Assembly: GCA_035236585.1 (NCBI GenBank)
Contig: CP141128.1
Location: 30,982,684-31,046,683 of the forward strand
DNA from: Warburgia ugandensis
Taxonomy: Eukaryota; Streptophyta; Magnoliopsida; Canellales; Canellaceae
Reading direction: 5' to 3'
DNA length: 64,000 nucleotides
Position 1 is the stretch's first letter, and each line of letters starts with the position of its first letter. The position numbers were made by a program, and so were the translations under genes. Shown piece after piece: positions 1 to 64,000 of the stretch. The notes beneath the pieces are model-generated. The model saw nothing but the letters and a program-made list of their open reading frames with translations, was not told the DNA's origin and did no database searches.

Positions 1-2823
1 TGGAATATAGGGACATTGACAGGTAAGAGTTTGGAGTTAGTAGACTCAATGAAACGTAGGAGAGTCAACATTGCTTATATCCAAGAAATCAAGTGGAAAG
101 GGGCTAAAGCTAGAGAAATAGATGGGTATAAATTATGGTACGTAGGAAAGGAAAATAACAAAAATGGTATAGGAATAATAGGGGATAAGGAATTAAAAGA
201 TAAAGTTGTGAACGTTAAAAGAATCAGTGATAGAATTATAATAATAAAAATTGTTCTAGCAGAGAAGATTATAAATGTTATAAGTTCTTATGCACCACAA
301 GTAGGGTTACAAGATATAATCAAGAGACAATTTTGGGAAGATATGGAGGGAGTCATACAAGAAATTCCCAACACTGAGGGGATATTTATAGGAGTAGACT
401 TAAATGGCCATGTAGGAAATGATAAGGAAGGATATGATAGAATACACAGAGGGTATGGTATAGGTGAACAAAATGAGATGAGGGAGAATATCCTCGATTT
501 TGCTTTGTCATATAAGCTGTCCATTGCAAATACACTCTTTAAGAAGAGGGATGAACACTTAATAACCTTTAAAAGTTGACTTCATAAAAGCCAAATAGAC
601 TTTTTTCTACTTAGGAATAATGAACGATCTATATGCAAGGATTGTAAGGTGATACCTGGTGAGAGTTTAACCTCACAACATAGGTTAATGGTTATGGATA
701 TCCATATTAAAAGATGGAGTAAAAGAGCTGAACTTAATACACGTCCCAAAACTAAGTGGTGGAACTTAAAAGGAGAGAAAATAACATCATTCAAAAATAA
801 GTTGATAGTAGAAGGAAATTGGAACTATGAAATAGAAGTAAATACCATGTGGACTAATATGGATGGGTCCATTAAGAAAGTGGCAAAAGATGTCTTATGA
901 GTATCTACAGGTAAAAGGTTATTAGCAAAGGAAACATGGTGGTGGAGTGAAATAGTGCAAAAAGTTATTAAAGAAAAACGGATTTGTTTTAAAGCTTGGC
1001 AAAAGATTAGAAATAATGAAAACTATGAACAATATAAGAATGCTAAAAACGCTGCTAAGAGAATAGTAAATGAGGCTAAACTTAAGCATATGATGAGCTC
1101 TATAATAAATTAGGAACAAGAGAAGGTGAGAAAGATGTGTTTAAACTTGCAAAAGTAAGAGAATAGAAGGGTAAGGACTTAGATCATGTTAGGTGTATTA
1201 GAAGCGATGATCAAAGGATATTAGTCAAAGAAGATGCAATCAAACAAAGGTGGGAAACATACTTTCAAAAATTATTAAATGACAATGGCTCTAAGAATAT
1301 AGGGATTGAAAATAATATAAATCTAAATAACAATGGATATTATATATATGAATGTAGGATTAGAATACCTGAAGTAAAAGAGGCCTTGAAAAAGATGAAA
1401 TCAAGAAAGGCCATGGGGCCTGATGGTGTACCAATAGAGGTTTGGAAGCATATGGGAGATATGGGGGTAGTTTGGTTGACCAAGTTGTTTAACAAGATTA
1501 TAAAATCATAGAAAATGCCTGATGAGTAGAGGAAAAGCTCTATTGTACTAATCTATAAGAATAAAGGTGACATTCAGAGCTGCACTAATTATCGAGGGAT
1601 CAAACTTATGTGCCACATCAAGAAACTTTTTGAAAGAGTGATTGAGAAGAGGCTACAACATGAAACAAGTGTAACGGAGAATTAGTTTGGTTTCATGCCT
1701 GGGAGGTCTACCATGGAAGCTATTTTCTTGCTAAGACAATTAATAGTGAAATATAGGGAGAGGAGGAAAGACCTACATATGGTCTTTATCGATTTAGAGA
1801 AAGCTTATGATAGAGTCCCTAGAGAGTTAATATGGAGGGTGTTGGGTGGTAAGGGGGTTTCTCAGGGGTACATAGACATAATTAAAGATATGTATGAGGG
1901 AGCAGTAATAAATGTTAAGACCATTAGTGGCGTGACTGGTGATTTTCCTGTCACTGTAGGATTACACCAAGGATTGGCATTGAGTCCATACCTATTCGCA
2001 TTAGTTATGGATGATTTAACAAAACATTTGCACAGGAGATCCCCTAGTGTATACTATTAGCAGATGATATAGTCTTACTTGATGAGACAAGGGACAGTGT
2101 AAACATAAAGCTAGAGTTATGGAGAGAAGCATTAGAATCTAAAGGATTTAAAATTAGCGGAACTAAGACAGAATATATGGAATGTAATTTTAGCAAGAAG
2201 AGTAGGAGTAGAACACCAGTCAAGATTGATAACCAAGAAGTCCTCGTGAAAGACCTCTTTCGGTACTTAGGATAATTGATCCATGAGAGTGGAGAGATTG
2301 AGAGGGAGGTTACCCAGAGAATCCAAGCGGGTTGGAACAAATGGAGATGTGCATCTGGAGTTTTATGTGATCGGCGGGTGGCACTCAAACTAAAAGGAAA
2401 ATTCTATAGCATGACTATAATACCAGCCATGCTCTATGGATCAGAGTGTTGGCTAGTTAAGGAACATGATACTCATAGGATGAGCATCGCAAAAATCAGG
2501 ATGTTGAGATGGATGAGTGGTAGGACAAGAAAGGACAGAATTAGAAATGAAAATATTAGAGAAAATTTGGGGGTAGCACCAATAGGTAATAAGATGAGGG
2601 AGATTAGACTTAGATGGTTTGAACATGTCCAAAGGAGACCAACAATGGAACCAGTTAGAAGGAGTGAGGCAATACAAGTAGAAGGTTCTAAAAGGGTAAG
2701 GGGAAGGCCCAAAAGAACGTGGATAGAAGTGGTGAGGAAAGATTTAAAAAATTTGGGACTAAATGAAACCATGGTATTTAATAGAGTGGAATGGAGGAAT
2801 AAGATTTATGTGGCCGACCCCTA
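1..2823 (+). pseudogene. LINE endonuclease-reverse transcriptase polyprotein (broken)
   Basis: The single RTE ORF would nick target DNA with its endonuclease and prime reverse transcription at the nick. Endonuclease (about 1-720): the QEIKW segment with the metal-binding Glu, SSYAPQ, GVDLNGHVG and SQIDFFL are visible, followed by the closing SQHR block. RT (about 1390-2270): PDGVP, FIDLEKAYD (motif A Asp pair), GLHQGLALSP and ADDIVLL (motif C, 2060-2080). The C-terminal tail (2276-2823) ends in WRNKIYVADP, typical of plant RTE elements. Lesions: in-frame stops at about 577, 1508, 1526, 1683 and 2274, and a frameshift just before motif C (the frame ending at 2060 differs from the ADD frame). 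The gene is therefore long dead, although each motif is still readable. Confidence 0.9.
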
Positions 2824-2838
2824 ATTGGGATAAGGTCT

Positions 2839-2892
<54 letters not shown>
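2839..2892 (+). repeat. (GAT)n tail of the LINE
   Basis: About 18 uninterrupted TGA/GAT triplets follow the LINE stop codon. Short tandem repeats instead of poly(A) at the 3' end are typical of RTE-clade LINEs, so this marks the element's 3' terminus. Confidence 0.9.
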
Positions 2893-2893
<1 letters not shown>

Positions 2894-4028
2894 ATGATGA
2901 ACAATATTACATGTGTTGGGAACAATGGAATGAACTGTTGTAAAGATGTCCTCATAATGGATTTGAGAAATGGCAACAAGTTCAATACTTCTATGAGGCA
3001 TTAATGGCTCCAAACAGATAAATGCTAGATGCAATGAATGGAGGGTCTCTCATGCTAAATGATGAGAGAGAGGCCTAGGAGTTCTTTCATACATTGGTCA
3101 ATAATTCCTAGCAACAGGATTATTCAAATAGGAGAGAGAGAACTAATTAGACTCCAAAGAAAGAGGGTCTATATGAGATAGGAGAGATCTATATGAGATA
3201 AGTGGAAGAATGGACAAGCTTGAAACTATGTTCCAATTTTTAATGGCTGCTACTTTATCCCATAAACCTCTACAATAGGTATGTGCTACTCGTTCTAGTC
3301 TAGCTCATCTAATTTTAGCCTGTCCATCCAATAAAGTACACCCTAAATATCTTATAGACCCAGCGAATGCTTTCAATTCATATCGCTAACCTAGCACCAA
3401 CCCGTATTATGAGACCTACAATCCTGGATGGGCTAAGCATCCCAATTTTTCCCGGTCAAATAATAATCACCAAAGGGGACCACTAGTGAAACCCCTACCC
3501 AAAATTTTGCTCCTAGGGTTATAGTTCCTCAATAGCCACTTGGTTTCGAACAACCTCATCAACTAATGAAACCATCTTTAGAGGATAAAATTTTGAGCAT
3601 GTTTGAAAAATAGAAGGAAGAAACAACAAGGACTCTAAACCAATTCCAAAATATCAACCCTCAAGGCCTAGCCAAATTAGATATGTAGGCAAGCCAATTA
3701 TTAGCTTAATTGCATATTAGAAGAAAGGGTCAATTCCTTAGTCAACCCATCCCCAACCTTAAGGGACAATTTGAAATAAGGTCAAGTTCTCAAAATCAGA
3801 ACCCTCATGAGCATTGCAAGTCTATAACCACCCTTAGGAGTGGTCAGCAAATCGATAAGAAAGTAGGCTAGGCTAAGGAAACTGCAGAGGAGAAAGAGGC
3901 AACCATAACACAAGAGAAAGAGAAAGGACAAAAGCCCTATAGAACCTATAATGGAGGCACCCTATGTGCCTAAAGCCCCTTTTTCTCAGTTATTGAACAA
4001 GCTAGAAAGGAAAAAACTTCAATGAGTT
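2893..4028 (+). pseudogene. gag remnant of the Athila/Tat-type element
   Basis: The capsid part is recognisable from about 2923: RCPHNGFEKWQQVQYFYEAL, then MLDAMNGGS (3029-3055), the conserved segment of Athila/Tat gag. Toward the end the linker to protease carries TLRSGQQIDKKV (about 3829-3865). Stops interrupt the frame repeatedly, including TAA or TAG triplets at about 2941, 3018 and 3076. The upstream half of gag is missing because the LINE lies there. Gag would form the cytoplasmic virus-like particle; this copy cannot. Confidence 0.75.
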
Positions 4029-4029
4029 T

Positions 4030-4640
4030 ATGGAGGTATTTAAACATGTCCAAATCAATATTCCATCACTAAATGCAATTAAAGACATCCCCACTTATGC
4101 CAAGTTCTTAAAGGAGCTTTGTACAAGAAAAAGAAAGATAAATGTACAAAAGAAAGCTTTCCTCACCAAGCAGCTAGACTCTTTGATTCAACACAAGACC
4201 CTACTAAAGTTTAAAGACCTAAGGAGTCCTACCATTTCTTGCATTATTGGAGATTATGTCATAGATAAGGCATTACTTGCCCTAGGAGTGAGTGTTAACT
4301 TGGTGTCATACTCTGTCTATGAGCAAGTAAAACTCAGTGAGTTAAAACCAACCACTACCACACTACAATTAGTGGATAGATCTATTAAGATACCATGTTG
4401 TTTGGTTGAAGATGTCTTGTTACAGATGGACCAGTTCTAATACCTAGTTGATTTGATTGTACAAGACTCCCAACTTATATTTAATCTCAGCAGTCAGATT
4501 CTAGTCACATTTGGAGATCTATTCTTAGTGACATCCAACACTATCAATAAATGGTGTAATAAATTTGTCATTCGACAACATAAAAGTTAAGCTAACTGTC
4601 TTTAATGCTGATCAAAACATTTAGACTTTTATGATTCTTG
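4030..4640 (+). pseudogene. aspartic protease region of the Athila/Tat-type element
   Basis: An open stretch of 136 codons (4030-4440) matches the segment between gag and RT in Athila/Tat elements (FLKELCTRKRK, SPTISCIIGDYVI, SVYEQ, TLQLVDRS). It then continues past a stop (about 4438-4440) into LIVQDSQ and a degenerate C-terminal part. At the place where related proteases have the catalytic Asp before LGAS, this copy reads ALGVS (about 4282-4296), so the active-site Asp has become Ala. This is one of several independent inactivating changes in the element. The coding sequence breaks at about 4722, where a duplicated 55-bp segment and a solo LTR begin. Confidence 0.75.
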
Positions 4641-4723
4641 TGATATCAATTTGATTGAGAGTCTAATCAATGACATTCATCAACCGTTATCCATCTCGAC
4701 CTGCTAGAGGCTTGTCTTATGCA

Positions 4724-4778
4724 CATTAATGGAAAATTTGATATAAACAAGTCTATTGAGGAGGTAAACAACCTTCTA
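4724..4778 (+). repeat. 55-bp direct duplication, left copy
   Basis: A 55-bp coding segment of the host element (starting cattaatgga, ending aaccttcta) occurs here and again at 8063-8117 with two differences by eye. The copies flank the solo LTR. This is far longer than the 5-bp duplication expected from an LTR retrotransposon. Confidence 0.9.
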
Positions 4779-4790
4779 TCAATCAAAGTA
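4779..4790. other. filler between 55-bp duplication and solo LTR
   Basis: Twelve bases (tcaatcaaagta) separate the left duplication from the LTR end. Together with the preceding two bases they form tatcaatcaaagta (4777-4790), an exact 14-base match to 5163-5176 inside the LTR. This looks like templated filler from a repair event. Confidence 0.6.
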
Positions 4791-7700
4791 GTCAGGATCC
4801 CAAAATAAAAAGATTTCATTAATTCTTTTATTAAAATATTTATTGAAAACCTCCGAGTGTTATTTCCTTTTTTCAAAACATCATGACCATGATTTAATAT
4901 ATAAATATAAATATGCAGAAATACATGTGAGACAATACACATATCAAAATCAACATCAAAATCATTAGCGCCTTTTTTTTCAAAACAATAAATATCCAAA
5001 ACACAATAGTGTGGCGCAGGGTCTAACCATCATAACATCCCACCATACTCAAATCAATGTCCATCATATGTATAACTGTCATAATCAATTCCATATAATA
5101 AAAGTATATAGTCCATAAAGAAATTTCAAATGGTAGTCCATTTATTAACTCACGTCATTGTTTATCAATCAAAGTAAAGTAATCTGCCACTACTATCATG
5201 ATCTTGCCCTTCCTACTGTCGCGCTCAAGATCTGAGGCATTGCAAAACAAAGCAATGACTCAGCAAGCTATTGCTTGTGTAAGTACATAGACATTTAATG
5301 TAATAACAATGGAAACAAAATCGAATGACAATGCTGGTATAATGAGTAGATCTATATAATGATTATAAGCAAGGCCAATACAATCTCAAACATAATATAT
5401 GATAAAACATTCATCTCATGGATTAAAAACATGATATGATCTAATTTAAATGAGCATACAATAACAACAGGACAACCCAAGGTACGTGGTTCCCACGAGT
5501 GTCCCATACACTCGTATCACATATCATAAGTACTCATATCAAACCTTTGAATGTCGTCATACCTAGGCATACTTTAACATCTCCATGCTCATCATGCAAG
5601 CATACATAATAAGAGTATGGATCATCATGCCACAGTGGCAACCCTCCAGGGTCTCAACCACCGCTGCTCCCCATCGACACTATAATGGGAGACTTAACGT
5701 CTGTCCCCATGGAAAGGTCCGAACTAGTAGTGTGGACTATTCATGTTACCAAACCCTTACCGAAAGCCATCTATGGGCAGGTGTCATCATATCATAATCA
5801 CATCACAATTTTGGAGGGTGGGTGGCCTGCCCTACTCCCTCTTAGCATGACATCCATTGGGTGAGAGCACCCATCATAAAACACAAAATACGAGAAATCA
5901 CATATCTCAAAAAACCAAGAGCACTCTTGGCTCACAATCCCCAAGGCACACCCCTCATCCTGGGTTAGCCTCTCCAAGGACTAGCCACCAAGCCTCCACC
6001 ATCATCCTTATGAAAACCCATCAGTTTCAATGGTGCAATAAAGAAAGATAATTTCTAATTATGCATAAATACGTAGTATCAATCTCATGAAACCATCGAT
6101 CATAAATCCATTTAATACATTATCAAAATCTAATATCGATCATAGCATAAAACTCTGAGTCTCACAAAATTGTAGACTAAATAAACAAGTGCAGTTAAAT
6201 CACAATCAACCATGATGCTATGATAATGTAAGGTTTTTAAAATCAAAACATAACATTAAATGTTGTCACCTACGTCGGTGTGAGATCACTCAACTCAAAC
6301 GTATAATCTTCTTAGCTTGTACGTTTGGATGTACTTGTCAATACCACAATACTATTTTGTGTTATTTATTTCATAATAATGGAATCTATGGTGATCCAAC
6401 CTTTGCATCATCCTCTATGATATCTAATTATGATTTTGTCCTTAGTCCCAACGTTACTTGTTATAATTTAGTCCCATCTCATGTTCCTCTATTCGTTTTT
6501 ATGTGTATCTAACACATATACATTAATTTGACAGTCAGATCATGCTTAGATAAATAATTTCCCAAGATTTGATTTAGACTAGTGGTCTATATCAATTTCT
6601 AGAATAATCACACCTACTATATCCTTAAAACCCTTATTTATTATCATACGCTACCTCGTTGTTAAAGTCCTAGCGCCTGATCAATGTTTGATCGATCGGT
6701 TCTAAGTTATTAAATAATATTTTATGATTTGACTAATTTAAAAGTGGTCAAATGTAAGTTTTTAAGTCAAATCTAGGTCCACATTGACAGGACGATCATA
6801 ACAGATGTTTTCAATCATGATTTGGACCTCTGTAGCTCCCAAAATAAAGTTTCTAGTAAAAAGACTTCATAAATTAATGCATATTAATTTATAGGGGGTC
6901 GGGCAGTTATTTACACCGATTTACACCGAGTTACACTAGTGTAAACCGGCGTCTTAAAGATGCACAGCTCCCACAATGCACTGCATCCTGGTCACTGAGA
7001 CACACCCCTCGTGTGTCCTGGTTGCCAAGATGCCGGGCGTCCCGGCCTCCCGTGACCATGCACAAGATGCTCTCTCACGCACTTTTGCTACGTGCATGCA
7101 ACTACACACGCCTACGTGTGCGTTTGTGTTGGGACGTCCTACATGACACCCTGGCGTCAGCGACAGGGTACTGACACGAGAGTTGTCGCCGATGACTCCC
7201 CGGGTGCCCCAAATTAGTGATTTTTAACCCCTTTTGCTCAGAATTTCATGTATATTCCATTTTTAACACTCCTTTTGATTGATTTTGCTAAAAATTAGGA
7301 TTTTTTTCTCAATTTTTCTCACGTTCCTAAATTTTGCCTAGGTACTGTTCTTCATGATTTATGGGGTCACTAGCCATTGGATCTCCCTCGAATTTAAAGG
7401 GTTTGTTCTTGGGTTCGTCATGCACCAAATAAACTTGCTGATTATGGTTTTGAATAGTTTCATCAAATTAGTCCTACATCTATAGTAGGGTACATAGAGC
7501 TGCTGATACAAACTCGCACCTACATTGTAAATGGAAGGGGAAAAAGATGATAGGACTTACCTTGGTTAGTCGGGCATCGTTGATGCTGCTAAAGGGGCTT
7601 TTTTGAGCTTTTCTAACATTGCATTTTTGCCAAAACCCTAGTTTCTGGAAAAACGAGATTTGCAGAGGATATGGCCGAAGGAAAGGGATGTGATGGAGTT

Positions 7701-8062
7701 TATGAGGAGAGGAGAGAGTCTAGAAGAGGGAGAGCTCGTGATGGGGGGAGAAAAGGTCATCTTTTAATGACAGTCAACCTTCCTTTCTAGTGGCATCGGC
7801 ATCAGAATCGAAGGGGGTTCCGTTATGAAAAATAGCCCCTATATTTCAGGCCTTTAAAAATTACCAAATTGACCTTCTAGCTTCAACAGTCCATAACTTC
7901 TCCATTTGAGCTCTGTTTTTTGTGTTCTTTATGCCGTTCAATTTCTATCAATGTGTACTTTCTAGTTTTTAGATTTTTACAACCAAATTCTATGTATAAA
8001 ATTTTTAATTTTATTAATTTAAATAATTTCTAATTTATGATTTAAAATTTGAGGATATTACA
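4791..8062 (-). mobile_element. solo LTR, Tekay-like, diverged family 1
   Basis: The + strand ends in gaggatattaca, so on the minus strand the LTR begins TGTAATATCC, like the other Tekay-type LTRs here. The left end is degenerate (gtcaggatccc). No coding domains lie inside. Within it are the double hairpin (5232-5277), an AT-rich 5' third, and a GC-rich part with G-rich patches (about 6900-7220). It splits the protease/RT linker of the Athila/Tat element. Its left boundary is uncertain by about ten bases because of the filler. The short ORFs inside (for example 5585-5797) look like chance. Confidence 0.75.
5232..5277 (-). other. tandem double hairpin in solo LTR 1
   Basis: The 11-base arms CTGAGGCATTG (5232-5242) and CAATGACTCAG (5253-5263) pair at 10 of 11 positions. 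A second perfect 5-bp hairpin follows (CAAGC 5264-5268, GCTTG 5273-5277). Compared with the other families, one A:T pair is replaced here by C:G on both arms, a compensatory change. Confidence 0.7.
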
Positions 8063-8117
8063 CATTAATGGAGAATTTGATATAGACAAGTCTATTGAGG
8101 AGGTAAACAACCTTCTA
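8063..8117 (+). repeat. 55-bp direct duplication, right copy
   Basis: Second copy of the 4724-4778 segment. It starts directly after the CA end of the solo LTR and continues into the host element's coding sequence, so this is the original location of the segment. Confidence 0.9.
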
Positions 8118-9605
8118 AAGGCTGCTGTAATCATGGATACCTCCAAGTAGGGTTCTTATGTGGAACCACTTCCACCTTCTAAATCTATCCCCACACCCTC
8201 GATAGACAAACCACCATCTCTAGACCTAAAATACTTGTTTGACGACTTGAAATATTCATACCTAAGCCTAGATGAAACCTTACCTATGACAATAGTATCA
8301 GATTTAGATAATGAAAAGGAGGGTAAGCTTTTAAATGTTCTTAATGAGCATAAAACTACTCTAGGGTGTACGATAGCAAACATAAAAGGCATTAGTTCAT
8401 CTGTATGCACACATATTACACACTTAGAAGAAAATGAAAAACCTTCTAGGGAAACCTAAAGATGACTGAACCCCCACATGAAGGATGTAGTCAGAGATGA
8501 AGTCCTAAAGCTCTTAGATGTTGGCATTATATATCCTATCTTTGACAGTATTTGGGTCAGCCCCATTTAGGTTGTACCTAAGAAATCTGGGATAATGGTA
8601 GTAAAAAATGAGGATAATGAGTTAGTACCCTTCATTGACCAAATTCTAGAGAGGTTGGCCAAACATAGCTATTATTATTTTATGGAAGGATATTTTGGTT
8701 ACAACCAAATTCCTATAGCACCGGAGGATTAGGAGAAGACCACCTTTACCTACCCTTTTAGAACCTTTGCCTACTGACGTATGCCCTTTGAGCTATGTAA
8801 CACTCCAGCTACATTTCAAAGGATATGTTGAGCATTTTCTTTGATATGGTAAAAAGGTTTCTTGAGGTATTTATCGATGAATTCTCAGTATTTGGGTCTT
8901 CATATAGTGAGTGCCTACGCCACTTAATGTTAGTTCTAGCAAAGTCTTAGAAGAAAATTCTTATTTTAAACTAGAAAAAGTGCCATTTTATGCTATAAAT
9001 GGGATAGTTATAGGCCACATAATATCATCCAATAGGATAGAAGTTGATATGGCAAAGCAGATTTAATAGCTAACCTTCCTCCACTAAGGATGGTGAAAGA
9101 AATCTCCTCCTTTTTAGGACATGCTGGCTTTTACAAATGCTTCATCAAGGATTTTAGCAAAATTGCCAAACCTTTGTGTAATTTACTTACAAAGGAGGCC
9201 ATTTTTGAATTCTATGAGGATTGTAAAAAAGCATTTGAGCAACTCAATGCTGAGTTGAGTTCTGCACCCATTATTCGATGACCAAATTGGAACACACCAT
9301 AGGAGATAATGTGTGATGCATCATATTATGCCATTGGAACTATTTTGGGGTAGTGCATTGATGAACTTCCCCATGTAATATACTACATAATAAAACACTA
9401 AATGACACGCAACTCATTTACTTAACCACTGAGAAAGAGCTGTTAGCTATAGTGTTTTCTCTAGATAAATTTAGATCTTACCTATTAGGGTTTAAAGTTA
9501 TAGTATACATAGATCATGAGACTTTAAAGTACCTCCTTTCTAAAAAGGATACAAAACCTAGGTTGATCCATTGGATACTACTATAACAGGAGTTTGACTT
9601 AGAAA
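8118..9605 (+). pseudogene. reverse transcriptase and RNase H of the Athila/Tat-type element
   Basis: The linker PPSLDLKYLFDDLKY (8211-8255), the RT start VVRDEVLKLLDVGIIYP, RT motif A (FMEGYFGYNQI, about 8680-8712), motif C (FIDEFSVFG, about 8869-8895), the thumb FLGHAGFYK (9115-9141) and the RNase H start MCDASYYAIG (about 9309) are read in order. The copy is dead several times over. Roughly 28 codons normally found between ELVP and the FIDQ segment are absent at 8630/8631, including the conserved region before motif A. Motif A has Glu where Asp is expected, the second Asp of motif C is Glu, and stops occur (for example about 8730 and 8948). The RNase H is cut at 9605 by solo LTR 2. Confidence 0.85.
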
Positions 9606-9610
9606 TTTGG
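9606..9610 (+). repeat. target-site duplication TTTGG (left) of solo LTR 2
   Basis: TTTGG at 9606-9610 is repeated exactly at 14661-14665 on the other side of the LTR, and deleting the LTR plus one copy joins the interrupted RNase H reading frame. Confidence 0.85.
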
Positions 9611-9808
9611 AGGGACGACCTAGGTTTTTGTAACACATTTTGTAATACATTTTTGAAGGCAGGGCCCTTAGTAGTAAAAAAATTTCATAAAACGAAGTAG
9701 CAGAAATTCCTTTCTTTAGAACTTGTTTTGAAAAACTCAAGTCATCACTTCATGTATAACATAAGTAGAAATTTTGTCCAAGATAAAATTCCATTGAAGG
9801 AATATACT

Positions 9809-9814
9809 TTTATT
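9809..9814 (-). promoter_or_regulatory. poly(A) signal AATAAA of solo LTR 2
   Basis: AATAAA on the minus strand, 198-203 bp from the LTR 3' end, the same distance as in the 27472 LTR and close to that in the 58645 LTR. Confidence 0.6.
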
Positions 9815-10038
9815 AAATTTCAAAATCCATCTAGTGGTTCACAGTACAATTTAGGTATCATTACAATATTTGTCCAAATTACATAATCCAAATTTCAAAG
9901 CTCACCATACAATAAAAACTCTCAATACAATACAATGCTCTCAAATAAAAAAATACAAGTCTTCAAGGGATATACCCTAATTGATAATTCTTCTAAGTCT
10001 TCTCAATTCTTGAGCTCCTAATTCTCCTTCTCTGTATT

Positions 10039-10088
10039 GAGATATTGTAAACATTCAAACGTTTACAATATCTCACAAACTATGCTTG
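10039..10088 (-). other. double hairpin in solo LTR 2
   Basis: A perfect 14-bp stem: GAGATATTGTAAAC (10039-10052) and GTTTACAATATCTC (10061-10074) with an 8-base loop. A second, weaker hairpin follows (CAAAC 10076-10080, GCTTG 10084-10088); its one imperfect pair is a G-U wobble on the sense strand. Confidence 0.75.
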
Positions 10089-13000
10089 GTAGGGGATTCA
10101 AGAAGCATAAAAATTTGACAGTATAATCGTAATACTTCATAATCCCATTATTCATAAACATACTCATGGATCAATCTATTTACTTTGTCATATATGTACA
10201 TCCTTATACATACATCCTATATACGTTGTATATATATATATATATATATATGCGGTCAAAACCGTGAAAAATAGTTAATATCTCAAACATCAATGGTCAC
10301 ACTCAGCCATACTGAGTTGATAAAACATCCAGACTCTGCTAGGAAAATACTCCCTTATTTGGGTAGTATCAGCATCTCATTATGCCATATCGTAAGGCAT
10401 CTCACTATGCCATGCATCATAATGCAAAATACTCAAAGGACTACTATGCATGTAGCCAGAATCTATACCAACATGCCCAGATAAGTGCATAATAATCCAC
10501 CTTTACCATCCTTGGTGGAAATCATAATATCCATGTCTGTATGAGAGGACCATGGCTGTTAAAGTGGCGGCCTTCCCATAATTGCCCCACCCGACTTTTA
10601 GCCTCACTTAGGGTTGGTATCCATATCATAACAAGTTTCAGAGAGCGGACAAACAAACCCTACTAACTCTACTAGCATAGCATCCTCAGGCATACTCCTA
10701 TTTAAAACAAAGCCACAAGCCTCCATGCTTGTATATAAAGTAGTTCTTTTACTTATCAGACAACATGTTTATTTATATCATCATCCTTGTATTTTGATAT
10801 ATGTGTACCGAGGATATGATTTCACCTTTAATTTAGGAATCACTATTTAATATGAATGATACCCATTTTTAAGTTTAGGGTTCACCATTTAATATGAATG
10901 ATGCCCATATTCATTTAAGTTTAAGCATCACCATTTTATGAATGATCCCCGTGGGTTGGAACACCTTCTAATTCCTTATTCACTTAGGGTTTTCCTCAAT
11001 TCTAAGTTAACCATTTCATATGTGTTTTGGTTAGATCATAAAGGTTCTCAAGGTAAACATAATATGATGTATTCAACATGTATTTCTCATGTAGATGCAT
11101 TCATAAAATTCTCCTACCTTCAAGTAGTGATCCATCTCTTCACATCTTCCATGATCCTGACCGTCGTATGAAATCTATAAATTCATACATACTATCAATA
11201 TTTATATAATCTAAATAATCCTATATTTTTTTATCCTATCTATATTCTTTTTCTAATCTTATCCTTTGATATAAAAGATCTAGATCTTGTGTCCTATCAT
11301 AATCTATCTTCCATAGATAGTGTTTATCCTATTGTTCAATAGATCTGATGGTTAGAATGATCTTCTAATCTCTCAGGTCTAATTATTTTCTATTCTAAGT
11401 CTTTGTGTATTCTTTTCATTTATCTTGATATTTTATAGATTCTTTGATCAACAATTTATACTTGTTGATAAAGATCAAGGGCTTAGATCTTCTATCATCT
11501 AGTTCTTCTTTGATCTAAGTTCAGTTGTTTGATCATCCCTAAGGAGGATGATCTTGGTTCTCTTCCTTGAATCATATTTGATCAAGGGTTCAGATTTTCT
11601 ATCCTATTTGATCTAAGATCTTCTATTCTATTTGATCTAAATTGCAAGCAATATATATATATATATATCATCAAGAAGTATTTATTTGTCTTATTGTTCT
11701 TGATCATTTAAGATTCCACAAATCTTGTTTGATCATCCTTATCTTACTTACAATTTTTATTAGGGTTAGATAATTTACTAACCTTTTATGCACTTATTAT
11801 TATTATTCAACCAGCTAATATTTTACTGGATGAAGATAGCTTATTTCATCCTAAGTCTAGACAGCTCCTCTTATTTCAAATTGACTAAGGCTTATTAGTT
11901 GAAAGGCTAAACACAAAGTGGTTACTTCAATCCTCACGTAAGGAGGCATTTAGACCTCATAAACATCAACAAAAAGTAGGGGAAGAATGAGGTTCTATTA
12001 GAGAACCCCCTGAACTATCATGTTCAACATTCACTAGAGTGACCTTAGCTCAACCTTTCATAAGGTTCCTATGAGCATTTTAACCTTAAGTACTCTTTCT
12101 AATTAATTTTAATTAAATCCATGAACATTTAAAATGTCATTCATGGGGTTTATTATTCTCCTAGTTTGGGCCAAGGATCTGATAATCCTTATATTGTCCT
12201 ACTAAGTATAGCCCTTACTAAGTTTAAGTCAAAGTCATTCATTCACCTTAATTGTCCATGAATCTCTATATTCCATTAATTTATATTTTTGGTGATTTAT
12301 GCTCATTATATCTCAACAACTACTTAACATTTGAATCTACTAATAAAATTTGACAACATTTAAATTATAAACTTTAAAGCATAAATCCAATATAAATTTA
12401 ACAACCATTTATACTAACATGCTTCCTATGAATGTAACTTAACCTAATGGAATAAAACTATACTTAAACTTGCATGATCCTAAGTTATGAAATACATGAA
12501 ATTTTACTAGTAATCTAGTGGAATCATGCTAAAATCTCAAATTCAAACTAACATGGTCCTCAGATAATTAAATTACCAACCTATTATAACATTTTAATAA
12601 CATTTAGCGCATAACATGCTAAAATTTAAGAATTGCACTTTCATGGTTCCTAATTTATAACATAAATCACATTTACAATTCTATCTCAAAAAAAAAGACA
12701 AGTAAACTAATTAAATTAAGATTATTAGAAACTTTTACTTATGATCCTACCATTAGATCTTAGATCTTTACCTTTAGATCAAGGGTTTTAATTACATTTA
12801 GGGCTTTTACTTCATTAAGGGCCAAAGATCATACCCACTTGCTTTTGTCACAATTAATCCATGATCTCACTAGATTTCATCATAATCCCATTCATACAAC
12901 TCACCCAAAGGGTCTGATCATGCTTGATTTCATTGATCAAGTGGGTCCCTTTGTATTTTTAAGGTATTTCTACCATAAAGGGTAGATTCCTCAATTTATC

Positions 13001-14143
13001 TTGGATATGACATAATAAATCATAGATCTCACTTTATTTCAACATTATTTCATCATTTAATTAGATCCCCAAGATTTGATCATCTCAAATCTTAAAGATC
13101 ATGAAATTTGGAAGCTTATTTCCTCTAAATAGAAAGTTTCTTGAAGATTTTTATCAATTTTATGATTTCAGAAGAAAATGGACATTACAAGATTTCCATA
13201 TCCTCTTTCTGATCTTGATTTGGAGTTCAGATGACTCCACCATTGAAGAATGAAGTTCACAGTCGTTCTGAGGGTCCAGATTTGATCTGGGCCCAATGAA
13301 ATGAATGGCTTTGATCAAGTTAGGCGGGCAAGTTCGGTCATGTGGAGCGGTTGCCACACTCCCGTCACCGGGACACATGCAATAATGTGTTGCCCTAGAC
13401 TATCCACTTAGCGTGACGTTCTGCTTGGGACATGTCACACGCGGAGCATGCATGTGGAGATGCTTCCATAGGGCCTGTTTCTATGCAGTGTCCTACTGCG
13501 GTGTCCCGGGAACTCAATTTATAAGGAAGATTGGACAATTCATTTTGGACCGTCCAATCAATTTGTTTCAATTAAAGGCTCTAAACTTGATTAAATTGTT
13601 TTAAAATTCTACCCTAGGGGTTTTGGACCCTTCTAGATTGATTGGATGGCTCAGATTTTTCATCTGAGCCCTCCATCATATAGAAATGAAGGGTTTTTAA
13701 CCTTTTATAGTTTTTAACCTAAATTTAATTTCAAAAAAATAAAAATTATATAAACTAACATGAAATAAGTATGTGAAGAGTGTTTACCTACCTAATTGGA
13801 GAATAACATAGGTTTTGAGGCCCAATTTTAAAGAAATATCCTGTTGTACATAAGATTGCTTGATAACTACTTGTTTTGTGATTTACTATTGATTGCATTG
13901 TTGGATCTTGAAATTTCTTTAGGGGTTTTGTATGTAAGATGGCTATGAAAATATTTTATTTGGAATAGAGTGCCTAATTGAATTTAGGTCTCTTGTTCCA
14001 ATCTAGAGAGAGGAGAGAGTGAAAGAAGAGAGATTTTTGGGTAATTTGGAAATTTGGGAATGAGTTTGGATCTGGTTTTTCAGGGGAAGCAAGATAATTT
14101 CATAGGAATTTTAATGAACATTTTTTAAGGATTTTTGGGGGGG

Positions 14144-14151
14144 TATTTATA
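14144..14151 (-). promoter_or_regulatory. TATA box of solo LTR 2
   Basis: TATAAATA on the minus strand, about 510 bp from the LTR 5' end, in the same relative place as in the LTRs at 27472, 36528 and 58645. Confidence 0.55.
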
Positions 14152-14660
14152 GCTGTTTTTGAATTTTTTATCATTACTTGTAACCACTACCACCTCCTTC
14201 TCCACTCTTAGCTGGTAGTGGTTTGACCACTTATTACATGTGGATTCATTTGTGGGCCCCATAGAGGTGTAAAATGATCATTTTGCCCTTTTATGGAGAA
14301 AAATATGTTTTATTCTTATGAACTCAAAATTGATCGTACTTAGTGGCATTGGAGTAGTATTTCTATGTACATTCTAAATATTGATGTCTTAGATCTCACA
14401 TATGGGTAAAACTACCATTTTACCCTTTTATGCATGAAAATGGAGAAAATTAGAAAATTTTCATTTTAACTCAAAATTGAACATCCTTAGTGTCATTTTA
14501 ATCAATTTTTAGAGTACATTCATAATTTATAAGTTTTAAATCATGTTTTAATCTCTATAAAAGGAGAATTTCCAATAACCTAACATTCCAGCCTAGAATT
14601 TTTGAAAATTCAAACTAAATTGATTTTCTTAATCAATTTACAAAAATTGGGGTTATTACA

Positions 14661-14665
14661 TTTGG
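14661..14665 (+). repeat. target-site duplication TTTGG (right) of solo LTR 2
   Basis: Exact copy of 9606-9610, directly after the CA end of the LTR. Confidence 0.85.
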
Positions 14666-16081
14666 GAAAAGAAAGGTGCCGAAAATGTTGTAATAGATCG
14701 TATATCATTACTTGTGGTGGAGCAGACTAGCGATCACATGCCTATAACTAAATCCTTTCTAAATGAATAGTAATTGTATATATCCCAGTTTCCTTGGTCT
14801 AATGATATGGTTAATTATCTTGTTACATGAGAAATGCCTAATCATTGGACCAAACAAGATAAAAAGAGATTTTTGAATAAGATTTGATATTTCACTTGGG
14901 ACAACCTATACTTATTCAAGTTCCATCCCAATTGAAGGATTACGAGATGCATTCTAGATAATGAACACAATTAAATCATCTCCTTTTGTTATGATCATGC
15001 ATGTGAGGCCATTTTAGTTTGAGAAAGACAGCTACAAAAATTTTGCAATGTGGTTTACATTGGCCTACCATATTTAAGGATACACATGCTTACTGCACAA
15101 CATGTGTAAGGTGCCAAAGATTAGGTAGTTTAGGAAGGAGACATATGATGCCCTTAAACCCAATACTTATTATAGAGCCATTCGATGTTTGGGGCATAGA
15201 TTTCATAGGACCCTTCCCTGATTCTTTTGGAAATATTTTCCTAGGGGGAGTGGACTACGTGTCCAAGTGGGTGGAGGCTATAACTTACAAAACTAATGAC
15301 TATAAGGTTGTTGTAAAATATTTAAAAGAAAATATTTTTGCATGGTTTGGTACTCCTAGAACCATAATAAGTGATGGGGGAAAACACTTTTTCAATAAAG
15401 TGTTTGAGAATTTAATGAAAATTATAGTGTCGACCATAGAATAGCTTACCCATACCACCCTCAGTCCAATGACCAAGTAGAGGTATCCAATAGGGAGATA
15501 AAGTGGATTCAAGAAAAGATAGTCAATCCAAGTAGGAAAGACTATTATTTGAGACTTTATGATGCTTCGTGGGCTTACCGTACAACATATAAGACTCCTA
15601 TAGGAATGTCACCCTACCACTTGGTGCATGGAAGGCCTACCTCTTACCAGTAGAGTTGGAATACAAGGCATATTGGGCTATCAAAAGACTCAACTTTGAC
15701 TTAGATTCTACTAGAACCCACCAAAAACTTCATCTCAATGAGTTGGAATAATTGAGGAAAGATGCATATGACTCTACACAATTATACAAAGATTGGATGA
15801 AGGTTGCACATGATCACCAAATCTTAAGGAAATCCTTCACATCTGGACAAAAGGTCTTATTATATAACTCTAGATTACATTTATTCCCAAGAAAACTTAG
15901 ATCTAGATGGACCAGACCTTATATAGTATGCATTGTCTATCCCCTTGGGGCCATCAAGATTGAGAAGGTTGGAGAAATCCAAAAAGTCAATGGTGAGAGA
16001 TTAAAAACTTTCCTAGAGATTCCTAATCCTGAGATTGATGAGATACTATTAGAGGCACCTCAATGTCATGACCCACCTTAG
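14666..16081 (+). pseudogene. integrase of the Athila/Tat-type element
   Basis: Coding sequence resumes after the solo LTR with the RNase H end, then an integrase. The zinc-finger Cys pair lies in YCTTCVRC (about 15090-15113). The catalytic triad is recognisable: Asp in WGIDFIGPF (about 15191-15217), Asp in IISDGGKHF (15364-15390) and Glu in QVEVSNREI (15475-15501). The 141-codon ORF 15019-15444 covers the first two Asp residues. A frameshift at about 15425-15440 then moves the Glu into another frame. The C-terminal part (15752-16081) has the KVLLYNSRL segment and ends HDPP. Integrase would insert the cDNA. Unlike protease and RT, all three catalytic residues survive here. Confidence 0.85.
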
Positions 16082-17825
16082 ATTACCACTCCGAGAGCCC
16101 TTGTAGATTACCATCATTGCACTCTTCATTATGTCTGGCTGAAGATGTAAAACATAGCGCTCCCTGGGAGACAACCCTTTTTTTTTTTTAAATCTCCATC
16201 TTCTAAACCTTTCCATATAGGATCCTACGTCTTCAAACATTGGGGACAATGTTTCATTTAGGTTAGGGGGTGTAGATGCATATAGGGATTTTGAATTTTT
16301 CTTGAGTTTTTCACAAAAAAAAAAAAAAAAAAAACATTTTTGGAAGAGTTCCTTTACTGTGATGACAATTGGATGATCAAAATTTAGTAATTCTAATGTT
16401 TTCACCTCTTAATGGAAGTGGTATATGACTAGTTTTGCATACTATTCATATGTTGAAGCATTTTATGACAGTTAATTCTTGAAAACCATTTACACACAGC
16501 ACATAGTCAAGACTAATAGAGAGGAATGACTTAGAGACCGTGAGTGGAGACTTATAACCCAATGAGTTTAGAGGCTATCTTCTTTTAGATACTTATAAGT
16601 AATTCCATAATTTCTTCAGTGTACATAATTTAGTGTGATCCTCTTATCCTTGTTTTGGTTAACTATCAATAATAAATAAGAGTAATAGCTTTATTTTTAG
16701 AAAATTTATTGAATCTGATAGGCTTCAGGAAACCTAAGGAGTGATAAAGGCCATCCTTGTTCAGCCTACAGATATAAAGTCTACCTTGTATATTGCATAC
16801 CACTAGTTAACTCTTTGAGCCTATTATTAAAACTTCTCCTTCTTAACGACACTTACATTTACCCAAAATAAACTAGCAAAATAAATAACCATTACCCATT
16901 TTCAAAATGAGTAGTGTTAGTAGAAAAGTTCAAAAGAAGACAAAAAGTCAAAGAAATGAGAAAATTAGCCATCTTTCTTCCAAATAGGCCAAAGAAAAAG
17001 AAAAGTGAAAAGAAAGAAGTATAAGAAAAAAAAAAGAAAAAAAGCCATCCTAACAAATACAAAAATACATAGAAATATTCACTTCAAGTACAATCAAAAG
17101 AAAAGCCATCCTAACAAATATTCATTGAAGACCTCTACTCAATTTTGAACCTTTAAAATCCTTGTACTCTTCTTTTCAAAACCCTATGCTAAGCCTACAT
17201 TTTATCCCATCTAAAGTCTTGTTGATCTTAGGTAGAACATAGCCTTAAAAAGGAAATAAAAAGAAGGATTAAGGTAAACTACCCCCAATATTCTTAGTAA
17301 TAACATCCACTCTTAAGGATCACTTTCCTTTGTCTCATTAGCATTTAAAGAATTATGTGAACCATTAGCTTGTTGGATTTGGTTACATAATGAGAGAAAT
17401 ATATTTAAATACTTATCTAAGAGTTTCATTTCTAAGAGTATACTTGTGAGGACTTGAGGTCAAGACATATTTTCAATGGAATTTAAGCATATCTAGTTAA
17501 AAGTCAAAAATTATGTGCTTGTACACACACATGTATTTTGATAAATAACCATAATGAAATGTCTTTAGTAAGTGTATGATTTGTAAAATTTTCAATCCTC
17601 TCCATTAAATTGTGAAAAACTAATAGATTGATAATGAATGAGGATCAGTACAAACCCTCACAAGGACTAAGTCATCCACTAAGGGTAACCTAGGGGTTTA
17701 AGGGATTATTTCATGTGCTAAATCCAATCATGAGTACCTACAAAAGTGACACTTTGGATTTGTTTTTATAAAATGATTTTTCACATGTTTTACTAAGGAT
17801 AAGGAAAATGTTGGGCTGGGGGGTG
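16082..17825 (+). other. 3' untranslated region of the Athila/Tat-type element
   Basis: About 1.7 kb without a sustained reading frame between the integrase stop and the polypurine tract. It contains poly(T) and poly(A) runs (16182-16190, 16315-16334), then AT-rich sequence with A-rich repeats (16970-17110). An extra ORF between integrase and 3' LTR, known from some Athila elements, is not visible. Confidence 0.7.
17809..17825 (+). other. polypurine tract of the Athila/Tat-type element
   Basis: A G-rich run (ggctggggggtg) sits directly before the TGATAAATG start of the 3' LTR, where plus-strand DNA synthesis is primed. Confidence 0.75.
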
Positions 17826-20486
17826 TGATAAATGTTTAATTTTGCATAAAAACCACCTAATTAGTTCCCACGTGTTACAACTTATAGGGAAAAATTAGAG
17901 TTTTTAGACTAAAATTCATAACACATTCATTTTTGACCTAATAACCCAAAAGTTTGTTATTTTGTAGGTCCATAGGCTAATCCAATGTAAGTATGTGATT
18001 AATCATATTTTTCTAGGATTTAATTAGGGTTTTTCACTTTTTGTAGGAAGTAAGATGGTGATCCAATGTTCGAGATCGATCGGGATGAAAGTGAAGATCA
18101 AGATCAAAAGAATGAGTCAAAGCTCCAAATTTATCAGTTCAACATAAACCAAAGGCCAAGATCATACTGTGGACTAGTAATGGATGTGATTAAAGAATAT
18201 AAAGATGGCTAAAGTGGGTCCATTGAGTAATCCATGCATTCCCACTACCTTTGCATGGAAGCCACTTAAGCTACCTTAGCCATATAAGCCATGAAAGAAG
18301 ATAGCAAGCTAAGGGATTCAAGACAAACCATACAAGCCACTTAAGCCAAGGGTTGAAGGCAGGAAAACAAGCCATAGAAGCTTACTAACCCAGCCATGAG
18401 CTTAGCTAATGAAGCCTTCAAAGTTTGCCATCTCAGCCATCAAGCTAAGCTAAAATGGAAGGCTAGGATTGAAGGAGATCCAAGAGAGTTATCCATGAGT
18501 TATTTTGAAGATAGCTAAGGGAAAATCTATTAAAATAAGAGGGCATGTGGACCAATGGGATAAGAGCAACCAATTTTTACATTTATTCTCACTTTTACCC
18601 ACTTTTTCCTTAATTTTCACTTCACCCTCAAGGTGCAATACGAATTTTTAAAACTCTCTCTCCTTCCACCATTTAGGAAACCTCCCAACCAATTAAATAC
18701 CTCCACATAACGCCTCCCATATCTTTCCCACTTCATTCCTCACCCACTTTCCTATTATGGTGCCATTTAACGATTTTGGAAGGGGAGAGATGCCCCATCC
18801 TAGAAAGTAGGCTTCTCCCACCTACTCCCTCCTTAAGACAGCCCTCCCCCACCCGCTTTCCTATATGATGTCTACCATTTTTCCCCCATTTTAGACTTTC
18901 AATTTAACCTACATTCATCCACACCACTCCTTAGTATTAGGTATCCTAGAAAAAATGGGAGAAGTCTTATAAAAACCCAGCCAAACTTAAGCAAAAAAGG
19001 AGACTTTGACAAAAGGAAAACAAATGCCTCTCCCATTGGGAAGGAGAAGTCCTCTTCCTAGGGTATTAGTTTGCTCTCTTTTTCTTTGGATTTATGTTAT
19101 TTAGGTGAAGCTCTTGTTTTCCTAAGGTTGGAGGAACTTTTTCAAGCTGTTCCATACCTAGTTTTAGGCCATTTGATTCTCCTTTCAAGGTTGGTTCATT
19201 CTCCCTCTTCTCTTATTTGATCTTAGTGTTATTCATGTCATCTTTTAATTTGTTTTCCTTTTGCTTTCCTTGATTTTAAACTAAGATTCAAGGATGGTTT
19301 TCTCTTGGAGTGATAGCCAAGGGAAGTCAGCTTGAATCTAGTTTTTCCCTTTAACTTTCAATGCATCTTTATTCTCTTTCAACCCTCTTGATTTTCCAGC
19401 ATTGGTTGCTTAGGTTCCATTAGGTTGTTGCCTTAGTTTTGCATAGGATTTTCCTATGATTTCAAGCATACTTGTTCATGAGTGAATTTTGGAACAATTG
19501 AAAATGAAATTGGCTTGTAATTAAGGGTCTATTGAGATTAAGGGAACATCATTGTAATAGCATTTAAGTTTCAGATTTGGACTACATGAATGAAATATTA
19601 TGTTGATGACTTTTTGGATATGTTTCAATGAGATTAGTTGGAATTTTCAATTCATGTTTATCACCAGCAGTTAATTAAACTTGTACTTGAATGTTTGAAT
19701 GCATTAGGAGTGATTAAATTCATGTTCTATATGTTCTATTCATTAAAAGCTTCAATTATCTTACTGCTGGAATTTCTTTTCATGCATTGTGTATGTTAAT
19801 TTCCAGCACCATTCAATTCATCTTCACTTGATTTTTTAAGAAGCCATTTAGATTGTTAGAGTGCTCCTTTAGTGCTTGAGTAGAATTGCATTCTTTGGTT
19901 TTTAATAGAGTTGCTTTGATCCACTTATATTCAATGAATCATGCATACCATTCCATGGTTAAATGCATGATACTTGGATAGTTTTCCTTTCATCGTTTGT
20001 TAGTAGTAACCTTTACTTTAATTCTCACTTGTCCGTTGTAGTTAGATTTTAGTACTTTGCATCTTAGTTAGTTTGATTAGAAAAGTAGTTTTTTTTCATG
20101 AACTAGTTGTTAATTTTGTGTTTGGGAAAGTTGATAAATTGCATTTTAGGAAAGTTATTAATTAGGAAAGTCACAATATTAGAATATTTTTATTTAGGAA
20201 AATTTTAATTTTAAAAAGTACATGTTCTAGGAAAGCTTTCCATTTAGCAGGTTTCTTGTTTTTGATTAGTTTGCAATTCTTGTTTTTACTTAGTTTCTAA
20301 TTTCATGTTTTAATTCCCATTCTTAATTTAGGTTAAAAATCACTTGAATTTTGGCTTGGTTAGATAGTTTAAAGTAGGAACAATTAGCATCACATTAGTT
20401 CAACTCTTCATGGGATTGACCTCACTAGAGTGCTATATTGCAAATGATTTGTGGACTTGTGATTTTTAATTAAAACAACAACATCA
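17826..20486 (+). repeat. 3' LTR of the Athila/Tat-type element
   Basis: It starts TGATAAATG after the polypurine tract and ends near acaacaacatca. A TATA-like box (cttataaaaacc, about 18967) lies in the middle. The end has the family's typical segment (catgggattgacctc, about 20411). The start is well supported; the end is inferred from the inverted TGAT/ATCA ends and from where the next diverged copy begins. Confidence 0.65.
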
Positions 20487-22225
20487 AACCCAAGGTTTTT
20501 CCTAACTTTTCCATCTTTATTTTCTTTCCTATTCCCTCACTCTTCCCACCATACAAAATCACCTGAAGATGGGGGTTGGAGGCCCACACTTTCTCCTTAA
20601 GAAAATGAAGCCTCCCCCTTCTAATTTAGGAAACCAGCCATGTCATCTCCTACCTCATCTTTGATCACTTCTTCCACCTAAGTTTCCTCTTTCAAAACCC
20701 TAGATCTACATCTCCTTCCCTTTCCTAGATTGAAATTTCAACAAATTGGAAGCCAAATCATCTATAAATAGCCTATGAAAATCACAATTTTTTTTAAAGT
20801 ACAAGCTAGGTGAGACAACTTTGAAACATTGCACTCTTTGCATGGTGATCTTTGGACTTAGACTTTGGTTTTATTTGGTGATATTCTTCCTTTGGACTTC
20901 TAGTTATTTTTTTAGTTTTTTGTTCTACAATTTAGGTTAGTGGTTTACTTTCATTGTTTTAGTTTGATTGCTTTAGTTTTCATTTTTTTGGCATTCTAGT
21001 TCTACATTCATCTTCCACTTAGCTTTCCTTATTTTCTTCACTTTCATTAGTTTTTCTTGCTCATTACCTAAAGATTCAAGTTAGTTATTCTCTGGTAGTG
21101 CCAGATAAGAGAACAAATAGCTCACAACCTTGCTTACTCCATTAGGAATTTCATATTTTTCTCCTTCAATTCCACTTAGTTTTAGGCATTTTTTCCATGG
21201 TTCGTTCATCATCCTAGTCATATTTTCTCTTGAATTCATTTTTGGTGCATGTCATCATACATTAGATTGGACAATCAAGATTGTATTTTTGTTGTTGATT
21301 AGATTAGGTTTTAGACCTTAGTTTACCATAATTTCTAGATTTGTGCACTTGTTTTATGAAAAAAATTTGTTGTAATTTGCATTAATTCAAAGAAATTATT
21401 TGAGGATTCTTATTCTTGATTTTTCTTATATCAAAGTAATTTAGATCTAGGTATTTATGTTGCATAGAAATTACTTGTCCAGTTGCTTTATATAACCTGA
21501 TTTATGTTGATATTCTTAAGTGCTTGAAATCTTGTATTTTTCTCCTTAATCTTTATGATTTATTTTCAGACATATAAACATTTTATTTGCCTGAATACTT
21601 GGAGTTTATTTAGGTTTTTAGTTTTTTCATTTAATTATTGGTTACCTTGCATGTTAGTTTTCATTTAAAGGATCAAACCTAGCCATCTTTCAACCTATGA
21701 ACCATGCGCACAATCCATGGATCATGCGCATGGTACTAGGTTTCATTCCCCTTTGATTTTTGTTTAATTTAGTTGCTTAATCTTGTTTTGGAAGTTGTTA
21801 ATTAGTTGTTTGATTCTTATTTTAGGTTTGGAAAGTTTCATTTTTAGAAAATTTCTTATTTAGGAAAGGTTCCTTTTTAGTAATTTGCTTAACTTAGTTG
21901 CTTAGTTTAATTCATGCTTGTTCTGCATTAGTTTCTTTTGTTAATGGAATTTGAGTTTGGTATGTTTGTAATTTCATTGCTTAGTTTTCTTAGCAAGTTT
22001 CCTTTAGTTGTAGTTTCTTCTTTAGTGCATGTTTTCCATCCCATGTTATTTACTTTTCTATTTTAGAAATCAAATCCAATTCAATGACTCTCTTTGGTTG
22101 AAGTTAAGCACTTTAAATAAGATCTATCCAACATAAAAATTTGTGAGATTCCTCACGGGTTTGGCCTCTCTTGCATGCTATTATTACTTTGAATCATGCA
22201 CTTGCAGGTAATTTTAAAGCTACAC
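20487..22225 (+). repeat. second, partial Athila-type LTR copy in tandem
   Basis: The order of landmarks seen in 17826-20486 recurs in diverged form: a CT-rich promoter region, a TATA box (tctataaatag at about 20760), an attcaagttag block (about 21072) and the LTR-end block (gtttggcctctc, tttaaagc; about 22150-22220). The first several hundred bases of the LTR are missing. No internal region lies between the copies. Confidence 0.55.
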
Positions 22226-23239
22226 TATGAGTCACATGATTGGAGGACAATTAAAAGAAATTATCCTATGCTAAATAGTGAATTTCAAGGGATAATTAGA
22301 AAGGAATTTGGGTGATAATCAACATAGTAAGACATGCATGCATGGTGGACCAATCAAGGGAAGACCAAGACTAATTTCCTTATTTTCTTGTCTCTTCTCC
22401 CCTTCTTTTCTCTGTCTTTCCTACTCACCACATCATAGGTTTAGAAAGGAAGGAGTTCCATGCAACCTTCCTTGATAGGTGATACCTCCCCCTTCTAATT
22501 CCAGCCACTCCACTAAATTCACTTGCTAAATCCATTCCCCACTCAACTACCTCACCTTCTTGTCTCTTTCTTGCATCTTTCCTATCCCTTTCCACCACCT
22601 TTCCATCTAATCATGTGAAACACTTTAATAGAAGGAATTGCACACCCCATCCTAAGATGAAATTCAATTCCTCCCCCTTTGCTTTGCTCATAATTAGAAA
22701 GTCCACTCACCCATCTCACCTAACTCTCTAATACTCTATCTCCAATCAACCACCAAATTTTCCTCCCTTGAGTCCTAGTTTTAATTCTCCTTTTTCTTCC
22801 TAAGATGGGATCGTATCAAATTGGAAAACAAAACTCTATAAATATTCCATGAATTCCACACCTAATTGAAGTAAGGGAGTTGATTCTAACTCCTTGGAAC
22901 CAAGCACATCTACTTGGAGATACTCTCAGGGTTTTTGACTTCAATATCTGGGCTACTTTTTCTTGTTTTCCAACACCTTTTGTTTGCTTTGTCTCTTTTT
23001 TTTTTGCACTTCAATTCCAGGTTAGTACCTTGCTTTAATTCCTTGTTTTCATTGCTTATTTGTTGTTTTCTTTGTTGTCTAAGTTTCCTACTCATAAGTT
23101 CCTCTTTGTTCTCCTTTCACTCTTACTTACTTCTCATAAATTTCATGCTTAATTATTCAAGATCAAAGTTGTCTTTTCTCTAGTGGTGATGGCCAAGAGG
23201 ATAATAGCTTTGAATCTTTTTTCTTCCCCTTCATCTTTA
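22226..23239 (+). repeat. third Athila-type LTR copy, part a
   Basis: Begins like the middle of the first copy (ggtggaccaatc at about 22345, compare 18546). TATA box ctctataaatatt (about 22838), then a block ending in agctttgaatc (about 23210) that parallels agcttgaatct at 19331. It is broken at 23239 by solo LTR 3 and continues at 27240. Confidence 0.55.
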
Positions 23240-23619
23240 TGATACCCTGGGTTTTTTCCCAAAAAACTTTTGCATTTATTTTGGAAAGGTGGTGCACTAG
23301 TATTTCTTAGAAATTCAAAACAGTGAAAAACATGTTATTTGAAATTCATTTTTCCAAAAACCCAGATGTCACCTCAACTCCCATACTATACATAATATAG
23401 TTTTTATAGAAGATAAACATGCATTTTATGAAACAACAGAACCCATCCAGCGGTTCGCATAGAAGCCCATATAATCATTATACTAAATGTCCAAGCAACA
23501 TAATCCAAATAACTAACTACATAATACAAAAACTTTAACAAAATATAAACTTGAGCGCAGAAGTATGGATGTTGAACTCCTCTTGCTTGTGTATGTCTTC
23601 TCTTACCTATTTGTTTATA

Positions 23620-23668
23620 AGATATTCTAAACATAAAACATTTACAATATCTCAGCAAGCTATGCCTG
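23620..23668 (-). other. double hairpin in solo LTR 3
   Basis: AGATATTCTAAA (23620-23631) pairs with TTTACAATATCT (23641-23652) at 11 of 12 positions. The second hairpin CAAGC (23656-23660) / GCCTG (23664-23668) has one non-Watson-Crick pair, a G-U wobble on the sense strand. Confidence 0.7.
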
Positions 23669-24233
23669 GTAGGGGAGAGTTAAGAAAACATATTAATTAC
23701 ATATAAATTAAGCATTTTACATCAATTAAAATATTCAATTTCATCATGATGCTTATATGGAATGAAGTTTACAGCATAGTTCATAATTCAATAATTTCAT
23801 TAATAATTCAATTATATGCAAGTCATTGATAAAATAGCTATTTATAATTATTCTTGTTCATATGAATATAATAATCACATTTTAGAGATTACACTTTACA
23901 TGATATATTTAATATACATAATTCACTGGTATTTTAAATATTTATCATTATCATTTTCCATATGATACCCTTCTCTAATTTTATGAACCATACTCTGCAT
24001 AATATATCTACCCATTCACTTCCCCATACGAAAACTTTTATGAAACTATGCCCTTTGTCATATACATATAGGACTATATCATACATTTTAAATTGTTAAA
24101 AATCATACAAAGTTATGAACATAGTCCCTAGGTTTTTTAACCTACATTCCTAGACTATATTGGGTCTCATACATATACCCCTTACCATACAGGGTTTATA
24201 AAACTACAACTGCTACTGGTAACATTATAAAAG

Positions 24234-24345
24234 GCATCTCATCATGCCATCACATAGGGCATCTCATCATAGCATCATCATATAAAGCATCTTATCATGT
24301 CATCATCATATGAGGCATCTCATCATGCTATCATATACGCACCAT
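24234..24345 (-). repeat. palindromic 16-mer array in solo LTR 3
   Basis: Four spaced, slightly varied copies of GGCATCTCATCATGCC, whose ends (GGCAT/ATGCC) are inverted repeats. The sister LTR at 51259 has five copies. Confidence 0.7.
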
Positions 24346-27239
24346 AGTGCATCAAATACAAGGACTACTATGCCGCAGTCTAAATCCGTATAGGGTGCCC
24401 GGATAACTGCATAATAATTCACTAATACTGAGGTGGAAATATCAAAATCCATGTCTGCATGGGCGAGGACCACGGTTGTCATAGTGGCAGCCTTCCCATG
24501 ATTGCCCCACCCAACTTTTAGCCTCCCTTCGGGCTTGGTATCCATATCATCACAATTTTAGACAATAGGTGACCAAACCCTCATAACTCTCCTAGCATAG
24601 CACCTCTAGGCCTATGCCTGTCTAAAACAAAACTCTCAAGCCACCACGCTTGTATGTAAAATAATAATATACAAGCATGTTGCTTGTCCATAGTATATAT
24701 AAATATCTCATCATAATCATAACATCCTCACTTATTAGGTGATTGCCCACCAAGGATGTACTGTAAAATTCTAGACTCATACATCACATATGATGTAATA
24801 GTACCTATGTACCATAAATACCTTTTTATCATAATAATAGCTACGGTATTTTTAAGAACAGATCATGTGTATTCTTTAATATCATTCAGTAGGCTTCAAT
24901 TATAGGCATGTCATTCATGTGGCATTTCAAATCACAAATTTTCATCATTCACAAATAAACATTTTCATCAATCATATATCATATGAAATGCACAATTTAA
25001 ATGACATAATATCTATCATAAGAATAAGATCTTGTTTAGAACATGCATCACACTATTAAAACATGCTTTCTTAATTCTCCACCTACCTTGTGTGGCGAGT
25101 TCATCCATTTCCCGCTGGCTGATCGATGATGCTTGCAAAGTCTCACAGATCCATATTGATCTAGTCCTTGTTCTTCACCTGAATCCGGCAAATCAAGTAA
25201 ACAATCAGTAATCCTAAGGGAATAATCCTTTTTAAACAACTTTATGGTATGGACCATAGAATTTGATCCTATTCCATACCTAAATTCCTCTATTGATCTC
25301 AGCCATGGCTCCAGGTTAGCGAGGTGATCTCTAACAAGCTTCCAATCCTAATATCTTATAAGATTTTTGATTTTCATGTCCTAAGGGTCATGATAGACTA
25401 TTTGGATAGGAAAAGTGAGGCCAGATCATCACTGATCAGATGACCCGAGCTCTAATCATAGGTCTAATAATTTCAATGGTTGGATCTTCCATATTGATAT
25501 TTGGGAAGATGAGTTTTGTTCCTCACATGACAAGGATCACAAGGGTACTCTTAAATTTTGAAAACTCCTCTTGGATTGTTCAGAATCTAGGTTTGAAAGT
25601 CAAGGGTTAAATTAGGTCAACTCAGTCCTGTCCAATTGAGTTAGAGGCGAGTTGACTCGGTGAGTCACCTCAGCCCCACCTTGGGTGACTATGAAACAGT
25701 AGGGAAAACAGGGGTGGATGGCGGTTGGTGGCGGACTAACACTATCCATTCCCGGCCACCGAAAAATGCAAGCATCCCTGAAAACTGGGTCATGCTAGTG
25801 ACAGGGAAATGTAGGGGACAATGGTGGGGATGGTGGTGGTCGGGTGACTTCCAATACCTGGCCACCACCCAATCTGGTCAGGGGGAACATAGCACACTGG
25901 CTGGCCTGAAAGCCTGGCCTTGCTGGCACCTGGTGAAGATGAGGAAAAGGGGAAAGCCCAGGTGGTTGGTCAGGCCTAAGCACACCAGCCTTCTCAGGCT
26001 TGGCCATGCTGATGTCCAACGAGCATACAGGGTAACAGTGGTGGTTGCTAGCCCCCTGTTGGGTCACTGTCCAACCACAATAGGGAAATAGATAGGGGCA
26101 AAAGGGGATAGACACATCAAAAATTGGGTTTTCCAGAGATCTGATGACTTCTAGTCACCGTTTGGTACAAATCCACAAGAAAATAGAGGGAAAATGGGGT
26201 TTTCTACGTGGATCTAACATGTAGGCTTGATAGTGAAACCTGATCTGGGTTTCTTATTGGCCATCAAAAAACTCAGACTTGAAAGAGATGGGATTTTGCC
26301 TATTGCCAAAAAAATTTGAGAAGGAAAACCTAGCTTGACCAAGAAACCCAATCTAGGTTTTCTTCTTGGTCACCCAAAAACGAAAAGGAAAGGGTTTTGG
26401 GGGTTCACTGGTGAATAGATTTGGGTATGTCAGGTAACGATATATGCTGGTGAATATAGGTCACTGGTGAACGGATCTACCCAGGAAGACAATGCTACAA
26501 TTGTCAGTGTGGGGTGTGTGAGCACTCCAGTGCTGATAAATCCAATGAGGATGCCAAAAAAAAATGGGGATCTACTATCAAGACAAAGGGGCCTGCAGCA
26601 GGTGCTAATCTAGGTTGCTTAGGGTGTCAAAGATTTGGTGGTGAAACAGAAAAATCCGATTGTAGCAGGGCAGTGCGTACCGCCCCTCCATCATCTCTGG
26701 TGTAAGGGGCATCATTGGTAGGGAGGGGTTGCTGGTGTTGGGTTTCGGAAAGAACCAGACCCGACATTATGTTGGCTTTTCTACGTGAGGGGGGGTGTCA
26801 GCATCAATTTGGTCCCCTTCTAATGTCAATTACTACATTGCCCCTGACTTCGAAGGTCCATAACTTCTTCATCCAAACTCTGTTTTCAGTGTTCTTTGAT
26901 TCATTGGACTCCATTTTTTGAGTACTATCTAATGATGTTTGCTTTAGTTCCAAAGTATAATTCTATAAAATGATATACCCCTCGAAAACTCATAACCTGA
27001 TCATGAAATAGTAAAATTTTGGGGTGAAATTCACCCGAATTTTGATTTTAGTGTTCTTTATTTCATTGGACTCAATTTTTTGAGTACATGCCAAATATTC
27101 ATGTTTCCACTCCAAATTCCATTTCTATATAAATAAAAAAAATTATTTTCTTTGGGTAAAAATTTCCATCTATATTCCAAAATTCCAATTTCACATAATA
27201 AAGCCTCGAATAGTATTTACAAAATTTGGGGTTGTTACA

Positions 27240-27471
27240 CTCTTTTCCTTGTTTTTCACTTAGATGTAAGACCAGCTCTTGTTATTTCTTTTCAATCCTC
27301 TTGCTCTTGCTCTTACTCTCTTGATTTATTTTTGGATTTCACATGCATCATATCAAATATTACTTTGAGATTATTGGAGTGTATTTAAGCTTTGATTTGA
27401 ATCAAGTGCTATGCATTAGAATAGTGCATAATTTTTAACTTTATTCTTTGTGTACATGTGCACAATTCATG
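27240..27471 (+). repeat. third Athila-type LTR copy, part b
   Basis: Continuation of the LTR interrupted at 23239. It ends at the left boundary of the Tekay insertion (cacaattcatg). About 500 bp that should follow, judging from the second copy, are missing at the far side of the insertion. Confidence 0.5.
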
Positions 27472-27669
27472 TGATGACCCGGGTTTTTGAAAACATGATT
27501 TGTAAAGTATTTTGAAAGGCAGGGCCCTTAAGAGTGTAAAATTTTTTCGCAAAACAAAGCAGCGGAAATTCTTTTCTTTAGAACTTGTTTTGAAAACCCA
27601 AGTCACCACTTCATACATAACATAAGTACAATTTGTGTACAAAATAAAATTCCATTGAAGGAATATACT

Positions 27670-27675
27670 TTTATT
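27670..27675 (-). promoter_or_regulatory. poly(A) signal of the 3' Tekay-type LTR
   Basis: AATAAA on the sense (minus) strand, about 200 bp from the LTR 3' end. Its position is shared with 9809-9814, 36726-36731 and 63238-63243. Confidence 0.6.
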
Positions 27676-27877
27676 AAACTCCAGGATCCATCCAGTGGTT
27701 CACAAGATTGACCCAAATCTAGTACAATACTTATCCAAATTACATAATCCAAAACTCAAGCTCACCATACAATAAAACTCTCAACAAATAAAAATACATG
27801 TCTTCAAGGGTATACCTTGAAGATTATTCTCTTCAAGTCTTCTATAGTCTTCAGCTCCTAAGTCTCCTTTCCTGGAT

Positions 27878-27921
27878 CTGAGATATTGCAACAAGTACAA
27901 TATCTCAGCAAGCAATGCTTG
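27878..27921 (-). other. double hairpin in the 3' Tekay-type LTR
   Basis: A perfect 11-bp stem, CTGAGATATTG (27878-27888) with CAATATCTCAG (27898-27908), directly followed by a perfect 5-bp hairpin CAAGC-AAT-GCTTG (27909-27921). Confidence 0.8.
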
Positions 27922-30900
27922 GTAGGGGATTCAAGAAACATAATAATTGACAATGTAATTCCAATACTTCATAATCTCATTATCCTCAGACATACTCTTT
28001 ACTTTGTAAGTTATGTATATCTATATACATACATACATACCCTTCCTGGGTAAACCAGTTAAATTCGTGAAAATAGTCAAATATCATTCCCAACTAAGCT
28101 GATTAATTCTCTTCATTTTGAGAATTTAGTATTACAGCTAATCTCATACTGGGAATTTCCCTTCTTGGGAAACATTGGTAATATACAATTACCTAGCATT
28201 TCATAATGCTATAACAGAAGGCATTTCACTATGCCTATTCCCATATGCATCATAGTGCAAAATAATCAGAAAGGTTGCTATGCTGCAGTCTAATCCGTAC
28301 TAGCGCGCTCGGATAACTGCCCTATTCACCACTGATACCACGGTGGAAAATATTATGTCATTGCCTGTATGGGGGGGCAAGACTTTCATAGTGGTGGCCT
28401 TCCCATAATTGCCACCACCCGACTTTTAGCCTCTCATTGGGCAAGGTATCATCATATCATCAAATTTCAAGGAGCGGGTGGCCAAACCCTCATAACTCCT
28501 CTAGCAATAGCATCCCCTAGGCTCATGCCTATTAAAACAAACTCACAAGCCTCCAAGCTTGTATGTAAAATAGATTTCATATATATCAGACCATACGTCT
28601 GTTTACTTAGGGCTGAAATATTTTCTAGTTCCCTATTCACTTATAGTTTAGTCCTTAACCATCTTATAGGTGTTTGGTTGGATCATAAGGTTTTCAAGAG
28701 ATTTACTACAAGTATTATCATTACTCATGTCAACATAAGATCATGAGTACAATCATGAATATCTCATGTAAATGCATTCATCAAATCCTCCTACCTTTAA
28801 GGATTGATCTCTTTTCCCCAATCTTCCATGATCTTGACCGATGTATGCAATCTGTACATCCATACATATTGTCAATATATAAATTATGAACAATCCTATT
28901 GATCACTAGATCTGATGTTTCTTTAGATCATTCATATCTAAGTATTTTTCTATCTCTAAGTCTTTGTATGTTCATCTCCTTGATCTTGATCTTTCATAGA
29001 TCCTTTGATTGACAATCTACTCATGTTGATAAAGATCAAGGTCCTAGATCTTCTATCATCTGGTTCTTCTTTGATCTAAGTTCAGTTCTTGGATCATCCC
29101 TATGGAGGATGATCTTGGTTTTCTTCCTTGAATCACCTTTGATCAAGGGTTTGGATTATCTAATCTAATGAACTATAACAAGTATACTACTAAACATACA
29201 TACTAAGTACAATATAGTGTTCTTATTCTTATTGTTCTTGATCATCCAAGATCTAATGGATCTTGTTTGATCGTCCTTATCTTTCTTACTGTTTTTATTA
29301 GGGTTAGGCATTTTACTAACCTTTTATGCTCTTATTATTATTCAACCAGTTAATGTGCTGATTGAAGGTAGCTTATTCAAGCCTAAGTCTAGACTGCTCC
29401 TCTTATTTCCAATTGGCTAAGGCTTACTAGCTGAATGGGTGAACACAAAGTGGTTACTTCAATCCTCATGTAAGGAGGCGTTTAGACCTCACAAACGTCA
29501 ACAGAAGGTAGGGGAAGAGCGAGGCTCTATTAGATAACCCCCTTAACCACTATGTTCATCATTCACTAGAATGACCATAGCTCAACCTTTCATAAGGTTC
29601 CTATAAGCATGTTTACCCTAAGTACTCTTTCTAATGGATTTTAATTAAGTCCATGAATATTTATAATGTCATTCATGGGGTTTATTATTCTTTTCCTAAT
29701 TTGGGCTAAGGATTTGATAATCCTTATATTGTCCTACTAACTATAGCCCTTACTAATTAAGTCCAAAGTACTTCATTCTTATTTTTGTCATGAAACTCTA
29801 CTTTCTCATTAGAATACATTTTTGATGTTTTATGCTCTTTATCTCATAACAAGTAAATCTACTACTAACATTCAACCATAAATGAATTATAAATTTAAAG
29901 CATAAAACTACCTAATTTAACATTTAATGAAAATGAGGCAAGGTACTTAAATTAAATCTAGCACCTTATGATAAGAATGAACACATATCATACTAAACTC
30001 TAAATGTTATACTAGCATGCTTTATAACATAATAACATAAAATGAAACTAATTATATTTACATTTTTAGAAACCTTTACTTATGATCCAACCATTTGATC
30101 TTAGATCTTTTCCTTTGATTAAGGACTTTAGTTATATTTAGAGAATTTTCTCCATTAAGGTCAAAAGATCACATTGATCTATTTTTATCATAATCCATCC
30201 ATGATTTCCTTGGATTTCATCATATAAACATTTATTCTTTCCATCCCAAGGATCTGATCACACTTGATCTCATTGATCAAGTGGGTCCCTTTGTATTATT
30301 TTTTTTGGGTTTTTCTACCATAAAGGGTAGATCCCTTATTTTATCCAAGATCTGTCCAAATTAACCATAGATATTACTTTATTACATTATTATATCATCG
30401 CTAAAATAAATTTCCAAGATCTGATCACCTCAGATCTTGAAGATCTTAGAAATTGGACGCTTATTTCCAAAATACAGAAAAATACAGAAATAAATTTTAG
30501 AAATATTATGACTTCATTAGAAACTAGACATTACAAGCTTTCCATAGCTTCTTTATGATCTCAATTTGGAGTTCATATGACTCCACAATCTTAAATTGAA
30601 GTTTTCAGACGTTCCTAGGGTCCAGATTTGATCTAGGCCCACCAGAATTAATCTCTCTCAATTGAGGATCTAAAACTGCTCAGATCTTTCTGAAACTTCT
30701 ACCCTAAGGGCTTTGGACCATTCTGGATTGATTGGTGGAGTCAGATTTTTCATCGGAGCACTCCATCATCATGAATTAAGGGTTCTGTTGTTTACCTTAT
30801 TTTTACCTTTTTATTACCAAAATTAATTACAGTAAAATAAAAATTACATAAAAAAATACTAAAAATATATGAAAAGGATTTCCACTTACTTGATTGGAGA

Positions 30901-31264
30901 GAAAACCTGATTTATATGCCCAATTTAAAAAAATACCTTGTTGATGAAGATATAGCCTAAAATCCACCTTTCGTGCAAATACCGTTGTTTGAACCGTTGG
31001 ATCTTGAAATTTCTTTGGGGGTTTTGTAGAATAGATGTGTTAGGATGTTTTGGACGGTGGAATTGATCAAATTCGATCTAGAACAGAGTGCCTAATTGAA
31101 TTTAGGTCTCTTGTTCTAATCTAAAAAGAAAAACAAGTTGGAAAGAGATCTAGCTCTTGGAAATTTTGGGGTTTTGAGAGGGATTCTAGATCTAATTTTT
31201 CAAGGAGATTGAAGATAATTTCGTGGGGATTTTATGAGGATTTTTGGAAGATTTTTGGGGTTGC

Positions 31265-31271
31265 ATTTATA
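31265..31271 (-). promoter_or_regulatory. TATA box of the 3' Tekay-type LTR
   Basis: TATAAAT on the sense strand, about 610 bp from the LTR 5' end; the same element is seen at 40324-40330 in the other LTR. Confidence 0.55.
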
Positions 31272-31878
31272 GGCATTTTGGGTCTTTTTCCATGATTATA
31301 ATATGTTATTTTTTTAATATAAAATGGCATGAAAGTCTTCAATGCTCCCATGCCTAACTTTTCTTCCCCATGACTAGCTGATCTTTGTTGACCCATGTTT
31401 CACATGGGCTGCTGATCAAATTGGTTGTTGGGGACGTGGTGGTCCCCATGTGGGCCCCACATGGTGTAAAAATCCGTTTTGCCCTTTATGCATAAAACTT
31501 TGGGTTTTATTCCCATGATCTCGGATTTGAGTGTACTTAGTGGCGTTGGATTCGTATTTCTCAATACATTCTAAATTTTGATGTTTCATAATTTGATTTT
31601 TGGAATATTTTGATTTTTGGGTAAAATTACTATTTTACCCCTTTTGTCCAAAAAATGAAAAACTTAAGGATTTCTCATCCGAATTCGAAATTTGTTGTGC
31701 TTACAGTCATTTTGAAGGGTTTGCTAAGTTTAAATTTCAATTTTACATATCTTATTATTTGATTATACTTTTATAACAGTATATTTTAAATAACCCTAAT
31801 ATTTCAAATTTCAAAATATCTGAAATTCAAACTTATTTGATTTTTCTCAATCAATTTACAAAAATTGGGGTTATTACA

Positions 31879-31891
31879 ATCTTCCCCCCTT
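31879..31891 (-). other. polypurine tract of the complete Tekay-type unit
   Basis: AAGGGGGGAAGAT on the minus strand directly upstream of the 3' LTR. It is present in identical form at 40938-40950 for the truncated unit. Confidence 0.85.
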
Positions 31892-31927
31892 ACAACAATT
31901 TTGCCCTCAAAATTTGTAATACAGTAC

Positions 31928-32302
31928 TTACTCAAACAAACTAGGGTGTGTCTTCCTCATTTCTACTTCCGTTTCCCACGTGGCTTCCTCAATAGAGTGA
32001 TGTTGCCACAGGACCTTGACTAACGGAATGCTTTTGGTTCTTAACTTCTGTTCCTTGCGGTCTAGAATTCGTATTGCCTTTTCTTCGAAGGTTAGGTCAG
32101 GCTTTAGCTCCTCTGGCACCCTTTGAAGTACATGAGTGTCGTCTTGGAGGTACTTCCTTAGCATAGACACATGAAAGACACTATGTATTTCTGAGAGTTG
32201 GGGTGGTAAGGCTAATTTGTATGCCACTTGACCAACCCTTTCTAAGATTTCAAACGGACCAATGAATCTAGGACTAAGTTTTCCTTTGCTTCCAAACCTC
32301 AT
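31928..32302 (-). pseudogene. integrase C-terminus and chromodomain, copy 1
   Basis: An open 124-codon frame: FGSKGKLSPRFIGPFEI (the GPY/F-type end of integrase), HSVFHVSMLRKY, then VKVLWQHHSIEEATWE, the chromodomain-like tail that tells chromoviruses apart and may guide insertion to chromatin marks. It is out of frame with the pol ORF, because copy 1 has one base more than copy 2 near 32380. In a working element it is the end of the pol polyprotein. Confidence 0.85.
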
Positions 32303-32372
32303 TACTCCTTTGACAGGTGATACTTTTAGAAATACGTGCTCCCCAACATCAAATTCCAGGTTTCTACGTCTT

Positions 32373-34589
32373 TTATCTCGCGTAACTCTTTTGTCGACTG
32401 TGTGTTGTTAACAACCTCTTCTGTATCAATCTGACCTTGTCTATACATTGTTCCACTAGTTCTGACTTTATCAGCCTTCTTTCTCCAACTTCACTCCAAC
32501 AGGTTGGTGATCGACATGGCCGTCCATACAATGCTTCATATGGTGCCATACCAATACTTGCTTGAAAACTGTTGTTATATGCAAATTCTACTAAAGGAAG
32601 ATGTTCATCCCAACTCCCTTTCCAATCTAATGCACATGCTCTCAACATATCTTCTAAGGTTTGAATAGTCCTTTCTGATTGACCATCTGTTTGAGGGTGA
32701 AATGCTGTATTGAGTTTAATTGAGGTTCCCAAGGCTTGTTGTACACTCTTCCAACATCTTGAAGTAAATCTTCCATCCCTATCCGAGATAATGGATAGTG
32801 GAATCCCATGAAGTCTTACTATTTCTTTGATGTATAACTTAGCTAAACTGTCAACTGATTGGTTTTGTCTAATTGGTAGGAAATGTGCTGACTTTGTTAA
32901 CCTATCCACCACCACCCAAATCATGTCATGGCCTGCTCTAGTCCTTGGCAATCCCACTACAAAATCCATAGTGATATTGTCCCATTTCCATTCTGGAAGT
33001 TCCAATGTTTGTAACATTCCAGCTGGTCTTTGGTGTTCAGCCTTTACTTGTTGACAATTTAGACATTTAGCCACAAATTCTCCTATTTCTCTCTTCATGC
33101 CTTCCCACCAAAAGTTTCTTTTTAAATCTTGATACATCTTCGTACTTCCAGGGTGTATAGACAACTTTGACTGATGGGCTTCTTGTATCAATTCCTTTCT
33201 CAGACATGTATTTGAAGGAACCACCAATCTCTCTTGAAAACGTATGCTCCCATCTGTCCCCTTAACAAATCCTTTCTTTTCACATAATTCCTGAGTTCTC
33301 GTATCTTCTTCTTGGGCTTTAAGGACTCTTTCTACAAAAGCTGATTTAATTGTGATGTTTGTCAGTAGAGCTCTTGGTTGTCTACTTAATGCATCAGCTA
33401 CTACATTTGCCTTTCCAGGATGGTATTGGATGGCAAAATCATAGTCTTTGATATACTCTATCCATCTTCTTTGTCTCATATTTAAATCAGCCTGAGTGAA
33501 GATGTATTTGAGACTCTTATGATCTGTAAATACATTGAATTTTTCCCCATACAAATAATGTCTCCAAATTTTCAATGCAAACACTACAGCTGCCAATTCT
33601 AAGTCATGTACTAGGTAATTTATTTCATGTTTCTTCAATTGTCTAGATGCATAAGCAATGACCTTCCCATTTTGCATTAACACACCTCCTAACCCTTTGC
33701 CTGAAGCATCACAGTATATTTCATATCCCCCACTCCCAGCTGGCAAGGTCAATACTGGTGCTGTAGTTAATTTCTTCTTTAGCTCTTGAAAACTATTTTC
33801 ACATTCTTCTGACCAAGTGAATGGTACCCCCTTTCTTGTCAAGGAAGTCATAGGAAGAGCTAGACGAGAGAACCCTTGAATGAATCTACGGTAGTATCCT
33901 GCTAGTCCAAGAAAACTATGTATTTCTGTTACTGTTTTAGGTTTCTCCCAATTCATTACTGCTTCAATCTTGGTGGGGTCCACTTCTACTCCATTCTTGG
34001 AAATTACATGACCTAAAAAATTGACCTTCTCTAACCAGAATTCACACTTACTAAATTTACCAAACAGTTTATGTGTTCTGAGGGTATTTAGTACAATTCG
34101 TAAGTGTTCTTGATGTTCTTTGATACTGGTAGAGTAAATCAGTATATCGTCGATAAATACTATCACAAATTTATCCAAAAATTCTTTGAAGATTCTATTC
34201 ATCAAATCCATAAACACTGCTGGTGCATTAGTCAACCCAAAAGACATGACTAAAAACTCGTAATGCCCATATCGAGTTCTGAATGCTGACTTGGATATGT
34301 CTTCATCCTTAATACGCAATTGATGATATCCTGATCTAAGATCAATTTTAGAAAACACCTTAGCAGATTGGAGTTGATCAAAGAGATCATCAATGCGTGG
34401 TAAGGGATATCTATTTTTCACTGTGACACTGTTCAACATTCTATAATCAATGCATAATCTCATTGACCCATCCTTCTTCTTGACAAATATTACTGGTGCT
34501 CCCCATGGTGAACTACTTGGTCTAACAAACCCTTTTTCTAACAAGTCTTGCAATTGTCCTTTTAACTCTTTCAACTCTGCTGGGGCCAT
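32373..34589 (-). pseudogene. Tekay-type pol: RT, RNase H, integrase (copy 1)
   Basis: 738 open codons. RT: LCIDYR (45-50), [10 protein letters not shown] with motif A Asp (81-90), FGLTNAPA (117-124) and FIDD motif C (145-148). RNase H: YCDAS (292-296) and FTDHKS (354-359). Integrase: zinc-binding His 472, His 479, Cys 509 and Cys 512; catalytic Asp 542, Asp 603 and Glu 639 with DD35E spacing. All key residues are present, which fits a young copy. The frame is separated from gag-protease by an in-frame TAG (34593-34595) and ends early at 32373 through a frameshift, so the chromodomain is lost. These enzymes copy the RNA and insert the cDNA. No start codon is expected here in life, since pol is part of a polyprotein. 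Confidence 0.92.
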
Positions 34590-34592
34590 CCT

Positions 34593-35801
34593 CTAAGGTG
34601 CTTTAGAAATTGGAGTTGTACAAGGAATTACTTCAATGGTAAACTCAATTTCTCGGTGTGGGGGTAACCCTGGTAGTTCTTCAGGAAAAACATCTTGGAA
34701 TTCCTTGACCACTTCAATTTCTGTTATCCTGGGCTGTTCAACATCTAATGAAACCACTGTTGCTAAAAATGCCTGACACCCCTTGGTCATATGTTTGACT
34801 GCCTTCATAGCTGAGATGATGAATTTGTCTAAGTCATTATGTTTCCCATACAGTGTTAATACTTGCTCTCCTGGTATACTAAATGTGAGTTTCTTCTTGT
34901 GACAGTCCATAATTACCCAGTATTTTGCTAACCAGTCCATACCCAATATGATGTCAAAATCCTCCATGTTCAACAAAATGAGGTCTATGTCCATTCTTTT
35001 GCCCAATACTTCTAGGGGTACATTATGCAAGTATTCTTGTAGTTTAATTATTTTTCCAACTAGAGTTGTTACATCTAAATCAAATCCCAAGTTTTTCACT
35101 GATAGTTGTATACTAGATGCAAATTCACAAGATATAAAGGAATGCGTAGATCCAGAATCAAACAATACTTTGGCATAGTTGTCTGCTACAAGTAGTGTAC
35201 CTTCAATTACCGCATTGGATGGTCCAGCTTGGCCGTCAGTGATAGCGAAAACCCTTCCTAGGTGTCGAGGAGCAATTTCTAATTTTGCTTCCTTGACTGC
35301 CAATGGTTTGGTACAGTGGGCGGCGATATGTCCATACTCCCCACAATTGTGGCACTTGATTGGAAATCGTTGTGGTTGTTGTTGTATAGGTCGTGGACAG
35401 ATATTGCCTTGGTGAAATTTTCTACATCTTGGACATGGCTGTCTATTTGGCCTTGGTGCATTATTCCTTTGATTTCTTTGAGGCTTAAAATTGTTCCAAG
35501 GTCTTTTATTCTTTTGGAAAGGCCTTGGGTTATTGTGTCCTCCTCCACTGAACTTGGTAATTTGACCCTTTTTGTACTCATCTTCAAACTTGGAGGCCAT
35601 TTCTACACAGTCTGTCAAGGTAGTGGGTTTAGTACCTAGCACCTTTACTTTTAGCCCTGAGTGAAGACCTTCAATGAATCGATCCACAGTGTGTGTTTCT
35701 GTGTCACACACATGAGGCGCGAATCTCCTTAGTTGTGTGAACTTGTTATCATAGTCCACTACTGACATATCCCCTTGCCTTAGGTTCAAGAACTCTATCA
35801 A
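34593..35801 (-). pseudogene. Tekay-type gag C-terminus (zinc knuckle) and protease
   Basis: About 400 open codons in the same frame as the gag segment upstream (stop at 35811-35813) and the pol segment downstream (stop at 34593-34595). A CCHC zinc knuckle CHNCGEYGHIAAHC is preceded by a second Cys/His cluster (CPRCRKFHQGNIC). The protease carries the active site LFDSGSTHSFIS and the ILGMDWL segment. The nucleocapsid binds the element RNA and the protease cuts the polyprotein. The frame is intact between the two stops. Confidence 0.88.
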
Positions 35802-35810
35802 TTTCCTTTG

Positions 35811-36410
35811 TTATACATGAGAAGGAAAATATTTATGGTTGAATACTTCCTTAAATTCTTCCCATGTAGTATCTTCAGAATTCGAGAAGAAGGTGTTTTT
35901 AGCTGATCTCCACCAAAATGCAGCTTCTTGTTTGAATAAATATGTGGCAAATTTCACTTTCAACTCTGAAGGAGTACGTAGTGCACTAAAAGTCTTTTCA
36001 ACTTCATATATCCATTCTTCAGCTTTTTCAGCTTCACCCTTACCATCATACATTGAAACCCTCTTTTGAAATCTCTCCAGCATTTTATCAATCTTTTCTG
36101 GTCCTAATGGGAATTTTCTGACTTCTTCACTTGGTACAAGGGAAGATTGCCCTTGTCCAGGTGTGGGAGTAGCTGGTGGTGGTGTTGGTGTAGTATGTCT
36201 CACCTCAGGCTGAGCCTGAGCCTGCGTACTTGGTATTTCTGCAGGAGGTGATGAACTCTGGGGCTGTTGTAGGTGAGGAAGGAGGTTCCTTAACATCCTT
36301 GTCATCATCTCTTCCATATTACTCATGGTTACTCTCTCCATATTGTCTTTTGGAGTGGTTTGAGCTGTCTGCCTTGTGACTCTCTTTGGTGGCATCTGCT
36401 CATAAACCAA
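35811..36410 (-). pseudogene. Tekay-type gag N-terminal part
   Basis: 199 open codons starting MVYEQMPPKRVTRQ. The second Met (MPPKR) is the more likely start by comparison with the family. A Pro/Gln-rich linker (about residues 45-90) precedes the capsid-like part (KMLERF, WIYEVEKTF, FKEVFNHKYFP). It ends at an in-frame TAA (35811-35813), after which the same frame continues, so one substitution has split gag. The leader between primer site and start is about 100 bp. Confidence 0.88.
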
Positions 36411-36510
36411 AATTCTATCAGTCCTCTATACAACTATTTCTATCTTAATCTAGACATGGATTATAATCTCTCTTTTGGACATATTTGTACTGTACTGTAA
36501 CTGGATGAAT

Positions 36511-36523
36511 CGCTTTGATACCA
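36511..36523 (-). other. primer-binding site, initiator Met tRNA type
   Basis: TGGTATCAAAGCG on the minus strand, four bases inside the end of the 5' LTR (36528). It matches the 3' end of plant initiator Met tRNA except for one base of the usual TGGTATCAGAGC. Reverse transcription of the minus strand would start here. Confidence 0.85.
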
Positions 36524-36527
36524 ACTG

Positions 36528-39500
36528 TGATGACCCGGGTTTTTGAAAACATGATTTGTAAAGTATTTTGAAAGGCAGGGCCCTTAAGAGTGTAAAAATT
36601 TTTCGCAAAACAAAGCAGCGGAAATTCTTTTCTTTAGAACTTGTTTTGAAAACCCAAGTCACCACTTCATACATAACATAAGTACAATTTGTGTACAAAA
36701 TAAAATTCCATTGAAGGAATATACTTTTATTAAACTCCAGGATCCATCCAGTGGTTCACAGTACAGCCAAATCTAGTACAATACTTATCCAAATTACATA
36801 ATCCAAAACTCAAGCTCACCATACAATAAAACTCTCAACAAATAAAAATACATGTCTTCAAGGGTATACCTTGAAGATTATTCTCTTCAAGTCTTCTATA
36901 GTCTTCAGCTCCTAAGTCTCCTTTCCTGGATCTGAGATATTGCAACAAGTACAATATCTTAGCAAGCAATGCTTGGTAGGGGATTCAAGAAACATAATAA
37001 TTGACAATGTAATTCCAATACTTCATAATCTCATTATCCTCAGACATACTCTTTACTTTGTAAGTTATGTATATCTATATACATACATACATACCCTTCC
37101 TGGGTAAACCAGTTAAATTCGTGAAAATAGTCAAATATCATTCCCAACTAAGCTGATTAATTCTCTTCATTTTGAGAATTTAGTATTACAGCTAATCTCA
37201 TACTGGGAATTTCCCTTCTTGGGAAACATTGGTAATATACAATTACCTAGCATTTCATAATGCTATAACAGAAGGCATTTCACTATGCCTATTCCCATAT
37301 GCATCATAGTGCAAAATAATCAGAAAGGTTGCTATGCTGCAGTCTAATCCGTACTAGCGTGCTCGGATAACTGCCCTATTCACCACTGATACCACGGTGG
37401 AAAATATTATGTCATTGCCTGTATGGGGGGGCAAGACTTTCACAGTGGTGGCCTTCCCATAATTGCCACCACCCGACTTTTAGCCTCTCATTGGGCAAGG
37501 TATCATCATATCATCAAATTTCAAGGAGCGGGTGGCCAAACCCTCATAACTCCTCTAGCAATAGCATCCCCTAGGCTCATGCCTATTAAAACAAACTCAC
37601 AAGCCTCCAAGCTTGTATGTAAAATAGATTTCATATATATCAGACCATACGTCTGTTTACTTAGGGCTGAAATATTTTCTAGTTCCCTATTCACTTATAG
37701 TTTAGTCCTTAACCATCTTATAGGTGTTTGGTTGGATCATAAGGTTTTCAAGAGATTTACTACAAGTATTATCATTACTCATGTCAACATAAGATCATGA
37801 GTACAATCATGAATATCTCATGTAAATGCATTCATCAAATCCTCCTACCTTTAAGGATTGATCTCTTTTCCCCAATCTTCCATGATCTTGACCGATGTAT
37901 GCAATCTGTACATCCATACATATTGTCAATATATAAATTATGAACAATCCTATTGATCACTAGATCTGATGTTTCTTTAGATCATTCATATCTAAGTATT
38001 TTTCTATCTCTAAGTCTTTGTATGTTCATCTCCTTGATCTTGATCTTTCATAGATCCTTTGATTGACAATCTACTCATGTTGATAAAGATCAAGGTCCTA
38101 GATCTTCTATCATCTGGTTCTTCTTTGATCTAAGTTCAGTTCTTGGATCATCCCTATGGAGGATGATCTTGGTTTTCTTCCTTGAATCACCTTTGATCAA
38201 GGGTTTGGATTATCTAATCTAATGAACTATAACAAGTATACTACTAAACATACATACTAAGTACAATATAGTATTCTTATTCTTATTGTTCTTGATCATC
38301 CAAGATCTAATGGATCTTGTTTGATCGTCCTTATCTTTCTTACTGTTTTTATTAGGGTTAGACATTTTACTAACCTTTTATGCTCTTATTATTATTCTTC
38401 AACCAGTTAATGTGCTGATTGAAGGTAGCTTATTCAAGCCTAAGTCTAGATCGCTTCCTCTTATTTCCAATTGGCTAAGGCTTACTAGCTGAATGGGTGA
38501 ACACAAAGTGGTTACTTCAATCCTCATGTAAGGAGGCGTTTAGACCTCACAAACGTCAACAGAAGGTAGGGGAAGAGCGAGGCTCTATTAGATAACCCCC
38601 TTAACCACTATGTTCATCATTCACTAGAATGACCATAGCTCAACCTTTCATAAGGTTCCTATAAGCATGTTTACCCTAAGTAATCTTTCTAATGGATTTT
38701 AATTAAGTCCATGAATATTTATAATGTCATTCATGGGGTTTATTATTCTTTTCCTAATTTGGGCTAAGGATTTGATAATCCTTATATTGTCCTACTAACT
38801 ATAGCCCTTACTAATTAAGTCCAAAGTACTTCATTCTTATTTGTGTCATGAAACTCTACTTTCTCATTAGAATACATTTTTGATGTTTTATGCTCTTTAT
38901 CTCATAACAAGTAAATCTACTACTAACATTCAACCATAAATGAATTATAAATTTAAAGCATAAAACTACCTAATTTAACATTCAATGAAAATGAGGCAAG
39001 GTACTTAAATTAAATCTAGCACCTTATGATAAGAATGAACACATATCATACTAAACTCTAAATGTTATACTAGCATGCTTTATAACATAATAACATAAAA
39101 TGAAACTAATTATATTTACATTTTTAGAAACCTTTACTTATGATCCAACCATTTGATCTTAGATCTTTTCCTTTGATTAAGGACTTTAGTTATATTTAGA
39201 GAATTTTCTCCATTAAGGTCAAAAGATCACATTGATCTATTTTTATCATAATCCATCCATGATTTCCTTGGATTTCATCATATAAACATTTATTCTTTCC
39301 ATCCCAAGGATCTGATCACACTTGATCTCATTGATCAAGTGGGTCCCTTTGTATTATTTTTTTTGGGTTTTTCTACCATAAAGGGTAGATCCCTTATTTT
39401 ATCCAAGATCTGTCCAAATTAACCATAGATATTACTTTATTACATTATTATATCATCGCTAAAATAAATTTCCAAGATCTGATCACCTCAGATCTTGAAG

Positions 39501-40937
39501 ATCTTAGAAATTGGACGCTTATTTCCAAAATACGTAAAAATACGTAAATAAATTTTAGAAATATTATGACTTCATTAGAAACTAGACATTACAAGCTTTC
39601 CATAGCTTCTTTATGATCTCAATTTGGAGTTCATATGACTCCACAATCTTAAATTGAAGTTTTCAGCCGTTCCTAGGGTCCAGATTTGATCTAGGCCCAC
39701 CAGAATTAATCTCTCTCAATTGAGGATCTAAAACTGCTCAGATCTTTCTGAAACTTCTACCCTAAGGGCTTTGGACCATTCTGGATTGATTGGTGGAGTC
39801 AGATTTTTCATCGGAGCACTCCATCATCATGAATTAAGGGTTCTGTTGTTTACCTTATTTTTACCTTTTTATTACCAAAATTAATTACAGTAAAATAAAA
39901 ATTACATAAAAAAATACTAAAAATATATGAAAAGGATTTCCACTTACTTGATTGGAGAGAAAACCTGATTTATATGCCCAATTTAAAAAAAATACCTTGT
40001 TGATGAAGATATAGCCTAAAATCCACCTTTCGTGCAAATACCGTTGTTTGAACCGTTGGATCTTGAAATTTCTTTGGGGGTTTTGTAGAATAGATGTGTT
40101 AGGATGTTTTGGACGGTGGAATTGATCAAATTCGATCTAGAACAGAGTGCCTAATTGAATTTAGGTCTCTTGTTCTAATCTAAAAAGAAAAACAAGTTGG
40201 AAAGAGATCTAGCTCTTGGAAATTTTGGGGTTTTGAGAGGGATTCTAGATCTAATTTTTCAAGGAGATTGAAGATAATTTCGTGGGGATTTTATGAGGAT
40301 TTTTGGAAGATTTTTGGGGTTGCATTTATAGGCATTTTGGGTCTTTTTCCATGATTATAATATGTTATTTTTTTAATATAAAATGGCATGAAAGTCTTCA
40401 ATGCTCCCATGCCTAACTTTTCTTCCCCATGACTAGCTGATCTTTGTTGACCCATGTTTCACATGGGCTGCTGATCAAATTGGTTGTTGGGGACGTGGTG
40501 GTCCCCATGTGGGCCCCACATGGTGTAAAAATCCGTTTTGCCCTTTATGCATAAAACTTTGGGTTTTATTCCCATGATCTCGGATTTGAGTGTACTTAGT
40601 GGCGTTGGATTCGTATTTCTCAATACATTCTAAATTTTGATGTTTCATAATTTGATTCTTGGAATATTTTGATTTTTGGGTAAAATTACTATTTTACCCC
40701 TTTTGTCCAAAAAATGAAAAACTTAAGGATTTCTCATCCGAATTCGAAATTTGTTGTGCTTACAGTCATTTTGAAGGGTTTGCTAAGTTTAAATTTCAAT
40801 TTTACATATCTTATTATTTGATTATACTTTTATAACAGTATATTTTAAATAACCCTAATATTTCAAATTTCAAAATATCTGAAATTCAAACTTATTTGAT
40901 TTTTCTCAATCAATTTACAAAAATTGGGGTTATTACA
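36528..40937 (-). repeat. shared middle Tekay-type LTR (4410 bp)
   Basis: 5' LTR of the complete unit and, at the same time, 3' LTR of the truncated unit. Ends are the same as in 27472-31878. TATA box at 40324-40330 and AATAAA at 36726-36731 on the minus strand. The differences from the other LTR are scattered substitutions and small indels, for example near 30470 versus 39530 and near 27717 versus 36766. Confidence 0.9.
36932..36975 (-). other. double hairpin in the middle Tekay-type LTR
   Basis: CTGAGATATTG (36932-36942) with CAATATCTTAG (36952-36962): one pair is lost by a single change (A-C on the sense strand). Second hairpin CAAGC-AAT-GCTTG (36963-36975) is perfect. Confidence 0.75.
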
Positions 40938-40950
40938 ATCTTCCCCCCTT
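40938..40950 (-). other. polypurine tract of the truncated unit
   Basis: Same AAGGGGGGAAGAT as at 31879-31891, directly upstream (minus strand) of the middle LTR. It shows that this LTR is also a true 3' LTR. Confidence 0.85.
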
Positions 40951-40986
40951 ACAACAATTTCGCCCTCGAAATTTGTAATACAGTAC

Positions 40987-41361
40987 TTACTCAAACAAAC
41001 TAGGGTGTGTCTTCCTCATTTCTACTTCCGTTTCCCACGTGGCTTCCTCAATAGAGTGATGTTGCCACAGGACCTTGACTAACGGAATGCTTTTGGTTCT
41101 TAACTTCTGTTCCTTGCGGTCTAGAATTCGTATTGCCTTTTCTTCGAAGGTTAGGTCAGGCTTTAGCTCCTCTGGCACCCTTTGAAGTACATGAGTGTCG
41201 TCTTGGAGGTACTTCCTTAGCATAGACACATGAAAGACACTATGTATTTCTGAGAGTTGGGGTGGTAAGGCTAATTTGTATGCCACTTGACCAACCCTTT
41301 CTATGATTTCAAACGGACCAATGAATCTAGGACTAAGTTTTCCTTTGCTTCCAAACCTCAT
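40987..41361 (-). pseudogene. integrase C-terminus and chromodomain, copy 2
   Basis: 124 codons, differing from copy 1 (31928-32302) by one residue by eye (FEIIERV versus FEILERV). Upstream of it copy 2 has its own indel near 41465, so it is also out of frame with its pol. Confidence 0.85.
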
Positions 41362-41554
41362 TACTCCTTTGACAGGTGATACTTTTAGAAATACGTGCTC
41401 CCCAACATCAAATTCCAGGTTTCTACGTCTTTTATCTGCGTAACTCTTTTGTCGACCGTGTCTTTGTTAACAACCTCTTCTGTAACAATCTGACCTTGTC
41501 TATACATTGTTCCACTAGTTCTGACTTTATCAGCCTTCTTTCTCCAACTTCACT

Positions 41555-43623
41555 CTAACAGGTTGGTGATCGACATGGCCGTCCATACAATGCTTCATAT
41601 GGTGCCATACCAATACTTGCTTGAAAACTGTTGTTATATGCAAATTCTACTAAAGGAAGATGTTCATCCCAACTCCCTTTCCAATCTAATGCACATGCTC
41701 TCAACATATCTTCTAAGGTTTGAATAGTCCTTTCTGATTGACCATCTGTTTGAGGGTGAAATGCTGTACTGAGTTTAATTGAGGTTCCCAAGGCTTGTTG
41801 TACACTCTTCCAACATCTTGAAGTAAATCTTCCATCCCTATCCGAGATAATGGATAGTGGAATCCCATGAAGTCTTACTATTTCTTTGATGTATAACTTA
41901 GCTAAACTGTCAACTGATTGGTTTTGTCTAATTGGTAGGAAATGTGCTGACTTTGTTAACCTATCCACCACCACCCAAATCATGTCATGGCCTGCTCTAG
42001 TCCTTGGCAATCCCACTACAAAATCCATAGTGATATTGTCCCATTTCCATTCTGGAAGTTCCAATGTTTGTAACATTCCAGCTGGTCTTTGGTGTTCAGC
42101 CTTTACTTGTTGACAATTTAGACATTTAGCCACAAATTCTCCTATTTCTCTCTTCATGCCTTCCCACCAAAAGTTTCTTTTTAAATCTTGATACATCTTC
42201 GTACTTCCAGGGTGTATAGACAACTTTGACTGATGGGCTTCTTGTATCAATTCCTTTCTCAGACATGTATTTGAAGGAACCACCAATCTCTCTTGAAAAC
42301 GTATGCTCCCATCTGTCCCCTTAACAAATCCTTTCTTTTCACATAATTCCTGAGTTGCTGTATCTTCTTCTTGGGCTTTAAGGACTCTTTCTACAAAAGC
42401 TGATTTAATTGTGATGTTTGTCAGTAGAGCTCTTGGTTGTCTACTTAATGCATCAGCTACTACATTTGCCTTTCCAGGATGGTATTGGATGGCAAAATCA
42501 TAGTCTTTGATATACTCTATCCATCTTCTTTGTCTCATATTTAAATCAGCCTGAGTGAAGATGTATTTGAGACTCTTATGATCTGTAAATACATTGAATT
42601 TTTCCCCATACAAATAATGTCTCCAAATTTTCAATGCAAACACTACAGCTGCCAATTCTAAGTCATGTACTGGGTAATTTATTTCATGTTTCTTCAATTG
42701 TCTAGATGCATAAGCAATGACCTTCCCATTTTGCATTAACACACCTCCTAACCCTTTGCCTGAAGCATCACAGTATATTTCATATCCCCCACTCCCAGCT
42801 GGCAAGGTCAATACTGGTGCTGTAGTTAATCTCTTCTTTAGCTCTTGAAAACTATTTTCACAGTCTTCTGACCAAGTGAATGGTACCCCCTTTCTTGTCA
42901 AGGAAGTCATAGGAAGAGCTAGACGAGAGAACCCTTGAATGAATCTATGGTAGTATCCTGCTAGTCCAAGAAAACTACGTATTTCTGTTACTGTTTTAGG
43001 TTTCTCCCAATTCATTCCTGCTTCAATCTTGGTGGGGTCCACTTCTACTCCATTCTTGGAAATTACATGACCTAAAAAATTGACCTTCTCTAACCAGAAT
43101 TCACACTTACTAAATTTACCAAACAGTTTATGTGTTCTGAGGGTATTTAGTACAATTCGTAAGTGTTCTTGATGTTCTTTGATCTTGGTAGAGTAAATCA
43201 AGATATCGTCGATAAATACTATCACAAATTTATCCAAAAATTCTTTGAAGATTCTATTCATCAAATCCATAAACACTGCTGGTGCATTAGTCAACCCAAA
43301 AGACATGACTAAAAACTCGTAATGCCCATATCGAGTTCTGAATGTTGACTTGGATATGTCTTCATCCTTAATACGCAATTGATGATATCCTGATCTAAGA
43401 TCAATTTTAGAAAAGACCTTAGCAGATTGGAGTTGATCAAAGAGATCATCAATGCGTGGTAAGGGATATCTATTTTTCACTGTGACACTGTTCAACATTC
43501 TATAATCAATGCATAATCTCATTGACCCATCCTTCTTCTTGACAAATATTACTGGTGCTCCCCATGGTGAACTACTTGGTCTAACAAACCCTTTTTCTAA
43601 CAAGTCTTGCAATTGTCCTTTTA
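41555..43623 (-). pseudogene. Tekay-type pol, copy 2, truncated in RT N-terminus
   Basis: Same protein as copy 1 with few substitutions. It starts only at [13 protein letters not shown], because the region upstream has been deleted together with the rest of gag and the right-hand LTR. It stops at 41555-41557, where Trp of copy 1 (SPTCW) has become TAG. RT motif C FIDD, the RNase H residues and the integrase DD35E residues are intact. The lesions differ from those of copy 1, so the two units decayed independently after they arose. Confidence 0.9.
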
Positions 43624-43735
43624 AATAAGATCCAATCAATTAAAAATTTATGAGATTTGTCATGGGATCAACCTCTCTTGCATGCAATTACTATTTTGAA
43701 TCATGCACTTACAAGTAATGTTTAAAGCATACACC
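43624..43735 (+). repeat. third Athila-type LTR copy, part c (its end)
   Basis: ataagatcc, then aaaatttatgag, gggatcaacctctcttgcatgc and tgaatcatgcacttac match 22121-22215 of the second copy. It therefore closes the LTR interrupted at 27471 and shows that the host sequence resumes exactly at the truncated edge of the Tekay insertion. Confidence 0.65.
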
Positions 43736-43822
43736 CCTTACCTCATTAGCGAAACCATTCTTTTGTAATATTCTTCTCCAAAAATGCATTGTCTAAGGGG
43801 AAAATGCTCATCATGTAGTTTG

Positions 43823-43910
<88 letters not shown>

Positions 43911-44858
43911 TGCTTCATGTTTATCTCTTTCTTTACCTTGTTAAGACATCTTACACTCTATATGGGACATCTTCACTAGTCACTAGTTGAGATTTGTTCC
44001 TCTTCACTAATTTGTGTTGTCTTAGTTATCTCCCAATTCTCTTCTTTCAAATCCTACACTATCCTAGATCCTGATATTATTCTACTCCACATTCTATATC
44101 TTAATTCCTTTCCCATCTCATGCTCCTCATATCTTTATCTTATCCATCCCTTAGATCCACATGATCCAAGCCTTCCATCTCATTATACTCTAGATCACAA
44201 TCATAGGTAGACTTTCTAAATTTTACAAATTCTCTAGATTTTTTTTAATTGTCTTTTATTCTCTTCTTATTCTAATTTTTATCTTAGCTTCCTAACCAGG
44301 ATTGGATATTCAAATAAGGTGGGTTCATTGTACCTAGACATTCCCTAGCTCATGGATGAGGATTTTTTTCCAAAATGTTATTTAATTTGTCACTTTGGGG
44401 GTTTGAATTCTAGACCCAAGTCATCAACATTCACACCAAAATCAGTTGAGCTAGCTTATTTATAGTGATAACATTTGTAAAAATAAGCATTTTTATTATC
44501 AAAATTTGTCTTATTATAATTTTTAAGTTAAAATTTCAAAGAAATCACATTATGAGAAAATGAATGTAGTTTTCATATACTTCTTACATTACAAAGAGGA
44601 GTAACTAATAGTGGACCTTAATGCTAATCAAGGTGATATATAAAGCTAATAATTAATCATAGTTAATTCTCTTAAATCAATCTCATCCATTTAATCACTT
44701 TATCATCTCATCTTGCAATTGTTCTGGTGTAAATACCTAAGGATCATGACAGTAGAATAATTTGGTACTTTAAATTCACACTATATTCTCCTTGTGGATT
44801 CAACCCTGTGCACTACAATTGAATAACTGTGCACTTGCAGGAAAATGCAACAAGTTTT
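43736..44858 (+). repeat. probable further Athila-like LTR ending at a primer site
   Basis: The right end (ttgtggattcaaccctgtgcactac, then gtgcacttgcaggaaaatgcaaca) resembles the Athila-type LTR ends at 20411 and 22150 and is followed by a primer-site-like sequence. The left start is unclear. The stretch contains the long (CT)n run. It has no coding capacity. Confidence 0.45.
43824..43908 (+). repeat. (CT)n microsatellite, about 42 units
   Basis: Uninterrupted CT dinucleotides over about 85 bp; the longest simple repeat in the window. Confidence 0.97.
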
Positions 44859-44876
44859 TGGCACCATTGCTAAAGA
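44859..44876 (+). other. degenerate primer-binding site, Asp-tRNA type
   Basis: tggcaccattgctaaaga resembles the Asp-tRNA primer site used by Athila/Tat elements, with several transitions. It follows an LTR end, so it marks the 5' side of another, decayed element. Confidence 0.5.
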
Positions 44877-45548
44877 GGTGATCAAGTGGCTAAAGCACCA
44901 TTAGATTAGGTTTATGTTGATTCAATTAGTTATTTTTTTAGTGGAATTGTAGTGAGGTTGACCTGTACAGGTCAAGGGAAAACCATCATTGCTTGGAATT
45001 TGGGTGGTTTGCTAATCGTTTACCCTTATATGAGAAGATTTAATTTAAATCTAGGACCCCACAGTAAGGTATACTCAATCTTTTATTTTTCTAGATTTAG
45101 GATTTACATTACTTAAGTAGTATTGCATAATTGTTTGGTAGTATAATCTCATATAAACTACATTCAATTATTGGATATGTTTTAGGATTGTTCCCTTAGA
45201 AGCACCTATTTAATAAGGGATAACCTAAGCTCGACTATAACCAATGGGCATAGGCAATATAGGTTATAGTGTCAGTCTGTCTAAGCTCAAATTCTTTGTT
45301 AAGTAGCATATACATAGTTGCGTTAGTTTAATTTTAAGTGCATCTCATAGGACATTTCTACATGCTTCAAGGTGAATATATGTTGATTGAATTGCCATGG
45401 TGAATGTAATTAATTAGTAAGCATATCATACCCTACAAGATTAAGAGTAGATTTCATCACTAGCTCTTGGCCCATCTAGGCTAATCATCACCTATTGTGC
45501 ACCCTGGCCATCCATCTTAATTTAAAAGTCAATTAGAAGAGACCTATG
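44877..45548. other. unassigned, probably leader of the decayed element
   Basis: No reading frame or known domain. It lies between a primer site and a run of minus-strand LTR ends, so it is probably non-coding leader of the element starting at 44859. Confidence 0.35.
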
Positions 45549-46139
45549 TGATGTGCTTTAAATATGGGTCTATCCCACAAGGACTCTTTGATGAGTTAAT
45601 TAAAATTTAAGTTAGTTTTACCTTAACCTAGCCAACATTTGGGAAAATTAAATAACACTAAAATAATGCAAGTAAGCTAATATAGAACAAATACGCAAGA
45701 AAACTAACTAAGGAATAAAGCAAGGAGATAAAGTAAAGAAACTAAACTAACTAAGAATAAAAAAAAAGCCTTTCATTAAGCTAATCTTTACAAGGAATTG
45801 ATACATAAGCAAATAAAGAAGAAAAGGCATAAATCAATTAAAACTTCCTTTTGAAGTGTCCGCTATAAGAGACCATAGTTGTACTAGGCTCTTTAGACAT
45901 CCACTTCTTTTCTCGGGCTTGAATTTCGCTTTACACCTCTCTTTGTCATGTCACTTAACAAGGGGCTAAACCCTTCTCTTTAACCCATATTACACTAAAG
46001 CTATCACCAAGCTTTTCTCACCATTACCCTGACATTACTAACCTAAAGTTCAAATCCCTTTCTAATGATCTTTAAGAATGAAGTGCTTGGGCAAGAAAAG
46101 AAAAGAGGCTTCTAACACCTTTCCTAAAAGACCACCACC
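45549..46139 (-). repeat. Athila-like LTR 3' end fragment, minus orientation
   Basis: Read on the minus strand it ends cttgtgggatagaccc, then tttaaagcacatca, similar to the + strand LTR ends at 22150-22225. The middle is AT-rich and has no genes. The other boundary is not visible. Confidence 0.4.
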
Positions 46140-46480
46140 TGCTGTGCTTTAAAAGTAACCACAAGTGCACATGTTCATTATAACATAGACAAGGCAAGTA
46201 TCAGTCGATCACATGAGGACAGTTTTAGAATTGGAGTTAGTTAAAACTTAGACTGTTTCACTTTAACCTAGACAAACCAAAGGAATTTAAACATTGACCA
46301 AAATAAAGAACTAACTAAGGAATCTAAGGCATAAACCAAAGAACATGTAAATAAAGGGGGAGATAGTATCTCTTGGTTTATAACTCACCTAATGCAGTCT
46401 TAAGAGATGAGAAAGAAGATAGGTATATTATCATGGAAGTGGCCCTACACTTCAACATGAAGACCTAAGCTAAGAATTGG
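46140..46480 (-). repeat. second Athila-like LTR 3' end fragment, minus orientation
   Basis: On the minus strand: ctcatgtgatcgactg, then gtgcacttgtggttac and tttaaagcacagca. This again is the family's LTR end. It borders the palindromic array on the right. Confidence 0.4.
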
Positions 46481-46513
46481 AGTAGCTTCATGGAGCGATT
46501 AAAAGTGATAATC

Positions 46514-46985
46514 AAAGTTGCTTAATAAGCGACTTCTATTGAGCCAACTTAGAAAGTTGACAACCATTAGAGTTGTTTAGATAAATGATTTTAAAAATCA
46601 AGGACCACTGAAGTCACTTGAACAAATGACATCAAAACTCACAAACTTTTGAAGTTGTTTAGTATAAGTGACTTCAAATGTCACATACATTTAAAGTCAT
46701 TTAGGTCTAAACAACTTCAAATGTATGTAACTTTTGAAGTTGCTTAGATTAAATGACGTCAAACGTTGCTGAATTTTGAAGTAGTTTAACACTAAGTGAC
46801 TTCAAAAGTCCAACTTTTTTGAAGCACTTTTCAAATCTCTTACACTAAACAACTTCAAAGGGGACAACTTTGGAAGTCGCTTAGGCTAAGCGACTTCAAA
46901 ACTTATAAAATTCTAAAGTCGCTTATGCCTAAACAACTTCAAAAGTCACAACTTTTGAAGTTACATAGCCCTAAATGACTCCAAT
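46514..46985. repeat. array of about 11 palindromic ~43-bp units
   Basis: Each unit is an imperfect inverted repeat of GAAGTCGCTTAG and CTAAGCGACTTC, followed by a shorter one (aaaagt/acttttg). The best unit, at 46872-46896, is perfect with one central base. Units start at about 46609, 46651, 46692, 46736, 46778, 46820, 46872, 46915 and 46957; earlier ones are weaker. It probably represents CACTA subterminal repeats (transposase-binding and hairpin-forming). Confidence 0.75.
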
Positions 46986-47025
46986 TTTTTTTTTTTTTTT
47001 TAAATTTTCCATCCGAGCACTACCA

Positions 47026-47400
47026 GTTGTATACAATTGAATAACAAACATCTTATGTACACTCGATACTTTAAACAATCTTTATAAACATGCAAAACAT
47101 GTTCGAATACAACATGCATTCACATTTTTCTTTATACAACACCACTTGTATACATTAAATAACAAACATCGTATACACCTGATACTTCAATCTTTATAAA
47201 CATGAAAAACCAACATCCACTACAACATGCATCTACATCATTCTCGATACACTACCACCTATGTATACATTGAATAACAAACATCCTATACACCTAGTAC
47301 TTCGAACAATCTTTATAAATATGAAAAACAAACATCTAGTACAGCATGCATCCACATCTTTCTTGATACACCCAATACTTCTTACAATACAACACCTAAT
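47026..47400. repeat. ~118-bp tandem repeat, three copies
   Basis: The block ttgtatacattgaataacaaacatc recurs at about 47028, 47147 and 47261, each time followed by a cacctgatacttc-type segment, ctttataaacatg and acaacatgcatccacatc. No ORF is conserved. It lies between the palindromic array and the last exons of the CACTA gene. Confidence 0.75.
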
Positions 47401-47426
47401 GCATTCACTTCCATAATGGGAACAAA

Positions 47427-49418
47427 CCATCCAAACTCATTATTATCCATCCACATGTATCTTAAAAATACTTTATAAAAGAAACTACAACAAATGCATT
47501 CTCTATAACATCCACATTCACTTCATTTCTATAAGAAAGTAATCCTCTTATTCATCATCTCATAAAAGTTAGATAATTCAATGAATATATTAAAAACCAA
47601 CTGCCACATATTTACTTCATCTAGAAGCTCCAAATTCACTTCATCCATAGTCATTTATTCTCACACTCCAAGTTCCACTCATTCATAGTTTAATATATAT
47701 ATATATATATTTCAAAGAAAATAATAAATACTAAAAGAACACACATAAATGAATGAAAAAAGTACTTTATTATGTATTTCAGGTTCATGTAATTAATCCA
47801 AGTGGTCTAATTAAAACGCATTACATGCTCCGCTCATTTAGTTCATATTTCATAAAATTTACTCTAGAGTAACTCTTCTTGTTTTGATACTTAGAAAGAA
47901 CAGTAGCCTAAAGTACAACATATTTAATTAATCTCACATTTTTTAGCTAGATCCATAAAAAAATGTAGAAAAATATAGGATTATGAAAAGTAAAAAGCAT
48001 CCTACCTTTCTTAAATGGGAGACAGGAATACTATTGAATATGAGGGTCCTCATGTATCTCAGGACATATGACCTACACTCCTAATTAGACTATTGTTTAG
48101 AGCACTATGCAACAAGGACAACAAAAAAAGAATCCCTTAAATATCATTTGTAATATTGGACGTTTAATTAGTGGTAGCTAAGAGTAACTAACTATTTCTT
48201 ATACCTTGGCATCCTTCTAGGTAACTTTTGGTGGTTGTACCTTCTTGGTCATATTAGCCCATTTGAACCATGCTCTACAAATTTAAATTTCAAATGCATT
48301 AAAGAGGAATAACAAATTACTTAATCACACATAATAGATGAAAAAAATAAAAGCTTACGTATTTATAATTTCTATGAGGACGAGATGGTTGTGTGATCTA
48401 CAAGAATTTAAAAGAAAGTACATCCACCATGCACATCCAAAATGAGCAGCATCTAATGAGACCTACATAAAAAGTAATATAAATTGTAATGAAAGTTGAC
48501 AATCCCTAAGTATAGAATATGTTGGCAAGAAAACAAGAAAATTAAAACTTACACTTTATAGTAGTGAATCATTATGCTCTATCACTAAGAGCAATAAAAG
48601 AAGCCTGGTAAAATATCCTAAACACATCTCTCTAATGGCCATTGCTCTGCTGCTCCAAAAATGATGCCAGGGTCAAGGAATTGGTAAAGTGTACCCTCAC
48701 CCTCAAAAAGGCTTGCTGCATCATTCAAAGCTACATAAAAGAAATCATTATTACCTATACCATGAAAATATAAATGTAAATGTCAAATCATAAGCAAGTG
48801 TGTGAATATACCCCATGTAGGAGATAATGTGAGGGTGCTCGATTTGATCATATAGGCAAACTTGTAATAGGTCTTCTGCCATAAGTGGAACTTAAACAAC
48901 ATCCTAGACAAGCACTCCCCCTTGATTCATATGGGGTTGACTTCCATATCATTGTTGATGAAACCATGGATTAACCTTAGGGATTGAGGCTTGTTACATG
49001 GGACATCCACATGCTCCTTGGATAGCTACTATAAAAGAAGTAAAAAAATTTAGCTAAATAATATTAATCAATGAAGAGGGCCTAATTTATGATGAAAGAA
49101 AAAAAAAACAAAGATATATATATGTACATATTCCATTGGTGCAACAACAATAGGTGATACAACAAAGGCAGCAAACCTCGATACCCCATGTTGTTGGTGA
49201 TTGACTGTATAAAGTTATTAAATAATTAATATGAGGTCTCTAGTTAAAAAATATTGATGAAGGTAGTATGATAAGATACATACTGTGGACTTTATGGGAA
49301 TGACTAGTGCCTCTGACCAAGTGACGTAATATGCAACTGCCTACCCAATGGTTATAATATTATCCATTTCTAATGTGAATGGTAGGCAGACATTAGCATT
49401 CAAAGCCATGGTAATGGA
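47427..49418 (-). pseudogene. CACTA gene 3' exons with Ulp1-like domain, duplicate A
   Basis: Minus-strand exon pieces of the C-terminal part. One piece (about 48880-48960) parallels the MAEDLL segment of duplicate B. A Ulp1/C48-type cysteine peptidase region follows, with SYVLRYMRT and the preceding Cys (about 48040-48100). In the His motif piece (about 48437-48470) the Trp after His has become a stop (SH*MLL). Introns separate the pieces. Offset to duplicate B is 1991 bp. Ulp1-like domains are common at the C-terminus of plant CACTA proteins; their role in transposition is not settled. This copy is non-functional. Confidence 0.6.
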
Positions 49419-51258
49419 CATCCAAACTCATCATTATCCATCCACATCTATCCTAAAATTATTTTATAAAAGAAACTACAACACATGCATTCTCTATAAC
49501 ATCCACATTCACTTTATTTGTAAAAGAAAGTAAACCTCCCATTCATCATCTCATAAAAGTTAGATAATTCAATGAATATACTAAAAAGCAACTGCCACAT
49601 ATTTACTTCATCTCCAAGCTCCAAATTCACTTCATCATACTCATTTATTCCCACACTCCAAGTTCCACTCATTCATTACTTAATATATATATATCAAAGA
49701 AAATAATAAAAAATAAAAGAACACACATAAATGAATGAAAAAGTACTTTACTATATATTTTAGGTTCATGTAGTTACTCAAAGTGGTCTAATTAAAACTC
49801 ATTACATACTCAGCCCATTCAGTTCATATTTCATTGAGATTTACTCTTGAATAACTCTTCTTGTTTGCCTGCTCAGAAAGCACAGTTGCTTGAAATACAA
49901 CATATTTAATTAAGCTCACATTTTTTAACAAGATCCATAAAAAGAGAAACATAAAAGATTATGAAAAGTTAAAAATGTCCTACCTTCCTTAAATGGGAGA
50001 TAGGAATACTATCGAATATAAAGGTCCTCATGTATCTCAGGACATAGTACTTGCACTCCTAATCAGACTGTTGTTTAGAGCATTATGTAGCAATGATAAC
50101 AAAAAAGAACTCATAAATATGATTTGTAATATTGGACGTTTAATTAGTGGTAGCTAAGAGTAATTAACTATTTCTTATACCTTGACATTCTTCCAAGTAA
50201 CTTTTGGTGGTTTTATAGTCTCTATCATATTAGCCCATTCAAACCATACTCTAAAAATTTAAATTTCAAATGCATTAAAAATGAATAAAAATTACTTAAT
50301 CACACATAACACATGAAAAAACTAAAAGCTTACTTATTTATAATTTCTATGAGGGCGAGATGGATGTGCGATCCACAAGAATAGAAAAAGAAAGCATGCC
50401 CCATGCACATCCAAAACGAGTAGCACCCAATGAGACCTACATAAACAGTCATATGAATTGTAATGGAAGTTGACAATCCCTAATTATAGAATAAGTTGGC
50501 AAGAAAACAAAAAAATTAAAACTTACCCACTATCGTAGGGAATCATTATGCCCTGTCATTGAAAGCAACAAAAGAAGCCTGCTAAAATATTTTGAACACG
50601 CCTCTCTATCAGCCATTGCTCTACTGCTCCAAAAATGATGCCAGGGTCAAGGAATTTGTAAAGTGTATCCTCACCCTCAAAAAGGCTACTAACATCATTC
50701 AAGAAGCTGCATAAAAGAAATAATTATTATCTATATCATGAAAATATAACATGTAAATGTCAAATATTTTATTCGCAAGTATGTGCATATAACCCATGTA
50801 GGAGACAATGCGAGGGTACTCAAGTTGATCCCATCGGCAAACTCATAATAGGTCCTCTGCCATAAGTGGCACTTCAACAACATCCTCAATAAGCACTTGC
50901 TCCTTAATTCATATAGGGTTGATTGCCATATCATCATTGATGAGACCATAGATTAACCTTAGGGATTGAGGTGCATTAGGTGGGACATCCACATGCTCCT
51001 TGGATGGCTGCTATAAAAGATGAAAAAATTCTTGGCTAAATATATTAATCAATGAAGAGGACCTAATTTATGATGGAAAAAAAAAGAAGATATATACAAG
51101 TACCTATTCCATTGGTGCAGCAGCAATAGGTGATATTGCGAAAGTGGTAGACCTTGGTGCTACATGTCGTTATCAATTAACCATGTAAAGTTATTAAACA
51201 ATTAATGTGTGGTCTCTAACTAAAAAATATCAATGGAAAAGGTAGTATGATAATATAT
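49419..51258 (-). pseudogene. CACTA gene 3' exons with Ulp1-like domain, duplicate B
   Basis: Second copy of the same exons, still attached to the upstream exons beyond the solo LTR. Read on the minus strand: LINDDMAINPI and VPLMAEDLLRVCRWDQLEYP (about 50780-50950), the His motif SHWVLLVLDVHG after an intron acceptor (about 50400-50440), VWFEWANMIET (about 50220-50255), and the Cys motif QQSD-stop-ECKYYVLRYMR (about 50028-50085), where a Trp codon is TAG. The catalytic His and Cys are visible. It is broken by that stop and others, and by the solo LTR at 51259. Confidence 0.65.
51254..51258 (+). repeat. target-site duplication (left) of solo LTR 4
   Basis: tatat on the left against tagat at 55087-55091 on the right; one mismatch. 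In the unduplicated sister copy (49276-49290) the sequence runs through without interruption. Confidence 0.55.
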
Positions 51259-53986
51259 TGTAACAATCCCAAATTTTGTAAATACTATTCTGGGCATTAT
51301 TATGGGAAATTGAAATTTTGGAATATAATTGGAACTTTGACTTAGAGAAAACAAATCTTTATATAGAAATGGAATTTGGAATGGAAACATGAATATTTGG
51401 AATGTACTCAAAATATTAAGTCCAACGACATCAAGAATACTAAAATCTGAGTTTGAACGAATTTTACCATAAAATTTTACTATTTCATGATCAGGTTATG
51501 AGGTTTCAAGGATTATATCTTTTTATAAAAGTATAATTTGAACTAAAACAAAAACCAATAGACAGTACTCATAAAATGGAATCCAATAAGCCAAAGAATG
51601 CTGAAAACAAAGTCCAGATGAAGAAGTTATGGGCCCTTGAAGTTAGGGGCAATATGGTAATTAAAAAAAAATACATAACTTAACGGAAGGGGGTCAAATT
51701 GATATTGGCACCCCCCTCACATTGGAAACCCTATGTAATGTTGGGCATGTCTCTCTCTCCTCTCTCCAATCTCCCTGCTCCCTCCCCGAAAACCCTTTTC
51801 CCAGTGATAGAAAGAAATGCAAAACAGGGTTTTCCAACAAGTAGCCATTCACCTCCCCTAGGGTCCTGCCTTTTTCTGGTGATAAGGAGAAACCCGAATT
51901 GGGTCTTCTCTAGTGATTCCTCTCCCACCTGATCTCCCTATCTCTAGCTTCTGCGAGGCCCTCCTCTGTTGAGCATTTTCTGGCAACAAAAAGAAACCTA
52001 GATCGAGTTTCTACAACGATCCCTCCCCTCTTGCTCTCTGGTGATGGCAGACAACCCATATCGGGTTTCCTCTTTTGGCCATGCATGTGGTTTTCCCCCA
52101 CTTTCATTTCTCCAATGGGATTGACCAAAACCTTGGTGGGTTTCATTGATGAACAACTGGGCCCCCCCTCTCTCTGACGTTGATAAAAATAAAAAATAAA
52201 AAAATCCCAAATTGGGATTTCACTAGCAAGCACCATTTCCCATCTTCATCACAATGCTCCACCTACTATGTGTTTGACAAAAACCATTACAGGGTTTCTT
52301 TTCTTCTGCAACATCTTTCTGGCAACCCTCAAACCCTTTCCTTCTGGATTTTCAGTGACCATGAAGAAACCCAAATTGGGTTTCTTTAACAAAACCCCAA
52401 TCAGATTCTTGGGCGTGGCCTAGCCATGAATGGGCAGTGTGCTTAGACCCCAACCACTTGAGTTTTTCACCTTTCCCTCTTGTCTTCTGCAAGGCACAGC
52501 ACGACTAGGCCTCTCAGCCAGCTAGCTAGCGTACCCAGATCATCCCCACAATCTCCCTCTCTGTGATTATTCTTTATTGGGTCCAAGCAGAGGAACCTTA
52601 CGATCATCTATGACTAGCACCAAGTTTTTTCCTCTCAATTGTATTTTTTGGTGGCCAAGATTAGACTATGCTCAGTCTGGCTACCAGTCACCACCACCTC
52701 GATCTTCCCTCTCACTAGCATGACCTAATTTAACCCTTGACCTCCAAACCTAGATTCTGAGCAATCTAGGAGGAGTTTTGGAAAATTTGAGAGTACCCTC
52801 GCAATCCTTGTGATGTGAGAAACAAAACCTCTCTTCCCAATTTATGATTCGGGAAGATCCAACTGTTGAATTTACCTAACCATTGATCGAGGGTCAGATC
52901 TTCTAATTTGTGATGATCTGATTCCATTTTTCAAATCCAAATAGTCTATCATGACCATTAGGAAATGTAGATCAAGAATTCAATGAGATATTTAGGATCA
53001 AAAGTTAAGATTTTGTTGATCTTGATCAACGACTGAGATCAATGAAGGATCCAAGTAAGGAAATTGATCAAGCTCTATGATCTTGGTCAATTCTACCTAT
53101 TTAATTAGACTATTCAATTAGAAATTACTAATTGATTATTTGATTTGGAGGGTACAGGTAAAAACGAGGATTCCATTAGCTAGTGGAAAATGAATGAACT
53201 CACCACACGAGGTAAGTGGAGAATTAAGAAAGCATATCTTAATAGTAAGATGCATGTTTTTAAACATGATTTTATTCTTATGATAGATATTATATCATTT
53301 GAATTTGTGCATTTCATATGATATATGATGATGAAAAATGTTTACTTGTGAATGATGAAAATTTGTGATTTTAAATGCGACATGAATGACAAGATTATAA
53401 TTGAATCCTATTGAATGGTATTAAAGGATACACATGATCTATTCTTACAAATACCATAACTGTCATTGTGATAAATAGACATTTATGGTACATGGGCACC
53501 ATTACATCATATGTGATGTATGAGTCAATGATTTTACATTACATGCTTGGTGGGTGATCACCTAATAAGTGAGAATGTTATGATTATGATGTGATATTCA
53601 TATATATATATATATATATATATTATGGATAGGCAAGACACTTGTATATTATTATTTTACATCCAAGCATGGTGGCCTGAGAGTTTTGTTTTAGATAGGC
53701 ATAGGCATGGGGATGCTATGCTAGGAGAGTAGTAGGGTTTGGCCACCCTCTCTCCTAAATGTGATATATATGATGATACTGTGCCCAAAGAGAGGCAAAA
53801 TGTCAGGTGGGGCAATATGGGAAGGCCACCACTATGATGGTCTATCTACCCATATGGATATGACGTAGATGATTTTTCACACTTGGTATCTATGGAGTAT
53901 GAAAGCAGTTATCTGAGCACGCTAGTATGGATCAGACTACAACATAGTACTCCTTGTATTTGATGCACTATGGTGCATATATGATA

Positions 53987-54101
53987 GCATGATGAGATGC
54001 TTATATGATGGCATGATGAGATGCCTTACATGATGATGGCATGATGAGATGCCTTATGTGATGGCATGATGAGATGCCTTATTTGAGGCATGATGAGATG
54101 C
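53987..54101 (+). repeat. palindromic 16-mer array in solo LTR 4
   Basis: Five spaced copies of GGCATGATGAGATGCC or one-base variants, on average about 25 bp apart, each with inverted ends. It corresponds to the array at 24234-24345. Confidence 0.8.
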
Positions 54102-54658
54102 TTTTTATGATGTTACTAGCAGCGGCTAGAATTGTATGAACCCTGTCTGGTAAAGGGTATATGTATGAGACCCAGTACAGTATGGGAATGGAAGTTATAA
54201 AACCTATGGACTATGTTCATAATTTTGTATAGCTTTTAACAATTTTAATATATATGATATATGTATATACTGGAGGGCATAGTTTCATAAAAGTTTTCGT
54301 TTGGGGAAGTGAATGGGTAGATATATTATGCAGAGTATGGTTCATAAAATTTGAGTATCGTATCATATGAAAAATGATAATGATAAATATTTAAAATACC
54401 AATGAATTATGTATATTAAATATATCATGTAAAGTGTAATCTATAAATTGTGATTATTATATTCATTTGATGAAGAAGAATTATAAATAGCTATTTTATC
54501 AATGGCTTGTAGATAATTGAATTATTAATGAAATTATTGTATTATGAGCTAAATTGTAAACTTCATCCCATATACTCATTATGATGAAATTGAATAATTT
54601 AATTGATGAAAATTCTTAATTCATATGTAATTAAAAAAATTTCTTAACTCTCCCCTAC

Positions 54659-54710
54659 CAAGCATAGCTTGCTGAGATATTGTAAATATTTTATACTTAC
54701 AATATCTCAG
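54659..54710 (+). other. double hairpin in solo LTR 4
   Basis: Perfect 5-bp hairpin CAAGC-ATA-GCTTG (54659-54671), then a perfect 14-bp stem CTGAGATATTGTAA (54672-54685) with TTACAATATCTCAG (54697-54710), loop 11 bases. 376-428 bp from the LTR 3' end. Confidence 0.85.
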
Positions 54711-55086
54711 ATATAGACATACAGGAAAGACATACACAAGCAAGTGGAGTTTAGCAGCCATACTTCTGTACTCAGGTATATATTTTGTTAAATTTTTTGT
54801 CTTATGTAGTTAGTTATGTAGATTATGCTGCTTGGACATTTAATATAATGATTATAGGGGCTGTATATGCGAACCATTGGATGGGTCCTGGTGTTTCATA
54901 AAATGCATGTTTATCTTCTATAAAAACTATATTATGTATAGTATGGGAGTTGAGATGACATCCGGGTTTTTGGAAAAATGAATTTCAAAGAACATATTTT
55001 CGGCTATTTTTGAATTTCTAAAAATATTGGTGCACTACCTTTCCAAAATAAATGCGAATAATTTTTGGGAAAAACCCGGGGTGTCA

Positions 55087-56120
55087 TAGATATATACCGT
55101 GGACTCTATGGGAATGACTAATGCCTCTGACCAAGCGAGGTAATATTACTGCCAACCCAATAGTTATAATATTATCCATTTCAAATGGGAATGGTAAGCA
55201 GGTAGTAGCATTCAAAGCCATGGTAATGGACACTCGCTTGGTATGTGGTGGCATACTAATTCGATGCAAAACATTTGATTCATGCTCATAGTATGAACCA
55301 ACTATCATGATGTCTCTTGGGTGGGAATTTTCTTTTTGAGGGGTGCTAAATGTCCTTCATGATCTTCTTCAGTTGAGGAATTGTAGCTAGAATTTGATAG
55401 AGATACAAGGGCACTGCGAGAATTACATGTAGGGGATGGAGTACAATTATCAAACTTCCAGCATGCAACTAACTAAATATATCAGTTTTTATTTTCTCAA
55501 CATGCTCATTGTAGGCCTCCTCATCATTTTGAACTATAGGTAAATGTCCTTTACCAAAGAATTCAGATGGAACAACACCACAACCGATTCTCCTAACTTG
55601 ACTAGGGTGGTCCTTCTTATTTCCCATAGCCATATACAAGATGCCCTCCTTGGCAGAAGTATTGCTTAGATTTCCTATATTTGTGCTTTCGTGGGTAAGA
55701 ATGTCCTACAAAATTTAATTAGAAAGACATGATCATGTCATATAAAATTGTATAAAATTTATAGACATGTGGAACAACTTACTATACGAAAAGCAATTTG
55801 TGCAATACTTTCATTTAAGAACTTGTTTCCAGTAAGGCCCATTGAATGCACCATCTTCCAGAGGATGGAGTGATCAATGGGTTTCATAGTCCAAGCTTTC
55901 TTTTACTATCAAGCAAAGACAATATAGTTAGAGAACAACAAGTATATAATTATAATACCATTATATTGAAAGGTATAAATTGTCATAGATGCTTACATCA
56001 CACTCTTCTAAACGAGTGTAGCCCAACCAGGATAGGTGGTGCTGCATACTTGTTTCATGTGCCTTTCTTCTCCTTGCGCTCTTCACTTGCACATTTGTAC
56101 ATGCATGATCAAGTGCAGTA
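55087..56120 (-). pseudogene. CACTA gene middle exons
   Basis: Three coding pieces on the minus strand. Near 56000-56110: RRRKAHETSMQHH and WLGYTRLEECD, the segment that follows Transposase_24 in plant CACTA proteins. At 55480-55710: about 80 codons without a stop (DILTHESTNIGNL, HPSQVRRIGCGVV, SEFFGKGHLP). At 55084-55308: KRVSITMALNATTCLPFPFE and IGLAV, matching the domain often annotated DUF8039. They are separated by AT-rich intron-like sequence. Function unknown; such proteins are encoded beside the TNP2-type transposase. Confidence 0.7.
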
Positions 56121-56159
56121 ATTAGATGTTACATATAATTAATTAAATGAAACATCATT

Positions 56160-56379
56160 TCTACACATACCTCAAATTTGTGGAAGTATGGTTTTGTACA
56201 AAGGCATTCCAAACCTCGAGCTCAATGACATCAGAGTAAATGGTAGGAATCATGTACAGCCTCAATGGATCATTGACATATGGAGCTATGTAATTGTGAA
56301 TAAGGTAGTTCTTCCATTTTCTTCATTGTTCATCAAGCCCTTGAAAAGCACACATATCATCAGCCATGTCAAAGGAAGT
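56160..56379 (-). pseudogene. CACTA gene exon 2 (Transposase_24-type region)
   Basis: After an acceptor (TTTGTAG, ending at 56380) the frame reads FDMADDMCAF, one stop, RKWKNYLIHNYIAPYVNDPL, then EVWNAFVQN. This order is typical of the Transposase_24 region of plant CACTA proteins. One in-frame TGA (about 56325). Confidence 0.7.
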
Positions 56380-56463
56380 CTACAAAGTACATAGCAAATT
56401 ATTATATTTGAAAAATAAGGTAAGTTATAAATTATATAATACCAGTACTTAACATTTACTTAC

Positions 56464-56774
56464 CTTCACCATTTCTCATATTGAATCTTTTACGAGGATG
56501 GTACAAGCCTTCAATCGTTGAATGTGATAGGAACCATGCTTCTTACCATAGAGCAGAGAAAACTACTATAAACGGCTGCACTCTCACCAATCTCTTTCCC
56601 TATACTATTGTATTGGATAGTTTCTTTAATTCTCTTAGACTTTCTCTTGAAAACCTTTTCCATTATTGTTCACTCTCTACCCTTTCTCTTTAGAGTATTG
56701 CTCAGGTTGGCCTCTTGTTCATGCTCTTCATTGTGGTTGTAATCTTTAGTTTGATGTTCTTCTCCTTCCATCAT
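56464..56774 (-). pseudogene. CACTA gene exon 1
   Basis: Starts with MMEGEEHQTKDY at 56774 and has an acidic then Lys/Arg-rich stretch (VFKRKSKRIKETIQYN), followed by SIGKEIGESAAVYSSFL and VPITFND, the beginning of the Transposase_24-type region. It ends at a good splice donor (GAAG/GTAAGT, exon end 56464). In-frame stops at about 56670 and near 56510 show decay. Confidence 0.7.
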
Positions 56775-58644
56775 TACTACAAAGAAGAACACACTGATAT
56801 TGAACAATGACATAAAATAGTCCATGTAATTCATTTAAAGAAAACAAACTGACATGACCTATGTGGCAAACAAACTGAAAGCAAATTAGATAAAACATGC
56901 ATGAAAATAGAAACTTTCTAAAGTATAAATGTTTCTGAAATTAAACTTTTCTAAAACTAAACCTAGAAACTAATTTGCATGATTCCAAGTAAATTAGGAT
57001 ATAAGTAAAGCAATGTTAACATGCATGACTCTAGCCATCACATAGCATATGTTTATACACATTCGTTTGCACTCATATAAACATGACTAAAACAATTTAT
57101 CTTTATGTAAGCAACTGTTACCATTAGACAATCAAGAGATACATCTTAAAGCATTTACTAGTAAGCCTGCATGTATGTCTTGCTGCATCTTGTTCATGCC
57201 CATTTCTGAAAATGTGTTATAAGTCATTATTATCAAAATGATCTTGCATGTACAAGGACCACGTATTGATTAGTTATGGGAAACAAGCATGTATTTGCTT
57301 TAGTTTTAATCCCTTTTAGCCCACCTATATTCTTAAGAATTTCATTACCCCTTGTCCTCAAGCATATACACACACTCATCTTTTGTTCTTAAACACAGTT
57401 AGGTGAAATGGAATTTAAAACTTGAGTGGCATGTTTCTTTTCTAAAGATTAATATTTTCTAATAAAGGAGTGCTACATTTCTACCAAAATCCAACAGTCT
57501 CCTCTATTTTTTGTACTTATGAATTTTATGCATGCGAATGCAATGTCCCTGATAAACATAGTTTAATTCAAAAAATAAATAAAGGAGACTATCTCCATCC
57601 ATTCACATAAACATACAATATCTAACATAGTGGCAAACAAACCATAAGCAAATTAGATAAAGGATACATAAAAATATATGCCTGTTTAGTATGGATATTT
57701 GTAAGAGTAAGGGCTACAAATCCCATAGACCTTTCACTAGTCTTTAACTCCACTACTTCGAGTTCACATCTCTTAGTGGGAAAGATGCACCCCACAGCGA
57801 GTTTGTTGTCATAGCTTGCTAATAGTTGTTCATAAGTTTGATTAAGGGTTGAACTTCTTAATTTTAGATTACCATATGTATTTGATTGATACTAAGCTTT
57901 CAATGTTTACTTGTGCCCAAAATACTATCGAAACAGACTCTTATAAAACTAAAGAAATGTAATAACCAAAGAAGTGCAAAAACTGTAATAATAAAAGAAC
58001 TGTAAGCAAAACAAGATGATCAAATTATAAGGTGGAAAGTGTGTGTGCATGTTAGCTTGTAAGTAAAGTAGAATTCTTTATTCCTCTCTGTCTAAAGGTA
58101 AAACATAACTAATATGTACTTCTTACAAATACTTGGAAAACTTTACAAGAACAAGAGAGTTATTGTAGTTTCTCAAATATAAAGAAGTTTGGAAGAAGAA
58201 GAACTCTCCATCGAAAATAAAGCACAAATGTAAAGATTAGACAGAGAAGGTCTTCAAATGAAGTTAAGTTAGTGTTTCTTCTTAGTTCCTTATTTTGCTA
58301 CCTTTGTTTTATTGTTCGTTTGATCTTTGATTCCATACTTTAGTTTCCTAGCATAATTGTCTTGCTTTCATTGATTCTTACCTCTTATTTTGTTCCTTAT
58401 AACCTTGAATCTAATCTACAACTCTCTTCTAATGATAGATAAGAAAGCATTGTTCTTAAATTAAGTACGTTGCCATCTTTCTCCTTAAATTTCTCTCTCC
58501 ATTTCATGTTTTCTCTTTCCATTTTTTCCCTTTTTCTTTTCATAAGCAACTTCATGATTTACATGCATGTTCATTGTTGCTTGATAGTTGGATGATTTAA
58601 GATAGATTAGAAGTTGATTTTAGGTATTGTAATTAGCTCTAAGT
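56775..58644. other. unassigned AT-rich stretch
   Basis: No sustained ORF, no recognisable domain and no AGCGACTTC-type repeats. It may contain the lost 5' end of the CACTA element. TAAGT at 58640-58644 would be the left target duplication of the next LTR element. Confidence 0.4.
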
Positions 58645-59217
58645 TGTAATGCCCCTAACTTTTGTAAGGAGATTGAATAAATAATGAAATTGAAAATTTT
58701 AAGGAAAATCATGCTAGAATATTAGGGTTACTAAAAAATGCAATTCTCATAGAAGTATAATCAAGATATAAGACATGCATAATTGAAAACATACTTGACA
58801 AACCCTTTTAAGTGACTATAAGCACGTCAAATTCTGAGTTTAGATGAAAAATCTTTATTTTTCTCCATTTTTAAGGGTAAAATGATAATTTTAGTAATAA
58901 CTAAGACCTATGACATCAAGATTTAGAATGTACTAAAAAATATGAATCTAACTCCACTAAGTATGCTCAATTTCAAGTCTGGGAGAATAAAACAGATTTT
59001 TCTCCATAAAAGGGAAAAATGGTCTTTTCACACCTCCATGAGGGCCACGAGGGAACCACAAAGGGATCCAATAGCTAGAAAACATGTCATCATGAGTCAA
59101 ACCACTACCATCATCTAGTGGATAAGGAGGAAGTAGTGGGAATCCAAAGACAATTTAATAATAAAAAGAAATCAAACATGATAATTACATGTAATCATGG
59201 AAAATTCCAAAAGCCCC

Positions 59218-59225
59218 TATAAATA
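59218..59225 (+). promoter_or_regulatory. TATA box of the 58645 LTR
   Basis: TATAAATA 573 bp from the LTR start, matching the position in the other Tekay-type LTRs (510-610 bp). Confidence 0.6.
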
Positions 59226-62200
59226 GCTTATAAAATTCCCAAAAATTCTCCTAATGTTCTTCATGAGGTCCCCTAGAATGCCCCAAAACCCCAGATCTTA
59301 AATCCTCCCCGATCTCACCAATTGCTCTTTCTTTTTCTCTCTTTCTCTTATTCTCTGTGGGCACGTCCACATACGCACCCGGGCAGACAACCCCATGTCT
59401 GCATTGAGTGCGTCCAGGGGCACGTCATCCTTGACGAACTAGGGTTTCCACCTAGGAAACCCTAATCCAATTAGCGATCCAATTTCACTTTTTAGAATCC
59501 GGTCTCCGCCAGTGGATCTGTTCAAAATGAGGAGATCTACAAAACCCCTAAAATTTCATGATGATCCAACAGATGGATCTCCCGAAAATATCAAAATGAA
59601 AGTCAAGCACAGTACTCATTCCATCTCCAATAAGTTCTATCAGTTTTTTCAGCCAATCTGGCCATTAAACAGTGATCTTGCATCGTTGAATGTCTTCATC
59701 ACAAGGTGATATTCAAAACCCCATAATCCCAAACCTTCTCCGACAATGGAACTGGAGAAATCAAGGACTGAATGTATTGCTGGCATCTAGGGTTCTTATC
59801 TCTTTTTTCGGTGAAATATCTCCTTCCTCAAGTGAAATTCCTTCATCAGACTAGCACAGGTAGGCCCCCTCACTCTCTACTTTCTATTCTAGTATGTCGT
59901 TGGTGTTTTCTAGCACACAGGGGATCTCCTAGACTACTGATCCGTTGGGAACGATGGATATGGAAATAGGGTTGAGATCAACCATCTTGGATAGCTCATA
60001 TGAAACTTCTAAGCCATTGGATGGATTTCTAGGGCCCAAAAACTTCAGGAGATGAAATTTGGACAGTTGGATGTAAAGGATGGAGGAGATTCAGTGAGGG
60101 GGATCTAACAGTCTAGATCTGGACCGTCTCGCCTATAGCCGGTCACCTCCGCCCAACTACTGGGAATAGGCAGTAACGAGCGCTGGCCGCTGGTCGTCCC
60201 AGCACTTGTAAGCCAAGATTTGATCTGGGCCGTCCAAAATTTTAACTAAAATCTTAATTCTTCAATTAAGAGCTCAATTTAGCTCTGATTATAGATCTGA
60301 AAGCTTCTATAAAATCCTTATCACTTGTAAAAGTTACTGAACTCATAAGATCTGTGTGTTCATTTGTATTTACTTGTGATAATTAGCAAAATCTATACCA
60401 ATAGTAGTGGAACACCATCTAGATGACCTTAAAATGAAAAACTGAACCGATAGATGGGTTCAGGAGGTCTCAAAAACCTACAGATTATGAACATAATAAG
60501 ATTTCCACATATATAGATCAAGAAATTAGACAAAATCAATAAGATCAAATTTCAGCCCTTAAAACAAGCTGAAATCTTAAAATCCCAACTCTGATCTCAA
60601 TTTAACTCCAAATTGAGATTGGAAGGATGGGTGGGATTCCTCCTGGTGAGGAGAACTTACTGAATAAATAAAATCATAAGTTTAATTCATTAAATGTTCT
60701 GAATCTAAGTAGATAAGTGTACTAACATCCTTGATCTACAAGATCTGGGATGATGAGACCATTCAAACCATGTTGATGATGATTTAATAATATACTCACT
60801 TAAATAAATGCATTATATGTAATTGAATTTCCAAATCTTAAGAGATCTAGCCTTAAAAATAGCAAAATCCATAAAAATGAATGGTAATCTCCTTGATCAA
60901 GTTGATCAAGGAGGATTGGACAGCATGGATGTATTTTTATGATGATATGAAGTTAATATCATATGAATTGATGGATTTGATGATGATGATTTGGGGTAGA
61001 TTAAGATCTATGCCCTTAAATTGGATAAAATGACTTGAGATCTTCTTGATTGGTTTGATCAAGAAGGATCAACTCATTTGATGAGAGGCATCAATGATCT
61101 AATGATGTAATTACATTAAGAAGATGTATTAGATCTAAAACAAAATGAAAAGATCAAGATCTAAACCCTAAAAGAGATGAAAAATGAATAGAAATCAACT
61201 ACAATTGTTGGATCATGAAGAATAGTTATGGCATGTTAAATTTTTATTTGAATTATTGAATGTTAATATCGTCCTTTTATTGCTTAGTAGATTTAATTAT
61301 TTAATTATTTATGTTTTAATGCTTATGTTATGAAAATTACATTAAAAATGTAATTAAATGAAAATTAGAGTTGAAGGACAATTACATGGAATGAATGACA
61401 TGGACTTAATGGTAGTAAGGGCCATAGTTATTAGGATTATATAAGGAACATCACTTCCTTGGCCCAAATTAGGAGAATAATGAAACTTCATGAATGACAT
61501 TTAATGTTCATGGATTTAATTAAAATCAATTAGAAAGAGTATTTAGGGTTGAAATGCTCATTGGAACCTCATGAAAGGTTGAACTAAAGTCACTCTAGTG
61601 GATGATGAACATGGTGGTTAAGAGGGTCATCTAATAGAGCCTCACTCTTCCCCTACCTTCCATTGACATTTGTGAGGTCTAAACGGCTCCTTACATGAGG
61701 ATTGGAGTAACCACTTTGTGTTAAACCATTCAACTAGTAAGCCTTAGCCAATTCAACATAAGAGGAGCTGTCTAGACTTAGGATGGAATAAACTATCCTC
61801 GACGAGTAAAACATTAACTGATTGAGTAATAATAAAAAGGGCATAAAAGGTTAGTAAATTATCTAATCTTAATAAAAATTGTAAATAAGATAAGGAAGAT
61901 CAAACCAGATCCAAGAGAGATCTGAAAAGATCACAAACAAAAAGAAAAGAAATATAATGTAGATTGTAGTATGAGTTTACATGTAGTGTAGATTGTCAAC
62001 TTAGAAGGTTTGAAACCTTGATCATATATGATTCAAGGAAAGTTAGGGCATCCCTCATAGGATAACCCAAATACATGTAGAAAGAATACTTGTGTAGAGG
62101 AATAACTTTATACGTAGAGTTTGACAGATGTATGAATCTAGACCATGATGCTACTTTGAGGTAGGTGGATGTACAAGAATGTATTAAGGATTCATGTGTA

Positions 62201-62963
62201 TACATACATGAACTTTTGTCTAGAATTATAGACCTTGATGTTATAAGTATATTTGGTACCTTAGCATGATACTAATCCAACCACATGATCCAACTAAGTG
62301 AACAACCCCATTATCTAATTTAACTAATCCAATCTAATGATCTAATCAAATGAGGTGAAAGTAATGAGATGTGTTGACTAAGGAAACCTAAGAATAGGGC
62401 ATAGAAAATATTCTAGCCTTAGTTAAACAGACACATCGTCTGATATGTACAATGTATTTTACATACAAGCATGGTGGCTTCTGATTTTGTTTTGCATAGT
62501 GCTAGGATTGGGGATGCTATGCTAGGGAAGTTATGAGGGTTTGGCCACCCACTCCTTAAAATTTATATGATAGATACCATGCCCAAAGAGAGGCTAAATG
62601 TCTGGTGGGGTAATCATGGGAAGGCCTCCACTATGACAGCCATGGTCCCCCCCATGTGGACATGGAGTTATTATTTCGACAGTTGGTATCAGTGGATAAT
62701 TGTGCAGTTATCTGAGCACACTGTATGGATTGAGACTACAACATAGTAGTCCTAATGTATTTTGCATTATGATTCACATATGATAGGTATATTGAAATGC
62801 CATGGCATGATGAACAAGTTTTGAGAAATCTTCACTATTTTAACTAATTTTAATAATGTATATACTCTATGTTGAGATAACTCATGAGTAGATAACCATG
62901 ATGGAATAATGACTGAGGTATATATTCTTATATTGGTGAAGTAGTATATTTTTGTATCCCTAC

Positions 62964-63016
62964 CAAGCATAGCTTGTTGAGATATTGTAAATGTTTTAAT
63001 GTTTACAATATCTTAG
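62964..63016 (+). other. double hairpin in the 58645 LTR
   Basis: CAAGC-ATA-GCTTG (62964-62976) is perfect. The following stem pairs 62977-62991 with 63002-63016. Two outer pairs that are C-G and G-C in solo LTR 4 are U-G and G-U here, so the stem is kept in RNA of the sense strand. Confidence 0.8.
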
Positions 63017-63237
63017 ATATAAAGAAGGAGAATTTGAAGCTCATGACTTAAGAAGATTTGGAAGAATAATCAATCAGGGTATATTCCTTGAAGGCATGTA
63101 TTTTTATTTTGAGAGCATTGTATTGTATTGAGAGCTTTTAATGTATGGTGAGGTTTAAAATTTGGATTATGTAATTTGGACAAGTATTATACTGGTATAG
63201 GGTTGTACTATGAACCATTGGATGGATTTTGGAGTTT

Positions 63238-63243
63238 AATAAA
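63238..63243 (+). promoter_or_regulatory. poly(A) signal of the 58645 LTR
   Basis: AATAAA about 200 bp before the LTR 3' end, in the conserved ggatttaataaa-type context (here ggagtttaataaaa). Confidence 0.6.
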
Positions 63244-63447
63244 AATATATTCCTTAAAAGAAATTTTATCTTGTACAAAAATTATACTTATGTTATGTAT
63301 GAAGTGATGACTTGGGTTTTTCAAAACAAGTTTTAAAGAAAAGAATTTCTACTACTTTGTTTTGCGAATTTTTTTTACTACTAAGGGTGCCCTACCTTTG
63401 AAAAATGTATTACAAAATGTTTTACAAAAGCCTGGGTCATTACAGTT

Positions 63448-63460
63448 GGTATCAGGGCCA
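63448..63460 (+). other. primer-binding site, initiator Met tRNA type
   Basis: TGGTATCAGGGCC two bases after the LTR end; close to the standard TGGTATCAGAGC. It confirms the orientation and the 5' identity of the LTR. Confidence 0.85.
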
Positions 63461-63890
63461 TTCATCTAGTCATAGTATAGTACCCTTATGTCCAATATGA
63501 AGATGACAATCAAATTAGAGGATGATAAATAATGAGTGAATAAGAAATAAGTTATTATTTGATGAGAATGAGTTACGTGATCAACTCATTAGTTAAGAAT
63601 GAGTATAGAAAGAGTTGACTCATTAGTGAAGGATGAGTATAGAAAGAGTTAAACTCATTAGTTGAGGATGAGTATAGAAAGAGTTAATATAATGAAGGAA
63701 TAGTATAGTACTAGTAGATATTACTTAGTGAAAGGACTAGAAATACTATTTAGTAAGTAAGAATCCCAATAGAGGGAATAGTAAGATATAGAAATCAATA
63801 AGGAAAACATTACCATAGATCAAGATGTAACGTATGATATTTAGGTCTAACCTAAAGTCCTGAGTAAACATACATATGTAAAAATAAAGC
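63461..63890 (+). other. leader of the right-hand Tekay-type element
   Basis: AG-rich non-coding leader after the primer site. No gag start is seen before 63891, where an LTR-like sequence begins. It includes a 35-bp tandem repeat (63598-63686). Confidence 0.6.
63598..63686 (+). repeat. 35-bp tandem repeat in the leader
   Basis: Two and a half copies of gatgagtatagaaagagtta with actcattagttgag between them, starting at about 63598, 63632 and 63667. Confidence 0.8.
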
Positions 63891-64000
63891 TGTAATGCCC
63901 GAGCAATTTACGCTATTTTTAACAAAAATTGGACATTTTATAGGAAATGAACTGAGTTAAATGTTTCACTTTATTTAAAATAGTAAACGAAGGAAATTGT
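63891..64000 (+). repeat. possible start of another LTR, cut by window edge
   Basis: TGTAATGCCCGAG resembles the start of the 58645 LTR (TGTAATGCCCC) but the sequence diverges after about ten bases. It may be a further nested LTR in + orientation; only 110 bp are visible. Confidence 0.4.

Follow-up and report, generated by a model that had tools for sequence, protein, structure and literature searches.

Retroviral leaders carry hairpins before gag, near the primer binding site, among them the HIV-1 SL1 dimerisation site and the packaging signals. The element described here would share with them a place in the leader and dimerisation through self-complementary sequence. It differs in that its loops are not uniformly palindromic, its two hairpins abut, and it lies inside the long terminal repeat (LTR), so that the DNA copy has it a second time at its 3′ end.

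For Ty1, palindromic PAL sequences were suggested to mediate dimers, alongside a leader pseudoknot and priming by tRNA-iMet; the RNA structure of yeast Ty3 was called uncharacterised in the same 2016 review, cited here in part (PMC4974528). The present element would resemble the Ty1 and Ty3 leaders as a cis-acting 5′ RNA structure of an LTR retrotransposon, and differs from Ty1 PAL and the Ty3 leader in sequence and place (PMC4974528). In long retroviral R regions, residual conservation has been linked to stem-loops; the chromovirus model of that study is Sushi, and the portion of it used here describes no such hairpin for plant chromoviruses (PMC3601003). Sireviruses possess an inverted repeat at the junction of polypurine tract (PPT) and 3′ LTR as well as palindromic RM boxes, which likewise are conserved, non-coding inverted repeats of diverged plant elements; however, they belong to Ty1/copia and lie at the PPT junction or are repeated upstream of the TATA box, whereas here one tandem double hairpin stands before the poly(A) signal (PMC2829016). 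Our literature search, which covered few subscription papers, found no published description of such a double hairpin in plant LTRs.

Double hairpins and their host LTRs

The window, meaning the whole 64-kb stretch that was analysed (G000:C3:30982684-31046683), holds seven copies of the element, here W1 to W7. An earlier note on this DNA had claimed the same two adjoining hairpins in seven LTR copies; all seven are present where it placed them, and each folds as sense RNA. When short stretches are folded, a 5-bp hairpin (hairpin 1) is followed directly by a longer one (hairpin 2) in 7/7 copies, with z-scores of −2.4 to −6.5 against dinucleotide shuffles. Within LTR contexts of 561–617 nt the mean pair probability of hairpin 2 is 0.73–1.0 in all seven copies, and that of hairpin 1 is 0.58–0.99 in six. 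Hairpin 1 of W6 reaches a pair probability of 0.02 in its LTR context, which counts against the reading preferred below.

Two copies lie on the plus strand. W6 (54659..54710) consists of hairpin 1 at 54659-54671, with CCCCTAC just ahead of it at 54652-54658, and hairpin 2 at 54672-54710; W7 (62964..63016) has hairpin 1 at 62964-62976 and hairpin 2 at 62977-63016. The minus-strand copies are W1 (5232..5277; hairpin 2 at 5232-5263, hairpin 1 with loop AATA at 5264-5277), W2 (10038..10088; hairpin 2 at 10038-10075, hairpin 1 at 10076-10088, CAAGC-ATA-GTTTG with one G-U pair), W3 (23617..23668; hairpin 2 at 23617-23655, hairpin 1 at 23656-23668, CAGGC-ATA-GCTTG with one G-U pair), W4 (27878..27921; hairpin 2 at 27878-27908, hairpin 1 at 27909-27921) and W5 (36932..36975). 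W4 represents a short-loop family, and W5 is its near-identical duplicate with one broken pair (CTAAG/CTCAG). According to self-comparison of the window, the segments holding W4 and W5 are 99.25% identical, so the seven copies stand for five clusters. W1 is a decayed member of the GAGGCATTGC/GCAATGCCTC group. The T:A to C:G change on both arms that had been reported for it is real, with two such double changes, but the copy also holds one T.C mismatch. In most of the loci read, a CCTAC- or ACCTACA-like stretch precedes hairpin 1 by about 7 nt; it may belong to the element.

Self-comparison delimited the host LTRs, which are about 3.8–5.0 kb long. W7 lies in an LTR at 58644..63444 (plus strand), directly followed by the primer binding site TTGGTATCAG, and W6 in one of about 3.8 kb at 51259..55088 (plus strand), with a TATA-like TATAAAT at 54482 and AATAAA at 55047. 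W4 and W5 occupy the two LTRs, each about 4.4 kb, of one minus-strand element at 27470-40938: W4 in the LTR on the integrase side (27470..31879), W5 in that on the gag side (36526..40938), whose end is followed by the primer site TTGGTATCA. The letters TTGGTATCA stand directly behind the LTR in two elements (LTR at 36526 and LTR ending at 63444). We take TTGGTATCA/TTGGTATCAG to be a tRNA-Met-type primer binding site; its position behind the LTR sets the sense strand, on which the order is CCCCTAC, hairpin 1, hairpin 2.

The internal region of element 27470-40938 (31928..36425, minus strand) contains four separate open frames with matches to gag, protease, RT/RNase H, integrase and SH3/chromodomain-like sequences. 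RVP_2, RVT_1, RT_RNaseH and Integrase_H2C2 score above cut-off, in that order; gag is matched partly, and rve falls below its own cut-off while the integrase zinc-binding domain is matched. The element thus has the Ty3/gypsy order of gag, protease, RT, RNase H and integrase between LTRs. It is likely a chromovirus: SH3_Tf2-1 matches with E 1.3e-29 and Chromo with E 1.4e-4 (22.1 bits, under the cut-off of 25.1), and PF00385 is carried by some among the 120 relatives listed. Long LTRs and a tRNA-Met primer site are marks of the Tekay/Del clade; both are present, and it is from these two marks that the tentative label Tekay is drawn. The GAGGCATTGC group, comprising W1 and most of the loci L054-L099, is represented here by LTR pieces alone, of which L054 shares the LTR end CCCGGGGTGTCA.

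Several further features of these LTRs were observed. Their 3′ ends are ACCCGGGTCATCACA- or ACCCGGGGTGTCA-like across otherwise diverged families (63420-63444, 36526-36550, 55070-55088 and L054). The LTRs of W2, W4 and W7 have GTGAACCACTGGATGG-like letters ahead of AATAAA and a TTCC...GGAA inverted repeat after it, common to families. W4-family LTRs recur in one orientation at steps of about 9.06 kb (C1:58874746, 58883816, 58892874, 58901940 and 58910996; likewise 27470-43624 in the window), which are probably tandem LTR-internal arrays formed by unequal recombination; three more are spaced at about 9.3 kb near C1:55.04-55.06 Mb. A direct repeat of about 1.85 kb (47428-49278 and 49419-51257, 85% identical by self-comparison) is apparently unrelated to the hairpin LTRs.

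The element keeps its place within the LTR. From the end of hairpin 2 to the LTR end we measured 378–430 nt in six LTRs of the window and, by hand count, about 510 nt in L054. The six window distances correct the earlier figure of about 380–480 bp from the LTR 3′ end; the LTR end belonging to W1 was not located. Among 13 representatives, drawn from 10 clusters with some clusters used twice, AATAAA lies 235–395 nt past the element start in 12 and 138 nt past it in W1, so at the level of sequence the element does lie before the poly(A) signal, as the earlier note stated. The distance to the LTR end and the position before AATAAA place the element probably in the R region, and hence in the RNA leader. 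TATAWAW words occur 38–295 nt upstream in 9/13 representatives; shuffled sequence holds 0.7–2.2 such words, so the transcription start, and with it the R region, can only be inferred.

Recurrence across the genome

The genome searched comprises 1.12 Gb in 14 contigs. A 31–32 nt antisense motif with 28 fixed letters has at least 4,018 exact matches in it, and its reversed control none. Three patterns of different loop length, one of them allowing up to 3 mismatches, match at least 2,864 (that pattern), at least 1,668 (the W4-type pattern) and at least 3,225 places, or at least 7,757 together, with 0, 0 and 1 matches for their reversed controls; all pattern counts are lower bounds, and since the three patterns differ in the spacing between ATTG and CAAT they should not count one place twice. 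A further pattern, with 14 free bases ahead of CTGAGGCATTGC, matches at least 3,341 places (control 0). Among the 100 of these places listed, hairpin 1 fills the free bases in every one, at least 4 of its 5 pairs being standard as read by eye. The listed places (100 of 1,668, 50 of 3,225 and 100 of 3,341) are all on contig C1, and their pair states were read by eye.

Conservation is concentrated in the element. When 35 LTRs are compared across their 10 clusters, the element reaches an identity of 0.82, against 0.36 for the upstream and 0.50 for the downstream flank, the element's figure being inflated because 28 of the 35 rows were picked by the 31–32 nt pattern inside the element. W1, which was not picked in this way, has identities to the nine other clusters of 0.22–0.32 upstream, 0.49–0.55 in the element and 0.26–0.38 downstream. 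The view that strongly diverged LTR families have retained the double hairpin is supported, and a second large LTR group adds to this support.

A model built from 28 copies was also run on 276 kb, the window together with chunks taken without any pattern. It recovered 14 full copies with E 9e-8 or better, 12 of which belong to the model itself (L051 and L053 are outside it), and one more copy cut off by a chunk end. The element is present in 8/8 LTRs of this sequence with matches to both flanks. A downstream-flank match without the element occurs at L046:2270-2555, where what lies upstream seems to be unrelated sequence and the LTR may have been cut; other such matches, in L045 and the window, are short (37–44 nt). 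L035 and L041 carry the element on an upstream-flank match, their downstream flank falling outside the chunk. The remaining upstream-flank matches are L046:9414-9988, which reaches the chunk end, 32 nt in L037, and window 24286-24560, which is the LTR of W3.

Hairpin 1 precedes stem 2 in each of the 46 loci that had been selected by stem 2, in L067 with a shift of 4 nt as read by eye. A MITE or other separate insertion was rejected on account of this constant neighbourhood and of the steady distance to the LTR end in six LTRs. Outside this genome, the motif was found in 0, 1, 2 and 4 stretches over four IMG/VR searches and in 1 stretch of the GTDB genome contigs; the contexts that were read look unrelated, so these matches offer no cross-plant evidence.

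Exchange of stem pairs and covariation

Stem 2 exists in two fully Watson-Crick versions, GAGATATTGT/ACAATATCTC and GAGGCATTGC/GCAATGCCTC, which differ at three pairs (A:U to G:C, U:A to C:G and U:A to C:G). Among the 50 places listed of 3,225, the second version is paired in 30 and the first in 5, with a wobble or mismatch in 15; the pattern behind these places fixed GAG..ATTG and CAAT..CTC and left only the other pairs free. The second pair of stem 2 varies in the same manner among the 100 W4-type places listed of 1,668: T:A in 82, C:G in 5, T.G in 6, C.A in 4 and others in 3, a co-change with Fisher p 0.0007, or 0.004 after leaving out one of two C:G places 8.5 kb apart. As CCGAG/CTCGG holds a CpG, decay of the C:G version may have produced part of the single changes. 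L053 shows a G:C to A:U exchange. Conservation is poor at the outermost pair of stem 2, which is C.A in 10/100 listed W4-type places.

Hairpin 1 has compensated versions too: CAAAC-GCAA-GTTTG in L056 and L078, and CAAGT/ACTTG and TAAGT/GCTTA each in 1/100 of the places listed of 3,341. All five pairs are standard in 36/45 copies not chosen for hairpin 1. The commonest form among those 100 is CAAGC-GATA-GCTTG (e.g., from C1:387845), and the loop GCAA of L056 and L059 is a GNRA-type tetraloop. The idea that stem changes tend to keep pairing gains new support from the three-pair Watson-Crick replacement and from these compensated hairpin-1 versions.

Loops are far less constant. The stretch from ATTG to CAAT measures 9, 10, 17 or 18 nt, and the apical loop is TTCGAA in one cluster and TTTGAA, TTTTA, ACTTGTT or TTTGTTTT in others. 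Most members lack a palindromic apical loop, the mark of a retroviral-type dimerisation site, and a kissing loop was discarded as a defining feature because the loops vary.

Pairing was assessed statistically on two alignments. The smaller, of 28 rows, contains the seven window copies, five chunk copies and 16 loci out of L001-L028, the 28 picked by pattern; the larger, of 75 rows, adds L051, L053 and the loci L054-L099 except L067, which was dropped for its shift (45 of 46), these 46 being taken from the 50 places listed for the 3,225-match pattern. All 75 rows come from one genome, and 46 are distinct. In the 28-row alignment 94.3% of cells pair, a value reached by 0/500 shuffles, and sliding the partner by 1–3 columns lowers pairing to 28–41%.

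On significant covariation, by which the earlier note would have had its claim judged in a deep alignment, these rows from one genome gave a divided answer, with no single pair below E 3.9 and significant pooled pairing. For single pairs we used our own R-scape-like null, in which substitutions are re-dealt among columns along tree branches (60 sets). None of the 17 pairs was significant in the 75 rows, the best values being E 3.9 and 4.7 at two neighbouring exchanged pairs, because exchanges happened once or twice, on few branches. Pooled over the 17 pairs, 1221 of 1275 cells are paired in the 75 rows (null mean 1142, maximum 1219; reached by 0/1000), 730 of 782 in the 46 distinct rows (0/1000) and 223 of 238 in the 14 pattern-free rows (2/1000), an excess to which unequal column conservation can add, as this null moves changes to any column. 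The count of cells changed on both sides was reached by 6, 6 and 118 of 1000 nulls in the same three sets and is thus not significant for the 14 pattern-free rows; Watson-Crick types were not significantly numerous in any set (72, 272 and 214 of 1000). Overall, the structure of the double hairpin is well supported.

Wobble pairs were less informative. Since the arms are reverse complements, decay should yield G-U and A-C about equally. Without the outer pairs, G-U stood to A-C at 13 to 9 among the 100 listed W4-type places and at 5 to 10 among the 50 listed of 3,225; in hairpin 1 the ratio was 11 to 2 among the 100 listed of 3,341, four of the 11 being in CpG. The 75 rows gave 32 to 14 (p 0.011) without outer pairs and 45 to 29 (p 0.08) with them, counts that overlap the rows of the 50-place count and are not independent of it. 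Such contradictory numbers led us to drop this comparison as evidence for RNA over DNA. The G-U wobbles once put forward as evidence for the hairpins follow no rule, as decayed-copy counts point both ways.

Possible functions of the element

We hypothesize that the double hairpin acts in cis as an RNA element of Ty3/gypsy chromovirus LTRs, placed in their probable R region, and serves dimerisation and packaging of genomic RNA, a tentative reading to which we give a probability of about 0.42. The element would comprise three parts: a few CCTAC-like letters, a 5-bp hairpin whose loop has 3–4 nt, and an adjoining hairpin of about 12–17 bp with a variable loop. From its place in the probable R region it follows that every genomic RNA would have one copy near the 5′ end and another near the 3′ end. 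Gag or nucleocapsid may recognise the genomic RNA through it. The long stem, being self-complementary, could form either an intramolecular hairpin or an intermolecular duplex; the near-palindromic sequence would mediate dimerisation, and the element would serve packaging as well.

Among the functions proposed, we would rank dimerisation and packaging first. A genuine leader or 3′-end RNA element might instead act at another step, such as first-strand transfer, control of leader translation, RNA stability or 3′-end formation, which we regard as possible though rather unlikely: lying before AATAAA and within the final 0.6 kb of the LTR, it would probably be part of strong-stop DNA and present at either end of the RNA, but strand transfer and scanning are usually impeded by stable hairpins, and the 235–395 nt from element start to AATAAA in 12/13 representatives are long for plant 3′-end signals. 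3′-end processing in particular looks less likely, as about 170 nt or more separate the end of the hairpins from AATAAA in those 12. That shared ancestry without selection explains the pattern, with template-switch (quasi-palindrome) correction in reverse transcription keeping the arms matched, seems improbable. Through such correction one arm can be overwritten with a copy of its partner, and the three-pair exchange lies on one or two branches; however, correction does not account for the persistence of hairpin 1, short as it is, of the CCTAC-like stretch and of the position within the LTR while flanks diverged to 36% identity.

The inverted repeat could also act as DNA, as a palindromic protein-binding site or a cruciform in the promoter or silencing region of the LTR. 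The repeats are near-perfect and lack a consistent G-U excess, and palindromic repeated motifs of Sirevirus LTRs have had regulatory roles proposed for them (PMC2829016). A binding palindrome should, however, keep its letters, whereas here three pairs are exchanged on both arms, the ATTG-CAAT spacing varies and two different hairpins adjoin in fixed order. From letter exchange at constant pairing, variable loop length and this fixed order we infer an RNA structure, and consider a protein-binding palindrome or cruciform unlikely. Least probable is a miRNA-like hairpin that draws or dodges host silencing through small RNAs, as the stem is short for a plant miRNA precursor. Hairpins of maize LTR elements do have more small RNAs than other parts, but Ty3/RLG elements show no obvious structural peak in the part of that study cited here (PMC10760457). 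Rfam gave no match at gathering score in the whole window; at E up to 5, region 54480-54800 had three weak matches, none convincing, two being animal miRNA families on the antisense strand (18.9 and 15.4 bits; gathering scores 88 and 80).

Returning to dimerisation and packaging, a broader proposal is more doubtful: that CCTAC and the double hairpin form an undescribed RNA family, the packaging and dimerisation signal of most long-LTR chromoviruses in this genome and perhaps in many plants. If true, plant Ty3/gypsy elements would have in it their first defined cis-acting RNA structure. A large share of many plant genomes consists of chromoviruses, and our literature search found no account of how their RNA is selected for packaging. 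A conserved, countable element would give a direct handle on this question, open to probing and Gag-binding tests, and may also serve to detect degraded LTRs with little other alignable sequence and to tell their orientation.
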